A stretch of 64,000 bases of DNA from an uncultured Bacteroidota bacterium (GTDB taxonomy: Bacteria > Bacteroidota > Bacteroidia > Flavobacteriales > Flavobacteriaceae), in NCBI GenBank assembly GCA_902512065.1, contig CABXHU010000003.1, positions 1 through 64,000 on the forward strand. The letters are read 5' to 3'. The notes beneath the pieces are model-generated. The model did no database searches. It was not told the origin of the DNA and saw only the letters and a program-made list of their open reading frames with translations. This document shows positions 1-64,000 of this stretch, in pieces (the first letter of the stretch is position 1; each line of letters opens with the position of its first letter). The position numbers were made by a program, and so were the translations under genes.

Positions 1-900
1 TACACTCACGCTACTCTAAAAGTAAGAAATGATAAAAATATATATTTACACTCTCTAGATCTTAATGATAATATAAAATTTAATGATATTGAAGAACTAC
101 TAAAATATGAAGGAAGTTTTTCTTTAATTAAGTGCGCAATTATGGCTATCAAACCCAATTTTGGTTTTGAATTATTTATACATTCTGATTATCCTATGAG
201 TTCAGGATTGGGAGGCTCAGCTACAGTGACCGCTGTTATCTTAGGTTGTTTTAATCAATTTAGAACTGACAAGTGGAATCAGTATGAAATTGCAGAACTA
301 GCTTTTCAAGCTGAAAGATTACATCTTGGAGTTTCAGGCGGATGGCAAGATCAATATGCCACAGTATTTGGAGGATTAAATTTCATTGAATTTAATAAAG
401 ATCAAAATATTATTAATCCAATTAGACTCAGTGAAGATATTTTACTTGAGTTAGAGGAAAGTTTAGTATTATGTTATACAGGACTTACTCATGATTCTGG
501 AAATATTCATAATGATCAAAAAAAAGAAACTAACAAAGATGATGTTAAACATAGAATTAGATCTAATGTACAGCTGACTTATGAAATGAGAGATAATTTA
601 CTCAAAGGTAAATTAACGGACTTTGGAAAAAATTTACATAATGCATGGATGAATAAAAAAAGTTTTAGCAACAAAATCAGTAATCCCGCTTTAGATAAAA
701 TATATGATGGTGCCATAAAAAATGGAGCTGTTGGCGGAAAACTTTTAGGTGCTGGGGGAGGTGGTTATTTTTTGTTTTATGTACCCCCATTTAAAGTACA
801 TAATCTATTAAAATGGTTAAAAAATAAAAACCTTAACAACACTACTTTTAAGTTCGAAAGTAATGGTCTTCAATCTTGGACAGTAAGACAGAAAAAATGA
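1..900 (+). CDS. GHMP-family sugar kinase, HddA-like (5' partial)
   Basis: Probable D-glycero-D-manno-heptose 7-phosphate kinase, making the 1,7-bisphosphate on the way to a nucleotide-activated heptose. The frame is open from base 1, so the gene starts upstream; an ATG at 142 is internal. 299 residues are visible. The GHMP ATP-binding motif PMSSGLGGSA lies at visible residues 65-74, and the glycine-rich C-terminal GHMP motif GGKLLGAGGGG at about 246-256. The gene ends in an ATGA overlap with the NeuB-fusion gene and sits two genes before gmhA, which supports a heptose substrate. The family also contains mevalonate, galactose and fucose kinases, so the substrate is inferred from context. Confidence 0.85.
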   Translation, partial: YTHATLKVRNDKNIYLHSLDLNDNIKFNDIEELLKYEGSFSLIKCAIMAIKPNFGFELFIHSDYPMSSGLGGSATVTAVILGCFNQFRTDKWNQYEIAELAFQAERLHLGVSGGWQDQYATVFGGLNFIEFNKDQNIINPIRLSEDILLELEESLVLCYTGLTHDSGNIHNDQKKETNKDDVKHRIRSNVQLTYEMRDNLLKGKLTDFGKNLHNAWMNKKSFSNKISNPALDKIYDGAIKNGAVGGKLLGAGGGGYFLFYVPPFKVHNLLKWLKNKNLNNTTFKFESNGLQSWTVRQKK

Positions 901-2795
901 AAATAAATATAGATAAATTTGAAATTGGGAATAAAAGGGTGTTTATTATTGCAGAAGTTGGCAATAATCATAACGGCGATTTTGATAGAGCAAAGTTAAT
1001 GATTGATAAAACTGTTGAAATGGGGGCGGATTGTGTTAAATTTCAAATGAGACAAATTAAACAGCTGTATCGATCAAAAAGTTTAGAAAAAACGGGTGAA
1101 GATTTAGGAACAGAATACATAATAGATCTTTTAAATAAATTTGAATTATCAATAGAACAGCAGAGAGATTTATCTAATTATTGCAAGTCAAAAGGAATAT
1201 TATATATGTGTACTCCTTGGGACACTAAAAGTGTTGAAATATTAGAGACATTTAAAGTCCCAGCTTATAAGGTAGCTTCTGCTGACTTGACAAACTTACC
1301 TTTACTTGATAGTCTAGCAAAAACAAAAAAACCATTGATACTTTCAACTGGAATGAGTAATAATAATGAAATTAAATTAACAGTTGAATTTTTAAATAAG
1401 CGAAAAGTAAAATTTGTTTTATTGCATTGTAATAGTACCTATCCCGCACCAGTTCAAGATATAAATTTGAATTGGATTAACGAGTTAAAGAAGATTCATA
1501 AGTTAGTTGGTTACTCTGGTCATGAAAGAGGAATAAACATATCTCTGGGTGCAGTTGCACTTGGAGCGAAGGTCATAGAAAGACATTTTACACTAGACAG
1601 AAAAATGGAAGGCCCTGATCATGCCGCAAGTTTGGAATTTGATGAATTTAAAAATTTGATTGAGGGTTGTAGAGAAATTGAATTGGCAATGGGTAGTTCA
1701 GACACAAGTGAAAGAAAATTTAGTCAAGGGGAGATGATAAATAGAGAAAATTTAGCCAAAAGTTTAGTTGCTTCTAAAAAATTAGTAAAAGGTCATATTA
1801 TGACTCATAATGATATAAAAGTTCTTAGTCCTGGACAAGGCTTGTCTCCACAAAACTATGATTCATTAATTGGGTTAAGGTTAAAAAGAGACATGGCAAA
1901 AGAAGATTACTTTTTCAGTTCTGATTTAAAAAGCTCAAATCAAGTTATAAAAGACTATAAATTTAAGCGCCCTTGGGGAATACCAGTCAGATTTCATGAT
2001 TTTAATAATTACCTTAATTTAATTAAACCTCCGATGTTTGAATTTCATTTATCTTATTCAGATATGGATTTAGATATTGATAAATACTTATCAGGAACTT
2101 ATGATTGCGGGTTTGTAGTTCATGCTCCAGAATTATTTAAGGGAAGTCATTTAATGGATTTAGCAACACCTGAAATAGAATATAGAAAAATTTCTATGGT
2201 TGAAACTCAAAAAGTTATTGATATTACTAGAAAATTAAAAAAATATTTCCCAAAAGAATTAAAACCTCAAATTGTAGCTAATATAGGTGGTATTAGTATG
2301 GATGCTCCATTTAAAGAGAATATAAAAGAATCATATTATTTACAATTTTTTGAAAGCCTTAATGAACTTAATTTAGAAGGTGTTGAAATAATCCCTCAAA
2401 CTATGGCTCCTTTTCCATGGCATTTTGGTGGACAGAGATATCAAAATATTTTTGTTCATGTAGATGAAATAGCTAAGTATTGTCAAAAATTTGGTATAAG
2501 AATGTGTTTTGATGTTTCGCACAGCATGCTTACATGTAATCATTTTAATAAAGACTTTTATGAATTTGCTGAAAAAATAGCTCCCTATACAGCACACATT
2601 CATATGGGTGATGCTACGGGGGTTAATGGAGAGGGACTTCAAATTGGAGAGGGTGAGATAGATTTTACTAAACTCGGAAAAATATTAAATGAAGGCTGTC
2701 CAAACGCCAGTTTTATACCAGAAATTTGGCAAGGACATAAAAATAATGGCGAAGGTTTTTGGATTGCATTAGAAAAACTTGAAAATTTATTATAA
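897..2795 (+). CDS. NeuB-type ulosonic acid synthase fused to a sugar isomerase TIM barrel
   Basis: Two-domain enzyme of 632 residues. Residues about 1-270 are a NeuB-type PEP-condensing barrel (AEVGNNHNGDFDRAK near the N-terminus; GYSGHERG and ERHFTLDRKMEGPDHAAS carry the two family metal-binding histidines). A SAF/antifreeze-like domain follows at about 280-345, then a xylose-isomerase/AP-endonuclease-2 TIM barrel at about 355-632 (DVSHS, HIHMGDATG, GEGEIDF, PEIWQGH). The ATG at 897 overlaps the upstream stop as ATGA; a TTG 21 bases earlier is less likely. The SAF segment reads LAKSLVAS where many NeuB proteins have RRSL. The protein condenses PEP with an aldose; the C-terminal domain may prepare or epimerise that aldose. 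The substrate is unknown. Confidence 0.85.
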   Translation: MKINIDKFEIGNKRVFIIAEVGNNHNGDFDRAKLMIDKTVEMGADCVKFQMRQIKQLYRSKSLEKTGEDLGTEYIIDLLNKFELSIEQQRDLSNYCKSKGILYMCTPWDTKSVEILETFKVPAYKVASADLTNLPLLDSLAKTKKPLILSTGMSNNNEIKLTVEFLNKRKVKFVLLHCNSTYPAPVQDINLNWINELKKIHKLVGYSGHERGINISLGAVALGAKVIERHFTLDRKMEGPDHAASLEFDEFKNLIEGCREIELAMGSSDTSERKFSQGEMINRENLAKSLVASKKLVKGHIMTHNDIKVLSPGQGLSPQNYDSLIGLRLKRDMAKEDYFFSSDLKSSNQVIKDYKFKRPWGIPVRFHDFNNYLNLIKPPMFEFHLSYSDMDLDIDKYLSGTYDCGFVVHAPELFKGSHLMDLATPEIEYRKISMVETQKVIDITRKLKKYFPKELKPQIVANIGGISMDAPFKENIKESYYLQFFESLNELNLEGVEIIPQTMAPFPWHFGGQRYQNIFVHVDEIAKYCQKFGIRMCFDVSHSMLTCNHFNKDFYEFAEKIAPYTAHIHMGDATGVNGEGLQIGEGEIDFTKLGKILNEGCPNASFIPEIWQGHKNNGEGFWIALEKLENLL

Positions 2796-3371
2796 ATGAT
2801 AGAATTAATAAAAAAAGAAATACAAAATTCAATTGATATAAAACTAGAAGTACTTAACAATAGTGAGATAATTTCTCAAATTGAAATTCTTGTTAATAAA
2901 TGTTTAGAATCCTTAAGAAAAGGAGGAAAAATTATTTTTTGTGGAAATGGAGGAAGTTTTGCAGATTCTCAGCATTTGGCAGCAGAATTTGTTTCTAGAT
3001 TGCGATTTGACAGGGCACCTTTGGCATCAATTGCTTTGGGGACTAATAGTTCAAATATGAGCGCAATAGGAAATGATTATGGATATGACCAAGTTTTTAA
3101 AAGAGAAATATTGGCACTAGGAAATAAAAATGATGTATTTATACCAATTAGTACAAGTGGGAATAGCCCAAATGTAATTGAAGCAATTAAAGCTGCTAAA
3201 GAAAAAGGAATTTATATAATGGCATTTACTGGAGGCCACGGCGGCTTAATTAAAGGTTTATGCGACGCTATTATTGTTCCCTCGAAAAGTACTGAGAAAA
3301 TTCAAGAAGTGCATATTATGTTTGGACATATTATTTGTTACTTAATAGAAGAGAAATTTTTTAAAAAATAA
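2796..3371 (+). CDS. gmhA: Phosphoheptose isomerase (SIS domain)
   Basis: 191-residue GmhA-type isomerase that converts sedoheptulose 7-phosphate to D-glycero-D-manno-heptose 7-phosphate in the cytosol. Visible hallmarks are CGNGGSFADSQHLAAEF at about residues 48-64, STSGNSPNV, and the C-terminal HIMFGHIICYLIEE carrying the family histidine. Its length is normal for GmhA. The ATG follows directly on the stop of the NeuB fusion. With the GHMP kinase two genes upstream it makes a partial heptose pathway. No GmhB phosphatase or HddC nucleotidyltransferase is visible, so these may lie upstream of the window or be supplied elsewhere in the genome. Confidence 0.9.
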   Translation: MIELIKKEIQNSIDIKLEVLNNSEIISQIEILVNKCLESLRKGGKIIFCGNGGSFADSQHLAAEFVSRLRFDRAPLASIALGTNSSNMSAIGNDYGYDQVFKREILALGNKNDVFIPISTSGNSPNVIEAIKAAKEKGIYIMAFTGGHGGLIKGLCDAIIVPSKSTEKIQEVHIMFGHIICYLIEEKFFKK

Positions 3372-3373
3372 TT

Positions 3374-4216
3374 TTGAAAGAAGTTGGTATTATGCAAGGA
3401 AGGTTATTGCCTAAATTTAAAGGCAGATATCAAGCCCATCCATTAGGCTACTGGAAAAATGAATTCTTTATTGCAAAAGATATTGGTTTAAAATATATTG
3501 AATTTATATTGGATTATAATGATTTTGAGCAAAACCCTTTGATTTTTGAATCAGGCATTAATGAAATTTTAAATATAATTCAAAAAACAAGTATTGGAGT
3601 AAAATCTATTTGTGCTGATTATTTTATGCAAGCACCTTTACATTCAAGTTCAAAGACGGTTAGTGAAAAAAGCACTAGTATTCTAAATAAATTAATTATT
3701 AATGCTAATAAAATTGGGGTTTCTAATATTGTAATCCCTTGTGTTGATCAATCTTCACTAAAAAATGAAATAGATCAGAAGAGATTGATAATTAATTTAC
3801 AGAAATCTATCGATTTAGCTGTTAAATATAATATTAACCTTGCTTTGGAGACCGATTTACCACCTAAAAACTTTACTGATTTATTAAATGAATTTAATTC
3901 AAAACAAATTACAGTAAATTATGATACTGGAAATAGCGCTTCACTAGGTTACGAAATGCTAGAAGAATTTAAGTGTTACGGTGAAAGAATTACTGATATT
4001 CATATTAAAGATAGAGAATTAGGAGGAGGTTCTGTTTTACTTGGAAAAGGAGCTGTAAACTTTCCTCTATTTTTTAAAATTTTATCAACTATAGATTTTA
4101 AAGGACCGATAATTATGCAGGCATTTAGAGATGATGAGGGAATTGAAATATTTAAGAAACAATTTAATTGGTTTAAAAAAAGTTACAATAATTATGATAG
4201 CAATAATTCCAGCTAG
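3374..4216 (+). CDS. Sugar phosphate isomerase/epimerase (TIM barrel)
   Basis: 280-residue xylose-isomerase-like TIM barrel. The first strand EVGIMQGRL begins right after a TTG start at 3374; the first in-frame ATG (3392) would cut that strand, so TTG is preferred. Metal-site-like segments include LETD (about residue 157), YDTGNSAS (about 184), DIHIKDRE (about 211) and a glutamine late in the barrel. The gene starts three bases after gmhA and its 3' end overlaps the cytidylyltransferase by 23 bases. The family covers hydroxypyruvate isomerases, tagatose epimerases and inosose dehydratases. Here it presumably isomerises or epimerises an intermediate of the ulosonic acid or heptose route. The substrate is not predictable. 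Confidence 0.8.
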   Translation: MKEVGIMQGRLLPKFKGRYQAHPLGYWKNEFFIAKDIGLKYIEFILDYNDFEQNPLIFESGINEILNIIQKTSIGVKSICADYFMQAPLHSSSKTVSEKSTSILNKLIINANKIGVSNIVIPCVDQSSLKNEIDQKRLIINLQKSIDLAVKYNINLALETDLPPKNFTDLLNEFNSKQITVNYDTGNSASLGYEMLEEFKCYGERITDIHIKDRELGGGSVLLGKGAVNFPLFFKILSTIDFKGPIIMQAFRDDEGIEIFKKQFNWFKKSYNNYDSNNSS

Positions 4217-4922
4217 AAGTGGGTCTAAAGGGGTTCCTGAAAAAAATATAAAATTAATTGGTGGAATTCCATTATTTGCATATAGTATTATTATAGCTAA
4301 AATGACACCTAATGTAGATAGGATAATAGTTTCTACTGACTCTGAAGAATATGCTGAAATTGCAAGAAAATTTGGGGCAGAAATTCCATTTCTTCGTCCT
4401 GTTAAAATTTCAGGAGATAAGTCTACTGATTTCGAGTTATTTTCACATGCACTTAATTGGTTTAAACAAAATGAAAATTATACACCTGAGTATATTTTAC
4501 ATCTAAGACCAACAACTCCCTTGAGAGAACCTTTAGTAATAGAAAATGCAATAAAATTATTTTTAGAAAACAAAAAAACTGCCTCATCGTTAAGATCAGG
4601 TCATTTAGCTCCTGAATCTCCTTTCAAGTGGTTTTTGAAAGATTCAAATAATTATTATAAGGGCTTAAAAGAGGGTTTAACGCCAGACAAAATTAATCAA
4701 CCTAGACAATCGTTTCCTTCAGTTTATGTTCCAGACGGATATATAGATATTCTAAAAAGTTCAACAATTCTAAAAACAAACACATTACATGGGGATAAAA
4801 TGTTAGTTTTTGAATCACCATTTTGTGTTGAGATTGATACAATAGATGATTTTAAATATTTGGAATATCAAATTGAAAATCAGGAATCGAGTATCTTAAA
4901 TTATTACTTTAAAACAAAATAA
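4194..4922 (+). CDS. CMP-ulosonate synthetase (acylneuraminate cytidylyltransferase family)
   Basis: 242-residue NeuA/LegF-like nucleotidyltransferase that would activate a 2-ulosonic acid with CTP. The signature IPARSGSKGVPEKNIK starts at residue 5, followed by STDSEEYAEIARKFGAEIPFLRP, LHLRPTTPLR and the C-terminal VEIDTIDDFKYLE, all typical of the family. The ATG at 4194 is chosen because the nucleotide-binding strand follows immediately; an upstream in-frame ATG at 4131 would add 21 unrelated residues from inside the preceding gene. It lies in a cassette with the NeuB fusion, so it most likely uses that enzyme's product. It is the first of three CMP-transferase families in the locus. Confidence 0.85.
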   Translation: MIAIIPARSGSKGVPEKNIKLIGGIPLFAYSIIIAKMTPNVDRIIVSTDSEEYAEIARKFGAEIPFLRPVKISGDKSTDFELFSHALNWFKQNENYTPEYILHLRPTTPLREPLVIENAIKLFLENKKTASSLRSGHLAPESPFKWFLKDSNNYYKGLKEGLTPDKINQPRQSFPSVYVPDGYIDILKSSTILKTNTLHGDKMLVFESPFCVEIDTIDDFKYLEYQIENQESSILNYYFKTK

Positions 4923-4927
4923 ATTTT

Positions 4928-6319
4928 ATGTCAGGATTAGGATTTTCACATACACCTAAGAAAGTTAAAAGAATAAATACTAAGTATAGAACTATAGTTA
5001 CAAAAATACCTGTTCCAGAAAGTATTCCAATATTAGAAAGAGTTTATGATACCGAGTCGCATTCTATGCACGGTCAGTTGCCTATAATTTGGGATCGTGC
5101 ACAAGGAGTTCAAGTATTTGATTCTTGGGGAAACAAATGGTTAGACTTTTCAAGTACAATCTTTGTTACAAATGCAGGACATGGTAATAAAAGAATTATT
5201 GATGCATTAAGTGAAGTAATAAAGAAACCGTTATTACATACTTATACATATACTTCACCTGAAAGACATGAATACTTGAATTACTTAATTTCAAATACAC
5301 CCAAACAATTTGAAAAAGCTTTTTTATTATCAGCAGGTACTGAGGCTACAGAAGCATCATTAAAATTAATGCGATTAAATGGCATTAAGCTTGGAAAAAA
5401 TAAAGGAGGAATTTTATGTTTTGAAGGTAATTGGCATGGAAGAACATTAGGAGCTCAAATGATGGGATGGAGTCCAAATCAAAAAGAATGGATAGGATAT
5501 TTAGATCCAAATATTTACCATACTCCTTTTCCTTATCCATGGTTAAAGGATGCGATTTCTAATCCAAGAAAGTTTTTTCGTGATAGTATAAGAAAATTAA
5601 TTGAAAAGAATAATATTAATCCTAAAACTGACTTGTGTGGTATAATGATGGAAACTTTTCAGGGATGGGGTGCAGTTTTTTATCCTAAAGAGTTTGTACA
5701 AGAAGTTTCTTTATTTGCGAAAGAAAACGATCTTCTTTTAACTTTTGATGAAATGCAAGCTGGTTTTGGGAGAACAGGCGAGCTATTTGGTTACATGAAT
5801 TATGAAGTAGAGCCAGATCTTTTAGCTTGTGGAAAAGGCGCTAGTTCAAGCCTACCCCTTTCAATAGTTTTAGGAAAAAAGGAAATTATGGATTTGCCTG
5901 AAATAGGATCTATGAGTTCAACCCATTCCGCCAATCCATTAGTCTGCGCGGCTGGATTAGCAAATATGAAAGCCTTGATTGAAGACGGTTTAATTGAAAA
6001 TTCAAAAAACCTTGGTAAAATTTTTCATAAAAAACTCAACATATTATTAACAAAACATCCAAATTATATATCGTCAATTCAAGGCATTGGACTTTTAGCT
6101 GCAGTAATTTTTACAAATCCAAATGGAGAGCCTTTGAGTAAACTCTGCGATTTAATAAGTGAAAAATGTTTACAAACTGGCCTCTTAGTGGTTCATACTG
6201 GTAGAGAATCAATTAAGTTAGCTCCTCCGTTAGTTATTAACGAAGAGGAATTAAATGAGGGAGTAGAGACTTTCTTAGATGCAGTTGATCAAAGTATAAA
6301 TGAATTATATGGTTCTTAA
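4928..6319 (+). CDS. Class III PLP-dependent aminotransferase
   Basis: 463-residue fold-type I aminotransferase of the acetylornithine/GSA class. LLTFDEMQAGFGRTG carries the PLP-binding Asp, and the PLP lysine is K303 in ACGKGASSSLP. A 40-residue N-terminal extension precedes the usual DSWGNKWLDFSS segment. The ATG at 4928 follows the cytidylyltransferase stop by five bases. It would transfer an amino group to a carbonyl of a sugar or acyl intermediate. Most sugar aminotransferases of surface-glycan loci belong to the DegT/DnrJ family, so a class III enzyme here is less common. The exact substrate cannot be read from sequence. Confidence 0.85.
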   Translation: MSGLGFSHTPKKVKRINTKYRTIVTKIPVPESIPILERVYDTESHSMHGQLPIIWDRAQGVQVFDSWGNKWLDFSSTIFVTNAGHGNKRIIDALSEVIKKPLLHTYTYTSPERHEYLNYLISNTPKQFEKAFLLSAGTEATEASLKLMRLNGIKLGKNKGGILCFEGNWHGRTLGAQMMGWSPNQKEWIGYLDPNIYHTPFPYPWLKDAISNPRKFFRDSIRKLIEKNNINPKTDLCGIMMETFQGWGAVFYPKEFVQEVSLFAKENDLLLTFDEMQAGFGRTGELFGYMNYEVEPDLLACGKGASSSLPLSIVLGKKEIMDLPEIGSMSSTHSANPLVCAAGLANMKALIEDGLIENSKNLGKIFHKKLNILLTKHPNYISSIQGIGLLAAVIFTNPNGEPLSKLCDLISEKCLQTGLLVVHTGRESIKLAPPLVINEEELNEGVETFLDAVDQSINELYGS

Positions 6320-6749
6320 CACTAGGCATACCGGATTTGTAGTTAATAATTTAGAGAAGTTTATTTCTTTTTATGAAGGTATGGGTTTGAAGCTAATTTC
6401 CAGAATGATTGAAGAAGGAGATTATATTGATAATTTAGTTTCATTAAATAATGTCAAATTAGAATGGGCAAAATTAGCGCTTCCTGATAGTTCAGTAATT
6501 GAACTTCTAAAATATCATTCTCATCCTAATTTAATTAATGAACCAAATTATTATCAAAACGCAAATCGAATAGGGTGTTCACATATAGCTTTTACTGTTT
6601 CAAATATTCAGCAGACAATAGACTATGTTTGCTCTAATGGCGGAGCGATAAAAAATAATCATCAGATTTCTCCTGATGGAAAAGTAAAAGTAGCATATTG
6701 TTACGATATAGAGGGAAATATTTTAGAAATTGTGGAAGAATTAAATTAA
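6300..6749 (+). CDS. VOC/glyoxalase family protein
   Basis: 149-residue vicinal-oxygen-chelate protein. It opens with RHTGFVVNNLEKFISFYEGMGL, carrying the first metal-ligand His, and ends with AYCYDIEGNILEIVEE, carrying the last Glu; GCSHIAFTVSN supplies the mid-protein histidine. This is the paired beta-alpha-beta-beta-beta layout of lactoylglutathione lyase, methylmalonyl-CoA epimerase and related enzymes. The start at 6300 overlaps the aminotransferase by 20 bases; an ATG at 6309 is an equally good start. In this operon it may act as a metal-dependent epimerase or isomerase on a sugar or acyl intermediate. The function is not established. Confidence 0.75.
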   Translation: MNYMVLNTRHTGFVVNNLEKFISFYEGMGLKLISRMIEEGDYIDNLVSLNNVKLEWAKLALPDSSVIELLKYHSHPNLINEPNYYQNANRIGCSHIAFTVSNIQQTIDYVCSNGGAIKNNHQISPDGKVKVAYCYDIEGNILEIVEELN

Positions 6750-6755
6750 ATTAAA

Positions 6756-7418
6756 ATGGCAGACTATTTAAAGGTTATATATGATACCAAATCACACCCA
6801 CAAACAACATATCCAGGAAAACTCGTATCATATCTTTTTCATTCTTTTGAAATGAAAAAAGGTCAAAAGCTTTTAGAACCTGGTTGTGGGAGAGGCGAAT
6901 TTTTGTCTGAATTTAAAAAAAACGGATTGGATTGTTATGGAATTGATCTTTCTGAACATGCTGGAACTATGTGTCCTGAAATTGAAATAAAAAAGAAAGT
7001 AGATTTAGAAAATGATAAATGGCCATTTCCAGATAATTATTTTGATATTATTTATAATAAATCTTTAATGGAACATCTGAGGAATCCGGATAAATTTTTG
7101 TTAGAGGCTAGAAGGGTATTAAAGCCTGGAGGTAAAATACTTTGTTTAATTCCTGATTGGGAAGCAAATTACAAGATCTATTTTGACGACTTCACTCACA
7201 GAACTCCTTTCACTAGTATATCATTAAATGATATTTATCAAATATCTGATTTTAATAATATTAAAGTTTTTAAATTCAGACAATTACCTATAGTATGGAA
7301 ATATCCATTCATTAATATTTTTTGTTCATTTATTTCTCCATTTATCCCAGTAAGAACACAAAATAAATTTTTAAGATGGTCTAGAGAATTAATGTTAATT
7401 GGTTACGCTGAAAAATGA
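6756..7418 (+). CDS. SAM-dependent methyltransferase (class I)
   Basis: 220-residue Rossmann methyltransferase of the Methyltransf_11 type. Motif I is LLEPGCGRGEFL (about residues 39-50), motif II YGIDLSEHA, a post-motif segment is WPFPDNYFDIIYNKSLMEHL, and motif III is RRVLKPGGKIL. It starts six bases after the VOC gene and is followed seven bases later by an SDR. In a glycan operon it would O- or N-methylate a sugar or a side chain. The acceptor is unknown. A family-normal length and intact SAM motifs suggest an active enzyme. Confidence 0.82.
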   Translation: MADYLKVIYDTKSHPQTTYPGKLVSYLFHSFEMKKGQKLLEPGCGRGEFLSEFKKNGLDCYGIDLSEHAGTMCPEIEIKKKVDLENDKWPFPDNYFDIIYNKSLMEHLRNPDKFLLEARRVLKPGGKILCLIPDWEANYKIYFDDFTHRTPFTSISLNDIYQISDFNNIKVFKFRQLPIVWKYPFINIFCSFISPFIPVRTQNKFLRWSRELMLIGYAEK

Positions 7419-7424
7419 TTTTAT

Positions 7425-8189
7425 ATGAATTTAAATTTAAATAATGCTCATGTTGTTGTAGTTGGAGGAACTAACGGAATTGGTCTGTCAATTTCTAAAG
7501 GTTTTCTTAATGAAGGAGCAATTGTACATATTATTGCAAGAAATGAAAATGTAGATTTAATTAATGAGTTGGAAAAAAAATATAACTCAAAAATTTTTTT
7601 TTATCAATCTGATGCCACAAATTTTGATTCTTTAAAGTTAGCTAGTAAAAAAATTTTACGTAAAACAAATAATAAATTAGATATTTTAATTTCAAATGTA
7701 GGAAAAGGTTCAGTTGATTTAGACCCTTTATATTCAAACAAAGAATGGGAAGATTCTTGGAATACTAATTTTACAAGTGCATTAAATGTAACAAGGGTTT
7801 TTTCAAATGTAATTACTCAAAATAATGGATCCATAACATTTATTTCTTCAATTGCTGGTATTCAATTTGTTGGCGCACCTATCTCATATTCTACAGCAAA
7901 AGCTGCTTTAAATTCATTTGCTAAAACACTTTCTCATAAATTGGCACCTGATGTTAGAGTTAATGTGGTTGCTCCCGGGAATATTTTTGTTAATAATGGG
8001 ACTTGGGACTTGAAGCAAAAAGAAAATCCAGATGGGGTTCAGAAAATGTTAAATGAGAAAGTGCCTTTAAAGCGATTTGGATTACCGGAAGAAGTTGCTA
8101 ATCTTGTTTTATTTTTATCATCTGATAAAGCATCATTTATAACTGGATCATGTTTTGTAATAGATGGAGGACAAACAATTAGTTTTTAG
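7425..8189 (+). CDS. SDR family oxidoreductase
   Basis: 254-residue classical short-chain dehydrogenase. The NAD(P)-binding motif is GGTNGIG near residue 15, an NxG segment is ISNVGKG, the catalytic serine region is ITFISSIAG, and the catalytic pair is Y155 and K159 in YSTAK. The C-terminus FITGSCFVIDGGQTI is typical of the family. It is followed five bases later by a second, different SDR. Both probably oxidise or reduce ring or side-chain hydroxyls of the sugar built by this cassette. The substrate is not known. Confidence 0.85.
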   Translation: MNLNLNNAHVVVVGGTNGIGLSISKGFLNEGAIVHIIARNENVDLINELEKKYNSKIFFYQSDATNFDSLKLASKKILRKTNNKLDILISNVGKGSVDLDPLYSNKEWEDSWNTNFTSALNVTRVFSNVITQNNGSITFISSIAGIQFVGAPISYSTAKAALNSFAKTLSHKLAPDVRVNVVAPGNIFVNNGTWDLKQKENPDGVQKMLNEKVPLKRFGLPEEVANLVLFLSSDKASFITGSCFVIDGGQTISF

Positions 8190-8194
8190 AAATT

Positions 8195-9022
8195 ATGAAT
8201 AAAAATATTTTTTCACTAAAAGGAAAAGTAATAGTTGTTACTGGAGCTTCTGGTTTGTTGGGAAGAGAGCATTGTGATGCAATTGCTTCTAGTGGAGGAA
8301 CACCAATTCTACTTGATTTAAATCAATCAGTAATAAACGTTCAGATTGAACAAATTAAAGAGAAATATGGTATTGATGCACGTGGATACTCTGTTAATAT
8401 TACAGATGAAGACGAAATTGAAAAAAATTGTCAAGTCATAGTAAAAGATTTTGGAAAAATAGATGGTTTAGTTAATAATGCGGCCAATAATCCAAAAGTA
8501 GAGAATTCATCAGAAAAGAATTTTTCAAGGCTTGAAAATTTTCCAACCTCTATATGGGATCAAGATTTAGCAGTAGGTCTTAAAGGTTCCTTTTTATGTG
8601 CTAAGCATTATGGATTTGTAATATCAAACAACAAAAATGGTGGAACTATTATAAATATATCTTCTGATCTTGGTTTAATTGCACCTGATCAAAGACTTTA
8701 TAAGGTCGAAGGATTAAGCGAAGACCAACAGCCTGTAAAACCAGTTACTTATTCAGTTGTTAAGTCTGGTATGATAGGACTTACTAGATACTTATCTACA
8801 TATTGGGCTGAAAAAAACGTAAGATGTAATACAATATGTCCTGGTGGAGTTGAAAACAATCAAAATCAGGATTTTATAAATGAAGTTGTTAAAAGAATTC
8901 CATTGAATCGAATGGCACTTAAACATGAATATCAAGGCCTACTTGTTTTTCTTCTTTCTAATGCATCAAGTTATATTAATGGAGCAACAATTGCAGCAGA
9001 TGGTGGTAGAAGCAGCTGGTAG
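8195..9022 (+). CDS. SDR family oxidoreductase
   Basis: 275-residue classical SDR, distinct from its upstream neighbour. The cofactor motif is TGASGLLG (about residues 17-24), VNNAANNPK is the NNAG equivalent, the serine strand is IINISSDLG, and the catalytic pair is Y186 and K190 (YSVVK). An insertion around residues 100-115 and the RLYKVEGLSEDQQ segment before the catalytic tyrosine are seen in SDRs of flagellin-glycan and ulosonic acid loci. It ends with SSYINGATIAADGGRSSW. The 3' end overlaps the next gene by 23 bases, which implies coupled translation. Confidence 0.85.
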   Translation: MNKNIFSLKGKVIVVTGASGLLGREHCDAIASSGGTPILLDLNQSVINVQIEQIKEKYGIDARGYSVNITDEDEIEKNCQVIVKDFGKIDGLVNNAANNPKVENSSEKNFSRLENFPTSIWDQDLAVGLKGSFLCAKHYGFVISNNKNGGTIINISSDLGLIAPDQRLYKVEGLSEDQQPVKPVTYSVVKSGMIGLTRYLSTYWAEKNVRCNTICPGGVENNQNQDFINEVVKRIPLNRMALKHEYQGLLVFLLSNASSYINGATIAADGGRSSW

Positions 9023-10754
9023 GTTTTTAGTCACAACCGCCTTAAAAGAAACATGGCCTAAAAATCAAGAAATTTTATTTTTAGGAGAATGGTGTAAAAT
9101 ATATTCACAGAATGAAAATACTTTAAATAAATATTATACATTAAAATATCATTGGGATGACAGAAAAAAATTAAGGAGAGATTATTTATACCTGGATAAG
9201 TTATTTGAAAAACTTTTAATTGAACTTGCTACAGATTTAAATAATATACATAAAACTAAATTTACAGTTAATTATTGGAGAATTTTAATTGGACCATGGT
9301 TAGGGTACTTTACTCATATTATTTATGATCGTTGGTATATGGCAAATACTGCACTTAAAAATTTTAAAGAATTATCTACTATTATTCTTGAGCTAGATGA
9401 GACTAAACTAGTTCCAAATGATATGACTCATTTTAATAATTTGTTTATTTCAGATTTATGGAACCACTTTATTTATGGAAAAATAATTAATGAATTAAAT
9501 ATTTCTAATGTATTTTATAAAAAATCAAATACAAATCAAAAGAGTAATAAAATCAGAAAAACATTTAGAGAAAAAATTAAATTTTTATACTCAAAATTTA
9601 TAAATAAGTATTCATTAAATAGTTCGTATTTATTAATTAATACATCTCTATCGAAATTAAACTATTTTAAATTATTACTTAAATTAAAAGTAATCCCAGT
9701 TCCAAATGGTGTTTTTTCAATTAAGACTAGTAAGCCTAGTAAAATCTTTCGAAATTTTAAAATTAACTCTGAGAATAGGGTTTCAAAAAGTAATGATTTT
9801 GAAGCTATTCTAAGACAACTAATAGTCAAGCAAATACCAATTTCTTATGTTGAGTCTTTTTCAGAACTGAGTAAGATGTCTCGTACATTAAATTGGCCAA
9901 GGTCACCTAAGACTATATTTACATCCCATTCACATAATTCAGATGATGTCTTTAAGCAGTATGCCGCAAGATGTATTGAGAATAGTAATACAAAATTAAT
10001 TATAGGTCAACACGGAGGTTATTTTGGAATCGGAGAATATGGTTTTACTGAAAAACATGATATAGAAATATGTCATAAATATTTAAGTTGGGGTTGGAAA
10101 TCAGACGATAAAAAAGTATTGCCAATAGGACAACTTATATTTAAAAAATCAATTAATATTAAAAGTTTTAAAAAAAAACACTTACTATTAGTTACAGCAA
10201 CTCTTCCTAGATATAGTTATTTTATTTATTGTGTTGCGATAGCATCTCAATGGTTATATTATTTTAAAGATCAGTGTGAGTTTTTTGATAATTTAGATAA
10301 TGCAATTAAAGGGGAAACAATAGTAAGATTACATAAAAACGACTATAAGTGGAATCAAGCCAAAAGATGGAAGGATAAATTTCCAAATATTAAAATCAAT
10401 AATGCAAAAAAAAATATTTTAGTTCAATTAAAAAAATGTAGGTTATTTGTATCTACATACAATTCAACAACCTATTTAGAGTCAATTGCCATGAATATTC
10501 CTACTGTAATATATTGGGATATAAATTATTGGGAACTTAAAGATTCTGCTATTCCCTTTTTTAATAAATTTAGAAAAGCAGGAATCTTTCATGACAGTCC
10601 TTCATCTGCAGCAGCTCATATAAACTTAATTTGGGAGAATGTTGATGAGTGGTGGAATTCAGTTGAAGTTAAATCTGCTATTTACGATTTTAACAATAAT
10701 TACAATAAAAAATCAAAAGATCTAATAAATAAATTATTTCAAGTAATAAAATAG
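9000..10754 (+). CDS. LIC12162-family surface-carbohydrate transferase
   Basis: 584-residue protein matching the LIC12162 family first described from Leptospira O-antigen loci. The N-terminus FLVTTALKETWPKNQEILFL then EWCKIYSQ, and the later YHWDDRKKLRRDYLYLDKLFEKLL, are characteristic. A glycosyltransferase-like C-terminal half contains GQHGGYFGIGEYG and FVSTYNSTTYLESIAMNIP. The ATG at 9000 is chosen because the family start motif follows within eight codons; an in-frame ATG at 8925 lies deep inside the SDR. It probably transfers a sugar or assembles a surface glycan at the cytoplasmic face. The reaction is not known. Confidence 0.8.
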   Translation: MVVEAAGRFLVTTALKETWPKNQEILFLGEWCKIYSQNENTLNKYYTLKYHWDDRKKLRRDYLYLDKLFEKLLIELATDLNNIHKTKFTVNYWRILIGPWLGYFTHIIYDRWYMANTALKNFKELSTIILELDETKLVPNDMTHFNNLFISDLWNHFIYGKIINELNISNVFYKKSNTNQKSNKIRKTFREKIKFLYSKFINKYSLNSSYLLINTSLSKLNYFKLLLKLKVIPVPNGVFSIKTSKPSKIFRNFKINSENRVSKSNDFEAILRQLIVKQIPISYVESFSELSKMSRTLNWPRSPKTIFTSHSHNSDDVFKQYAARCIENSNTKLIIGQHGGYFGIGEYGFTEKHDIEICHKYLSWGWKSDDKKVLPIGQLIFKKSINIKSFKKKHLLLVTATLPRYSYFIYCVAIASQWLYYFKDQCEFFDNLDNAIKGETIVRLHKNDYKWNQAKRWKDKFPNIKINNAKKNILVQLKKCRLFVSTYNSTTYLESIAMNIPTVIYWDINYWELKDSAIPFFNKFRKAGIFHDSPSSAAAHINLIWENVDEWWNSVEVKSAIYDFNNNYNKKSKDLINKLFQVIK

Positions 10755-10930
10755 AAATTAAAAGTATTAATTTTCCAAAAAATGTTTGTAAAAATTTAGA
10801 TGAAGATGCAATTGAAAGAATGATAAACATGACATTGGAAATGGAAAGACCATTGACTAACGCACTTAGTAATAATTGGAAAGAAACTTTGACTCGTGAA
10901 AAGATTAAAGAACTATATTTAAAAATGTAA
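10733..10930 (+). pseudogene. Remnant: C-terminus of an iron-containing alcohol dehydrogenase
   Basis: A reading frame closed upstream by a TAA at 10730-10732 runs to a TAA at 10928-10930 and encodes a C-terminus resembling iron-dependent alcohol dehydrogenases. Key pieces are LDEDAIERMINMTLEMERPL, TNALSNNW and LTREKIKELYLKM. It has no plausible start codon and lacks the NAD- and iron-binding parts, so it is a deletion remnant. Its first 22 bases overlap the end of the LIC12162-family gene. The family assignment rests on the terminal pattern only. KdnB-type and related iron dehydrogenases occur in ulosonic acid pathways, which would fit this locus. Confidence 0.5.
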
Positions 10931-11012
10931 AGTTAATCAATGATTTAGCATTCTTTACTTTTTTTAAATTTTAATAATAGATTTTAAAATACTTAATAAA
11001 AAAATAAATAAT
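10931..11012. other. AT-rich spacer before the second NeuB cassette
   Basis: 82 bases of very AT-rich DNA between the dehydrogenase remnant and the next gene. I see no TAnnTTTG element and no hairpin. It is one of the larger gaps in this otherwise overlapping operon and probably marks the seam of a cassette insertion or deletion. Confidence 0.4.
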
Positions 11013-12074
11013 ATGATAAATTTTTCAAAACAAATCGCTTTCAAAGATAGATTAGTTGGCATCAATCATCCTGCATATTTTGTCGCTGAAATTGGTGCAA
11101 ATTTTGATAATTCACTAGATAAAGCAAAAAAACTTTGTGATGCAGCAAAAGAAGCTGGAGCTGATTGTGCAAAATTTCAGAGCTTTAAATCCGAAAAAAT
11201 AGTTGCCCCTAAAGGTTTTCAGAAGATGCAATTAAAAGGTGTTCATGGATCATGGGGCCGACCAGTAAGTGAAGTTTTTAAAGATGTTGAATTTCCTAGA
11301 GATTGGCATCCTATTGTAAAAGAACATTGTGATAATATTGGAATTCATTTTTCCACTTCACCATATGATTTTGAAGCAGTTGATTTATGTATGGATTTAG
11401 ATTTACCCTTTATAAAGATTGGATCTGGTGAAATTACATGGTTAGAAATGATAGAGAAAATTGCATCTAAACAAAAGCCGATTGTATTGGCAACAGGTGA
11501 TGCAACTCTATCAGAAATAGACGAAGCAATTAAAGTTATTGAATCTACAGGAAATAAAAATTTAATATTATTACAATGTATTACAAATTATCCTTCAATG
11601 ATCGAGAGTGCAAATATCAATGTATTAAAAACATACCAGAATGCATTTGATGTATTAACAGGTTATTCTGATCACTCACCTGGAGATGTTGTAATACTTG
11701 GTTCAATTGCACTAGGTGGTGTTTTTGTAGAAAAACATTTTACTTTTAATAAAGAAGATAAAGGCCCTGATCACCCACATTCAATGAATGTGGAAGAATT
11801 CAAATCTATGGTTTCCAGAGTAAGACAGCTTGAGCAAGCGATGGGAAGCACTAAAAAGTTTGTTGTTGAGGAAGAACATGAAACAGTTTTGGTTCAACGT
11901 AGAGGATTATATGCAGCAAAAGATATTCCTTTAGGTAAGGTTATAGATAATTCAGACCTTATTGAGCTTCGGCCAGCACTTGGTATTCTTCCAAAGTATA
12001 AAAGCACTCTAATTGGAAAAAAGTTTAAAACTCATATTGAAGCTGGACAGCCAATCTATTGGAAAAATTTTTAA
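11013..12074 (+). CDS. NeuB-type ulosonic acid synthase (second paralogue)
   Basis: 353-residue PEP-dependent synthase of the N-acetylneuraminate/legionaminate/pseudaminate synthase family. The barrel includes AEIGANFDNSLDKAKKLCDA, SGEITWLEMIEKIA, GYSDHSPGD and EKHFTFNKEDKGPDHPHS; the two metal-binding histidines (SDHS and EKHF) are kept. The C-terminal SAF domain (about 290-353) keeps RRGLYAAKDIPLGKVI. The usual N-terminal NHNG is replaced by NFDN. Unlike the gene at 897 it has no fused isomerase. Context (SpsF-type cytidylyltransferase, GSA-type aminotransferase) suggests it makes a different acid from the first NeuB. Confidence 0.87.
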   Translation: MINFSKQIAFKDRLVGINHPAYFVAEIGANFDNSLDKAKKLCDAAKEAGADCAKFQSFKSEKIVAPKGFQKMQLKGVHGSWGRPVSEVFKDVEFPRDWHPIVKEHCDNIGIHFSTSPYDFEAVDLCMDLDLPFIKIGSGEITWLEMIEKIASKQKPIVLATGDATLSEIDEAIKVIESTGNKNLILLQCITNYPSMIESANINVLKTYQNAFDVLTGYSDHSPGDVVILGSIALGGVFVEKHFTFNKEDKGPDHPHSMNVEEFKSMVSRVRQLEQAMGSTKKFVVEEEHETVLVQRRGLYAAKDIPLGKVIDNSDLIELRPALGILPKYKSTLIGKKFKTHIEAGQPIYWKNF

Positions 12075-12075
12075 A

Positions 12076-12663
12076 ATGATTACACTAAGAGAAAAATTTA
12101 TTGCTATTGTTGATAACGATTCGATTTCCAAGTCTGATGTGATTGTATTATTAGAGGGTGATGGTCTGAACCGTTGTCAAAAAGCTGTAGATTTATATAA
12201 AGCAGGATTTGCTGATAAAATTCTTTTTAGTGGAGGTATTTGTGATTTTAGTTATGGCAGTTTTCCAATATATAATGTTTTACCTCAATTAATTGAAATG
12301 GGGGTCCCAGAAAGTGCAATAATTGTAGAAAACAAGTCTTTAAATACAAAAGAGCAAGCAGAATTTGTTATGGACTTGGTTAAAAAGTATAAATGGAAAA
12401 AACTAATTTTAGTTGCTACACATGACCATCAATATAGAGCATATTTAACTTTTTTAAAAAACAATCTGGAATTAGAAAAGCCAATACTAATATTTAATTC
12501 TCCAGCTAGAAATTTACCTTGGTTTAAAGAAACAGGATGGGGTACAAGAATTAATCGATTATATGAAGAATTTATCAGAATTGAAAAATATAAAAAATTA
12601 GGTCATTTAGCAACTTATGAAGATGTAATAACTTATCAAAAATGGAAGGAACAACAACTTTAA
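12076..12663 (+). CDS. YdcF/ElyC-like DUF218 protein
   Basis: 195-residue DUF218-family protein. Conserved segments are VIVLLEGDGLNRCQKAVDLY, KILFSGGI, ENKSLNTKEQAEFVMDL and ILVATHDHQYRAYLTF, matching the SanA/YdcF/ElyC core. It lacks the N-terminal membrane helices of ElyC. The ATG at 12076 lies one base after the NeuB stop; an in-frame ATG at 12013 is inside neuB and would add unrelated residues. The family is linked to envelope and lipid-carrier metabolism but biochemically little defined. Position inside a ulosonic acid cassette suggests a role in the same pathway. Confidence 0.78.
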   Translation: MITLREKFIAIVDNDSISKSDVIVLLEGDGLNRCQKAVDLYKAGFADKILFSGGICDFSYGSFPIYNVLPQLIEMGVPESAIIVENKSLNTKEQAEFVMDLVKKYKWKKLILVATHDHQYRAYLTFLKNNLELEKPILIFNSPARNLPWFKETGWGTRINRLYEEFIRIEKYKKLGHLATYEDVITYQKWKEQQL

Positions 12664-13295
12664 AAGAGGCTAAAGAAATCATGGGCTTAAACATGATTGG
12701 TCCAGATGAACTTAAAAAAATAAATGAGAAAGATTTATTTTTAAATCTTGATTTGATTTCAGAAAAAAAGTTAAGATCAATTCCATTTGGAAAAGAATAC
12801 CTAAAAAAAAAAAAAGAAACACATTTATTAATTCTGATAATCCCTGAAAATTTTAACAAAAAGGATTTAAATTTTAAAGATTTTAGAGACTATTTTGGTT
12901 TTGACCCAGAATTTAAGCAACCATGTTTTTATAATCAAGATTGGTATTTAAATGAACCATTTTATATTAATTCAAAATTAGAACTGAAATGGGTTTTAGT
13001 ACAAAAAGAAATATCTGAATCCACTAGAGGAAAAGATCCTGACAAACTCAATGATGCAATTGGTAAGATGCAAAATTCATTGACTTATACTTATATATTT
13101 TTTATTTATTTTTTGTCACGTGATAAAATATTGTGGGAACATGATTATGTTTGGTGTGCGGATTTTGATTCTAATAAAGATCAAATTTATATTGGAAGGT
13201 ACTTGGATCCAATGAAAATAAATAAAAATGGGTTTAGTATTCATAGGCATTTGAAAATTAAAAACAGCTATGGGTTGTCTATTATTATTCAATAA
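12642..13295 (+). CDS. Uncharacterised glycan-locus protein
   Basis: 217 residues, no family I can name with confidence. It opens with LKEAKEIMGLNMIGPDELKK, followed by a hydrophilic region, an aromatic-rich stretch (CFYNQDWYLNEPFYI), a KWVLVQKEISESTRGK segment, and a C-terminal part with VWCADFDSNKDQIYIGRYLD. A run TYIFFIYFLS looks buried rather than transmembrane. The ATG overlaps the DUF218 gene by 22 bases, so translation is probably coupled. Codon use matches its neighbours. It probably serves the same cassette; no function is proposed. Confidence 0.7.
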   Translation: MEGTTTLKEAKEIMGLNMIGPDELKKINEKDLFLNLDLISEKKLRSIPFGKEYLKKKKETHLLILIIPENFNKKDLNFKDFRDYFGFDPEFKQPCFYNQDWYLNEPFYINSKLELKWVLVQKEISESTRGKDPDKLNDAIGKMQNSLTYTYIFFIYFLSRDKILWEHDYVWCADFDSNKDQIYIGRYLDPMKINKNGFSIHRHLKIKNSYGLSIIIQ

Positions 13296-13350
13296 TATTA
13301 ATTGTTAAATCCTACATTAAAAGTTGTTTTTGAAGTTTTAATTCTTTTTC

Positions 13351-14118
13351 ATGAAGTTCAAAATTATTCTTGTAACTCAAGCCAGAACATCTAGCACAAG
13401 ACTGCCTGGAAAAGTCCTTATGAAAATTCGTGGCAAACCAATGATTAACTATCACCTCGAAAGATTATCTCAAGCTAGATATGTTGAAAAAATCATTATT
13501 GCAACAACTAATAATAAAAAAGATGATGGTTTAGTTAATCATGTTGAATCATTGGGTTTTGAAGTTTATCGAGGTTCTGAAAATGATGTTTTAGATAGAT
13601 TCTATCAATCAGTTAAGCATTACTTTCCTGATTGGGTTGTTAGAGTTACTTCAGATTGCCCATTGATTGATCCTGAACTTATTGATAAAGTCATTATAAA
13701 AATTTTGAATTATGGATGTGATTATGGGAGTAACACTCTTGTTGAAAAATTTCCAGATGGACAAGATATTGAGGTTTTTAAGTTTTCAGCACTTAAAAAG
13801 GCTTGGAAAGAATCTAAATTAATATCTGATAGAGAACACGTCACTTCATTTATTAAGAATAATTCAAATTTCAATGGCGGAAACTTATTTTCTGCGTTAA
13901 ACTACAATACAGAATTAGATTTTTCTCAAACACGAATGACAGTTGATGAGAAGGAAGACTTAGAAGTCATTAAAATTTTGATTAAAAATTTGGGAAGTAA
14001 TAAAACTTGGCTAGATTATGCTAATTACATTTCTCTAAAAGGTTTAAATAAAATAAATGGTATGATAATAAGAAATGAAGGTTTCTATAAATCTTTAAAA
14101 AATGATAAAAATGGGTAA
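13351..14118 (+). CDS. SpsF-type cytidylyltransferase
   Basis: 255-residue nucleotidyltransferase of the SpsF / acylneuraminate cytidylyltransferase family. Hallmarks are VTQARTSSTRLPGKVLMKI near the N-terminus, IIATTNNKKDD, VYRGSENDVLDRFYQ, VVRVTSDCPLIDPELID and TRMTVDEKEDLEVI. SpsF-like enzymes sit in glycan loci beside NeuB homologues (spsE) and GSA-type aminotransferases, exactly the arrangement here. The likely role is CMP activation of the acid made by the NeuB paralogue at 11013. It overlaps the aminotransferase gene by 8-17 bases depending on that gene's start. Confidence 0.83.
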   Translation: MKFKIILVTQARTSSTRLPGKVLMKIRGKPMINYHLERLSQARYVEKIIIATTNNKKDDGLVNHVESLGFEVYRGSENDVLDRFYQSVKHYFPDWVVRVTSDCPLIDPELIDKVIIKILNYGCDYGSNTLVEKFPDGQDIEVFKFSALKKAWKESKLISDREHVTSFIKNNSNFNGGNLFSALNYNTELDFSQTRMTVDEKEDLEVIKILIKNLGSNKTWLDYANYISLKGLNKINGMIIRNEGFYKSLKNDKNG

Positions 14119-15418
14119 AGGACAAAAGCTATATAAAAAGGCAAAAAAACTGATTCCAGGTGGAACAATGTTACTTTCTAAAAGACCTGAAATGTTTTTA
14201 CCAGAAAATTGGCCCTCTTATTTTTCAAGAGCAAAAGGCTGTAAAATTTGGGATCTTGAAGGAAAAGAGTTAATAGACATGTCTATTATGAGTATTGGAA
14301 CAAATACACTGGGTTACGGTCATGATGATGTTGACAATGCAGTCTTTGAAGTCATAAAAAAGGGAAATATGAGCACATTGTGTTGCCCTGAAGAAGTTAA
14401 ATTGGCTGAAAAATTAGTAGAAATAAATCCTTGGGCAGAAATGGTTCGATTTGCTAGATCTGGGGGAGAAGCAAATTCGATTGCTATCAGAATTGCTAGG
14501 GCTGCAAGCGGAAAAGATAAAGTTGCTATTTGTGGTTATCACGGATGGCATGATTGGTATTTATCAGCAAATCTCAAATCTGGGGATAATTTATCTGGAC
14601 ATTTGTTACCTGGATTATACACAGCTGGAGTACCAAGTACATTAAAAGACTCAGTTTTGACTTTTCAGTACAACAACTATGAAGAGTTATTGAGTTTAGT
14701 TAAAAATAATGATATCGGGATAATAAAAATGGAAGTTGTTAGAAATTTTAGTCCTGAAGATAACTTTCTTCAAAAAGTAAGAAAACTAGCAACAGATAAA
14801 AATATTATTTTAATTTTTGATGAGTGCTCATCTGGATTTAGAGAAACATTTGGCGGCATTCATAAAAAATTCGGAGTAGAGCCTGATATGGCTATGTTCG
14901 GAAAGACAATTGGAAACGGGTATGCCTTGACAGCAGTATTAGGAAAGAAACCGATAATGGAAGCTGCCCAAAAAACATTTATAAGTAGTACGTTTTGGAC
15001 TGAAAGAATTGGGCCAACTGCATCATTAGCGACTCTTAAGGTCATGGAAGAAATAAGGTCATGGGAAATAATTACTGAAATAGGTAAAAAAATGCAATTA
15101 GGATGGAAAGATTTAGCATCTCAAAATAATTTAGAAATAGAAATTTATGGAATTCCAGCAATGAGTTCTTATTCATTTAAGTCTATTAATTCACTTGCTT
15201 ACAAAACATTAATCACTCAAGAAATGTTAAAAAAAGGAATTTTAGCAAGTACTAGTTTTTATGCCTCAATTGCACATAAAAGTTCTTACATGGAAAAGTA
15301 TTTTAATGAACTTAACGAGGTTTATAAAATCATAAAAAAATGTGAAAAAAAAGAAATAGATATTAATAAAATATTGGAAGGACCCATTTGTCACTCAGGA
15401 TTTAAGAGATTAAATTAA
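14102..15418 (+). CDS. Glutamate-1-semialdehyde aminomutase-like class III aminotransferase
   Basis: 438-residue PLP enzyme of the GSA-aminomutase class. The PLP lysine is K268 in FGKTIGNGYALTAVLG; IIKMEVVRN and LIFDECSSGFRETFGGIHKK complete the cofactor site. The ATG at 14102 overlaps the cytidylyltransferase by 17 bases; an ATG at 14111 is an alternative. It is clearly a different enzyme from the class III protein at 4928. Paired with SpsF and NeuB homologues, it most likely installs an amino group on a ulosonic acid or its precursor rather than serving tetrapyrrole synthesis. Confidence 0.85.
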   Translation: MIKMGKGQKLYKKAKKLIPGGTMLLSKRPEMFLPENWPSYFSRAKGCKIWDLEGKELIDMSIMSIGTNTLGYGHDDVDNAVFEVIKKGNMSTLCCPEEVKLAEKLVEINPWAEMVRFARSGGEANSIAIRIARAASGKDKVAICGYHGWHDWYLSANLKSGDNLSGHLLPGLYTAGVPSTLKDSVLTFQYNNYEELLSLVKNNDIGIIKMEVVRNFSPEDNFLQKVRKLATDKNIILIFDECSSGFRETFGGIHKKFGVEPDMAMFGKTIGNGYALTAVLGKKPIMEAAQKTFISSTFWTERIGPTASLATLKVMEEIRSWEIITEIGKKMQLGWKDLASQNNLEIEIYGIPAMSSYSFKSINSLAYKTLITQEMLKKGILASTSFYASIAHKSSYMEKYFNELNEVYKIIKKCEKKEIDINKILEGPICHSGFKRLN

Positions 15419-15513
15419 TCATAATCAATTTAAATTTTCAAGTTATTTATGTGTTCACAAAAATTTAATAATAGATATATTGCCTAATTATAAAATGTAA
15501 ATTATTGAGTCGT

Positions 15514-16485
15514 ATGGATAATAAAGATTTGTATAATAAAAATGAAGCTAAACAATTTTACGAAAATAGATATGAGGATAATTATATGGATGATTGGCCA
15601 TTAGAAAAAAAACAAAGAATTTCATATGTGATTCAAAGTTTACAATTACCTGATTATGGTGTTGCATTGGATTTTGGATGCGGATGTGGTGTTTTCACAA
15701 ATGTTATACAAAAGCAACTTCCAAAATGGAAAGTCTATGGTTGTGATATTAGCAATAATGCAATTGAAAATGCTAAAAACCGCTTCCCTCAGTGTTCTTT
15801 TTTTGTTTCTGATTCTGATCAAGTCCCAAATATCAAATTTGATTTTTTGTTTTCTCACCATGTACTTGAACATGTTTTTGACATTAAAAAAATTATTAAG
15901 GATATAAATAATTTTTTAAAACCTAAATCCTTTACTTTTCATGTGCTTCCTTGCGGAAACAAAGGAAGCTTTGAATATGAGGTTTGTAGTATGAGAAAAG
16001 ATGGGATAAATAAGAAAATGGAAAATAGATTCTTTTTTGAAGACGAAGGTCATGTTCGAAGATTGACAACAGATGAAACAAATAAATTAATGAGAAAATA
16101 TTCATTTTTTTTAAATAAAGAGTTTTATAGCAATCAATATTATGGTGCTGTTAAATGGATTTCTCAATCACACCCAAAATTTATTTTAGAGTTTACAAAT
16201 CCGTCTAAAGGTAAAAACAATAAAGCAATCAAGTTTTTGTTTTGGATTCAGTTAAATTTTCTTTTATTATTTGCTCTTCAATTGCCCATGAACCTTGCTA
16301 AGCGAATAAAACTCATTAGAAATAAAAAGATATATCATTATTGTCTAATTGTTATAAATTTAATTCCTTCATTAATTTCTTATCCTTTTTACACTTTCAT
16401 TAATTTCAAGGCTGATGAAGAATGGAAGTCTAAAAATCAATCAATAAATGGAAGTGAAATGTACTTAATTTATAATAGAAAATGA
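15514..16485 (+). CDS. SAM-dependent methyltransferase with hydrophobic C-terminal region
   Basis: 323-residue class I methyltransferase. Motif I is VALDFGCGCGVF (about residues 48-59), motif II YGCDISNNAIENA, and LFSHHVLEHVFD follows. The C-terminal half holds two hydrophobic stretches (FLFWIQLNFLLLFALQLPM and YHYCLIVINLIPSLISYPFY) that could attach it to the membrane. The ATG at 15514 is chosen over a TTG nine bases upstream. A 95-base gap separates it from the aminotransferase. The likely role is methylation of a lipid-linked or nucleotide-linked sugar; the acceptor is unknown. Confidence 0.78.
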   Translation: MDNKDLYNKNEAKQFYENRYEDNYMDDWPLEKKQRISYVIQSLQLPDYGVALDFGCGCGVFTNVIQKQLPKWKVYGCDISNNAIENAKNRFPQCSFFVSDSDQVPNIKFDFLFSHHVLEHVFDIKKIIKDINNFLKPKSFTFHVLPCGNKGSFEYEVCSMRKDGINKKMENRFFFEDEGHVRRLTTDETNKLMRKYSFFLNKEFYSNQYYGAVKWISQSHPKFILEFTNPSKGKNNKAIKFLFWIQLNFLLLFALQLPMNLAKRIKLIRNKKIYHYCLIVINLIPSLISYPFYTFINFKADEEWKSKNQSINGSEMYLIYNRK

Positions 16486-16559
16486 TAAAATTAAACAAAG
16501 TGTGAACTGTTGAGATAAATTTTAAAAACTATAATTTATTTCTATAATGTTAAAAAAAA

Positions 16560-18338
16560 ATGATTAAAAAAATTTTTTTCCTTTTAAATAAAAAGGAGCA
16601 AACTGAAGCTTACAAATTATTATTGTTAGTAACATTGTTTGCATTACTTGATGTATTTGGGGTTGCATCAATCATGCCTTTTATGGCAACTGTTGGAGAT
16701 CCTACTATAATTGAGAGTGATAAATTTCTTAATTACCTGTATATAAATTTAAAATTTACTAATCCTCAAAGCTTTATTTTTTTTCTTGGTATTATTGTAA
16801 TGATTTTTCTAATATCATCACTTACTTTTAAGGCATATGTAACATATGTACAATTAAGATTTAATTTACTGAGAGAACACTCAATTGGCAAAAGACTCAT
16901 CGAAAGTTATCTAAACCAGCCATATACATGGTTTTTAAATAATCACAGTTCGAATCTTGTGAATAAAATACTATCTGAAGTAAACCAGGTGGTAGGTAGT
17001 GCAGTTGGGCCTTTTATATTGGTTGTTTCACATGGAATTCTTGCTATTGCAATGATATCACTATTAATTTTTGTTGATCCAATCATGTCTTTAGCTGTTG
17101 GGTTAACATTTGGAACAATATACCTTGTAATTTACTTTCTAATTCGAAAGTCAATATTCAATACAGGTTTAAAAAGAGTAGAGGCAAATAAATCTAGATT
17201 TAGGAGTGTTAGTGAAGCCTTTAATGGAATAAAAGAAATAAAATTAGGAGGTTTAGAAAAGGTTTACATAAAAAAATTCTCAAGATCCGCTAAACTATTT
17301 GCAGAAAGTCATGCATCAATTCAAACACTTGTTCAAATTCCTAGATTTGTTGCAGAGGGTTTTGCATTTGTTGGAATGATATTAGTTGTTTTATTTTTTT
17401 TGTCTGGAAATGATGGCTTTTCTTCAGGGCTCCCAATTGTCGCCGTATACGCATTAGCAGGGTATCGTTTAATGCCTTCCTTGCAAATGGTTTATTCATC
17501 TATTGCCACACTACGATCATCTTTAGCAGCACTTGATGTTTTGTACGAAGATTTAAAATCTTTACCATCATTTGAATACAAAGATGTAATTAAATCCGAA
17601 TTTAAAATAAGAAATAACATTAGTCTTAAAAATATTTATGCCAAATATCCATTTGCAAAAAAAATGGCAATTAACGGAATTTCAGTTGAAATTCCCGTCA
17701 AAAAGACCATTGGATTTGTGGGCTCAAGCGGAAGTGGTAAAACAACAACTATTGATTTAATTCTTGGATTATTAGAACTAAAATCAGGATCATTTTCAGT
17801 TGATGGTATTGAAATTAATAAATCTAATTTAAAAGAATGGCAAAGAATTATTGGATATGTTCCTCAAGAAATTTTTCTCATAGATGATAATATAGCAGCT
17901 AATATTGCCTTTGGCCTTTCAAAAAATGACATCGATATGCAAGCAGTCGAACGTGCATCTAAAATTGCAAATTTGCATGATTTTGTAACAAATGAGTTAA
18001 ATGAAGGCTATCTTACTGAAGTTGGTGAAAGAGGAGTTAGATTATCTGGAGGGCAACGACAAAGAATAGGAATTGCTAGAGCACTTTATCATAACCCTCA
18101 ACTTTTAGTACTTGACGAAGCAACTAGTGCATTAGATAATGTAACTGAAAATGAAGTAATGGAAGCAGTTAACAGTTTATGTGGAGACATAACAATCATT
18201 ATAATAGCTCATCGTATTTCTACTGTTTCTGAATGTGATAATATTTATTTATTAGAAAATGGTAAGATTATAGCAGACGGAACATATGATGAACTTTTAA
18301 AAAAGAATAAGGAATTTAAAAATATGGTAGAAATTTAA
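16560..18338 (+). CDS. ABC exporter, PglK/MsbA-type lipid-linked glycan flippase
   Basis: 592-residue half-transporter. Residues about 15-320 form the six-helix export domain. The ATPase domain has Walker A GSSGSGKTT (about 387-395), Q-loop PQE, signature LSGGQRQR (about 497), Walker B LLVLDEATSALD (about 518) and H-loop AHRIS. Size and layout match PglK/WlaB of Campylobacter and MsbA, which flip lipid-linked saccharides or lipid A. Placed just before a polymerase-like gene and with no MATE-like Wzx visible, it probably flips the repeat unit across the inner membrane. The 74 bases upstream show no clear promoter. Confidence 0.85.
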   Translation: MIKKIFFLLNKKEQTEAYKLLLLVTLFALLDVFGVASIMPFMATVGDPTIIESDKFLNYLYINLKFTNPQSFIFFLGIIVMIFLISSLTFKAYVTYVQLRFNLLREHSIGKRLIESYLNQPYTWFLNNHSSNLVNKILSEVNQVVGSAVGPFILVVSHGILAIAMISLLIFVDPIMSLAVGLTFGTIYLVIYFLIRKSIFNTGLKRVEANKSRFRSVSEAFNGIKEIKLGGLEKVYIKKFSRSAKLFAESHASIQTLVQIPRFVAEGFAFVGMILVVLFFLSGNDGFSSGLPIVAVYALAGYRLMPSLQMVYSSIATLRSSLAALDVLYEDLKSLPSFEYKDVIKSEFKIRNNISLKNIYAKYPFAKKMAINGISVEIPVKKTIGFVGSSGSGKTTTIDLILGLLELKSGSFSVDGIEINKSNLKEWQRIIGYVPQEIFLIDDNIAANIAFGLSKNDIDMQAVERASKIANLHDFVTNELNEGYLTEVGERGVRLSGGQRQRIGIARALYHNPQLLVLDEATSALDNVTENEVMEAVNSLCGDITIIIIAHRISTVSECDNIYLLENGKIIADGTYDELLKKNKEFKNMVEI

Positions 18339-18352
18339 TTTGATAATTATTT

Positions 18353-19618
18353 ATGAAAAATAAAAAAACGGTAATTATACATATTGATGCTCTAAGAAGA
18401 GAGTATTTGAGTGGATGGTTACTTGGTGAATTTTTTAAGAAAAAAGGATATAACGTTTTATTAACATCTAGGCATTCTAGTAAAAGAATACTAAAATTTT
18501 TGACACCTGATATTTTTATTTCTTCACATGTTTTTTTATTAACTCCCTTGCAATGGAAAAATATAACAAGTAAAGGAACAAAAGTTTATATAAATGAAGC
18601 GGAGGGAACCAATCATTTACATGGAGTTTCTACCACTTATCCTGAAACATATAATAATAAAACAATTGATTACAGTCTTTTTTCTGGTATTTTTGTATGG
18701 GCAGATTACAGTTATAATTTTGTAATCAAGAATAGAAAAATTGATTCTGGAAAAGTTTATTTAAACGGATCAACTCGTCAAAGTGTTTTAAGTAGACCAG
18801 AAAGAAAAAATGATAAAGTTGTAGTAGGAATTATTAGTAGGTTTGAAATAATTAATACTTTCGATCAACGTCATCCTTTTGTAAATCTAATTGATTTAGA
18901 TCCCGAGCATCCTGATTGGAAATGGTATTATGAAAGGTGTGCTGTAGATTCAGAAGCTTTTTCTATAGTATCTAAACTAATAAGTAAGTTAATTAAACTT
19001 GGCCATTATGTTTCTATGAGAGCTCATCCAAATGAAAGTATAGATTCGTATAAATTATTAAAAAAGAAATTTGGAAAGTTTTTTGAAATAGATAAATCAC
19101 TAAGTATCAGTGAGTGGTTAAATAATGTATCTGTCGTAGTTGGTACAACATCATCAGCATTTACTGAACCATATTTGTCAAAAATTCCTATTATTTCAAC
19201 TTCAAAAATTCAAAATTTTCATTATTCTGGAGATTATCAGTTCCATGATAATTTTGATCTTCCAGCTTATCATCCTAAAACTGTTGATGAAATGGTAGAG
19301 CTATGTACAAACCCTGAACTGGTAGCTAAATCCTCAAAAGTGCTTGATGAATTTTTAAATTCTTTTTACAGTCTTGATAATAAAATTGATCCAATTGTAA
19401 AAATAGTTGATGTTGTAAGTAATGAAAATGAAGATAAGTCAACAAATATAAATTATACAATTGCCAAGTTTTTTTTATATTCTTTAGATATACTTTTTAT
19501 TATTAAAAATACGATTATTAATTCTAAAGGGATTAACGTAATGAAAAATTATAATTATAATAGATTATTACATAAACCCTCAAAATTTATGAAGAATATT
19601 TTGAAAAAAACCCTTTAA
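18353..19618 (+). CDS. Surface carbohydrate biosynthesis protein (TIGR04396-like)
   Basis: 421 residues resembling the surface-carbohydrate biosynthesis family with a CDP-glycerol-glycerophosphotransferase-like or GT-B fold. Markers are VWADYSYNFVIKNRKIDSGKV, VGIISRFEIINTFDQRHPF, YVSMRAHPNES and VVGTTSSAFTEPYLSKIPII, the last like a nucleotide-binding loop near the C-terminus. A mildly hydrophobic tail (IAKFFLYSLDILFIIKN) may touch the membrane. It starts 15 bases after the flippase gene. It probably transfers a sugar or polyol phosphate; the donor is not known. Confidence 0.72.
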   Translation: MKNKKTVIIHIDALRREYLSGWLLGEFFKKKGYNVLLTSRHSSKRILKFLTPDIFISSHVFLLTPLQWKNITSKGTKVYINEAEGTNHLHGVSTTYPETYNNKTIDYSLFSGIFVWADYSYNFVIKNRKIDSGKVYLNGSTRQSVLSRPERKNDKVVVGIISRFEIINTFDQRHPFVNLIDLDPEHPDWKWYYERCAVDSEAFSIVSKLISKLIKLGHYVSMRAHPNESIDSYKLLKKKFGKFFEIDKSLSISEWLNNVSVVVGTTSSAFTEPYLSKIPIISTSKIQNFHYSGDYQFHDNFDLPAYHPKTVDEMVELCTNPELVAKSSKVLDEFLNSFYSLDNKIDPIVKIVDVVSNENEDKSTNINYTIAKFFLYSLDILFIIKNTIINSKGINVMKNYNYNRLLHKPSKFMKNILKKTL

Positions 19619-19627
19619 AAAATACTA

Positions 19628-21052
19628 TTGAATTTGAGCAAGAAGTTTGATCTTTCCGATCTTATTAACCTATTAAATGTTATAATTTTATTTCTTACAA
19701 CTGTATGGTATATTAAAACTAATAATCATCCTTACATTGATATAAATGTATTTATTGTCTCTTTCTTAATTCATGCTCAATTATATTTTTTTTTAAAAAA
19801 TGAAAAAAACAACTCTGATCCATTTTTAGTTATATTATCATTAGTAATATTACTTTTTTATTTAACAAGGATATTTACTCTTTTATTTGACGAGTATACT
19901 TTTAGTTTAGTTTTCACAAGATCTAACGCAGAATATATTGGTCCTGATGAATTTTTTAATTTCTTAATTTATTTATATTTATCGCTTTGGATGATATTTT
20001 TTGGTTTAAAATTAGCTGATAAAAAATTTAAAATTAAATCAAAAAAAAACTTAATAAATTCAAAACAATATAAAAGATTATTATTTCTATCTCTTGTATG
20101 TTTAATTTATTTTACAATAGGATCTTATGTATTCACCACTTTTTCTCAAGCAGGTATTTTAATCGGATTACTTTCTGGCTTTTTGAATTATGAGGTTTTT
20201 GTAATATTAATAACAATAATGGTTTTTTATTACAAGGATGATATCCCAAAAAAATATAATCGCTTAGCTATATTTATTTTGTTTATGTTCTTTTTTATAA
20301 AAGCACTTAATGGCGGAAGTGGACCTATTTTTCGAATTGGATTTCCGTTTTTATTTGCTCTATTAATGATAAAACGTATTAAAATAAAAATATCAGTTTT
20401 AATAGTTGTTACATTTTTAGTAATTTTTACTAGTATTTTTGGAACTTTTATAAAATTTTCAAATCAAAAAATAAGTACAGAATTGATAAGTGATTTTAAA
20501 GAAATTGAACTTGACCAATATAATTTCATAATGAGCCATATATTTGCTAGAGCTGCCTTTTTAGATTTTTCTGTTGAATTAGTTAGTAATGAAGAATATA
20601 AGCGAATTATAAACCTACCTAGATACGGAAAAAGTATAATTGATTCCTATACACCTGGCTTTGATGTTTTTGATGAGCCATTAACTGGACATGCTTTAAG
20701 AGCTGTTTATTTACCTTCTTTTCCATATAAACCAACTAGAAAATATGTTTCAGAAAATTATCACTCTGATCAAATAAATATTTTTTCAGAATATTATATA
20801 TTGTTTGGAAAATATTTTTCACTTTTTTTATTTTTTATAACTGCTTTTTTTTTAAAAAAAACTTATAATTATTTTACAATTATTGTTAAAAATAAACTTT
20901 TTGGATTATTGGTAGGTGGAATTATTTTAAACTTTTTTTGGATATGGTTAAGGAGTTTTGGGATAGATTTTATTATAAGTGAACTCTTTCAAGCTTTTAT
21001 ATTTCCTTTTTTGTTTATTTATATAGGAATTAAAATTACATTGAAATACTAA
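19628..21052 (+). CDS. Wzy-like O-antigen/oligosaccharide repeat polymerase
   Basis: 474-residue integral membrane protein with about ten or more hydrophobic helices (for example LINLLNVIILFLTTVWYI and FLVILSLVILLFYLTRIFTL) and one long hydrophilic loop at about 280-385. That is the usual shape of Wzy/EpsG-type polymerases. The start is TTG at 19628; no ATG occurs before the first helices, so an alternative start is required. Sequence of such polymerases is poorly conserved, so the call rests on topology and on its place beside the flippase. It would join lipid-linked repeat units in the periplasm. Confidence 0.7.
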   Translation: MNLSKKFDLSDLINLLNVIILFLTTVWYIKTNNHPYIDINVFIVSFLIHAQLYFFLKNEKNNSDPFLVILSLVILLFYLTRIFTLLFDEYTFSLVFTRSNAEYIGPDEFFNFLIYLYLSLWMIFFGLKLADKKFKIKSKKNLINSKQYKRLLFLSLVCLIYFTIGSYVFTTFSQAGILIGLLSGFLNYEVFVILITIMVFYYKDDIPKKYNRLAIFILFMFFFIKALNGGSGPIFRIGFPFLFALLMIKRIKIKISVLIVVTFLVIFTSIFGTFIKFSNQKISTELISDFKEIELDQYNFIMSHIFARAAFLDFSVELVSNEEYKRIINLPRYGKSIIDSYTPGFDVFDEPLTGHALRAVYLPSFPYKPTRKYVSENYHSDQINIFSEYYILFGKYFSLFLFFITAFFLKKTYNYFTIIVKNKLFGLLVGGIILNFFWIWLRSFGIDFIISELFQAFIFPFLFIYIGIKITLKY

Positions 21053-21077
21053 GAAAATATTAATTAAAAAACATATT

Positions 21078-21761
21078 ATGAAAGCATTATGGCAACAAAT
21101 ACCATCCACAGAAATTACAAAAATTTATTGTAATACAGATTTTGATGCTGTGGTTTTAGATTTAGAACATGGAGTTTTTAATAATGAAACTCTATATTCT
21201 TTAATCCAATTAATTAACGCGAGCAATAAGCTCTCTTTTGTGAGAGTAACAGAACCTTCAAAATCTCAAATTAGATTATTACTTGATAGTAATGTTTCTG
21301 GTATTATTTTTTCAACTCTTGAAATTGAACAAACTAGTAAAATAAGAGAATGGTGTTTGTTCCCTCCCATTGGTAAAAGAGGTCAAGGTTTAGTTTCTGA
21401 AAATAATTGGGGTGATGACAAATTACAGATAAATAAAGTTAAGTTAATAGCTCAAATTGAGAATAAAGAATCTATTTATCAGTTACCAAACATTGTTAAA
21501 ACTAATTTATTTGAGTATTATGTACTTGGACCTTACGATTTAACCGCAGATTTAGGCTGTGTGGCAGATTGGGAAAATAAAAAGTATATAGATTTAATTG
21601 AAAAGTTTAATAATGAAATCCCAATTGAAAAAAGAGGAGTTCATATTGTTTCTAATATTGAAAATGAATATAGAAATAAGTTTAAACAATATGGATTTAT
21701 TGCTTTAGGAATGGATACAATAATAGTTAAATCTGGAATTAAAAATTTAGAAAGTATATGA
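21078..21761 (+). CDS. HpcH/HpaI-family pyruvate aldolase
   Basis: 227-residue class II aldolase of the HpcH/HpaI family, which reversibly condenses pyruvate with aldehydes. Family residues are visible: the catalytic His in DLEHGVFN, the substrate Arg in FVRVTEPSK, the metal Glu in IAQIENKES and the metal Asp in LGPYDLTADLG. FPPIGKRGQG matches the usual PPxGxRG loop. The gene opens a six-gene run joined by overlaps or direct contacts and ends in an ATGA overlap with a KdsB homologue. That pairing suggests anabolic use: building a 3-deoxy-2-ulosonic acid for CMP activation. Degradative use is the family's usual role, so this is inference. Confidence 0.85.
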   Translation: MKALWQQIPSTEITKIYCNTDFDAVVLDLEHGVFNNETLYSLIQLINASNKLSFVRVTEPSKSQIRLLLDSNVSGIIFSTLEIEQTSKIREWCLFPPIGKRGQGLVSENNWGDDKLQINKVKLIAQIENKESIYQLPNIVKTNLFEYYVLGPYDLTADLGCVADWENKKYIDLIEKFNNEIPIEKRGVHIVSNIENEYRNKFKQYGFIALGMDTIIVKSGIKNLESI

Positions 21762-22528
21762 ATATAATAGGAATTATTCCAGCCAGAATGGCGTCTTCAA
21801 GGTTTCCGAATAAGCCAATGGCTGATATTTTAGGAATGCCGATGATTGGACATTGTTTAAAAAGAAGTTTGATGTGTAATATGTTTAGTGACGTATATGT
21901 TGCTACATGTGATAAAATAATATATGATTATATAGAAAGTATAGGTGGTAAAGCAATAATGACATTAGATACACATGAAAGAGCATCAGATCGAACTGCA
22001 GAAGCAATGTTGAAAATTGAAAAAAAAATTGGAGAAAAAATTGATATTGTTGTTTTACTTCAGGGTGATGAGCCTATGACTAATGATTCAATGATAGAAT
22101 CTGCTATTAAGCCTTTATTAGATGATAATAATTTAAAAATCACAAATTTATATGCCACAATAGGTAGCATTGAGGAATTTGAAAATCCAAACGAAGTAAA
22201 AGTGGTCATAGATCGTGAAAGCAATGCACTTTATTTTTCAAGAGAGCCTATTCCATCCAGAAAAAAGGGAATTACTGATGTTCCTATGTTTAAGCAAGTT
22301 TGTGTAATTCCTTTTAAAAGAGACTTTCTTTTAGAATATAACGAAATGGAACAAACACAACTAGAAATAATTGAATCGGTTGACATGATGAGGGTTTTAG
22401 AAAATGGAATCAAAATTAAAATGGTATATATTCAAGAAGATAATTTTTCAGTAGATACTCAGGAAGATCTTGAAAATGTAATTGAATTGATGAAGAAAGA
22501 TGAATTAGTAAAATCTTATATTAAATGA
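21758..22528 (+). CDS. kdsB: CMP-Kdo synthetase-like cytidylyltransferase (KdsB family)
   Basis: 256-residue KdsB-family enzyme. It has IPARMASSRFPNKPM at residues 7-21, THERASDRTAEA (KdsB usually has H-x-SGTDR), VLLQGDEPM, and ALYFSREPIPS. The substitution in the SGTDR region and its context (aldolase upstream, dehydrogenase downstream, both joined by 4-base ATGA overlaps) suggest it activates a Kdo-like acid other than standard Kdo. The housekeeping kdsB for lipid A core would then lie elsewhere in the genome. It is the third CMP-transferase family in the locus. Confidence 0.83.
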   Translation: MNIIGIIPARMASSRFPNKPMADILGMPMIGHCLKRSLMCNMFSDVYVATCDKIIYDYIESIGGKAIMTLDTHERASDRTAEAMLKIEKKIGEKIDIVVLLQGDEPMTNDSMIESAIKPLLDDNNLKITNLYATIGSIEEFENPNEVKVVIDRESNALYFSREPIPSRKKGITDVPMFKQVCVIPFKRDFLLEYNEMEQTQLEIIESVDMMRVLENGIKIKMVYIQEDNFSVDTQEDLENVIELMKKDELVKSYIK

Positions 22529-23451
22529 GAATTCTTTTAACAACTACTTCTTTTACAGATACACCTGGTGAACATCAAGAAAAATTAAAAAGCTTAAATT
22601 ATAAAATTGATGTTTTAAGAGGTCCTCTAAAGGAAGAAATATTATTACCAATAATAAGTAATTATGATGGCATAATTTGTGGAGATGATGAAATTACAAG
22701 AAAAGTTATTGCTTCTGGAAAAAAAGGAAAATTAAAAGTTATATCAAAATATGGTATTGGGTTAGATAAAATTGATTTAAAGTCTGCAGATGAATTTGGA
22801 ATAAAGGTTTGTAAAACACCAGGTGTAAATCATGTTACAGTTTCTGAACATATTCTAGCATTATTATTTTCTTATTATAAAAATATTCATTTAGAATACA
22901 ATATTACCAAAGACGGAAAATGGGAAAGACTAATTGGGCATGAGATTTATGGAAAAAAAATAGGTATTGTTGGATATGGAAGAATAGGACATGAATTAGC
23001 TAAACGCTCTAAAGCTTTAGGCTTAATCGTTAAAGCTTATGATCCATACGTAACTAATAGATTGATAATTGATAGTAAGGTTGATTTTATAAGAAACATA
23101 AATGAACTTGTAAAAGATATTGACATTTTAGCTTTAACTTTACCATTAAATGAAGAGACGAAAGGAATGATTGATGAGAATGTAATTTCCTCTGCTAGTA
23201 ATAAAATAGTGATTGTAAATACATCAAGGGCTTTAATAATTGATCAAAAAAGTTTAATTAAATCTTTGAAAAATAATAAAATCAAGGCTTATTTAACAGA
23301 CGTTTTAGAAGAAGAACCAATGATAAAAAACCACCCATTAAATAATTTTAAAAATGTTATTATTACCCCTCATATTGGCTCTCGAACTTATGAAAGTGTC
23401 CAGAGACAGGGTTTAATGGCTGTTGAAAATTTAACAAAAAACATAAAATAA
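22525..23451 (+). CDS. D-2-hydroxyacid dehydrogenase (phosphoglycerate dehydrogenase-like)
   Basis: 308-residue NAD-dependent 2-hydroxyacid dehydrogenase, about the size of SerA without its regulatory domains. The cofactor motif is GIVGYGRIGHELAKRSKALG. The catalytic triad positions are visible as the Arg of NTSRALIID, the Glu of LEEEPM and the His of TPHIGSRT. It overlaps the KdsB gene by 4 bases and touches the next gene by one base. It may oxidise or reduce a 2-hydroxy/2-keto acid precursor of the sugar acid, for example supplying the aldolase substrate. A role in serine synthesis is unlikely from context. Confidence 0.85.
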   Translation: MRILLTTTSFTDTPGEHQEKLKSLNYKIDVLRGPLKEEILLPIISNYDGIICGDDEITRKVIASGKKGKLKVISKYGIGLDKIDLKSADEFGIKVCKTPGVNHVTVSEHILALLFSYYKNIHLEYNITKDGKWERLIGHEIYGKKIGIVGYGRIGHELAKRSKALGLIVKAYDPYVTNRLIIDSKVDFIRNINELVKDIDILALTLPLNEETKGMIDENVISSASNKIVIVNTSRALIIDQKSLIKSLKNNKIKAYLTDVLEEEPMIKNHPLNNFKNVIITPHIGSRTYESVQRQGLMAVENLTKNIK

Positions 23452-24368
23452 TGTCAAAAGTATTAGTTATTGGAGGTTCAGGCTTTTTAGGAAGTCATGT
23501 TTCTGATGTTTTAACAAATAAAGGTCACGAGGTTTATATTTTCGACTTAGTAAAGTCAAAATATTTATTACCCAATCAAAAAATGATTATTGGAGATATC
23601 CTGAATAAGGATTTGATTGACCAATCTATTGAAAAAGTAGATTATGTTTATCATTTTGCAGCAATTGCAGATATTAAAGAAGCTAAAGATAACCCCATTA
23701 AATCAGCAAGATTTAATATTATAGGAACGTTAAACATCTTAGATGCTTGTGTGAAATACAAAATTAAAAGAATTATTTTTTCAAGCTCTATTTATGTTTA
23801 CTCAAATCATGGGTCTTTTTATAGATCTACAAAACAATCTTGTGAGTTATTCATTGAAAACTATTTTGAAGAATATAAATTAGAATATACTATTTTAAGA
23901 TATGGTTCATTATATGGAACTAGGGCAAATAATTTTAATTTCATTAATAATGTAATTAAACAAGCTCTTTTAAATAAAGAGATTATTAGAAAAGGAGATG
24001 GACAAGAAACCAGAGATTATATAAATGTTATTGATGCAGCTATTTCATCTGTAGATGTTTTAAGTGAAGATTACATCAATAAATATGTGATGATAACTGG
24101 TAATCAAACTAGAAAAGTGAATGAATTGTTAGAAATGATTAATGAAATGATGAACAACGAAATAAAAATCACATATGACAGTAAAAATTATGACGGACAT
24201 TATCAACTTACACCATATTCTTTTCGTCCAAAAGTAGCTCTAAAAATGATATCAAAAAATCATCATGATCTTGGTCAGGGAATTTTAGACTGTATTTATG
24301 AAAATTACCAAACTCTTAAAAAAGAGGGGCAATCCATTTTATATAATAAAATTAAAAAAAATGGATAA
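23451..24368 (+). CDS. NAD-dependent sugar epimerase/dehydratase
   Basis: 305-residue extended SDR. It has the GGSGFLGSH cofactor motif at residues 8-16, IGD-type Asp before DILNKDLID, FAAIADIKEA, and the catalytic Y124 and K128 in YRSTK. The C-terminal SFRPKVALKMI resembles UDP-glucose 4-epimerase relatives. The first base of its ATG is the last base of the preceding TAA stop. It would epimerise, dehydrate or reduce a nucleotide-linked or free sugar in this cassette. The substrate cannot be assigned. Confidence 0.82.
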   Translation: MSKVLVIGGSGFLGSHVSDVLTNKGHEVYIFDLVKSKYLLPNQKMIIGDILNKDLIDQSIEKVDYVYHFAAIADIKEAKDNPIKSARFNIIGTLNILDACVKYKIKRIIFSSSIYVYSNHGSFYRSTKQSCELFIENYFEEYKLEYTILRYGSLYGTRANNFNFINNVIKQALLNKEIIRKGDGQETRDYINVIDAAISSVDVLSEDYINKYVMITGNQTRKVNELLEMINEMMNNEIKITYDSKNYDGHYQLTPYSFRPKVALKMISKNHHDLGQGILDCIYENYQTLKKEGQSILYNKIKKNG

Positions 24369-25023
24369 TTCATTCATTTATCTATCGTATTTTCTTGATG
24401 AAAATACTCCGCTTTATGGTGGTGAAAGGGGTATTAAAATGTTTGCAGATAGATCTATTAAAGATGGGGATAGTGCGAATACCAAAAGAGTTTCATTTCA
24501 TAATCATTCAGGGACCCATATCGATTTTCCAAATCACTTTTTTGATTTAGGAAAAGTTGCCCAGGATTATGATGCTTCATTTTGGATTTTTAATAACGTT
24601 TACTTGCAAATACAATCTGCAAGCTCAGATGAGTTGATCAAGTTAAGTGAAGAAGATTTAGCATCTATTCCTGTAAATACAGAGTTAATAATAATTAAAA
24701 CAGGATTTTATGAATTTAGAAATGAAGAAAAGTACTGGATGAATAATCCAGGTATTAGTCCAGAAGTTGCAGATAAGTTAAGAAAACGTTGTCCAGAATT
24801 AAGAGCAATCGGTATGGATTTTATTTCACTTACATCATTTCAAAACCGTCAAATTGGAAGGGTTGCACACCGTGAGTTTTTAGGAAAATCTCCCATTTTA
24901 TTAATTGAGGATATGGACTTAAATTATTTAAATAAAAGCCCAATTCAAGTTATAGGAATTCCTTTATTATTAAAAAATGCTGATGGCGCTCCAATTAGTA
25001 TAATTGCACGAATAAAAAAATGA
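24361..25023 (+). CDS. Cyclase-family metal hydrolase (kynurenine formamidase-like)
   Basis: 220-residue member of the cyclase family (PF04199). The metal-site motif HxGTHxDxPxH is complete as H49-S-G-T-H53-I-D55-F-P-N-H59. The ATG at 24361 overlaps the epimerase stop by 8 bases; an in-frame ATG at 24298 would add 21 residues from inside the epimerase. Known members hydrolyse N-formylkynurenine or cyclise and open amides and lactones. In this cassette it may open a lactone or remove an acyl group from a sugar acid, but no direct evidence shows the substrate. Confidence 0.82.
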   Translation: MDNSFIYLSYFLDENTPLYGGERGIKMFADRSIKDGDSANTKRVSFHNHSGTHIDFPNHFFDLGKVAQDYDASFWIFNNVYLQIQSASSDELIKLSEEDLASIPVNTELIIIKTGFYEFRNEEKYWMNNPGISPEVADKLRKRCPELRAIGMDFISLTSFQNRQIGRVAHREFLGKSPILLIEDMDLNYLNKSPIQVIGIPLLLKNADGAPISIIARIKK

Positions 25024-25628
25024 ATAAAGGAATAATATTTGATTTTGATGGAGTAATATGTGATTCAGTCAATGTAAAAACAGAAGCATTTAAATTAATG
25101 TATAAAGAATATGGAAAAGAAGTTGTTGAAAAAGTAGAAAAATACCACAATGAACATGGAGGAATTTCACGTTACGAAAAATTTCGTTATTTCCATAAAG
25201 AATTTTTAGGAATTAAATTGAAAGAGGATGAAGTATTCAAAATGGCTGAAGTTTTTTCATCAATAGTATTACAGAAAGTTATAGATTCAGATTATATTCC
25301 AGGGGTCATTGAATTTATAAAGTCAAGATTCAAGAATACGGCTTTATTTATTTGTACTGGAACACCCGAAACAGAAATTTTAGAAATTCTTGAAAGTAAA
25401 AAAATTAAAAAATATTTCACTGGAATTTATGGATCTCCAAAAAGTAAAGTAGAAATTATTAATTTAATAATAAATAACTTTAAGATTAAAAGAGATCAAC
25501 TCGAGTTTTATGGGGATGCAATGACAGATTATAACGCAGCTAATATTACTAAGGTAAAATTTATTGGAGTACTTAATAAAACAACTTCTTTTCCTCTTGA
25601 AACAACTGTAATAAAAAATTTTTTCTAA
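25020..25628 (+). CDS. HAD-superfamily phosphatase
   Basis: 202-residue haloacid-dehalogenase hydrolase of the phosphoglycolate-phosphatase type. The nucleophile and acid-base pair are D8 and D10 in IFDFDGVICDS; motif II is ICTGTP, motif III the lysine in SPKSKVE, and motif IV FYGDAMTDYNAA. It overlaps the cyclase gene by 4 bases and ends the aldolase cassette. It would remove a phosphate from the ulosonic acid before CMP transfer, as KdsC or NeuC-linked phosphatases do in PEP-based routes. The HAD remnant near 46000 resembles its C-terminal half. Confidence 0.83.
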   Translation: MNKGIIFDFDGVICDSVNVKTEAFKLMYKEYGKEVVEKVEKYHNEHGGISRYEKFRYFHKEFLGIKLKEDEVFKMAEVFSSIVLQKVIDSDYIPGVIEFIKSRFKNTALFICTGTPETEILEILESKKIKKYFTGIYGSPKSKVEIINLIINNFKIKRDQLEFYGDAMTDYNAANITKVKFIGVLNKTTSFPLETTVIKNFF

Positions 25629-25651
25629 AACTATAAACACTGAATTATTAG

Positions 25652-26404
25652 ATGCTACTCGAATATCCAGTTAACCGAATTGAAAAATTGCTTTTTTGGG
25701 GTGAAGCATTTAATACACGTGATGATTTTTTCATTAAAATTAATTGTAATTTAAATGAAGTTGACTTAATTTTTTTTCTAGATTCTAGAGGAATTTCTGC
25801 AAGTTTTGATACTTCATTAGTTAAAATGATTTTGGATGAATTAGAATATGATACTAATTATCTAATTGTATCAAGGCCTATCGAAATTACAACTTGGGTT
25901 ACCTTATTTAATTTTCTCAAACTAAATAAATTAAATTCAAAAAGAATCATTACTAATATGGGTTTTGTTGATTTTACACCAAAAAAAAGAACTATAGTTG
26001 AATTATACACATATCAATACAAACTGTTTTTTAATTCAATTGAAGTGGAAATAAATAAAGCTGGAAAATTTCTAAATAAACATGGTAAAAGTGAAATTTT
26101 ATTTGAACAAAAATATCCGAAATCTTTTTTAAAACAATTGAAGTCGTTGTTTAAAATTTTTAATGTGGTTTTAATAGATACTCCTTATGTTTCATCTGAC
26201 ATTAAACTTAAAAGGGCTAGACCAAAAGCATTTTATGACGGTTTAAAGAAGACGTCTTTATTTCATAATAAAATAAAAAATTTCTTAGAAAAGATAGATT
26301 TACCGAAATTTACAATTGATGAGACTTATGACGCAATTCATTATACGAAAGAGGGAAATTTATTAATTTTTAATAAGCTAAAACCTTTTTTAAAACTTAG
26401 TTAA
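25652..26404 (+). CDS. Uncharacterised protein, possibly SGNH-like
   Basis: 250 residues with no family I recognise securely. The C-terminus contains DAIHYTKEGNLLIFNKL, which resembles the DxxH plus following glycine of SGNH-hydrolase block V. LIDTPYVSS may sit in the core. A clear GDS nucleophile block is absent: the N-terminal FWGEAFNTRDDF is the nearest candidate. There is no signal peptide or membrane helix, so it is probably cytoplasmic. The gene lies between the HAD phosphatase and a Leptospira-type glycan protein. An O-acyl transfer or esterase role is possible but weakly supported. Confidence 0.6.
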   Translation: MLLEYPVNRIEKLLFWGEAFNTRDDFFIKINCNLNEVDLIFFLDSRGISASFDTSLVKMILDELEYDTNYLIVSRPIEITTWVTLFNFLKLNKLNSKRIITNMGFVDFTPKKRTIVELYTYQYKLFFNSIEVEINKAGKFLNKHGKSEILFEQKYPKSFLKQLKSLFKIFNVVLIDTPYVSSDIKLKRARPKAFYDGLKKTSLFHNKIKNFLEKIDLPKFTIDETYDAIHYTKEGNLLIFNKLKPFLKLS

Positions 26405-26405
26405 T

Positions 26406-28262
26406 TTGAATAGTACGGTACTAAATTTAACTTTAAAGAAAGAAAATAAATCTGATTTTTTGAAAGTTTATTGGAATTCAGTAAAGTTCGAAAATGATGG
26501 AATTTCTATATCAAGATATTTAGAAAAAAATGAAAATAGTATCAGAAAAAAATATATTACTTTCATTCATGATTTAGGAGAATATAAACTAATAAGAGGA
26601 ACAAATATTATAAATCATTTTCAATTTAAAAGTGGATATAATGTATGGTGGATGAGTTTATTGGTTGAAAAAAATCTAGTTAAGTCAAGAGATATTTCTG
26701 ATTGTTTAAAGCTTTTTGCATTTGAGGAACTGGTTAAAGAATATAAACCAGTACAGATTAAAATGATTACTAGTAATTATAAATTGCTAAAGACTTTAAA
26801 GTTATTTTGTAAAAATGGAGGAATTGAATTTAATTCAAATTATCAAATACATAAATCAAATTCTCTAAAAAATAAAATACCAAAAATAATTCAAGGGTTT
26901 ATTTATATTTTAAAGAGTTTTTTTGTTAACTGGTCATTAAGACTAGTCAAAAAAAAATGGAACTCAGGAAAAAACCAAATTTTTATTTTCTCCAATTTAA
27001 TAAATTTCGATCAAAAATATACAAACAATTCAAATGTTAGTTCTACATATTTAGGTACACTTCCACTTCTTTTTCAACAAAAAAAATTGAAAATGAATTT
27101 CCTTAATAATTTTTTTGCTACTCCAAAATTTCCAAACAGACCTAATGCAATTTCACAAATAAATAAAATAAATAGTAATTCTGATAAACACGGACAGAAA
27201 CACCAATTTTTGTATAGTTTTTTAGATTTTACCATTTTTTTCAAAGTATTATTCCAATTTATAAAAATTCAAATTTTTAGTACATTACTTTTGGGAGTCT
27301 TTAATGCTTTTAGTCCGAAGGGCTCTAATCTTAATTTCTGGTACTTGCTAAAAAATGATTGGGGAAATTCTACTAAGGGTACGGTACTTTCAGAAAACCT
27401 AATTCTAATTGCTCTAATAGATAAAGTAATTAAGAAATTAGATCAACAAATACTTGGACTTTATTTACATGAAAATAGTGGATGCGAAAGAGCTTTTATT
27501 CAGGCATGGAAAAAGTATCAAAAAGCTCCTTTAATTGGCATACAACATGCAACTATACGCTATTGGGATTTAAGATATTTTGAAGACCTAAGAGTCTTTA
27601 CAAAAAAATCAAATATTCCTAGACCAGATAAGTTAGCTGTAAATGGCCCAATAGCAAAAGGAATATTGATGAATTATGGATATTGCGAGTCTGAATTAGT
27701 TGAAACTGAGGCACTTCGTTACTTAAATAATTATAATAAAACTGTATTTAAAACTAAACAAATTGACACTAAAATTAAAATTTTATTGTGTGGTGATATT
27801 GATTTTGAATCAACAAGTGCTATGCTTCGATGTGTTGAGAAAGCATTGACTGAGTTAAAAATGTTAAGTATTGATCAAATAGAAATTACTTACAAGTCTC
27901 ATCCGATTAATAATTTAGATCTTAGTAAATTTAAAATTCCCAACCTAAAAGTTACCAATAAGAGTATAAAACAGATTATTAATTCTTATGATTTAATGAT
28001 AGCCCCTGATTCTACTTCAGCAGCGGTAGAAGCATATCAACTTGGGTTAAAGGTTATTTTATTTCTTTATTTAGAAAGAGTTAATTTTAGTCCACTAAAG
28101 GGCGTGAAAAATGTGTCATTTATTAGTACAAGCGATGAATTAAAGAAATTGCTGTCAAGTAAACATATTTTGGATAAAAAAAAATATTTAAAAACTTTTT
28201 TTTGGTCGGATCAAAATCTAAAAAGGTGGAAAACAACACTAATGCAGTTAGGATTAAAATGA
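26406..28262 (+). CDS. Leptospira-type surface carbohydrate biosynthesis protein (LIC13510-like)
   Basis: 618 residues resembling the LIC13510-type O-antigen protein family. The C-terminal half is GT-B-like: LYLHENSGCERAFIQAWKK, IGIQHATIRYWDLRYFEDLR, KLAVNGPIAKGILMNYGY, YKSHPINN and MIAPDSTSAAVEAYQLGLKV. The start is TTG at 26406, one base after the preceding stop; no nearby ATG serves. A basic, moderately hydrophobic region lies at about 150-180. It is probably a glycosyltransferase acting on the lipid-linked glycan. Together with the LIC12162-type gene it links this locus to Leptospira-style O-antigen assembly. Confidence 0.72.
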   Translation: MNSTVLNLTLKKENKSDFLKVYWNSVKFENDGISISRYLEKNENSIRKKYITFIHDLGEYKLIRGTNIINHFQFKSGYNVWWMSLLVEKNLVKSRDISDCLKLFAFEELVKEYKPVQIKMITSNYKLLKTLKLFCKNGGIEFNSNYQIHKSNSLKNKIPKIIQGFIYILKSFFVNWSLRLVKKKWNSGKNQIFIFSNLINFDQKYTNNSNVSSTYLGTLPLLFQQKKLKMNFLNNFFATPKFPNRPNAISQINKINSNSDKHGQKHQFLYSFLDFTIFFKVLFQFIKIQIFSTLLLGVFNAFSPKGSNLNFWYLLKNDWGNSTKGTVLSENLILIALIDKVIKKLDQQILGLYLHENSGCERAFIQAWKKYQKAPLIGIQHATIRYWDLRYFEDLRVFTKKSNIPRPDKLAVNGPIAKGILMNYGYCESELVETEALRYLNNYNKTVFKTKQIDTKIKILLCGDIDFESTSAMLRCVEKALTELKMLSIDQIEITYKSHPINNLDLSKFKIPNLKVTNKSIKQIINSYDLMIAPDSTSAAVEAYQLGLKVILFLYLERVNFSPLKGVKNVSFISTSDELKKLLSSKHILDKKKYLKTFFWSDQNLKRWKTTLMQLGLK

Positions 28263-28285
28263 TTTAAATAAAATAATATAGAAAA

Positions 28286-29365
28286 ATGAAAATAGATGAT
28301 AAATTCAAAGGCAAAAGGGTAATAGTCACTGGACATACAGGTTTTAAAGGCTCGTGGTTAGTAGCATGGTTGAAAATTATGGGTGCTCAAGTAACTGGAA
28401 TTGGTTTAGATCCTTATACGAAACCTTCCAATTTTGAAGCTTCCTCAATTGGAACCAATATCAGTGATTTACGTCACGATATAAAAGACCAAGATGGGCT
28501 TAGTAATATTTTTGAGGACACAAATCCTGATTTTGTATTTCATCTTGCAGCTCAAGCCCTTGTAAGAAAGTCTTACACGGACCCTACTGAAACTTGGCAA
28601 ACTAATGTAATAGGGACCTTGAATGTACTTGAAGCATTGCGTAAGTTAAAAAATCCCTGTACTGCTGTATTAATTACAAGTGATAAATGTTATGATAATG
28701 TTGAGTGGGTTTGGGGTTACAGAGAAAACGATGCTTTAGGGGGCCCAGATCCTTACAGTGCTTCAAAAGGTGCTGCTGAGTTATTAATAAAGTCTTATGT
28801 AAAGTCATATTTTCCTAAAGAAAACACTAATATTAGGATTGCTTCAGCTAGAGCAGGTAATGTAATAGGCGGAGGGGACTGGTCAATTGATCGAATTGTA
28901 CCTGATTGTGTAAAAGCATGGTCAAAAAGTGAAGTGGTTGAACTGCGAAATCCTCATGCAACACGTCCATGGCAACACGTCTTAGAACCTCTAAGCGGAT
29001 ATATTTCCCTAGCTTCACAACTGAGTGAGAATATGAATTTGCATGGCGAGGCATTTAATTTTGGACCTAAATCACAACAAAATAAAAGTGTTCTTGAACT
29101 AGTAGTTTCCATGCAGAAAACTTGGAATAAAGTAAAATATGAGGATATTTCAGATAAAATAAAAGGCCCTTATGAATCAGGATTATTAAAATTAAATTGT
29201 GATAAAGCTTTACATTTGTTGGGGTGGAATGCAATAATGGATTTTAACCAAACTGTTGAATTCACATCTGAATGGTATAAGAGCTATTACAGTGGAAAGG
29301 AAATGGAGCTATTTACCACCAATCAAATTAATCAATACATAGAAATAGGTAGAAAAAAAGTATAA
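28286..29365 (+). CDS. rfbG: CDP-glucose 4,6-dehydratase
   Basis: 359-residue extended SDR that converts CDP-D-glucose to CDP-4-dehydro-6-deoxy-D-glucose. The N-terminus FKGKRVIVTGHTGFKGSWL and the segments AAQALVRKSYTDPTETWQTN, LITSDKCYDNVEWVWGYREN and DPYSASKGAAELL (catalytic YxxxK) are diagnostic of RfbG/DdhB. The length is normal. A GC content slightly above the flanking genes is noticeable in the first half. It lies with rfbF two genes downstream, so both CDP-sugar enzymes are in one operon. Confidence 0.93.
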   Translation: MKIDDKFKGKRVIVTGHTGFKGSWLVAWLKIMGAQVTGIGLDPYTKPSNFEASSIGTNISDLRHDIKDQDGLSNIFEDTNPDFVFHLAAQALVRKSYTDPTETWQTNVIGTLNVLEALRKLKNPCTAVLITSDKCYDNVEWVWGYRENDALGGPDPYSASKGAAELLIKSYVKSYFPKENTNIRIASARAGNVIGGGDWSIDRIVPDCVKAWSKSEVVELRNPHATRPWQHVLEPLSGYISLASQLSENMNLHGEAFNFGPKSQQNKSVLELVVSMQKTWNKVKYEDISDKIKGPYESGLLKLNCDKALHLLGWNAIMDFNQTVEFTSEWYKSYYSGKEMELFTTNQINQYIEIGRKKV

Positions 29366-29366
29366 C

Positions 29367-29798
29367 ATGAATTCAAATCTTAGAGATTTTATTGAAGTTA
29401 CTCCGCTTAGACGAATTAATACACCAGGCGGAGATGTGTTAAAAGTTTTGATGAAAACTGAGAATTCGTTTAATGATTTTGGTGAAGCCTATATTTCTGA
29501 AGTCTTACCTGGTATAGTTAAAGCATGGAAACTCCATTATAAAATGACACTTAATCTTATTGTTGTTAAAGGAAGAGTTAAATTTGTATTTTGTAATGAT
29601 AATAATGGAAAGTTTGAGTTTAGAGAAGAAGAAATTGGCGATCATCGTTATGCGCGAATAACTGTAAAACCAGGACTATGGTTTGGATTTAAAGGAATTG
29701 ATAAAGAAACAAGTAAAATATTAAATATTGCAAATATACTGCACGATCCTAAAGAAGTTAATCGACGTACAGTTCAAGAAATTAATTATAACTGGTAA
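29367..29798 (+). CDS. RmlC-like cupin, probable CDP-4-keto-6-deoxyhexose 3,5-epimerase
   Basis: 143-residue cupin related to dTDP-4-dehydrorhamnose 3,5-epimerase but shorter than RmlC (about 180). PGIVKAWKLHYKMTLNLIVVKG stands where RmlC has its RGLHFQ strand; VKPGLWFGFKGID and ILNIANILHDPKEV follow. Such short forms occur in loci for 6-deoxysugars other than L-rhamnose. It begins one base after rfbG and is followed by rfbF, so the likely substrate is CDP-4-keto-6-deoxyglucose or its enzyme-bound form. Loss of the canonical RmlC catalytic residues makes the reaction uncertain. Confidence 0.75.
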   Translation: MNSNLRDFIEVTPLRRINTPGGDVLKVLMKTENSFNDFGEAYISEVLPGIVKAWKLHYKMTLNLIVVKGRVKFVFCNDNNGKFEFREEEIGDHRYARITVKPGLWFGFKGIDKETSKILNIANILHDPKEVNRRTVQEINYNW

Positions 29799-29803
29799 TA
29801 AAT

Positions 29804-30565
29804 ATGAAAGTAATTATTTTAGCAGGTGGATTTGGAACAAGATTATCTGAATACACCAATGTAATACCTAAGCCAATGGTCCCTATTGGAGGAAAACCAA
29901 TTTTATGGCACATTATGCAATTTTATGCAAAATATGGACATAAAGATTTTTATATTGCTTTGGGTTATAAGTCAGAGTTGATTAAAGATTATTTCCTTAA
30001 TTATAGAGAACTTAATTCTGATTTTACTTTAGACCTTAATTCTGGTGATATTGAACACCATGAAGTTAATTCTGAAGACTGGAAGGTGACATTGATAGAC
30101 ACAGGAGATAAAACTATGACAGGTGGAAGATTAAAGCGACTTCAAAAATTTATTGGAAATGAGCCCTGCTTATTAACTTATGGAGATGGTGTTGCAGATA
30201 TTAATTTGACCGAACTGTTAAAGTTCCATAAAAGTCATGGAAAAATGATAACAATGTCTGCAGTACGCCCAAATGCCCGTTTTGGCGAATTGGAATTACA
30301 GGGTAATTTAGTTAAAAGTTTTAAAGAAAAACCTCGACTTCATAAAGGATGGATAAATGGCGGATTTTTTGTTATAGAACCTGATTTTTTTGATTTAATT
30401 GATGGAGATTCAACATTGTTAGAGCGAGAACCGCTTGAGAAAGCAACAAAAATGAATGAATTGATGGCATTTATTCATGAAGGCTTTTGGCAATGTATGG
30501 ATAATAAGCGTGATCATGATTTTTTAGAAAATTTATGGATTAAAGGAAAAGCTCCTTGGAAATGA
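29804..30565 (+). CDS. rfbF: Glucose-1-phosphate cytidylyltransferase
   Basis: 253-residue nucleotidyltransferase making CDP-glucose from CTP and glucose 1-phosphate. LAGGFGTRLSEYTNVIPKPM, GGKPILWHIMQFYAKYGHKDF, TGDKTMTGGRLKRLQKF, LLTYGDGVAD and NGGFFVIEPDFFD are diagnostic of RfbF/DdhA. The ATG lies five bases after the cupin gene and the stop overlaps the next ATG (ATGA). It supplies the substrate of the CDP-glucose dehydratase at 28286. Confidence 0.94.
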   Translation: MKVIILAGGFGTRLSEYTNVIPKPMVPIGGKPILWHIMQFYAKYGHKDFYIALGYKSELIKDYFLNYRELNSDFTLDLNSGDIEHHEVNSEDWKVTLIDTGDKTMTGGRLKRLQKFIGNEPCLLTYGDGVADINLTELLKFHKSHGKMITMSAVRPNARFGELELQGNLVKSFKEKPRLHKGWINGGFFVIEPDFFDLIDGDSTLLEREPLEKATKMNELMAFIHEGFWQCMDNKRDHDFLENLWIKGKAPWK

Positions 30566-31512
30566 AAATTCTTATAACAGGTGCAGGCGGACTTTTAGGT
30601 GGAAGAATAATTGATTTCTTTAATAAAAAGGGGTATGAGATTGTTGCAATAAGTCGTCATTTTAAAGGATCTGTTGAATGGGAAAAGTCCGTTGAAGTTA
30701 TAAATTTGGATATAAGCGAGTCAGTAGACTTAAAAAAGTACCTTCACGGAGTTTCTTTAGTTATTCATGCAGCGGGAATGAATGCAGCTGATTCTTTAAA
30801 AGACCCTATAAAAGCATTGTATTTTAATGGATTAGTAACAGCCAAATTATTGAATGAATCAATAAAATGTGGTGTCCCAAAGTTTATATATCTATCTACA
30901 TTACATGTATATTCAAGCAAGTTAAGTGGACTAGTAAATGAAAATAATTGTATTACAAACACTCATCCCTATGCAACTAGCCATAGAGCGGGAGAAGATG
31001 CTGTTTTATTTGCTAATAATCAAAAAAAGATTCAAGGAATAGTATTGAGGCTGTCTAATTCTTTTGGTTTTCCAATTAATGAATCTGCGAATTGTTGGAG
31101 TTTAGTCGTTAATGATATATGTAGACAAGCTTATGTAAAAGGAAAAATAAGTTTAGATAGCAGTGGAAATCAATTTCGGAATTTTATTTCAATAAATGAA
31201 GTTTGTAGATTTATTTGTTTCCTTTTTGAAAATGAATTTAATTCCTACAAGTTTCCAATAATCAATTTAGCATCAAAAAATACAATTACAGTTTTAGCTA
31301 TGTCACATCTCGTTAAAGATAGAGCCGAAATTTTTTTAAACAAAAAGATTCCTTTAACTGTTAAAAATGAATTAAATAATGAAACGTTCAAATCTTTTAA
31401 AATTGAAACTTCATTATTAGATAGTATTGGTTATTCTGTTAATAATGATTGTAAAACAGAGATAGATTCCTTGTTAGATTATTGTCAACATAATTTTAAA
31501 ATTGAAAGTTAA
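30562..31512 (+). CDS. NAD-dependent epimerase/reductase of the CDP-sugar cassette, YxxxH variant
   Basis: 316-residue extended SDR. MKILITGAGGLLGGRI is the cofactor site, VIHAAGMNAADS the second motif and IYLSTLHVYS the catalytic strand. The usual YxxxK is Y137-A-T-S-H141, so the catalytic lysine is replaced by histidine. The ATG at 30562 overlaps rfbF as ATGA; a TTG six bases upstream is less likely. It probably reduces or epimerises the CDP-4-keto-6-deoxy sugar, replacing the E1/E3 dideoxysugar steps that are absent here. Activity with histidine in place of lysine needs testing. Confidence 0.75.
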   Translation: MKILITGAGGLLGGRIIDFFNKKGYEIVAISRHFKGSVEWEKSVEVINLDISESVDLKKYLHGVSLVIHAAGMNAADSLKDPIKALYFNGLVTAKLLNESIKCGVPKFIYLSTLHVYSSKLSGLVNENNCITNTHPYATSHRAGEDAVLFANNQKKIQGIVLRLSNSFGFPINESANCWSLVVNDICRQAYVKGKISLDSSGNQFRNFISINEVCRFICFLFENEFNSYKFPIINLASKNTITVLAMSHLVKDRAEIFLNKKIPLTVKNELNNETFKSFKIETSLLDSIGYSVNNDCKTEIDSLLDYCQHNFKIES

Positions 31513-31514
31513 TT

Positions 31515-32426
31515 TTGTATTCCCCTCTGGTCTCTATTGTTGTTCCAAATTTTAATCATGGCAATTATTTAAAAAACATGATTAATTCTGTAATTGATCA
31601 AACCTTTATTAATTGGGAAATGATTGTTATAGATAATAATTCAACAGACAACTCAAGTTTGATAATTAATAGTTTTAATGATAAGCGAATACAATTAGTA
31701 AATATTAATAATAAAGGAATAGTTGCTAAATCTCGTAATTTGGGTATAAAAATTTCTAAAGGAGAATGGATAGCTTTTTTAGACTCTGATGATTTTTGGT
31801 TTTCTGAAAAATTAGAAAAATGTTTAAGGAATTGTAAGAACGTGGACTTAATTTATCACGATATGCAATTGTTTGAAGTGGAAAAAGATTACATGATTAA
31901 CAAGAGAAAAATTTCAAGAACCTTAAAATCACCAGTTTTAAAAGACTTACTTATTAATGGAAATACTATATTAAATTCATCTGTTCTTGTAAGAAAATCA
32001 CTTTTAAATAAAGTGGAAGGATTAAATGAAGATCCTGAAATGGTTACATGTGAAGATTATAACTTGTGGTTAAAGATATCAAAAGTGAGTGATAGATTTT
32101 TACATATACCTGAAAAGTTAGGTTACTATGCTATACATAATCAGGGTCTTTCACAAAGAGACACTAGCAAACAGTTAAGAAAAGCAGTATCAGGTTTCCT
32201 TTCTGATTTAAGTGATAAAGAAAAAATCTATGTTGAATCTTTTATTAGATTTTCAAGATTAAGAACTTTAATTCAAACAAAGCGATTGGCACTATTTTAT
32301 AAAGACCTTGTTTTTTGTATTACATACGGTAAATTTCTTATAAAAATAAAATCATTAATAAGCTTTTTTAGTTTAATTTTACTTTTTTTAAAAGTTAAAA
32401 TTTTAAATTTTTTTGACGGCAATTAA
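31515..32426 (+). CDS. Glycosyltransferase family 2
   Basis: 303-residue GT-A glycosyltransferase. VSIVVPNFNHGNYLKNMINS opens the fold, IDNNSTDNS follows, GIVAKSRNLGIKISKGEWI leads to the DxD motif LDSDDFW (about residue 97), and CEDYNLWLKI is the C-terminal acid region. A hydrophobic C-terminus may contact the membrane. The start is TTG at 31515, three codons before the first strand; no ATG is available. It would transfer one sugar to the lipid-linked repeat unit on the cytoplasmic face. Confidence 0.87.
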   Translation: MYSPLVSIVVPNFNHGNYLKNMINSVIDQTFINWEMIVIDNNSTDNSSLIINSFNDKRIQLVNINNKGIVAKSRNLGIKISKGEWIAFLDSDDFWFSEKLEKCLRNCKNVDLIYHDMQLFEVEKDYMINKRKISRTLKSPVLKDLLINGNTILNSSVLVRKSLLNKVEGLNEDPEMVTCEDYNLWLKISKVSDRFLHIPEKLGYYAIHNQGLSQRDTSKQLRKAVSGFLSDLSDKEKIYVESFIRFSRLRTLIQTKRLALFYKDLVFCITYGKFLIKIKSLISFFSLILLFLKVKILNFFDGN

Positions 32427-32465
32427 ATTTATAATATTATTATTTAATTAATATTTTTTCTTTTC

Positions 32466-33464
32466 ATGTCTAAAAAATCAATATCAGTTATTGTAACCAC
32501 ATATAATAGGCCAAATAAATTAGACAATAATATTCGGCTACTTTTAAATCAAGATTTAAGAAATGATATAAAATTTAGTATAATAATAGTAGATGACAAT
32601 TCATCTGTAAGTAACCAAAAAAAAGTAAAGTCAATAGCTAATTATAGCAATTTTATAAAATTAATTATTAACCCTGTCAACATGGGTTTAAGCAGTTCTA
32701 GAAATATAGGTGCTAATCAAAGTAAAAGCGATTATTTGTTATTTCTGGATGACGATATCATGGTTGATTCATTTTATGTTATGGGTCATTTGGAAGTTTT
32801 AATGTCAGGCGGTAGAATTGCAACTGTAGGAAGTTTACGCTTCCCTAAAAAACTAACAGATTCTAATAATTTGATGAAGTATCTTAACTCAAGAGAATTA
32901 AGGCAACGAAATTTTAATCAAAAATTATTAAATGATCTGAGTGCACAATATTTCGGAGGTGGTATTTGCGGGGTTAAACGATCTGATTTTATTAGTGCAG
33001 GATGTTTTAATGAATCTTTTAAATATTATGGTGGAGAAGATAATGCAATGGGCTTTAGTCTGAAACAAATGGGAGTGCGTATTTGCTATGCCCCACTAGC
33101 TAAAGCAGATCATTATGATGAGGTAGAAATAGAGCGTTATAAAGTTAAGTTCAATGAAGCTGGTAGAGAAGGAGTTAAACTAATATTATTAATAGATTCA
33201 AATTTTTTTGATAATTCAAATTTTAGATTTCTTTTGCCAATTAGTTTAAAAGACAATTTATTCACTAAAGCAATCAAAATAATGCTAAAATTTGTTCTAA
33301 ACTCATATTTAGAAAAATTGTTAAGAAATTTCCTTAAGTTGACAAACTCCATAAATTTTTTATTTTCAAAGATGTTATTTCATATTCTATTTTCTTGCTG
33401 GATGTATCAAGGTCTTAATTCTAAATCATCAACTGTTGAATCAAAAGTTCAATATAAAAATTAA
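32466..33464 (+). CDS. Glycosyltransferase family 2
   Basis: 332-residue GT-A enzyme. ISVIVTTYNRPNKLDNNIRL opens the fold, IIVDDNSS follows, NMGLSSSRNIGANQSKSDY leads to the metal-binding LDDDIMVD (about residues 97-103), and GGGICGVKRSDFISAGCFNE with YYGGEDNAMGFSL provides the acceptor and catalytic region. The C-terminus has a hydrophobic helix around residues 300-315. It follows the other GT2 after a 39-base gap. Donor and linkage are unknown. Confidence 0.87.
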   Translation: MSKKSISVIVTTYNRPNKLDNNIRLLLNQDLRNDIKFSIIIVDDNSSVSNQKKVKSIANYSNFIKLIINPVNMGLSSSRNIGANQSKSDYLLFLDDDIMVDSFYVMGHLEVLMSGGRIATVGSLRFPKKLTDSNNLMKYLNSRELRQRNFNQKLLNDLSAQYFGGGICGVKRSDFISAGCFNESFKYYGGEDNAMGFSLKQMGVRICYAPLAKADHYDEVEIERYKVKFNEAGREGVKLILLIDSNFFDNSNFRFLLPISLKDNLFTKAIKIMLKFVLNSYLEKLLRNFLKLTNSINFLFSKMLFHILFSCWMYQGLNSKSSTVESKVQYKN

Positions 33465-33473
33465 AAAATAAAT

Positions 33474-34622
33474 ATGAAAAAGATTCAAGATACCGATTAT
33501 AAAATATGTTCAAATTGTGTAATGGACACATCTGCTCCTCTTATTACTTTTGATAAAAATGGCAAATGTGAGTATTGCACTAACTTTTACAATAATATAC
33601 TTCCAAATTGGAAAACTGATAGAATCGGTATGGATTCTTTGATGAAAATTGTTAATAGAATCAAAGAAGAAGGAAAAGATAAAGATTATGACTGTTTAAT
33701 GGGAATTAGCGGAGGAGTTGACAGTAGTTATATGGCTTATCTTGTTAAAAAAAAATTGGGCTTACGTCCGTTGATATTTCATATTGATGCAGGTTGGAAC
33801 TCTCAACAAGCAGTTAATAATATTGAAAAAATTATAGAAAAATTAAACTTAGACCTTCATACTGAGGTGATTAATTGGGAAGAAATGAAGGATTTGCAGG
33901 CGGCTTTTTTTAAGGCTCAAGTTTGTCATATTGACACTCCTCAAGATCATGCATTTGTTGCTGCTTTATATAATTTTGCAGCCAAGCACGGCTTTAAGTA
34001 TATTTTGAATGGCGGAAATATATCATCAGAATGTGTTCGTGAGCCATTAGAGTGGCATTATCATGCGTCAGATTTACGTCAGATTAAAGATATACACGAT
34101 AAGTTTGGAACAATCCCACTCAAAACTTTTCCTTTTGCAAATATTTTTAAATATAGATTTTACTATAAGTATATTAAAAAAATCAAGGTTATTCAGCCCT
34201 TAAACTATATTCCTTTTGAGAAAGAAAAAGTTATTCAGTTTCTTGAATCTGAATTTGGATGGCAACGTTACCCACAAAAACATTATGAATCAAGATTCAC
34301 TAGATTTTATGAAGGTTATTGGATGCCAACTAAATTTGGTTATGACATTAGGCGTGCGCACTATTCAAGCTTAATATTAACCAACCAAATGAATAGATCA
34401 GAAGCATTAGAAAAAATAAAAACCCCCTCAATTGATTCTGTTACTGCTAAATCAGATTTTGAATATGTCGCCACTAAGCTTGGTTTTTCTTTAGAAGAAT
34501 TTCAAACAATTTTTAAAGGTCCAAATAAGTCATACAGAGATTACAAGAATTATATGTTTTTAATAGATATAGGAGTTAAAATAATGCGTATGCTAGGATT
34601 GGAAAGAAAAATTATAAAATGA
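33474..34622 (+). CDS. N-acetyl sugar amidotransferase (WbpG/PseA family)
   Basis: 382-residue ATP-dependent amidotransferase that, in characterised loci, converts a sugar acetamido group to an acetamidino group using ammonia from HisH/HisF. Zinc-type cysteines are C12, C15, C32 and C35; the PP-loop is GISGGVDSSYMAYL (about residues 82-95). LNGGNISSECV and FTRFYEGYWMPTKFGYD are family segments. It overlaps hisH by 4 bases, with hisF next, reproducing the WbpG-HisH2-HisF2 trio of Pseudomonas. The target could be the 2,6-dideoxy-L-hexose made downstream or one of the ulosonic acids. Confidence 0.87.
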   Translation: MKKIQDTDYKICSNCVMDTSAPLITFDKNGKCEYCTNFYNNILPNWKTDRIGMDSLMKIVNRIKEEGKDKDYDCLMGISGGVDSSYMAYLVKKKLGLRPLIFHIDAGWNSQQAVNNIEKIIEKLNLDLHTEVINWEEMKDLQAAFFKAQVCHIDTPQDHAFVAALYNFAAKHGFKYILNGGNISSECVREPLEWHYHASDLRQIKDIHDKFGTIPLKTFPFANIFKYRFYYKYIKKIKVIQPLNYIPFEKEKVIQFLESEFGWQRYPQKHYESRFTRFYEGYWMPTKFGYDIRRAHYSSLILTNQMNRSEALEKIKTPSIDSVTAKSDFEYVATKLGFSLEEFQTIFKGPNKSYRDYKNYMFLIDIGVKIMRMLGLERKIIK

Positions 34623-35233
34623 TTTCAATAATTGATTATGGTCTTGGTAACTTAAAAGCGTTTATAAATATTTATAAGCGACTTAATATTGCTGCAGAAT
34701 TAGTTACAACTAAACAGCAGTTAGTCAAGGCTGATAAAATAATTCTTCCAGGTGTAGGCGCGTTTGATCAAGCAATGAGTAAGTTAAATAATTCAGTTTT
34801 TTATGAGTTGTTTAATGAAATGGTTTTAGAGAAAGAAGTGCCGGTGCTAGGGATTTGTGTTGGAATGCAAATGCTTGCAAAATCTAGTGAAGAAGGTAAG
34901 AAAAAAGGACTTTCTTTCATTGATGGAAATGTAAAATTATTAAATGTTTCAAAAATAAATCACTTAACAAAGCTCCCACATATGGGTTGGAATAATATTA
35001 ACATTATCCAAAATAACCCTCTTTTTATTGATTTCGACAAGAGTCCTCTTTTCTATTTTTTACATTCTTATTATTTTGTTGCAAATAATAAAAAAAACAT
35101 AATTTCAGAGGTAAATTATGGTGAGAAATTCACATGTAGTATAAATCATAATAATATTTATGGAGTTCAGTTTCACCCCGAAAAAAGTCACAATAATGGA
35201 ATTGAATTATTAAAAAATTTTTCATCCTTATAA
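34619..35233 (+). CDS. hisH: HisH-type glutamine amidotransferase subunit (glycan-locus paralogue)
   Basis: 204-residue class I glutaminase. The catalytic triad is C80 (GICVGMQML), H186 and E188 (QFHPEKS). SIIDYGLGNLKAFINIYKRL opens the fold. It overlaps the WbpG-type gene by 4 bases and lies four bases before a HisF paralogue. None of the other histidine genes is nearby, so it most likely releases ammonia for amidine formation on a sugar rather than for imidazole glycerol phosphate. Confidence 0.9.
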   Translation: MISIIDYGLGNLKAFINIYKRLNIAAELVTTKQQLVKADKIILPGVGAFDQAMSKLNNSVFYELFNEMVLEKEVPVLGICVGMQMLAKSSEEGKKKGLSFIDGNVKLLNVSKINHLTKLPHMGWNNINIIQNNPLFIDFDKSPLFYFLHSYYFVANNKKNIISEVNYGEKFTCSINHNNIYGVQFHPEKSHNNGIELLKNFSSL

Positions 35234-35237
35234 TTTT

Positions 35238-36029
35238 ATGTTATTACCCCGAATTATACCTTGTCTGCTTATTCAAAACAAAGGACTTGTTAAGACTGTC
35301 CAGTTTAAAGATCCTAAATATGTTGGAGATCCAATTAATGGTGTTAAAATTTTTAATGAAAAAAAAGTTGATGAAATTATCATTTTAGATATTGATAAAA
35401 CAATCCTTAATCAAGACCCAGATTATAAGATGATTGAAAACCTTGCTTCTGAGTGTAGAATGCCATTTTGTTATGGAGGTGGAATTAAAACAGTAAAACA
35501 AGCAAAAAAAATTTTTTCTTTAGGAGTTGAAAAAATTGCTTTAAGCTCTTCAGCAATAAGTAATCTCGAATTAGTTAAAGAAATTGCTTTAAATGTAGGA
35601 AGTCAAAGCGTAGTAGTAGTATTAGATGTGAAAAAAGATAAACTTGGAAACTATAATGTGTGGACGCATAATGGTAAAATTAACACAAAAATTGAAATTT
35701 TAAGTTTCGTAAAAAAGGTACAAGAATTTGGAGCAGGTGAAGTAGTGATAAATTCAATTGATAATGACGGAATGATGACTGGTTATGACTTTGAATTAGC
35801 TGCTAAAGTCCGATCAAGTATTAATTTACCACTTACCATTTTAGGAGGAGCAGGAAATTTATCTGACATTGGTCAGCTTATTAGTAATCACGGAATTATA
35901 GGTGCAGCTGCTGGTAGTTTATTTGTTTTTAAGGGAATTTTTAAAGCTGTCTTAATTAGTTATCCATCATATGAAATCAAGTATAAACTTTTAAATAACT
36001 ATTTTTTTAATAAATATTCTGATATTTAG
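35238..36029 (+). CDS. hisF: HisF-type synthase subunit (glycan-locus paralogue)
   Basis: 263-residue HisF-like barrel. RIIPCLLIQNKGLVKTVQF is the N-terminus: the position of the catalytic Asp11 of histidine-pathway HisF is Leu11 here. The second catalytic Asp is kept in VVVLDVKK. INSIDNDGMMTGYDFELA and LGGAGNLSDI complete the barrel. Loss of Asp11 fits a subunit that only channels ammonia to the WbpG-type enzyme, as in Pseudomonas HisF2-type paralogues. It ends the amidotransferase trio. Confidence 0.9.
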   Translation: MLLPRIIPCLLIQNKGLVKTVQFKDPKYVGDPINGVKIFNEKKVDEIIILDIDKTILNQDPDYKMIENLASECRMPFCYGGGIKTVKQAKKIFSLGVEKIALSSSAISNLELVKEIALNVGSQSVVVVLDVKKDKLGNYNVWTHNGKINTKIEILSFVKKVQEFGAGEVVINSIDNDGMMTGYDFELAAKVRSSINLPLTILGGAGNLSDIGQLISNHGIIGAAAGSLFVFKGIFKAVLISYPSYEIKYKLLNNYFFNKYSDI

Positions 36030-36062
36030 TGATATTTTTGATTAATAAAATAAATAAATAAT

Positions 36063-37085
36063 ATGTTTAAAAATAAAACACTTCTCATAACAGGTGGAAC
36101 TGGCTCTTTTGGAAATGCAATTTTAAAAAGGTTTATATCTTCAGATATTAAAGAAATTAGAATATTTTCAAGAGATGAAAAAAAACAGCACGATATGCGC
36201 ATTTTTTATTCAAGTGATAAGATAAAATTTTATATTGGAGATGTAAGAAATTATGATTCCATTAATTTAGCAATGAGAGGAGTTGATTTTGTTTTTCAAG
36301 CCGCCGCTCTAAAACAAGTTCCATCTTGTGAATTTTTTCCAATGGAAGCCACCTATACTAATGTAATTGGCACTGATAATGTAATTAAAGCAGCCATTTA
36401 TAATGGTATAAAAAATGTTATATGTTTGAGTACTGATAAAGCAGCATATCCTATAAATGCTATGGGAATCTCTAAAGCTTTAATGGAAAAAGTTGCAATT
36501 GCTGCTTCAAGAAATATTTCAAAAAATAAAACAAAAGTATGTGTGACAAGATATGGAAATGTTATGTGTTCTAGGGGATCAGTAATTCCTTTTTTTGTTG
36601 AACAAATAAAAAGTAAAAAACCAATAACCATTACTGATCCAAAAATGACAAGATTTCTTATGTCACTAGATGAAGCAGTCAATCTAGTTCTCTATGCTTT
36701 TAAAAATGGAAATCAAGGAGATTTATTTGTTCAAAAAGCTCCTGCTTGTACAATAAACGATTTGGCAAAAGCTTTAAAGGAACTGTTTAATGTTGACAAT
36801 CCAATTAAAATCATTGGGACTAGGCATGGGGAGAAAGAACATGAGACTTTGTGTACAAGAGAAGAAATATCAAAAGCTAGAGATTTAGGAAATTTTTATC
36901 AAATTCCATCAGATAATAGAGATTTAAATTATTCTAAATTTTTCAATTTTGGAAATTTAAATACATCTAAAATTGAAGATTATAATTCAAACAATACAAT
37001 TCATTTATCAGTAAAGCAAGTCAAAGAAAAATTACTTGAATTAGATTTTATTAAAAACGAACTAAGCTTATGGAAAATAAAATAA
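36063..37085 (+). CDS. UDP-GlcNAc 4,6-dehydratase (inverting, WbjB/FnlA/WbvB type)
   Basis: 340-residue extended SDR. The cofactor motif is LLITGGTGSFGNAIL, followed by RIFSRDEKKQHDMR, VFQAAALKQVPSCEFFPMEA, STDKAAYPINAMGISKALMEK and TDPKMTRFLMSLDEA. This pattern matches the inverting 4,6-dehydratases that make UDP-2-acetamido-2,6-dideoxy-L-arabino-hexulose. The ATKYxxxK motif of retaining members is replaced by the MGISK type. It overlaps the 2-epimerase by 16 bases. It begins the L-RhaNAc/L-QuiNAc/L-FucNAc branch. Confidence 0.87.
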   Translation: MFKNKTLLITGGTGSFGNAILKRFISSDIKEIRIFSRDEKKQHDMRIFYSSDKIKFYIGDVRNYDSINLAMRGVDFVFQAAALKQVPSCEFFPMEATYTNVIGTDNVIKAAIYNGIKNVICLSTDKAAYPINAMGISKALMEKVAIAASRNISKNKTKVCVTRYGNVMCSRGSVIPFFVEQIKSKKPITITDPKMTRFLMSLDEAVNLVLYAFKNGNQGDLFVQKAPACTINDLAKALKELFNVDNPIKIIGTRHGEKEHETLCTREEISKARDLGNFYQIPSDNRDLNYSKFFNFGNLNTSKIEDYNSNNTIHLSVKQVKEKLLELDFIKNELSLWKIK

Positions 37086-38194
37086 AATTAGTCACAATTG
37101 TTGGTACTCGTCCTGAGATTATAAGATTAGCATTAACAATAAAAAAAGCAGATCAATTATTTAACCATATTTTGATTCATACAGGACAAAATTATGATTA
37201 CGAACTTAATGAGATATTTTTTTCTGATTTAGGCATAAGAAAACCTGATTATTTTTTATCTGTTGTTGGCAAGCATTTAGGGAAAACTATTGGAAATATA
37301 ATTTCAAAATCTTATGAAATTCTATTAACTGAAAAGCCTGATGCTCTTCTTGTTCTTGGAGATACAAATAGCGTATTATGCACTATTGCAGCAAAAAGAT
37401 TGAAAATTCCAATTTTTCATATGGAAGCAGGCAACAGATGTTTTGATCAGAATGTTCCTGAAGAAATAAATAGAAAAATTTCAGACCATATTAGTGATAT
37501 TAATCTTGCTTACACTGAACATTCTAGAAGGTACTTATTATCAGAGGGATTTAGAAAAGATCATATATTTGTAATAGGCTCTCCAATGTGCGAAGTTTTA
37601 AATAATTTTAGTTCAGAAATTCACAACTCTTTAATATTGAACAAATTGAAATTAGAAAATAACAAATATTTTTTGGTTAGTGCCCATCGTGAAGAGAATA
37701 TTGATTTGGGTAGTCATTTTGATGAATTGTGTGAATCTATAAATTCATTAGCTGATTTTTATAAGATGCCTATTATATTTTCAACCCACCCAAGAACACA
37801 AAAAAAAATTAACGATAGTTCAGTACAATTTAACCCTTTAGTAAGAATTTGTAAACCTTTTGGTTTTTTTGATTATATTAAATTACAATTAAATTCATAT
37901 TGTGTATTGTCTGACAGTGGAACAATTAGTGAAGAGTCGGCTATAATGAATTTTCCTGCAGTAAGTATTCGAAATAGTACGGAAAGACCCGAAGCAATTG
38001 ATGCTGGAACTATTATTTTGGGAGGATTAACTAAAAAAAGTGTATTAAATAGTGTGAAGCTTTGTAAGACTACATTCTTAAATGACAATAAAATTATTCC
38101 ATGGGAATATAAAGTAATGAATACCTCAAATAGAGTTTTAAGAATTATTCAAAGTTATACAAATATTATTAATAGGGTAATTTGGAATAAATGA
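37070..38194 (+). CDS. UDP-GlcNAc 2-epimerase-type enzyme (WbjD/FnlC/WbvD type)
   Basis: 374-residue non-hydrolysing 2-epimerase with GT-B fold. VTIVGTRPEIIRLALTI opens the N-terminal domain, HTGQNYDYELNEIFF follows, VLGDTNSVL is a nucleotide-binding strand, HMEAGNRCFDQNVPEEINRK carries family acids, and SDSGTISEESAIMNFPAVSIR is the UDP loop. In the L-sugar pathway the enzyme inverts C-2 after 4-reduction. Its position between an inverting dehydratase and an RmlD-like reductase supports that role rather than ManNAc supply. Confidence 0.88.
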   Translation: MENKIKLVTIVGTRPEIIRLALTIKKADQLFNHILIHTGQNYDYELNEIFFSDLGIRKPDYFLSVVGKHLGKTIGNIISKSYEILLTEKPDALLVLGDTNSVLCTIAAKRLKIPIFHMEAGNRCFDQNVPEEINRKISDHISDINLAYTEHSRRYLLSEGFRKDHIFVIGSPMCEVLNNFSSEIHNSLILNKLKLENNKYFLVSAHREENIDLGSHFDELCESINSLADFYKMPIIFSTHPRTQKKINDSSVQFNPLVRICKPFGFFDYIKLQLNSYCVLSDSGTISEESAIMNFPAVSIRNSTERPEAIDAGTIILGGLTKKSVLNSVKLCKTTFLNDNKIIPWEYKVMNTSNRVLRIIQSYTNIINRVIWNK

Positions 38195-38201
38195 CTCTTT
38201 T

Positions 38202-39077
38202 ATGAAAAAGCACGTACTTCTTTTAGGTTCTGCAGGAATGGCAGGTCATGTCTTAAACTTAAGATTAAGGTCAATGCCTGAAATCTTTAGAGTTACTGAT
38301 GTTGCACGAAATCGAAACTTTGTTAACCCTGATTTAGAAATGGATTTATCTGATTTTGGATCATTAAAAGACCTTTTTGATAGATTAAACCCTGATGTAA
38401 TAATTAATTGTATTGGTATTCTTAATAAAGATGCTAATCAAAATCCTTCGAATACTATTCTAATGAATAGTTATTTGCCTCGCTTTTTGGAAAAAATAAC
38501 GAAGAATACGACTTGTAAATTAATTCAAATAAGCACCGATTGTGTTTTTTCAGGAAAAAAAGGAAACTATATTGAAACTGATTTTAGAGATGCTAGAGAT
38601 TATTATGGTTTGTCCAAAATAATGGGTGAAATTAGGAACAATAAGGACTTGACAATAAGGACATCTATTATTGGACCTGAACTCAAAAAAGATGGTGTTG
38701 GTTTGTTTAATTGGTTTTCTCTTCAATCAGAATCAATTTCTGGTTTCAGTAATGTTTATTGGACAGGTATTACAACTTTAGAATTGTCCAATTCAATTAT
38801 AGCCTGTATTAAAGAAGATATTGTTGGTCTTTATCATATGGTTAATGGAACTAAAATATCGAAATTTGAACTTTTAGATTTTTTTAAAAATACTTTTTCA
38901 AATACATTAGTTACTAAAATTAATGCAGAAATGCATTATAATTATGATAAAAGTTTAGTCAATACCCGTTCAGATCTGAATTATAAAGTGAATTCATACC
39001 AATCTATGATTGATGAAATGAAAACTTGGATTATAAAGAATAGTAATCTGTATTCTCACTACAAATCAATTCTTTAA
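38202..39077 (+). CDS. RmlD-like 4-reductase of the UDP-L-sugar pathway (WbvR-like)
   Basis: 291-residue extended SDR. VLLLGSAGMAGHVLNLRL is the cofactor site, INCIGILNKDANQNPSNTI follows, ISTDCVFSGKKGNYIETD is the catalytic strand, and DYYGLSKIMGEI carries the YxxxK pair. WbjC/FnlB reductases of the L-FucNAc pathway are about 370 residues with an added C-terminal cupin; this protein is short and lacks one. That favours a WbvR-like reductase giving UDP-L-RhaNAc, and with the 2-epimerase UDP-L-QuiNAc. Confidence 0.8.
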   Translation: MKKHVLLLGSAGMAGHVLNLRLRSMPEIFRVTDVARNRNFVNPDLEMDLSDFGSLKDLFDRLNPDVIINCIGILNKDANQNPSNTILMNSYLPRFLEKITKNTTCKLIQISTDCVFSGKKGNYIETDFRDARDYYGLSKIMGEIRNNKDLTIRTSIIGPELKKDGVGLFNWFSLQSESISGFSNVYWTGITTLELSNSIIACIKEDIVGLYHMVNGTKISKFELLDFFKNTFSNTLVTKINAEMHYNYDKSLVNTRSDLNYKVNSYQSMIDEMKTWIIKNSNLYSHYKSIL

Positions 39078-40289
39078 ATGCGAGTTCTGATAATTACTCA
39101 ATATTTCTGGCCTGAATCTTTTATAATTAATGACATTGCACTTGGTCTTAAAGAAAGAGGTTATCATGTTTCAGTTTTAACAGGTAAACCAAATTATCCG
39201 GGGGGGTCTTATTTTAAGGGTTATAATATGTTTAATAGATCTAAAGAGCAGTGGAAAGGTTTAGATATTTATAGGGTGCCTTTAATAACTCGTGGAAAGG
39301 GAGGCGGAGTCAGACTTTTTCTAAATTATATTTCATTTGCTTTCACTTCATCCTGTAAGGTTATATTTATGAAAAAAAAATTTGACTGTGCATTTGTTTT
39401 TCAGACTTCTCCAGTCACTGTAGGTGTTCCTGCAGTTATTTTAAGTAAGCTTTTTAAAATACCGTTTTTTTGCTGGGTTCAGGATTTATGGCCTGCTAGT
39501 ATTAAAGCAGCCTCCAAAGTTAAAAACAGATTCGTTTTAGAATTCTTTAACAGAGTTACTAAGCTGATTTATAACAGTGCCTCTCATGTTCTTGTTCAGT
39601 CTAGAGCTTTTATCCCGTATATTATGGAAAATCAGGGTATTAAAAAAACAAAAATACTCTATCTTCCCAACACTGTTAAATTATTTAAAACAGTTGTTAA
39701 CCATAATAAACTTAGTCATTTTGGTATTCCAAAAGGATTCAATATTATATTTGCAGGAAATATTGGAAACGCACAAAGTTTTCAAACACTCTTGGATTCG
39801 GCCAAAATATTAAAAGAAAAAGGAAAAAAAATAAACTGGATAGTTCTGGGTGATGGAAGAATGAAGCAGGAAGTAATTAAACAGGTAGAATTACTTAACT
39901 TAAAAAATTGTTTTTTTCTTTTAGGACAGTTTCCTTTTGATGAAATGTCCAGTTTTTTTTCCTCAGCTGATTTACTGTTAATGTCATTAAAAAAAACTGA
40001 CATTTTTTCTCTTACTATTCCTTCAAAATTACAGTCATATATGGCTTTTGGAAAACCAATTATTGCATCCATTGATGGTGAAGTTGCAAAAATCATTAAA
40101 GATGCAAAAGCTGGATTTGTTAGTCCAGCTGAAGACGTACAGTCCTTAGTTAAAAATATTTTGTTGGCACTCGAAACTGATAAAGAAGTTTTGGATGGTA
40201 TGGGTAGAAATGCTCAGAATTATTTCAAAATTGAATTCTCAAGAAAATCAGTCCTTGATAAAATTGAAGCTATATTTAAAAATGTATGA
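39078..40289 (+). CDS. Glycosyltransferase family 4 (WbuB-like)
   Basis: 403-residue GT-B glycosyltransferase. ITQYFWPESFIINDIALGLKE opens the fold, then TGKPNYPGG, VFQTSPVTVGVPA, WVQDLWPAS, IIFAGNIGNAQSFQTLL and the donor-site loop LTIPSKLQSYMAFGKPI. These match WbuB-type L-fucosamine and L-2-acetamido-6-deoxyhexose transferases. It begins at the base after the RmlD-like gene, so the donor is probably the UDP-L-sugar made by the three preceding genes. It ends the long plus-strand operon. Confidence 0.88.
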   Translation: MRVLIITQYFWPESFIINDIALGLKERGYHVSVLTGKPNYPGGSYFKGYNMFNRSKEQWKGLDIYRVPLITRGKGGGVRLFLNYISFAFTSSCKVIFMKKKFDCAFVFQTSPVTVGVPAVILSKLFKIPFFCWVQDLWPASIKAASKVKNRFVLEFFNRVTKLIYNSASHVLVQSRAFIPYIMENQGIKKTKILYLPNTVKLFKTVVNHNKLSHFGIPKGFNIIFAGNIGNAQSFQTLLDSAKILKEKGKKINWIVLGDGRMKQEVIKQVELLNLKNCFFLLGQFPFDEMSSFFSSADLLLMSLKKTDIFSLTIPSKLQSYMAFGKPIIASIDGEVAKIIKDAKAGFVSPAEDVQSLVKNILLALETDKEVLDGMGRNAQNYFKIEFSRKSVLDKIEAIFKNV

Positions 40290-40389
40290 AATAGTTTCGT
40301 GTATGAAAATCATAAAAATAAAGGAACTTAAGCCTCTTGTTTTTTACATTTTCTTGTTAAATTAATCCAGAATATATTAAATCTTCTCG

Positions 40390-41493
40390 ATGACTTATAA
40401 AGAACTCTTTTTTTTTATTGCACAATGTTTAACAATCTCTTTGGAAGAAAAAAACAAAGAAGTCATATTGTTAAAACTTCAGTCGGAAGAAATCGATTGG
40501 GAAGCAGTTGTAAAAATAAGTACCAAACATTATGTGCTTCCTGCATTGTATTGTAATTTAATGCGTGCAGATTTCTTACAATATCTTCCCCAAGATTTGA
40601 TTCTCTATATGGAGCATATTACCAGTTTAAACCGAGAGCGGAACCAACAAATAATTACACAAGCAAAAAAACTTAATACCCTTTTGTTAGCCAATAACAT
40701 TACGCCTCTATTTCTAAAAGGTACAGGGAACTTGTTAGCAGATCTATATGAGGATGTTGCGGAGCGCATGGTTGGAGATATTGATTTTATTTTCTCAAAG
40801 GAAGATTATCTGAAAACCATTACAGTTTTAAGGGATAATGGATATTCTGATGTAGAAAAGTACAAATATCATTTTCCTGCGCAAATACATTATAGAAGAA
40901 TTAAGAAAGAAAATAATATTGCAGCGGTAGAGATTCATAAGAAGCTTTTAGTAGAAAAATATACCAGTGAATTTAATTATAGCATTGTAGAAAAAGATAG
41001 TCAGCTTATAAACGGCTTCATGGTTTTGAGCTATGCGAATAAACTAAACTTATCCATCATTTCAAGTCAAATAAATGATAGTGGATTTTATTATAAAACG
41101 ATGGCTTTAAGAAACGCCTATGATGTTTTTTTGTTGTCTAAAAAAACAAATGGTAAAAACTCTTTTTCAAAGTTTAAGACCTTAAAAAATCCATTAAATT
41201 GTTTTTTAGCCATCTGTTATGTTGCTTTTGGTGAAATAGATTCTTTAGAATACCATAAAACAGAAGAAACAGATAATTATTTATCTCTCTTTGATTCACT
41301 TCTTCTGAATGAAAGGAAAAGAAAATCAAGAATAAAATTAAAATATAGAGAACTTTTTATTAAAAATAGACTGTCTATTCTTTACAAATCTCTATTTGAT
41401 AAAGAATATAGAGACTGGTTGCTAAAAAGAATTTTAGATAAAAACTGGCAACGAGAAAAAATGGTGCAATTGGGGCTTAAAAAAAGGAAGTAA
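40390..41493 (+). CDS. Nucleotidyltransferase-fold protein (PF14907-like)
   Basis: 367 residues matching the NTP_transf_5 type of uncharacterised nucleotidyltransferase. LFLKGTGNLLADLYEDVAERMVGDIDFIF contains the fold's acidic pair D130 and D132; VEIHKKLL supplies a later conserved stretch. The N-terminal region is helical (EEIDWEAVVKISTKHYVLPALY). It stands 100 bases after the polysaccharide operon, converging with the rhamnose genes. Base composition is a little less AT-rich than the operon before it. Members recur in Bacteroidota glycan and lasso-peptide loci; the substrate is unknown. Confidence 0.78.
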   Translation: MTYKELFFFIAQCLTISLEEKNKEVILLKLQSEEIDWEAVVKISTKHYVLPALYCNLMRADFLQYLPQDLILYMEHITSLNRERNQQIITQAKKLNTLLLANNITPLFLKGTGNLLADLYEDVAERMVGDIDFIFSKEDYLKTITVLRDNGYSDVEKYKYHFPAQIHYRRIKKENNIAAVEIHKKLLVEKYTSEFNYSIVEKDSQLINGFMVLSYANKLNLSIISSQINDSGFYYKTMALRNAYDVFLLSKKTNGKNSFSKFKTLKNPLNCFLAICYVAFGEIDSLEYHKTEETDNYLSLFDSLLLNERKRKSRIKLKYRELFIKNRLSILYKSLFDKEYRDWLLKRILDKNWQREKMVQLGLKKRK

Positions 41494-41531
41494 ACATAAG
41501 CTCCCCAATCACACACACCCCCCCCGTAGTT

Positions 41532-42542
41532 TTATTGAATTTTTTCAATCCAATATTTATTATCAAGATACCACTTTACCGTTTTTTCTAATCCTTCTTC
41601 AAATTGTAATGAAGGTTCCCAGCCTAATTCATTTTTTAGTTTTGTAGCATCAATTGCATACCTTAAATCATGTCCTTCCCTGTCCCTTACATGCATTATT
41701 AATTTTTCAGATGAACCTTCTTCCCTCCCAAGTAATCGATCAGTAACTTTAATAATGACTTTAATTAGATCAATGTTTTTCCACTCGTTAAATCCTCCAA
41801 TATTATAGGTTTCATTTAATTTACCCTTATGAAAAATAGTATCAATAGCATTGGCATGATCTTCAACATATAGCCAATCTCTAATATTTTCACCTTTTCC
41901 ATAAATAGGAAGGGGTTTATTATTTATAATATTAGTAATGAAAAGTGGGATTAATTTTTCCGGGAATTGATAAGGACCATAATTATTAGAACAGTTGGAT
42001 ATTACTATTGGCATTCCGAAGGTGTCACCAAATGCTCTTACAAAGTGATCAGAAGATGCTTTAGAAGCAGCATAGGGAGAATGTGGATCATATTTTGTAG
42101 TTTCAGTGAAAAGCTCATCTTGATTTAAAGACCCATATACTTCATCGGTAGAAATATGATAAAATAATTTATCAGAATAATCATTACTCCAAGCTTCTTT
42201 TGCTGCTTGCAACAAACTTAGAGTTCCCATTACATTAGTTTTGGCAAAAGAAAATGGGTCTTTAATTGAGCGATCTACATGTGATTCAGCAGCAAAATGA
42301 ATAACTTTATTTATTTTATATTTAATAAATATTTCTTTGACTGATTCAAAATCACATATATCAGCTTTTATAAAATTATAATTATTTTTATTCTCTATAT
42401 CTGTTAAATTTTTAAGATTAGCTGCATAGGTAAGGACATCTAGATTGTAAATTTTATAATCAGAATACTTATTTACAAAAAGGCGAACAACATGAGAACC
42501 AATAAAGCCTGCACCTCCAGTTATTAAAATATTATGTTTCAT
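41532..42542 (-). CDS. rfbB: dTDP-glucose 4,6-dehydratase
   Basis: 336-residue extended SDR forming dTDP-4-dehydro-6-deoxyglucose. ILITGGAGFIGSHVVRLF, AAESHVDRSIKDPFSF, FYHISTDEVYGSL, YDPHSPYAASKASSDHFVRA (YxxxK) and NCSNNYGPYQFPEKLIPL are diagnostic. It is the last gene of the rfbACDB operon and overlaps rfbD by 11 bases. The length is normal. Together the four genes make dTDP-L-rhamnose. Confidence 0.96.
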   Translation of the reverse strand: MKHNILITGGAGFIGSHVVRLFVNKYSDYKIYNLDVLTYAANLKNLTDIENKNNYNFIKADICDFESVKEIFIKYKINKVIHFAAESHVDRSIKDPFSFAKTNVMGTLSLLQAAKEAWSNDYSDKLFYHISTDEVYGSLNQDELFTETTKYDPHSPYAASKASSDHFVRAFGDTFGMPIVISNCSNNYGPYQFPEKLIPLFITNIINNKPLPIYGKGENIRDWLYVEDHANAIDTIFHKGKLNETYNIGGFNEWKNIDLIKVIIKVTDRLLGREEGSSEKLIMHVRDREGHDLRYAIDATKLKNELGWEPSLQFEEGLEKTVKWYLDNKYWIEKIQ

Positions 42543-43389
42543 TTTTTAAAATTTTAATACATTTTTTCAAACTATCTTTATAAGGTATTAATATTACATT
42601 AAATGTGTTTTTAATTTTTGTTTTGTCCAATAAGGAATATTTTGGTCGTTTAGCTATGGATGAGTACTCTTTTGTTGTTATAGCAGTAATAATAGTATTA
42701 AAACCATAGATTACTTTTATATCATTCGCTAGATCATACCACGAAATTTTAGCTTTATTTGTGTAATTATAAATACCTGGTTTCCAGTGATTAATATTAA
42801 TTATGTCTAGAATTACCTGTGCCAAGTCAGCAGCATATGTTGGAGAACCAATTTGATCATTTATTACATTTAATTGTTTTTTTTGTTGCATTAAATTAAT
42901 CATTTTTTTGACAAAATTATTGCCAAAGCTAGAATACAGCCATGAAGTTCTTATAATAATTGAATCTGGGTTCATAGCACTACAAGCTATATCTCCTAAT
43001 AATTTAGTTTTTCCATAATTATTTATTGGGTTAGTTGGAGCATCTTCATTTATTGACGTTTTTGAGTTTCCATCATAAATATAATCAGAAGAAATATGAA
43101 TTAACCTACAATTATTATAATTACACCATTTTGCAATAGATTTAACTGACTTGTGATTTAAAATATTTGCAAGCTCAAAATCATCTTCAGCATTATTTAC
43201 AGAAGTAAATGCAGCACAGTTAATAATTAAATTTGGATTAATTATATCCAGACTAACATTTATATTCTTCAAGTCAGATAGGTCAAAATTATCATGGCCT
43301 GTAAATACCCAGTTATAATTATACTTTGGAGAAATTTTATTTATTTCAGAACCTAATTGTCCATTTCCTCCTGTAACTAAAATCTTCAT
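42532..43389 (-). CDS. rfbD: dTDP-4-dehydrorhamnose reductase
   Basis: 285-residue RmlD-type SDR, the last step of dTDP-L-rhamnose synthesis. ILVTGGNGQLGSEINKIS is the cofactor site, INCAAFTSVNNAEDDFELA matches the family, ISSDYIYDG is the catalytic strand and NNYGKTKLLGDI carries the YxxxK pair. Its start shares one base with the end of rfbC. It is more distant from the RmlD-like gene at 38202, which serves a UDP-sugar. Confidence 0.94.
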   Translation of the reverse strand: MKILVTGGNGQLGSEINKISPKYNYNWVFTGHDNFDLSDLKNINVSLDIINPNLIINCAAFTSVNNAEDDFELANILNHKSVKSIAKWCNYNNCRLIHISSDYIYDGNSKTSINEDAPTNPINNYGKTKLLGDIACSAMNPDSIIIRTSWLYSSFGNNFVKKMINLMQQKKQLNVINDQIGSPTYAADLAQVILDIININHWKPGIYNYTNKAKISWYDLANDIKVIYGFNTIITAITTKEYSSIAKRPKYSLLDKTKIKNTFNVILIPYKDSLKKCIKILKNET

Positions 43390-43937
43390 TAAAATGGATT
43401 AATAATTTGAGCTAATGGTGATAAGTTTTTGTCTTTTTCTGATAGAATAACTTCGTCAGCTTTAATTTTCCAATCTATATTTAAATCTGTATCATTCCAT
43501 AAGACTCCACTCTCATAGTTAGGGTCGTAGTAGTTATCTACCTTGTATGAAACAATTGCCGATTCACTTAGAACGACAAAACCATGTGCAAAACCTTTTG
43601 GAATAAAAAGTTTATTTTTATTTTTATCAGATAATAAAGTAGTTTCAAATAGGCCATATGTTCTAGATTTTTTTCTTAAATCTAAAGCTACATCCAATAT
43701 CTCTCCTTTTAAACATCGAACTAATTTAGCTTGAGCGAATGGTGGCTTTTGAAAATGCAAACCTCTTAAAACACCTCTAGAAGACTCTGATTCATTGTCT
43801 TGTACAAAATGTATATCACCAAATAACTTATTTATATTTTTCTGATTATAAGACTCCATAAAATAACCTCTTCCATCTTTAAAAATAGTTGGCTTTAATA
43901 AAATTAAACCATCAATAGTTCTTTTAATTAAATTCAT
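43389..43937 (-). CDS. rfbC: dTDP-4-dehydrorhamnose 3,5-epimerase
   Basis: 182-residue RmlC cupin. [39 protein letters not shown] with the catalytic histidine, [19 protein letters not shown] and [17 protein letters not shown] are the full RmlC signature. The length is canonical, unlike the short cupin at 29367. It overlaps rfbA by 4 bases. Confidence 0.96.
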
Positions 43938-44809
43938 TTACTTATGAGATTTAATAAATACAGACCATATTCACTACTTGATAAATTTTGAGCCAAATTA
44001 TTTAATTGTTTAGAATTTATATAGCCCTTATTGAAGACAATTTCCTCAATACAAGATACTTTTAAACCTTGACGTTTTTCGATAGCTTGCATGAAATTAG
44101 AAGCTTCTAGTAAAGAATCTGGGGTTCCGGTATCTAACCAAGTAAATCCCTTTCCCATAAGCTCAACATTTAATTCGTTATTTTTTAAATAAGTATTATT
44201 AATGGAAGTAATTTCTAATTCTCCACGCTTACTTGGTGTTATCTGCTTCGCTATTTTTACAACAGAATTGGGATAAAAATACAAGCCCACAACAGCATAA
44301 TTACTCTTTTGGTATAACGGTTTTTCTTCAATAGATTTAACATTTTTATTATCATCAAAACCTAAAACTCCATAGCGCTTCGGGTCATTTACATAATAAC
44401 CAAAAACTTTTGCTTTTTTAGATTTTTTAACATTTTTAACAGCATTAACTAATAGTTTATTAATGCCGTTACCATGAAAAATATTATCTCCAAGTATCAT
44501 ACAAACATCTTCAGAACCAATAAAATCTTCAGCAATTATAAAAGCTTGTGCTAAACCATCTGGTTTCAATTGTTCAATATAGGATAGCTTGATACCTAGA
44601 TTACTACCGTTTCCTAATAATTTTACATAATTAGGCAAATCTTCAGGTGTAGAAATAATAAGAATGTCTTTAATGCCTGCTAAGAGTAAAGTAGAAAGCG
44701 GATAATAAATCATAGGCTTGTCATAGACACACAATAATTGCTTTGAAACACTTTTTGTGATTGGGTACATACGGGTGCCGTTACCTCCAGAAAGTATTAT
44801 TCCTTTCAT
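43934..44809 (-). CDS. rfbA: Glucose-1-phosphate thymidylyltransferase
   Basis: 291-residue RmlA, making dTDP-glucose from dTTP and glucose 1-phosphate; usually feedback-inhibited by dTDP-rhamnose. [63 protein letters not shown] and [20 protein letters not shown] are diagnostic. It is the first gene of the minus-strand rhamnose operon, with 162 bases of AT-rich DNA upstream. Confidence 0.96.
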
Positions 44810-44875
44810 TTTTTGTTTTTTAACTAGTATAAATTTAAATGATAAAAATAATGAATGTTATATATCAATTATATC

Positions 44876-44893
44876 TCAAATTTATAAATTTGA
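44876..44893. promoter_or_regulatory. 18-base perfect palindrome upstream of rfbA
   Basis: TCAAATTTATAAATTTGA is its own reverse complement. It lies 67 bases upstream of the rfbA start and holds a TAAATTTG -7-like element on each strand. No convincing -33 partner was found on the minus strand. It may be an operator or a chance product of AT-rich DNA. Confidence 0.3.
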
Positions 44894-44971
44894 ATGTAAA
44901 AAAAAAATGTAATTGGTAAATAAAAATTTTTACTTTGATTACCTTTTTTAAACATTTTATCAACTTTATAA

Positions 44972-45934
44972 CTACTTTTTAGCAAACACCCAAACATGAG
45001 AACTTAATCTGTTTTTTATTAAAAATTCTTGAAATTCTCGAACTACAGAATCTCCTCTTGATTTTAAAACTTTAATAAACTCTGTGATCCTTCCGCTATT
45101 TAAGACAATATCTACGTCTAACACACCAGGTGTCAATACATCCACTTCAGAAAACCCAGCCCTTTTAAATAATAATTCAAACCCTTTTAAGCTTGGAAAG
45201 TTTAAATGGTGTGGTGGCGAGATACTATTTGAATTTTCGCCTAAAGTTAAAATATCAAATCCTTCATATCCAAGTGTGGTTATTAGACAATAACCGTCTT
45301 TTTTCAATAAGTTATTTATAGACTTTACAAAATCCACAGGCTTATTTACATGTTCTAAAACCTCAAGACTAACAACAAAATCAAATTTATTATTCCATTC
45401 TTCTGAATATTCTACACTTTTTTGAAGAACAGAAAATCCTTTGTCAGTTATTATACTTGAAGATAATTCTCCTGGCTCAATCGCAAAATAAGAAATGTCT
45501 TCTTTTATTTTCTGGAGTTCTTCAAGAAAAACACCTGATCCAGCACCCACATCACACAAATTAGAAATCGGTATTTTCTTTTCACTAATTAGATTAAACA
45601 ATTGAATTGCTTTTTTTTTAAATATTTTTTCTCTTCTATTTTCTTCTACTTTAGGTAGAAATTCTTCAAACCAAAACTTTGCAGACGAACTGTTTTTGTA
45701 AAAACTATTTAAAGTTTTAAGAGAAGGCCTTGGATTACAAAAAAGTGTTCCACAACTTTCACAAATACTGTACTTAAATCCATCTTTTTTATACTTCAAT
45801 TTTACTAATGCAGATTCGCACGAAACACAATTGATTGTTTCAAAATTTGAATTATCAAAAGATTCTGCATCTTTTTTTGCAAGATTCAGGTATTTTTCGA
45901 ATAATTTTCTTGGTCTTATTTCTGATTCTTTCAT
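44972..45934 (-). CDS. SAM-dependent methyltransferase with N-terminal cysteine-rich motif
   Basis: 320 residues. A CxxC pair (C36, C39) and a second set (C58, C61, C66) suggest a zinc ribbon, as in Bacteroidota class I methyltransferases of glycan loci. The SAM motif is LCDVGAGSGVFLEEL (about residues 126-140), followed by FDFVVSLEVLEHVNKP and LLKKDGYCLITT. The ATG is at 45934. It is followed downstream by the rhamnose operon after a 162-base gap. It probably methylates a sugar or a side group; a partner HAD gene just upstream has decayed. Confidence 0.83.
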   Translation of the reverse strand: MKESEIRPRKLFEKYLNLAKKDAESFDNSNFETINCVSCESALVKLKYKKDGFKYSICESCGTLFCNPRPSLKTLNSFYKNSSSAKFWFEEFLPKVEENRREKIFKKKAIQLFNLISEKKIPISNLCDVGAGSGVFLEELQKIKEDISYFAIEPGELSSSIITDKGFSVLQKSVEYSEEWNNKFDFVVSLEVLEHVNKPVDFVKSINNLLKKDGYCLITTLGYEGFDILTLGENSNSISPPHHLNFPSLKGFELLFKRAGFSEVDVLTPGVLDVDIVLNSGRITEFIKVLKSRGDSVVREFQEFLIKNRLSSHVWVFAKK

Positions 45935-45944
45935 TTATTTATTT

Positions 45945-46250
45945 ATTTATTTAGAACATTTTTTATTTCAGAAAAATCTTTATTTAAAAAAAATTCTTTT
46001 TTAATTTATTCCTCTATTGTATCTGCCTATAAACCTGATGTGATTAGTTTTATCAGCATCTCTATTCTATTAAAACATCTCCAATAAAGAATACTTCATT
46101 TTTGTTATATCCACATACATTAAGTGTGTGTTTTTACATGTAAGTCTTTTTTATTATCAGTCAAACCAACTAATTTTATCTCATATTTCACTTAATTTAT
46201 TATGAATTTTGATGCCAATTACTTCATCTAAATTTTCAACAACTAAACCT
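45945..46250 (-). pseudogene. Decayed HAD-family phosphatase
   Basis: Four pieces in shifted frames on the minus strand read like the C-terminal half of a HAD hydrolase: GLVVENLDEVIGIKIHNKL (about 46249-46186), NEVFFIGDVLIE (about 46104-46065) ending at a TAG, RDADKTNHIRFIGRYNR (46063-46013) and NKDFSEIKNVLNK (45985-45947). FIGD then a D-rich helix then FIG is HAD motif IV and its following strand. Stops and frame changes separate the pieces, so it is non-functional. It fills a 411-base gap with no intact gene. Confidence 0.5.
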
Positions 46251-46345
46251 AAAACTCATATCCCATATGATTTCTTCTACACAAGAAAACTAATGATATA
46301 TATTCTAATTATGTCTTTTAATTTTTAGTTAACTAAATACTAAAA

Positions 46346-47158
46346 TTAATTTTTATTCAAACAACTAAATAAAAAAGGTTTTTTTTGACTCAAAAAACCA
46401 TTTAAAAACTGATCAACAATGTCGTCATTATAATAATCATAAATTAACCTTAAATGTGATACATCAAAATCTTTTTTTCGCCAAACCCTACCACTTGTTG
46501 TTTGTTTTTTTCCTACAAAATTCTTTTCATCCTTAAATTTATTCATTAAAACCATTAAGTCATTTTTTGCTTGTATTACACATTTTGCACCCACATCATG
46601 TATCGTGTCACCAAGTTTAAGACTGGGTGTTGATTGGTGGATGATTTCGCCTTCATCTGGGTTTTTAGTTATTTGATGAAAAGTAACTCCAGCAAATTGA
46701 GGTTGTAAAAAATAAAATGGCCAAAATAAAGTTGCTGCCCCTTTATACCAAGGAGAAAGACCCAAATGTAAATTTATTTTATTTATTGGGAGTTTACTTA
46801 TTACTGGATCAAGAATTAGATCAACTCCAAAAATAAATGCAATATCAGCGTCAAACTCTTCTATCTCCTTTGCAAGATGTAATGAATTTAACTGGTCTGG
46901 CTTTACAAATATTTTTTTTTGATCTTTATATACCTCTTCATAATTTAAATTACCATATGTTTTTCGTTCTACTATATCCCTATTTTTAAAGTGCTTTATA
47001 AAAAGAGATTTATCAAGTTCACTTATGTTTTTAGGAGGTGAGGGTAAAAGTTCTTCTCTTTGCATAATAATTACTAAAATGTCTTCGAAAGAATTAAGCA
47101 ATTCTCTATTAATAAATAGATGTCTTGGATGAGATCCGGAAAATAATACTAGTTTCAT
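46346..47158 (-). CDS. Formyltransferase-family protein
   Basis: 270-residue protein with the methionyl-tRNA formyltransferase catalytic core. The N-H-D triad is visible as N129 and H131 (INLHLGLSPWYKG) and D168 (PDEGEIIHQ), with the spacing of known enzymes. In surface-glycan loci such proteins N-formylate amino sugars with N10-formyl-tetrahydrofolate. The usual SLLP after the histidine is replaced by GLSP. It overlaps the DUF4910 gene by 4 bases, so the two probably act together. Translation elongation use is unlikely because of the divergent ends. Confidence 0.8.
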   Translation of the reverse strand: MKLVLFSGSHPRHLFINRELLNSFEDILVIIMQREELLPSPPKNISELDKSLFIKHFKNRDIVERKTYGNLNYEEVYKDQKKIFVKPDQLNSLHLAKEIEEFDADIAFIFGVDLILDPVISKLPINKINLHLGLSPWYKGAATLFWPFYFLQPQFAGVTFHQITKNPDEGEIIHQSTPSLKLGDTIHDVGAKCVIQAKNDLMVLMNKFKDEKNFVGKKQTTSGRVWRKKDFDVSHLRLIYDYYNDDIVDQFLNGFLSQKKPFLFSCLNKN

Positions 47159-48507
47159 TTTTTTGTTTTTATTAACTTTTTTAATTTAAATAATTTTATT
47201 GCCTCATTTATTATTCTAATTTCTATTTTTGATATTCTTGAAATATCAAAGTTTGAATTTTTTCCATCCGCTAAGTGCATTAGCCAATGAAATGCATCAA
47301 TATGCTTTCCATTTATTTCAATATCTTTATTCATATCAAATGTTCTCTGATGAAAACCTTCTTTGTTTTCAAAATGAATCGTTTGATTTAACGTTCCTCC
47401 AATTTTTGGATACATATTTCTTTTTCCTAGTTGATACTCACAAGCTTTCATTATTCGTTCAGGGAAACAATAAGACTCAATGTTTTCAATCCATTTAATA
47501 TGAGCATCTAAAGACTCAATTAAACTTTTGGGTGAAACGAAATCCAAATTATCTCTAGAGCTATGGTATTCATCATATTCATAGTATTTTGATTTATGAA
47601 TTGATGGAGTTACTATTCTAAAATCAGGGGTAGAATATTGCCTTTCATCACTTCCGTCTGGAACAAATGGATATGTTATATAATTATTGTTTGTTAAAGA
47701 ACTTAAAGAAAGATGTGCAGCTTGGTTAATCCAGTGAGAGGAATCAAACCCCTCTTTTAAAGACAACTTATCAGGTCCTGCTACACATGTTACAACCATA
47801 CCACCAATTATATTTTTAGTTACAGATTGAGACAAAAAAGAAATAGCCCCAATTGTTTCGGGTAATACGACTAAACGGTATGTAAAATATGTTTCAATTT
47901 TTTTTAATTCTCTAAACAATAAACAAGACAAAATTATTCCACTAAGATTGTCATTAGCTAAAGATGGATGGCATAAATAAGTTGAAATTAATATTTCTTT
48001 TTTGGATTTACCTTTCTTAACAGCCTCTAGCCAATTTAAATCTCCCATTTCATCAAAAGAAGAATCAATACAAACACTAAATGGTCCTTTAAATTTTTTA
48101 CTTTTAATTAAATTTTCTGAACAACAAAATCCCCAATTTTTATTAAAATAAGAGGTTCTGTAAGGAATCGTATCAGGCATTTCTGTAAGAGTATAAATAT
48201 GTTTTAATAATTCTTCTTTACTAATAACGCCCTTAAATGGTTGAGAATATGAAATTAAATGAAGATTATTTTCTTTAAAATCAATTACTTTCTCACCAAA
48301 ATTATTTTTAACATAAGCTTTATTAACATTCCAAACGGGAGGAACTTTCCAGTCAAATACCTTCGTGCCTGATCTGACTGATTTAATTTCACCATCATCA
48401 ATGATGTTATCAATTAAATATTCAATTGTTTTTTTATTCCCATCACCTGTTAAACTTCTATTTATAGGAAACAAATCTTTGAAAAAAATTTTTATTTCTT
48501 CTTCCAT
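47155..48507 (-). CDS. DUF4910 aminopeptidase-like protein
   Basis: 450 residues of the aminopeptidase-like family often seen in polysaccharide loci. FFKDLFPINRSLTGDGNKKT is the family N-terminus; YLCHPSLANDNLSGI carries H180 and D186, and VVLPETIGA carries E217, like the zinc site of M28-type peptidases. YPFVPDGSDERQYSTPDFRI and EYHSSRDNLDFV complete the catalytic domain, and a C-terminal winged-helix-like part follows (from about 350). No signal peptide is seen, so it is cytoplasmic. Its true substrate, perhaps an aminoacyl or amide bond in the glycan, is unknown. Confidence 0.82.
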   Translation of the reverse strand: MEEEIKIFFKDLFPINRSLTGDGNKKTIEYLIDNIIDDGEIKSVRSGTKVFDWKVPPVWNVNKAYVKNNFGEKVIDFKENNLHLISYSQPFKGVISKEELLKHIYTLTEMPDTIPYRTSYFNKNWGFCCSENLIKSKKFKGPFSVCIDSSFDEMGDLNWLEAVKKGKSKKEILISTYLCHPSLANDNLSGIILSCLLFRELKKIETYFTYRLVVLPETIGAISFLSQSVTKNIIGGMVVTCVAGPDKLSLKEGFDSSHWINQAAHLSLSSLTNNNYITYPFVPDGSDERQYSTPDFRIVTPSIHKSKYYEYDEYHSSRDNLDFVSPKSLIESLDAHIKWIENIESYCFPERIMKACEYQLGKRNMYPKIGGTLNQTIHFENKEGFHQRTFDMNKDIEINGKHIDAFHWLMHLADGKNSNFDISRISKIEIRIINEAIKLFKLKKLIKTKK

Positions 48508-48582
48508 AATATATTATCGATTAAAACTCCATCTCCCTCCGTAACATCCTAATTAATAATAGCATATTATGAAAAATGATTA

Positions 48583-49692
48583 TTAATTTTCCTTTATTTT
48601 TTGAATAATTTCTTTAAAAGGATCTTTAACGAATATATATCCTATTGAAATAATTACACCTATAAACATATAAATCAAAACTATTTGTTTTCTTTTTGGC
48701 TTAGATCTTTGATTTGGCACTGACACTTCATCTAAGACTGAAAATATAGGAGTATCCTTATTCAGTTTTATTTTATTACTGTTGTATTCAGAGGCCAATG
48801 CCATCAATATGTTTTGTTGTAACTCATACTCAGCTTCTAGCTTTTCTAACTCCGATAAAAACACAGCTGTAGAGATATTTTTATTGGAATCTTTAAAGGC
48901 TGCTACATTGTTTTGTAAAATTTCAAATTCGTCTTGTTTTTGCTTATACTGCTCTTTAGAATAAACTAGTTGCTCTTTAATTTTATTAGTTCTTAAGGAA
49001 ATAATTCTTGATTGCAAGTTTTTAGTTACCAGTTTTACAAGTTGTGTACTTATAAAAGCATCCTTATCATTAGCTATTACTTGAATATATGCTTCTTTTT
49101 TATTGATTTCTATTGAAAATTTTCCTTTAAATCCTTTAACAAGCCCATAATCTTCTTCGCTTATAAAATTATAACCTTCAAGAAGTTGACTATTGACTGC
49201 TTCTTTTGTTTTGCTAAACGTAAACAAACCAATTGTGTATTTTTTTATAAAGCCTATGATATTAAAGCTTTTTTGATCAGCAGCTAACATATAGTCTTTT
49301 ATTGAAAAGCGATCTCCGTTTAGGGATATTAGTTCTTCTTTCATTAAATTAATTGAAAATTCCTCCGATTCCGCTATTTTAGAGTATAATAGTGGAGAAA
49401 TATAACTGTCAAGTGATGATGCTTCTGTATCTAGGTTAATCCCCGCAAGGGAAGCTATTGACCCAAGATTCTTATAATTAGTGCTATTTTGTTCAGATGT
49501 TTGTGGTACAAAAGTTGTTTGTGATTCGTAGACTACTGGACTTGTTAGAGCTACTATACATCCAATAACAAAAGAAATACAAACTACTTTCAAAACTAGC
49601 TTTCTATCAGTCCAAACTGTTTTTAAAAGAGGTATAATATCAATTGAATCCTCCTCCATATTACTATATAAATCAGTCTGATTCTCTTTCAT
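48583..49692 (-). CDS. Wzz-type chain-length determinant
   Basis: 369-residue polysaccharide co-polymerase without a kinase domain. One membrane helix lies at about residues 34-56 (VLKVVCISFVIGCIVALTS), a periplasmic domain with coiled-coil character at about 235-305 (KEQYKQKQDEFEILQNNV), and a second helix at about 340-358 after PNQRSKPKRKQ. That is the standard Wzz/LPS_wzz layout. It starts five bases after the export gene and would control polymer length with the Wzy-like protein. Confidence 0.88.
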   Translation of the reverse strand: MKENQTDLYSNMEEDSIDIIPLLKTVWTDRKLVLKVVCISFVIGCIVALTSPVVYESQTTFVPQTSEQNSTNYKNLGSIASLAGINLDTEASSLDSYISPLLYSKIAESEEFSINLMKEELISLNGDRFSIKDYMLAADQKSFNIIGFIKKYTIGLFTFSKTKEAVNSQLLEGYNFISEEDYGLVKGFKGKFSIEINKKEAYIQVIANDKDAFISTQLVKLVTKNLQSRIISLRTNKIKEQLVYSKEQYKQKQDEFEILQNNVAAFKDSNKNISTAVFLSELEKLEAEYELQQNILMALASEYNSNKIKLNKDTPIFSVLDEVSVPNQRSKPKRKQIVLIYMFIGVIISIGYIFVKDPFKEIIQKIKEN

Positions 49693-49697
49693 ATTTA

Positions 49698-52325
49698 TTA
49701 TAATTTTGTGGCAATCAAAACAGATGTCAGGGTGGTAATTATAAACTGTAGAGTTCCAGTTAATTCATCTATAAATCTTTGGATCCTTACTTTACCGTCT
49801 TCACCTTCAGGTCTAAAGTCAGTTACTATAATCGAATTAGGAAGTACTCTAGGGTTTTTAAATAATCCAATCTTCTTAGTTTTACCGTTTGGCAAAACAA
49901 CATATGACTTTCCTCCTCGTTTAGATTTGCCTCCAGAATTTTTAATATATTTTTTTGCTTTTAAGCCTTTTCTCCAAATAAAGTTTGATTCAGTTTGTAC
50001 AGCTCCTGTAGTAGAAACAATTCCTTTATTTGATGCGATATTAATTATATCACCATTTTCAAATATTTCCTCAGTATTTAAATCTCTAAAGTCAAGTGTA
50101 ATTACTTTTCCGTCTCTTATTAAAGATGAAGACTCTAAATTAGCATATAATGATAATCCGCCAGCATAATCAATTACATCCCTTAAAGTTGAATTTTTAA
50201 ATTCAGCAACCACAGTTTGTGGAAAATTAACTTCTCCAGAAATACTAATTCTTACAGTTTCTTGAAAGCCAAGTATTTGTTTAACAACTACAATATCTCT
50301 ATCTTCTAGTAAAAATCCGTTATCTGGCTTATCTTTTAACCCAAGTAGATAATCTTTGTCTATTCTAACATTGTATTTTCTGACAATTCTTTCGTTTAAT
50401 ACGTCTAATTCGGGTCTATTTACAATTAATTCTTCTTGATCGGAACTTATTTGAAATCCTCCAGAAAGTAGTAAAAGATCTTCTACATACATATTTTCCT
50501 CTAGGGTGTATAAGTCAGGATTCTTAACGTAGCCAAACATCCCAACCGTTTTATCAATATTCTCTGTTGTGCCAGTGCTAAATAATAAAACTTTATCTCT
50601 TGGGTATAATAGAGTAGATTTTAATTCTTCTTTATTATTAAATTCAAATCTTAGTGTATTAAACTCCCCTGTGTCATCATTAAATCTTTTAATATCTATT
50701 CTTGATTTTAATAAATTTTTAAGAAAATCAGGATCTTTAATCTGAGATGCACTGAAAATCAGATCATAAATACTTAAATTTTCTTTCCAAGTTGTGGTAA
50801 AAGTATCGACTCCATAACCACTAATGGATACGGATTTAGCTCCTTCAACTCTTTCATTACTATAAACTTGTACTTGATCCATATCATTTAATGGAACAGA
50901 AACATTAGAGTTTAAAATATCATTCAAATTATAGGAATTGATAACTGTTATACCATTTGAAATACTAGTAACATCAACTTTTTCTGTGTAAACATCAGGT
51001 AAAACACCTTTTGCTGCATCTGTTATTAATGATTTTAGATCTTTAAATGTCCCAAGTGAATACATGCCAGCTTCAACAACGTGACCCGAAATTGTTACTT
51101 GATTTAATTCCATATCTAAAATCGGAAAAAATGTAATCTTATCCCCGTCAGAAAGAGTAACTTTTTTTCCAGAAACTTTAGCATCTTGGTAATTAAAGGT
51201 TATAAGTTCTCTGTCAGCAATTACATCCTTAGTTCTTTTGTCGGCTGGAGTAATTCTACTAATATTTACTTTAGTTGTTTGGGCAGTAACAGGCAACCCT
51301 CCAGAGTATTTTAATAATTCTGAAAGCCCTTCATTTTCTTTTAATTCAAATATTGCATTATTATAAACCTCTCCTTGTAATAGAAATCTATTTTTTCTTG
51401 TATCGACAAAAACTATATCATTGTTTGTCAGTCTAACATCTTCTTTGAGTTGACCTTTTGTTATGTAATCATATAGATCAATCGTTTTGTAAAGTTTATT
51501 ATTCCTGTATATTTTTATTTCTCTTAAGGATCCACTTGTTTTTACTCCACCCGCAGCATAAAGTGCAGATAAGGCTGAACCTGAAGTGTTAAGAATATGT
51601 GGTCCCGGTGCGCTTACTTGACCTAGCACTACAACTTTTACAGGTCTAAGTTGGGTTAGCGATACGTCCATGAAGGTTTTTTGTGGTGTACTAGCTAATC
51701 CAGAAAGATATTTACCTAAAAATATTTTTAATCTTGATTTTAATGTTTTAAATGAATTTCCAGAAGCAAAAAATAAACCGTAACCTCTAATATTAATGTT
51801 GCCATTTCTATCGACCTTAACATTTTGCTGAAAAGAATTATCACCATAAGTAATAATTTTTATTTCATCTCCTGGAGCTATAAGATATCCCTCATCAATA
51901 TTTCCAAGTAAATATTCTTTATCTAGGTAAGGATTATTGTCAAATATATTGTACCCAAAATATTTAGCTTCGGCTGATCTATTTCCACCTGCTTCTTCTT
52001 CTTCTTCTTCTTCTTCTTCTTCTTCTTCTTCATTTTCTTCTTCTTCACCATCTTCAGAATCAGGATTTTCTTCAGAATCAGTATTTTCAGAATTCTCGTT
52101 AGCGAAATAGTCATTTAATAATTGATCGTAACTGAGACCTCTTTGAGCAGCTAATTGTCTAGCTTGTGTTTCTGTCAATCCACTGGCTTCAAGTGCCTGA
52201 GCTGCTTGAGCTGGGGTTGTAATATCTTGAGATTTAGCTGTTTGAACTGCTTGGTTAACAAGCACTTCATTAGTCTGTGAAAAGCTAAAACAAGAAACAA
52301 AAAAAAGAATAAATAATAGTCTCAT
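49698..52325 (-). CDS. Polysaccharide export protein with SLBB repeats (Wza-like)
   Basis: 875-residue outer-membrane export protein. A signal peptide (MRLLFILFFVSCFSFSQ) is followed by a Bacteroidota-type helical segment, a poly-glutamate linker (about residues 90-112), the Poly_export domain (GYLIAPGDEIKIITYGD onwards), then several SLBB domains (KVVVLGQVSAPGPHIL, VTISGHVVEAGMYSLG, VSISGEVNFPQTVV and others). The C-terminus ends in a hydrophobic helix. It is far longer than E. coli Wza (about 380), as usual for this phylum. It would carry the polymer through the periplasm and outer membrane, with Wzz encoded next. Confidence 0.9.
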   Translation of the reverse strand: MRLLFILFFVSCFSFSQTNEVLVNQAVQTAKSQDITTPAQAAQALEASGLTETQARQLAAQRGLSYDQLLNDYFANENSENTDSEENPDSEDGEEEENEEEEEEEEEEEEEAGGNRSAEAKYFGYNIFDNNPYLDKEYLLGNIDEGYLIAPGDEIKIITYGDNSFQQNVKVDRNGNINIRGYGLFFASGNSFKTLKSRLKIFLGKYLSGLASTPQKTFMDVSLTQLRPVKVVVLGQVSAPGPHILNTSGSALSALYAAGGVKTSGSLREIKIYRNNKLYKTIDLYDYITKGQLKEDVRLTNNDIVFVDTRKNRFLLQGEVYNNAIFELKENEGLSELLKYSGGLPVTAQTTKVNISRITPADKRTKDVIADRELITFNYQDAKVSGKKVTLSDGDKITFFPILDMELNQVTISGHVVEAGMYSLGTFKDLKSLITDAAKGVLPDVYTEKVDVTSISNGITVINSYNLNDILNSNVSVPLNDMDQVQVYSNERVEGAKSVSISGYGVDTFTTTWKENLSIYDLIFSASQIKDPDFLKNLLKSRIDIKRFNDDTGEFNTLRFEFNNKEELKSTLLYPRDKVLLFSTGTTENIDKTVGMFGYVKNPDLYTLEENMYVEDLLLLSGGFQISSDQEELIVNRPELDVLNERIVRKYNVRIDKDYLLGLKDKPDNGFLLEDRDIVVVKQILGFQETVRISISGEVNFPQTVVAEFKNSTLRDVIDYAGGLSLYANLESSSLIRDGKVITLDFRDLNTEEIFENGDIINIASNKGIVSTTGAVQTESNFIWRKGLKAKKYIKNSGGKSKRGGKSYVVLPNGKTKKIGLFKNPRVLPNSIIVTDFRPEGEDGKVRIQRFIDELTGTLQFIITTLTSVLIATKL
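51992..52030 (-). repeat. GAA trinucleotide repeat (13 units) coding poly-Glu
   Basis: Thirteen uninterrupted CTT units on the plus strand (GAA on the coding strand) lie inside the export gene and encode a glutamate run in a linker. Being triplets, changes in unit number keep the frame and alter only the linker length. Confidence 0.85.
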
Positions 52326-52343
52326 ATCTTATAATTTGGAGAA

Positions 52344-52351
52344 CAAATATA
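52344..52351 (-). promoter_or_regulatory. Bacteroidota -7 promoter element of the export gene
   Basis: TATATTTG on the minus strand fits the TAnnTTTG -7 consensus of this phylum and lies 18 bases upstream of the export gene ATG. The -33 element is not obvious. Confidence 0.45.
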
Positions 52352-52437
52352 CTAAAAAACTCATAATTCCTAGTTTTATTGCACATCCATGAGTTATTAA
52401 TAGACTAATTTCATTAATTTTACCCATCATATTAGTT

Positions 52438-53522
52438 ATGAATAGTATTTATATCATATACGGTGCTACGTTTTTTTTTATTTTGCTTCTTGCAAGATTC
52501 GGATTTGCTAGACACTATATATTGGCTAAGAATTATAATCTAGTTAAGGGATATAATAGTAGAGCATCCCATAAAGGACAGGTATATACTGGTGCGGGGC
52601 TTGTAATAGCTTTTATTATTTTACTATCGGCAATAGTACTGAATAACGTAGAATCCCTATTTTTTGAAAAGCTAAGCACTATTATAGGCGCTTCTGTACT
52701 TATCGCTGTAGTTGGCCTATATGATGATTTTCAGGACTTAAGAGCATTTCAAAAATATATAGCTTTAGGTTTTTTAGTAGCAATGACCGTATATTCTGGT
52801 CAATCTCCTGAGGGAGATTATGGTATAATTACAAATCTAAATGGATTTCTTGGAATATATGATATAGGATATCTCCCAGGATTCTTTTTTACTTGTTTTA
52901 TCTATCTATCTATAATGAATGCCATTAATCTAATTGATGGTATAGATGGATATATGAGTATTTTTTCATCTGTTTTATTTGCTATTTTATTTTTTATAAA
53001 TGATCTTAATGGATACTACACTCACTCAATTATTTCTATAATTTTTATTGCATCAATGATTGTATTTTTAAAACACAATTTTTCTAGAAGAAAAAAATTA
53101 TTTGTTGGAGATTCGGGATCACTTTTCTTAGGATTTTGGATAGCTAATTTCCTTATTTTATTTATTACTTCTGCTCCAGTAGCTAATATTGTAAGTACTT
53201 TTTCTATTAAGCTTGAAAATATTCCTGTCTTAGCTATTGCTTTAATTAATGTTCCTGTTCTTGATACTCTTAGAGTAATGGCAGTTAGAGTCTTGCGAAA
53301 AAAATCACCTTTTTCAGCGGATAGAAATCATCTTCATCATATTCTAATAGATAAAAACATTTCTCATTTAAGAACTTCTTTAATTTTATGTCTTATAAAT
53401 GCTTTAAATTTAATTTTCATCTTTTTATTAGAGCCTAGTTTTAATTCTATTGAATTGACAGGGGTTTATATAGCAATAAGTTTAATTTGGTTTGGATTTT
53501 TTGAAATATTAAAAAACAGAAA

Positions 53523-53526
<4 letters not shown>
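52438..53526 (+). CDS. Undecaprenyl-phosphate sugar-1-phosphate transferase (WecA/MraY family)
   Basis: 362-residue membrane enzyme with about ten helices. Conserved cytoplasmic motifs are VVGLYDDFQDLRAFQK, INLIDGIDGY, FVGDSGSLFLGF and the C-terminal ADRNHLHHILID, which match WecA-type transferases. It would load a UDP-linked N-acetylhexosamine phosphate onto undecaprenyl phosphate and so start the lipid-linked glycan. It is divergent from the export gene and overlaps the next gene tail-to-tail by 4 bases. Confidence 0.9.
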
Positions 53527-55076
<1,550 letters not shown>

Positions 55077-55093
55077 TTTATTAAAATAAAAAA

Positions 55094-55101
55094 CAAATAT
55101 A
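55094..55101 (-). promoter_or_regulatory. -7 promoter element of the propeller gene
   Basis: TATATTTG on the minus strand, 17 bases upstream of the start at 55076, fits the TAnnTTTG consensus. The nearest direct repeat (55118-55129) begins 16 bases further upstream and covers the expected -33 zone. Confidence 0.5.
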
Positions 55102-55117
55102 TAAAAATAATAATAGA

Positions 55118-55183
55118 ATGTCAGGTATTGTCTATTATATGTCAGGTATTATTCTCTGTTAAAATAATAAAATGTCAGTAATT
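55118..55183. promoter_or_regulatory. Three phased direct repeats, probable operator
   Basis: ATGTCAGGTATT occurs at 55118-55129 and again at 55139-55150, exactly 21 bases apart, and the related ATGTCAGTAATT at 55172-55183, 33 bases further. Spacings are near two and three helical turns, so a protein would meet them on one face of the DNA. They lie just upstream of the propeller gene's -7 element and between it and rpe. Confidence 0.55.
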
Positions 55184-55199
55184 AATAAAAAAATGAAGT

Positions 55200-55853
55200 C
55201 TAAAAATTCTTTAATTTAGCTATGGTTTGGATAGGATTTTCACTTTTAAATACATGATTCCCAGCAACTAAGATGTCTGCCCCTTTTTCTAAAAGCTTTT
55301 CAGCATTTTTATCACTTACTCCACCATCAATTTCAATTTTGCAGTTTGAATTGGCATTAGAAATCATTTGTTTTAGCTTGGATACTTTCTTATATGTCGA
55401 TTCAATAAAGGATTGACCGCCAAAACCTGGATTTACGCTCATTACACATACTAGGTCTATATCACTTATAATATCTGAGAGTAAATCTACATTAGTATGT
55501 GGATTAATAGCAATGCCAGCTTTCATTCCATTATCTTTTATTTCTTGAATGGTCCTGTGTAGATGTGTACATGCCTCGTAATGAACGGTAAGGATATTAC
55601 TTCCTAGATCTGCAAAAGTCTTGATAAACCTCTGTGGTTTTACAATCATAAGATGTACATCCAGGGGTTTCTTAGTATGCTTGCTAATTTCCTTTAATAC
55701 AGGCATCCCAAAAGAAATGTTTGGAACAAATACCCCATCCATTACATCTATATGAAACCAGTCAGCCTCGGAAGAGTTTACCATTTCTAGTTCAGATTTT
55801 AGATTTCCAAAGTCTGCTGCTAGGATTGATGGAGCTATTAAGTGATTACCCAT
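55200..55853 (-). CDS. rpe: Ribulose-phosphate 3-epimerase
   Basis: 217-residue TIM barrel interconverting ribulose 5-phosphate and xylulose 5-phosphate. APSILAADFGNLKSELEMV, WFHIDVMDGVFVPNISFG, DVHLMIVKPQRFI, CVMSVNPGFGGQSFI and EIDGGVSDKNAEKLLEKGAD are the complete family signature, with the metal-binding His and Asp residues. It lies six bases downstream of rpoD on the same strand. Confidence 0.96.
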   Translation of the reverse strand: MGNHLIAPSILAADFGNLKSELEMVNSSEADWFHIDVMDGVFVPNISFGMPVLKEISKHTKKPLDVHLMIVKPQRFIKTFADLGSNILTVHYEACTHLHRTIQEIKDNGMKAGIAINPHTNVDLLSDIISDIDLVCVMSVNPGFGGQSFIESTYKKVSKLKQMISNANSNCKIEIDGGVSDKNAEKLLEKGADILVAGNHVFKSENPIQTIAKLKNF

Positions 55854-55859
55854 TATAAA

Positions 55860-56723
55860 TTATCCAAGGTATGTTTTAAGAATTTTACTTCTTGAAGTAT
55901 GTTTCAGCCTTCTTATGGCTTTTTCTTTTATTTGACGTACTCTTTCTCTTGTTAGATCAAATGTTTCGCCAATCTCTTCTAATGTCATAGGATGGTTTTC
56001 ACCTAGTCCAAAATAAAGTTTAATCACATCTGCTTCTCTTGGCGTAAGAGTTTCTAATGCACGTACAATCTCTGTTCTAAGAGATTCATGGATTAGCTCC
56101 TTATCAGGGTTTGGTGATTCTCCACTTCGAAGGACATCATAAAGATTTGAATCTTCACCTTCAACAAGTGGTGCATCCATTGAGACGTGACGCCCAGAGT
56201 TTTTCATTGACTCTTTAACATCGTTTATGGTCATATCCAACTCCTTAGCAATTTCCTCTGCACTAGGTGGTCTCTCATGAGACTGCTCTAGAAATGCATA
56301 GGTTTTATTAATCTTATTGATTGATCCAATTTTGTTAAGTGGAAGCCTAACAATTCTTGATTGCTCCGCCAATGCTTGCAAGATAGACTGCCTAATCCAC
56401 CAGACAGCGTAGGAGATGAACTTAAATCCTCTTGTCTCATCAAACCTTTGTGCGGCTTTAATAAGGCCTAAATTTCCCTCATTTATTAAATCTGGAAGTG
56501 TTAATCCTTGATTTTGATACTGTTTGGCAACAGAAACAACAAAACGAAGGTTAGCTTTAGTTAATCTTTCAAGAGCTAACTGGTCACCTTGTTTTACTTT
56601 TTGAGCTAATTCTACCTCTTCCTCAGCGGTAATTAGGTCAACCTTTCCAATTTCTTGTAAGTATTTATCTAGAGATGCTGTTTCTCTATTGGTAACCTGT
56701 TTTGTTATCTTTAGTTGTCTCAT
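55860..56723 (-). CDS. rpoD: Primary RNA polymerase sigma factor, Bacteroidota type
   Basis: 287-residue sigma-70 without region 1.1, the usual form of the housekeeping sigma in this phylum. Region 1.2 ([21 protein letters not shown]), region 2 ([20 protein letters not shown], then [15 protein letters not shown]), region 3 and region 4 ([34 protein letters not shown]) are all visible. It would read the TAnnTTTG promoters seen in this window. Flanked by pnp and rpe on the same strand. Confidence 0.95.
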
Positions 56724-56784
56724 AGTTTTTTAGGGGGATATTGGGCTTTAAATTAGTCAAAAATTATACCAAATTCTTGCAAAA

Positions 56785-58977
56785 TTATGATTTATTTTTA
56801 TTATATCCGCCTCTTTTGTTATTTCTGTCAAAATTTCTTTTTGGACGCTCTACATAACCTTCCGGTTTTGGTAGTAACGCCTTCATAGAAACCTTGTCTT
56901 TTCTAGTTCTTGGATCTACTCCAAAGTACTTGACATCTATCACATCACCCATATTAACTACATCAGTTACCTTTTCTGTTTTACTCCAAGCTAATTCACT
57001 TATATGAAGAAGTACTTCATTTCCAGGAGCCTCATTGTATTCAACCACTGCACCAAAGTCTAAAATCTTGATAACTTTTACTTCATAAATGCTACCAACC
57101 TCTGGTTTAAACAGCATGGATTCAATATTAGATAATACCGCATCAATTCCTTCTTGATCCGTACCTAAAATTTCAACAATTCCTTCTTCAGTATCTGGAT
57201 CTTCATTAATTACAATAGTACATCCAGTAGTTTTTTGAAGTTCTTGTATGTTTTTACCACCAGGTCCAATTAATGATCCAATATAGTCCCCAGGAATTGT
57301 TCTGGTAACCATTTTTGGAGCATGAGCCTTCACATCAGCGTTAGGCTTGTCTATAGTATCTGTTAATTTAGATAAGATATGCAGTCTGCCATCTTTTGCT
57401 TGGTTAAGTGCTTTGACAAGAATATCATAGGATAATCCTTTAATTTTAATATCCATTTGACAAGCAGTAATACCATCAGCAGTTCCAGTGACTTTAAAAT
57501 CCATATCACCCAGGTGATCTTCATCACCTAAAATATCACTAAGTACAGCATGCTTATCACCATCTGAAATTAATCCCATAGCAATACCAGAAACAGGTTT
57601 CTTTAATTGAACACCAGCATCCATAAGCGCCATTGTACCAGAACATACTGTAGCCATAGATGATGATCCATTACTCTCTAGTACTTCACTAACCACTCTA
57701 ACTGTATAAGGACAATCTTCAGGGATCATTCCTTTTAACCCTCGTTGAGCAAGATTACCATGACCAACCTCTCTTCTAGAAGTTCCTCTTATGGGTCTAG
57801 CTTCACCTGTACAAAATGGTGGGAAGTTATAATGAAGGTAGAATGTTTCTTCACCTTGATAAGAAGGCATATCAATTTGATTTGCTTCTCTAGAAGTTCC
57901 TAGAGTAACAGTAGCTAATGCCTGTGTTTCTCCTCTAGTAAAGACAGATGATCCGTGAGTTGATGGAAGGTAGTCTACCTCACACCAAATTGGACGAATA
58001 TCAGTAGTTTTTCTACCATCTAACCTTAATCCTTCATCAAGAGTTAAGTTTCTTATGGCTTCTTTTTCAGACTTATAAAAATATTTTTTTATTAAATCGC
58101 CTTTTTCTTCGATTTCTTCTTCAGAAAAAGTGCTAATTAATTCTTCTTTGACCTCACTAAAAGCCAGGCTTCTTTCTGCTTTAGAAGAACCTTTCTTAGC
58201 AATCTTATAGCATTTTTCATAAGTAAAGTCATGAACTTTTTTAGAAAGATCTTCATCTTCAACTGCACCTTCATATTCTCTAACTTCTTTTTTCCCTACG
58301 GCTTTAGCTAATTTAACTTGAGCATCAATTTGAATTTTAATAGCCTCATGTGCAAATTTAATTGCATCAGCCATCTCTTCTTCAGAACATTCATCCATTT
58401 CACCCTCAACCATCATTACTGAATCAGCTGAAGCTCCAACCATCATGTCAATATCTGATTCTTGAAGTTGAGCTCTAGATGGATTAATAACAAATTCTCC
58501 GTTGATTCTAGCTACTCTAGCTTCAGAAATAGGACATTCAAATGGAAAATCACTTAATTGAATTGCAGCAGAAGCAGCTAAACCTGCTAATGCATCAGGC
58601 ATCACCTCTTCATCATGAGACATAAGTTGAATCATAACTTGTGTTTCAAAGTGATAATCTTTTGGAAATAGTGGTCTAAGGACCCTATCAACAAGACGCA
58701 TTGTTAGCACTTCTCCATCGCTAGGTCTTGCTTCTCTTTTGAAAAAACCGCCAGGATATTTTCCTGCAGCAGCAAATTTTTCTCTGTAGTCAACCGTAAG
58801 AGGCAAGAAGTCCACTGGACTTGTTTTATAGTTTGAGACTACTGTACAAAGTAGCATTGCTTTACCCATTTGAACCACTACTGATCCATGAGCTTGTTTT
58901 GCTAACTTCCCTGTTTCAATAGAAATCTCTCTACCATCGCCTAGGTCAATTAGCTCTTTATAAATTTTTGGTTTCAT
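56785..58977 (-). CDS. pnp: Polyribonucleotide nucleotidyltransferase (PNPase)
   Basis: 730-residue phosphorolytic 3'-5' exoribonuclease. Two RNase PH domains ([31 protein letters not shown] is split across the first; [15 protein letters not shown] and [10 protein letters not shown] mark the second), an all-alpha linker, a KH domain with [12 protein letters not shown], and an S1 domain ([20 protein letters not shown]) follow in order. The basic tail [17 protein letters not shown] is common in this phylum. It lies downstream of rpsO, the conserved bacterial pair. Confidence 0.96.
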
Positions 58978-59059
58978 AATTATATTTTTGGTTAAATAAA
59001 ATTTGTGTTGATATTATCTTAAACCAATGAATAATTATTATAATAGGATTTGATCTATA

Positions 59060-59329
59060 TTATTTTCTTAAGCCTAACTCTTTTACAATTGCACGATATC
59101 TTAAAATATCTTTCTTAGTTAGATAATCCAACAACGCTCTTCTTTTTCCTACTAATTTTACAAGAGATCTTTCTGTGTTGAAATCTTTTTTATTTTGCTT
59201 AAGGTGTTCTGTTAGATGATTTATTCTGAAGGTAAATAGTGCAATCTGTCCTTCAGCACTTCCAGTATTTTCGGCTTTTGTGCCGTGCTTTTTAAATATG
59301 TCTTCTTTAATTTTCTTTGTTAAATACAT
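59060..59329 (-). CDS. rpsO: 30S ribosomal protein S15
   Basis: 89-residue S15. KHGTKAENTGSAEGQIALFT, INHLTEHLKQNKKDFNTERS and LVGKRRALLDYL match the family over its full length. It binds 16S rRNA and, in enteric bacteria, its own mRNA. A good -7 element lies 58 bases upstream, and pnp follows on the same strand after 82 bases. Confidence 0.97.
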   Translation of the reverse strand: MYLTKKIKEDIFKKHGTKAENTGSAEGQIALFTFRINHLTEHLKQNKKDFNTERSLVKLVGKRRALLDYLTKKDILRYRAIVKELGLRK

Positions 59330-59386
59330 TCAAACATTGTTTTAAATAATTATTATGTACAATTTAATCTGTTATAAACAGAGGCG

Positions 59387-59394
59387 CAAATATA
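59387..59394 (-). promoter_or_regulatory. -7 promoter element of rpsO
   Basis: TATATTTG followed by CGCC on the minus strand fits the phylum's TAnnTTTG element. It leaves an untranslated leader of about 50 bases before the rpsO ATG at 59329. No exact TTTG at -33 is seen. Confidence 0.45.
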
Positions 59395-59430
59395 ATAAAA
59401 ATAAGGAAACTTCGATTTATTTAGGAATAT

Positions 59431-60285
59431 TTATTCTCTTATGGTTCTATTAAGAATAAGATCAAGATAAAGGTTAATCTTTTTCTTCATGTTTTTTCTA
59501 TGACTTATAAAATCTAGAAATCCATGATCCAAGACAAATTCTGATTTCTGAAATCCTTCTGGAAGATCTTTACCAGTGGTGTCTTTAACTACTCTTGGGC
59601 CTGCAAAACCAATTAATGCTCCCGGTTCACTAATATTAATATCTCCTAGCATTGCAAAGGATGCTGTTGTTCCACCTGTTGTTGGGTCTGTACATAGGGA
59701 TATATAAGGGACTTTTGCTTCTGCAAGTTGTGCAAGTTTAGCTGAGGTTTTAGCCAGTTGCATAAGTGATAAAGCAGCTTCCATCATTCTTGCTCCTCCT
59801 GATTTAGAGATTATAATTAATGGAATTTTTTTCTTTAGAGAATAATCAATTGCTCTGGCTATTTTTTCTCCTACCACGCTTCCCATTGATCCGCCAATAA
59901 AAGTAAAATCCATGCACGCAATGACAATGTCTTCCCCCATTGATTTTCCTACAGCTGTTCTAATAGCATCTTTTAGATTAGTTTTAGCTTTAGCTTCTTT
60001 TAATCTGTCAGAATACTTTTTATTATCGACAAACTTTAATGGATCTTTAGATCTTAGATTTGAATTAATTTCTTTGAAGTCACCATCAAATAGAATTTCA
60101 AAATACTCTTTACTACCAATTCTTACATGGTAGTCGTCTTCAGGGCTAACATAAAAATTTTCTTCTAATTCTTCCGTATCAACTATCTTTCCAGTAGGTG
60201 ATTTATACCATAAACCTTTTGGAATATCTCTTTTGGATTCGGTAGGTGTTTGAATCCCTTTATTTTTTCTTTTGAACCAAGCCAT
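59431..60285 (-). CDS. accD: Acetyl-CoA carboxylase carboxyltransferase beta subunit
   Basis: 284-residue AccD, the beta half of the carboxyltransferase that makes malonyl-CoA for fatty acid synthesis. [58 protein letters not shown] and [14 protein letters not shown] are diagnostic. The four zinc-ribbon cysteines of E. coli AccD are absent: [11 protein letters not shown] and [12 protein letters not shown] stand in their place, as is usual in flavobacteria. It follows fbaA after 40 bases. Confidence 0.95.
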
Positions 60286-60325
60286 TAGAAACTATTTAAA
60301 AGATAATAAGCAAATCTACATAAAT

Positions 60326-61393
60326 TTATAAAGTATTGACATTATTAAGGTCTTTAAATGCCTTTTTAAGTCTTTCTACAAAAGTTTTCTCACCTTCTCT
60401 GATCCATCTTCTAGGATCATAATACTTTTTATTTGGAAGATCCTCTCCATCTGGATTACCAATTTGTGATTGAAGATAATCTGAATTCTTTTTAAAATAA
60501 TCTCTTATTCCCTCCATATAGGCATATTGCATATCAGTATCGATATTCATTTTAATTACTCCATATCCAATAGCTTCCCTTATTTCTTCTACACTAGATC
60601 CTGATCCACCATGAAATACAAAATCAATGTGATTTTCAGGAAGATTGAACTTTTTGGAAACATATTCCTGAGAATTTTTAAGAATTTTTGGAGTCAATTT
60701 TACATTTCCTGGCTTATATACCCCATGCACATTTCCAAATGCTGCAGCTATTGTGAACCTGTTACTAATTTTACTTAATTCTTCATAGGCATAGGCTACT
60801 TCTTCAGGCTGAGTGTATAACTTAGAATCATCAACATCCGTATTATCTACGCCATCTTCCTCACCTCCAGTAATTCCTAGCTCAATTTCAAGAGTAATTC
60901 CAATTTTTGACATTCTAGCCAAATATTCTTTACAGATTCTTATATTTTCTTCAATCGGCTCTTCAGATAGATCAATCATATGAGAGCTATAAAGAGGAAT
61001 GCCATGTTTTTTAAAATGTGCTTCATTTGCATCCATAAGTCCATCGATCCATGGTAGTAATTTCTTTGCACAATGATCTGTGTGTAATATCACGGGAACT
61101 CCATAATAAAGTGCCATGGTATGTATATGTTTTGCTGCAGCAATACCGCCAGAAATAGCAGCTTTTTGATCGGTATTATCTAACCCTTTACCAGCATTAA
61201 AAACTGATCCACCATTGGAGAATTCAATAATTACAGGGGAATTTAATTCTTTTGCAGTTTCTAATACGCCATTAACGCTACTTGATCCAATAACATTTAC
61301 AGCAGGGAGTGCAAAATTTTTGCTTTTAGCAAGTCTAAAAATCTCTTGAACTTGATCTCCGGTAGCAACTCCAGGTTTTATGTTGTGACTCAT
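60326..61393 (-). CDS. fbaA: Class II fructose-bisphosphate aldolase
   Basis: 355-residue zinc-dependent aldolase of the long FbaA type. ALPAVNVIGSSSVNGVLETA, VILHTDHCAKKLLPWIDGL with metal-site His and Asp, LEIELGITGGEEDGVDN, AFGNVHGVY and FVFHGGSGSSVEEI are the family motifs. It splits fructose 1,6-bisphosphate in glycolysis or joins trioses in gluconeogenesis. It is divergent from the rRNA methylase gene across about 70 bases and upstream of accD. Confidence 0.95.
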   Translation of the reverse strand: MSHNIKPGVATGDQVQEIFRLAKSKNFALPAVNVIGSSSVNGVLETAKELNSPVIIEFSNGGSVFNAGKGLDNTDQKAAISGGIAAAKHIHTMALYYGVPVILHTDHCAKKLLPWIDGLMDANEAHFKKHGIPLYSSHMIDLSEEPIEENIRICKEYLARMSKIGITLEIELGITGGEEDGVDNTDVDDSKLYTQPEEVAYAYEELSKISNRFTIAAAFGNVHGVYKPGNVKLTPKILKNSQEYVSKKFNLPENHIDFVFHGGSGSSVEEIREAIGYGVIKMNIDTDMQYAYMEGIRDYFKKNSDYLQSQIGNPDGEDLPNKKYYDPRRWIREGEKTFVERLKKAFKDLNNVNTL

Positions 61394-61466
61394 GGTAATT
61401 TGCTTTGATTTAGGTTTTAAAAAGTATAAATTTTATCTTTACGAAGTTACTTATTTTGTTAGTAAA

Positions 61467-62201
61467 ATGATTACAAAAAATGAAATTAAATTCATTCGTT
61501 CTTTAAGGATAAAAAAGAACAGAATAAAGTCTAAGCAATTTATTGTTGAAGGAGAAAAAGTAGTTGATGAATTAATAGGTTCATCTATGGAATTAGTAAA
61601 ACTTTATTCTACTTCTTCAAAATACGAGTCTTTAGAGAATCGATATATTAATATTTCAAAAACTAATTTATCTCAGATTAGTAATTTAAAGACACCTAAT
61701 AAAGTGCTGGCAATATTTAGGATTCCAACACCTGAAAAGATAGATTTTTCTTCACAAATTATAGCCTTAGATAATATTAGTGATCCAGGTAATTTGGGCA
61801 CAATAATAAGGCTTTGTGATTGGTTTGGGATTAAAGATTTACTTTGTAATACAAAATCAGTTGACTGCTATAATTCTAAAGTGGTGCAGGCATCAATGGG
61901 TTCAATTTCAAGAGTTAATATTACCTATTTAGATTTTAAGGACTTGTTTAGTGATAAGAAGTTAAATGCTGTAGCCGCAGATCTTGATGGTCACCCATTG
62001 AATGAGTTTAAATTTCAAAAGAATCAGATAGTAATTTTTGGCAATGAATCTATGGGAATAAGTGATGAAATTAAAAGTATGGTAAAAGACAGGGTAACAA
62101 TTCCTCGTTATAATTCTAATCTTGATGTGGAGAGTATAAATGTGGCAAATTCAGTTGCAATAGTTTTGGCTGAACTAAAAAACAGATCTACTGGAAAGTA
62201 A
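61467..62201 (+). CDS. TrmH/SpoU-family RNA 2'-O-methyltransferase
   Basis: 244-residue SPOUT methyltransferase. An N-terminal substrate-binding part (IRSLRIKKNRIKSKQFIVEG) precedes the knotted domain with ALDNISDPGNLGTIIRLCDW, IVIFGNESMGIS and IPRYNSNLDVESINVANSVA, which are motifs 1-3. The ATG at 61467 fits the family N-terminus; an upstream in-frame alternative start at 61392 reaches into fbaA. It methylates rRNA or tRNA. The 3' end overlaps porT tail-to-tail by 14 bases. Confidence 0.9.
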   Translation: MITKNEIKFIRSLRIKKNRIKSKQFIVEGEKVVDELIGSSMELVKLYSTSSKYESLENRYINISKTNLSQISNLKTPNKVLAIFRIPTPEKIDFSSQIIALDNISDPGNLGTIIRLCDWFGIKDLLCNTKSVDCYNSKVVQASMGSISRVNITYLDFKDLFSDKKLNAVAADLDGHPLNEFKFQKNQIVIFGNESMGISDEIKSMVKDRVTIPRYNSNLDVESINVANSVAIVLAELKNRSTGK

Positions 62202-62901
62202 AGTTTACAACAATTCCACTTGTTTTCATAAAATCTATATTACTAGTCCATGGACTCATTGGATCTTCATCTGGCACTAATTCATCACTTATAGCAAAAA
62301 TTCCTCTAATAGAAGGACTGAACTTAAACCATTCTAGATATAAATCAATTCCAAACCCCAATTCATAAAAGAATGCATTCTTTTTCATTCTAAATTGTCC
62401 AAGGGTATTATCATCTAGGCTATTCTCTTTACTTGATAAGTTTATTGCAGTTGAAACTCCTGCTGTTATGTATGGCTTAAAATTATTAACCCTTTTAGTT
62501 GATATTTTAAGAAGTATTGGAAAATGTATATAGGTTGATTTAAGATCTCTTTGGTGCTGAAGTTGATTAAATTCTGATTCATTAAAATATAATGGATCGT
62601 AAATAAGACTTCTTTTAGACATTACAAGTCCAGGCTCAAATCTGACATCTAAATAATCATTGATTCTTACATTACCAATTAAACCCACATTAAAACCAAA
62701 ACTCTTCTGGGTTTGAATATCTTCTAAATCCACCTTATAATCAAAATTAAAGTCATAGTTGTTTACTCCAAGATAGTATCCCCAACTTATTTGGGGTTTA
62801 TCAAAATTCTCATTATTAATAACTTTCTTCTTAGTAAACAGCTGGGAATACCCCATATTTACTGAAAGAATAAAAATTAATGTTAATAAGAGCTTTTTCA
62901 T
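62188..62901 (-). CDS. porT: PorT-like outer-membrane protein of the type IX secretion system
   Basis: 237-residue outer-membrane beta-barrel with a signal peptide (MKKLLLTLIFILSVNMGYSQ). Alternating strands such as FGFNVGLIGNVRINDYLDVRFEPGL, YIHFPILLKISTKR and FKPYITAGVSTAINLSSK, and the partner context of ubiE upstream, match PorT/SprT of flavobacteria. PorT is needed for the type IX secretion and gliding apparatus. The gene starts one base after ubiE ends and overlaps the RNA methylase gene by 14 bases at its 3' end. Confidence 0.85.
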   Translation of the reverse strand: MKKLLLTLIFILSVNMGYSQLFTKKKVINNENFDKPQISWGYYLGVNNYDFNFDYKVDLEDIQTQKSFGFNVGLIGNVRINDYLDVRFEPGLVMSKRSLIYDPLYFNESEFNQLQHQRDLKSTYIHFPILLKISTKRVNNFKPYITAGVSTAINLSSKENSLDDNTLGQFRMKKNAFFYELGFGIDLYLEWFKFSPSIRGIFAISDELVPDEDPMSPWTSNIDFMKTSGIVVNFTFQ

Positions 62902-62902
62902 A

Positions 62903-63649
62903 TTATTTTTTATTTGCTACATAAATTGTGGTAGCTCCAAAAGTTTGAGGTCTGTTTTCAATATTTATAAACCCTATTTTATCTAAAATATTGTTAAAAT
63001 CTATCCCACTAGGGAATTTTGTTAGGGATTTAGATAGGTATTTATAAGCATACTTGTCTTTTGAAAACAGTCGACCAACAAAAGGAACAATATATTTTAT
63101 ATACATGTAGTGACCTTGCTTGAAAGGAAAATTCTCTGGATTAGAGGTTTCTAATACAACAAAGGTACCATTAGGTTTTAACGTTCTATTAATCTCATTT
63201 AATGCTTTGTTTAAATTATCAAAATTTCTTACTCCGAAAGAACAGGTAATGGCATCAAAATAATTATCCTTAAAATCAAGGTTTTCAGCATCACCTATTT
63301 GAATTTTAATTCTATCATTTAATCCTCTCTTATTAACCTTATTTTGACCAATTTTAAGCATATCCTCACTTATATCTATTCCAATAATTTCTTCGGCTTT
63401 GGTTTCTAATAAATCAATGGCTAAATCACCAGTTCCAGTGGCAATATCTAAAATTTTAATAGGTTTTTTTCTTTTTAAGATTTTTGCTACTTTTTTTCTC
63501 CACACGCCGTGCAATCCAAAGAATAATATTTTATTCACTATATCATATGCATCAGATATAGAATTAAAAAGCTTTATTACCTGGGACTTTTTTGATAAGG
63601 GGCTATTTTCATATGGATTAACATTTTCAAAAGTCTCTTGATTCTTCAT
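62903..63649 (-). CDS. ubiE: Demethylmenaquinone methyltransferase
   Basis: 248-residue UbiE/MenG that makes menaquinone in the last step of its synthesis. KVAKILKRKKPIKILDIATG leads into SAM motif I, AENLDFKDNYFDAITCSFGVRNFDN and ALNEINRTLKPNGTFVVLE are diagnostic, and YKYLSKSLTKFPSG is a family C-terminal segment. Menaquinone is the quinone of this phylum, so MenG activity is expected. It is co-transcribed with porT. Confidence 0.95.
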   Translation of the reverse strand: MKNQETFENVNPYENSPLSKKSQVIKLFNSISDAYDIVNKILFFGLHGVWRKKVAKILKRKKPIKILDIATGTGDLAIDLLETKAEEIIGIDISEDMLKIGQNKVNKRGLNDRIKIQIGDAENLDFKDNYFDAITCSFGVRNFDNLNKALNEINRTLKPNGTFVVLETSNPENFPFKQGHYMYIKYIVPFVGRLFSKDKYAYKYLSKSLTKFPSGIDFNNILDKIGFINIENRPQTFGATTIYVANKK

Positions 63650-63670
63650 TATAGTAGTTTAATTATTGTG

Positions 63671-63678
63671 CAAAAATA
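63671..63678 (-). promoter_or_regulatory. -7 promoter element of ubiE
   Basis: TATTTTTG on the minus strand, 21 bases upstream of the ubiE ATG, fits TAnnTTTG. A TTTG lies 23 bases further upstream (63702-63705), close to the -33 position. Confidence 0.4.
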
Positions 63679-63711
63679 ATCACAATAAAGTAACAATTGT
63701 CCAAAATGAAG

Positions 63712-63719
63712 TATATTTG
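63712..63719 (+). promoter_or_regulatory. -7 promoter element of trkA
   Basis: TATATTTG on the plus strand, 21 bases upstream of the ATG at 63741, fits TAnnTTTG. The nearest upstream TTG (63697-63699) is only 12 bases away, shorter than usual. Confidence 0.4.
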
Positions 63720-63740
63720 TTCTCTAGAATTATTACTACA

Positions 63741-64000
63741 ATGAATATAATAATTGCGGGATCTGGCGAAGTTGGATCTCATTTAGCAAAGTTATTATCA
63801 TACGAATCTCAAGAAATTACATTAATTGATTCTAATAAGGAGAATTTATCCTTTCCTAACTCACATTTAGATATTAAGGTAATTCATGGAGATTGCTCAT
63901 CAATCTCAACTTTAAGAGATGCAGACGTCTCTTCTGCAGATTTATTTATTGCTGTAACAGAGATGCAATCAGTTAATTTAACCTCTTGTTTTTTAGCAAA
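63741..64000 (+). CDS. trkA: Potassium uptake regulator TrkA (3' partial)
   Basis: First 86 complete codons of a TrkA-type NAD-binding subunit of the Trk potassium channel; the gene runs off the right edge. MNIIIAGSGEVGSHLAKLLS carries the GxGxxG site, LIDSNKENL the Asp that binds the cofactor ribose, and VIHGDCSSISTLRDADVSSA with LFIAVTEMQSVN are typical RCK_N strands. It is divergent from ubiE across 91 bases, an arrangement common in flavobacteria. Confidence 0.88.
   Translation, partial: MNIIIAGSGEVGSHLAKLLSYESQEITLIDSNKENLSFPNSHLDIKVIHGDCSSISTLRDADVSSADLFIAVTEMQSVNLTSCFLA

Follow-up and report, generated by a model that had tools for sequence, protein, structure and literature searches.

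A six-gene operon in the 64,000-nt stretch of flavobacterial DNA analysed here (the window) probably builds a CMP-activated acidic sugar with the help of a pyruvate-type aldolase. The preferred reading, to which we assign a probability of roughly 0.6, is an aldolase-dependent, PEP-independent route that makes and activates a CMP-linked 2-ulosonic acid other than Kdo, destined for a surface glycan. The aldolase and CMP-transferase genes are linked across genomes, catalytic residues are intact, the sugar pocket of the transferase is altered, the unit contains no PEP-dependent synthase, and the cassette occurs in carriers without a Kdo pathway; from these observations we infer the reactions of the route, their order, the donor, the acceptor and the product. 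To our knowledge, all characterised routes to CMP-ulosonic acids build the carbon skeleton with PEP.

The cassette consists of six intact, overlapping ORFs on the forward strand (21078-25628), and an ORF check of the window reproduced every junction described in the original prediction (in gene order ATGA, ATGA, one base, 8 bases and ATGA). All six proteins exceed their Pfam cut-offs. A divergent HpcH/HpaI-type class II aldolase (ALD; 21078-21761; PF03328, 57.4 bits against a cut-off of 25) is followed by a KdsB-family CMP-transferase of a distinct clade (21758-22528; PF02348, 159 bits), a D-2-hydroxyacid dehydrogenase of the phosphoglycerate-dehydrogenase type (DH; 22525-23451; PF02826/PF00389), an extended SDR of the epimerase/dehydratase type (EPI; 23451-24368; PF01370, 134.7 bits), a metal-dependent hydrolase of the "cyclase"/kynurenine-formamidase fold (CYC; 24361-25023; PF04199, 61.5 bits) and a HAD-superfamily phosphatase (HAD; 25020-25628; PF13419, 64.7 bits). 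The longest ORF of the fifth gene begins at 24298, and the ATG at 24361 is the start that gives the 8-base overlap. Catalytic motifs are retained in the enzymes other than the aldolase: R235/E264/H283 are conserved in DH, whose nearest solved relatives are phosphoglycerate dehydrogenases; Y124/K128 are invariant in EPI; CYC, closest among solved structures to kynurenine formamidases, carries an HxGTHxDxPxH motif; and D8/D10/D166/D170 are invariant in HAD.

ALD retains the full HpaI catalytic and metal set (D42, H45, R70, E149 and D175, HpaI numbering), just as had been read from the sequence at the outset. Two further residues, Tyr153 and His189, are specific to the cassette and replace HpaI A174 and L212, respectively, in every member. 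The AlphaFold model (pLDDT 87.7) predicts the TIM barrel of HpcH, which is also the top PDB match (2v5j; TM-score 0.80, probability 1.00). In vitro, sugar-like aldehydes serve PF03328 enzymes as acceptors for pyruvate or hydroxypyruvate (PMC7610986). Sequence searches within the phylum returned relatives at only about 24–31%, and it was through them that the pairing with KdsB came to light. The window ALD itself sits on a long branch, is without one Arg that is invariant in other cassette aldolases and has a shortened loop of low model confidence, so its function could have shifted from that of its relatives.

The cassette transferase passes the NCBIfam kdsB model TIGR00466 (164.1 bits against a cut-off of 155.2), a model that fails to tell its clade from that of canonical KdsB. 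In a tree built by a quick method, the cassette KdsB proteins form a single clade on their own branch, apart from the canonical enzymes (SH-aLRT 98). The CTP and two-metal residues (E. coli K19, D100 and D235; R10, R15, R78, Q98 and R157) are kept in practically all 82 cassette KdsB sequences. Metal and Lys roles in KdsB have been described, and Kdo binding has been assigned, at the domain level only, to the domain that holds H181, Y185, E210 and Q211 (PMC3149649). These four positions read Q/I/D/M in 73 of the 82 sequences, with near variants in nearly all others, and the window protein carries Q180/I184/D209/M210. The side chains of the canonical quartet are presumably those that contact Kdo in the E. 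coli complex; their systematic replacement weakens the initial description of the activated product as "Kdo-like". The single canonical-type pocket in the clade belongs to a locus without ALD (L111). Against the aldolase-based idea there would have stood a transferase taking only normal Kdo in a genome with no other kdsB; the window genome holds a second, canonical KdsB.

The linkage of ALD to this KdsB clade is far beyond chance. Among 80 loci fetched by cassette KdsB sequence (26 further relatives were left out), ALD lies within 9 kb and always on the same strand in 70, or in 54 of the 55 with full flanks, and the two genes overlap by 4 bases in 15. Control loci around ordinary KdsB contain ALD in 0 of 30 and 0 of 60 cases. 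Relatives of the unit occur in over a dozen phyla of bacteria and, among archaea, in a single lineage, Methanoperedens. The co-occurrence that the original prediction had proposed as a check is widespread, and this recurrence, together with the empty controls, rules out chance or insertion in a single genome. A phage or plasmid origin was also rejected, as protein searches returned KdsB only (at most 40% identity) and in viral contigs the KdsB matches reached no more than 42% identity and came without the aldolase. The other cassette genes accompany the 80 loci less uniformly (DH in 65, HAD in 51, EPI in 47 and CYC in 20), and the surroundings of the core alternate between two sets of accessory genes. 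Two further window genes are possible partners: a TIGR04326 surface-carbohydrate protein and candidate transferase (26406-28262, forward strand; 370 bits), with relatives in 6 of the 80 loci, and a SAM methyltransferase (44972-45934, reverse strand), with relatives in 27, which scores 362 bits against the gene adjoining the aldolase in one locus (L086). The 6-phosphogluconolactonase genes near some cassettes seem to belong to general metabolism in Nitrosomonas; they were left uncounted. A search of open-access papers, with preprints outside its scope, found no description of the ALD-KdsB unit.

As first noted, no PEP-dependent synthase is encoded within 21078-25628. Two NeuB-family genes lie elsewhere in the window (876-2795 and 11013-12074), about 9–20 kb upstream of the cassette, and a canonical KdsA is present on another contig of the genome. 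A KdsA-like protein occurs in 0 of the 80 loci and a NeuB-like gene in 20, at more than 4 kb in 19 of them and at 1.7 kb in one (L110). KdsA, Kdo transferase and LpxC were not found in Nitrosomonadaceae, Methanoperedens and Chloroflexota carriers (host genome completeness not stated), and 12 Nitrosomonadaceae-type/Devosia genomes, likewise of unstated completeness, gave no KdsA over the cut-off and no PF04413 Kdo transferase. In the genomes of four loci (L090, L092, L098 and L099), NeuB is absent or represented only by a DAHP-synthase-like match, and three Nitrosomonas isolates are without convincing NeuB as well as without KdsA. In two of these isolates (L092 and L098) the cassette KdsB is the only CTP_transf_3 protein. 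Retention of the pair in genomes without KdsA, some of them also without convincing NeuB, points to a non-PEP origin of the sugar. Of the proposed non-PEP route to an activated Kdo-like sugar, then, the synthase-free unit and the carriers without KdsA favour the route, whereas the likeness to Kdo has lost ground.

In the proposed pathway, ALD would build the carbon skeleton from pyruvate, or from hydroxypyruvate supplied via DH, and a sugar-derived aldehyde. HAD may act as the phosphatase, like KdsC in the Kdo pathway, either ahead of the aldol reaction or following it; EPI and CYC could shape or open an intermediate; and the cassette KdsB would use CTP to convert the free 2-ulosonic acid into its CMP-sugar. 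A more specific version is doubtful: a third, PEP-independent CMP-ulosonate route, shared by many phyla of bacteria and by Methanoperedens and including Kdo-less ammonia oxidisers, in which DH and HAD would yield hydroxypyruvate and ALD, whose active-site Tyr and His are invariant, would add it to a sugar aldehyde to give a 3-hydroxy (non-deoxy) 2-ulosonic acid as its CMP-sugar.

Co-occurrence by itself is no proof of a common substrate, given the alternating accessory sets, and ALD and KdsB might serve different sugars of one glycan, the transferase activating an ulosonic acid from, for example, NeuB while ALD degrades or supplies another block. Of 50 host genomes, 45 contain NeuB, that of the window among them. 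This arrangement is nevertheless unlikely, if still worth serious consideration, because the two genes are almost constantly adjacent, with a 4-base overlap in 15 loci, NeuB clusters come with a NeuA-type transferase of their own and are mostly at least 4 kb away, and certain hosts have no convincing NeuB. Activation of ordinary Kdo for a capsule, in the manner of KpsU and with the remaining genes devoted to an unrelated sugar, would fit the TIGR00466 score and the presence of KdsA in most hosts, the window genome among them. It is improbable in view of the separate clade and its altered pocket, the carriers, archaea included, without KdsA, Kdo transferase and LpxC, and the separate canonical KdsB retained by hosts with Kdo. 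As a general role, canonical Kdo supply was rejected on the changed pocket, the Kdo-less carriers and the lack of KdsA-like proteins at all 80 loci.

Chemistry other than aldol reactions also occurs among PF03328 proteins, and ALD could be another C-C lyase or synthase, for instance SbnG-like, whose acid is linked differently. Fold matches of ALD include the citrate synthase SbnG and macrophomate synthase, and ALD reaches none of the HpaI, GarL or RhmA equivalog cut-offs, all scores being far below (HpaI 67 against 368.8); the complete aldolase catalytic set and the pyruvate aldolases as nearest fold matches make this very improbable. The most remote explanation is that the transferase activates a heptulosonic acid from the shikimate intermediate DAHP, dephosphorylated by HAD, such that the skeleton is still PEP-derived. 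DAHP-synthase-level matches in several carriers without KdsA and the AroB-like cyclizing family TIGR04425 in the alternative accessory module would accord with it, but it leaves no role for the near-constant ALD and DH.

The preferred aldolase-based route shares with the Kdo pathway (KdsD, KdsA, KdsC and KdsB) a terminal KdsB-family CMP-transferase, a HAD phosphatase and a free 2-ulosonic acid as the expected substrate. It differs in the HpcH/HpaI aldolase that takes the place of PEP-dependent KdsA, a HAD from another subfamily, the four replaced pocket residues and its occurrence in Kdo-less organisms. Like the nonulosonic acid pathways (NeuB/NeuA and relatives), it is proposed to provide CMP-activated 2-ulosonic acids for surface glycans; the unit, however, is without NeuB, and its transferase is KdsB-like rather than NeuA-like. 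ALD has the fold and catalytic set of HpaI, GarL, RhmA and SwHKA, but the named catabolic members degrade their substrates, whereas ALD sits in a biosynthetic island beside a CMP-transferase. Rare ulosonic acids include the 4-deoxy-2-hexulosonic acid of the E. coli K3 surface glycan, as cited in PMC10433991, and Dha of plant RG-II, whose nucleotide form is undefined (PMC12168206). These two show that ulosonic acids beyond Kdo and the nonulosonic acids exist. For a 3-deoxy-pentulosonic acid ascribed to a Klebsiella capsule, a search of the open-access literature gave no paper, and it plays no part in the argument.

The original prediction is thus partly supported, in a form far more general than its single-sequence view allowed. 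If the preferred reading is true, this conserved aldolase-based unit would add an entry reaction of a new kind and an activated sugar of a new class, and many of the proteins that carry the kdsB annotation today, some from Kdo-free organisms, would need renaming. The cassette is a source of candidates for surface-glycan acidic sugars of unexplained origin.

The six open reading frames of the cassette at 21078-25628, and the overlaps between them, are as the original prediction described. By Pfam family they encode an HpcH/HpaI aldolase (PF03328), a CMP-transferase (PF02348) of a KdsB-family clade here termed KdsB*, a dehydrogenase (PF00389/PF02826), an SDR protein (PF01370), a PF04199 hydrolase, and a HAD protein (PF13419). 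Use of the window aldolase as query against 395 genomes of the phylum returned relatives of only about 24-31% identity, four of which adjoin a gene 57-63% identical to the window's KdsB. An alignment of the window KdsB with three of these four neighbors was then scanned against 84,980 species genomes, yielding 106 relatives, 80 of which were kept (L-numbered loci). HMM searches place an aldolase within 9 kb of KdsB* in 70 of the 80 loci, which were picked by KdsB* sequence with a small bias, because the three added queries were selected as neighbors of an aldolase and the 80 include some of their contigs. Where at least 8 kb is available on each side of KdsB*, the count is 54/55, and two of the ten loci scored as missing the aldolase (L036, L040) have one that is split or cut. 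The two genes share a strand in 70/70 cases; with the aldolase upstream (55 loci), they overlap by 4 bases in 15 and are separated or overlapped by no more than 30 bases in 32. No aldolase was found within 1.5 kb of canonical KdsB, the CMP-Kdo synthetase, in 30 phylum genomes, or within up to 8 kb of 60 KdsB genes on viral contigs, and at the same 1.5-kb distance one is present at 55/69 KdsB* genes. The pairing thus recurs across genomes and is real. Second KdsB-like copies lie next to the cassette at L033:18046-18855 and L083:9237.

Aldolase-bearing loci occur, by record title, in Bacteroidota, Campylobacterota, Thermodesulfobacteriota, Pseudomonadota, Nitrospirota, Ignavibacteriota, Chlorobiota, Omnitrophota, Deferribacterota, Chloroflexota, Bdellovibrionota, Bacillota, Verrucomicrobiota, a Nealsonbacteria MAG, and Methanoperedens archaea. 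Most carriers are MAGs, so that any single assignment could be a binning error; among the named isolates are several Nitrosomonas, Devosia subaequoris, Nitratidesulfovibrio, and Bacteriovorax.

The same searches detect the dehydrogenase in 65 of the 80 loci, HAD in 51, SDR in 47, and the PF04199 protein in 20. Aldolase, KdsB*, and dehydrogenase form the core of the unit. Around it, 52 loci have SDR and/or HAD; 10 have an AroB-like protein (above the TIGR04425 cut-off) and/or a Gfo/Idh protein, often accompanied by SIS and short-chain SDR proteins; three have both sets. Loci with the alternative set include L081, L085, L086, L054, L065, L082, L088, L090, and L109. The PF04199 hydrolase is found with either set. 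Two nearly exclusive accessory sets surround one core, an arrangement suggesting that production of the activated acid falls to the core and that the sets would provide or modify the acceptor. In Nitrosomonas, a divergently oriented family of ~420 aa, weakly like BFO_1060 glycosyltransferases, lies 1.5 kb from KdsB*, upstream of it at L092, L094, L096, L098, L099, L102, and L104, and is a candidate for the transferase that uses the activated sugar. A methyltransferase family is present in 27 loci. Its window member (44972-45934) belongs to a close minus-strand group at 44972-48507 with formyltransferase-like and DUF4910/DUF2172 genes; relatives of the formyltransferase and DUF4910 proteins appear in a few KdsB* loci, with both at L068.

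The window cassette is embedded in a large surface-glycan island containing glycosyltransferase-like proteins (TIGR04326, TIGR04331), nonulosonic-acid genes, and rhamnose-type genes. SIS, NeuA-like, and SDR genes lie next to an unusual 639-aa fusion (876-2795) that joins NeuB, SAF, and a xylose-isomerase-like barrel (AP_endonuc_2), the group forming a separate cluster of nonulosonic-acid type. Between 11013 and 15418, a second NeuB-like gene (11013-12074) is followed by an SpsF-like cytidylyltransferase (13351) and by a glutamate-1-semialdehyde-aminomutase-like protein (14102), which together may form another sugar-acid cluster.

Sequence comparisons set KdsB* apart from ordinary KdsB. In a tree built by a quick method from 82 KdsB*, 32 canonical, and 12 viral KdsB proteins, 81/82 KdsB* fall on a single branch (SH-aLRT 98); the exception, L111, branches among canonical KdsB, shares their pocket, and is without an aldolase. 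KdsB* retains the CTP/metal residues (E. coli R10, R15, K19, R78, Q98, D100, R157, D235), and H181, Y185, E210, and Q211, whose side chains we take to be the exact Kdo contacts, are replaced by Q, I, D, and M in 73/82, nearly all others being near variants. The resulting pocket is less polar than the canonical one. Kdo binding is a function of the C-terminal domain of KdsB (PMC3149649).

Host gene content bears on whether the unit simply activates Kdo. The original prediction, a non-PEP route to an activated Kdo-like sugar, would be undercut by a KdsB accepting only normal Kdo in a genome with no other kdsB; the window's genome (a 1.27-Mb draft, 44 contigs, 77% complete) contains a separate canonical KdsB, so that case does not hold, and it also contains KdsA. 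Separate canonical copies occur in the hosts of L043, L081, and L085 as well. KdsA exceeds cut-off in 36/50 carrier genomes. Eleven Nitrosomonadaceae-type genomes and Devosia have no KdsA over cut-off and no PF04413 Kdo transferase, with LpxC present in Devosia only; KdsA, PF04413, and LpxC are all missing from two Methanoperedens, two Chloroflexota, the Nealsonbacteria MAG, and a Desulfovibrio (L063). Of the nine genes for Kdo2-lipid A, Nitrosomonas europaea is reported to have lpxK alone (PMC3087551). In hosts that lack Kdo, it cannot be the KdsB* substrate unless it is taken up. As to PEP-dependent synthases, no KdsA-like protein is encoded in the 80 loci; 20 of them encode a NeuB-like protein, at a distance of mostly 5-10 kb and in one case 1.7 kb. 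NeuB was not found in the host genomes of L090, L098, and L099, and the sole match in that of L092 (34 bits) lies in a DAHP-synthase-like frame. The L092 and L098 hosts encode no CTP_transf_3 protein other than KdsB*; a second match in the L099 host is under cut-off.

A KdsB-type enzyme requires a free 2-ulosonic acid, and among the enzymes that accompany KdsB* the aldolase alone belongs to a C-C bond-forming family. Single exceptions aside, cassette aldolases retain HpaI D42, E44, H45, R70, E149, and D175. In 70/70, Tyr takes the place of HpaI A174 and His that of L212, and both changes are present in the window's protein. The window aldolase sits on a long branch, with a median identity of 25% to the others (44% among those others); it is missing an Arg common to all the rest and has a shortened loop 101-114 of low AlphaFold confidence; the remainder is modeled well (pLDDT 87.7), and the model matches HpcH/HpaI aldolases (TM-score 0.80). 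Since the five other window proteins are much closer, at about 50-70% identity, to those of other Bacteroidota cassettes, this aldolase either was replaced or underwent fast evolution. L043 suggests that such replacement does occur: stop codons interrupt the aldolase copy upstream of KdsB* (9262-9990), and downstream of HAD lies an intact one from another clade (15022-15783), unless a sequencing error accounts for the pattern.

In vitro, members of PF03328 join pyruvate, and in some cases hydroxypyruvate, to glycolaldehyde, glyceraldehyde, erythrose, and other acceptors (PMC7610986). The phosphoglycerate-dehydrogenase-type dehydrogenase and the phosphatase could convert 3-phosphoglycerate to hydroxypyruvate; an alternative of equal standing is that HAD acts later, removing the phosphate of the aldol product in a KdsC-like manner. 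The PF04199 protein might open a lactone, as originally proposed, but the solved structures closest to it are kynurenine formamidases.

No description of the unit was found in the open-access full-text literature. KdsB* passes the TIGR00466 and PRK13368 cut-offs, so automatic annotation would name it 'kdsB', and this label may be the reason that the unit escaped notice. Comparative genomics strongly predicts that the unit is a variant of CMP-ulosonate biosynthesis.
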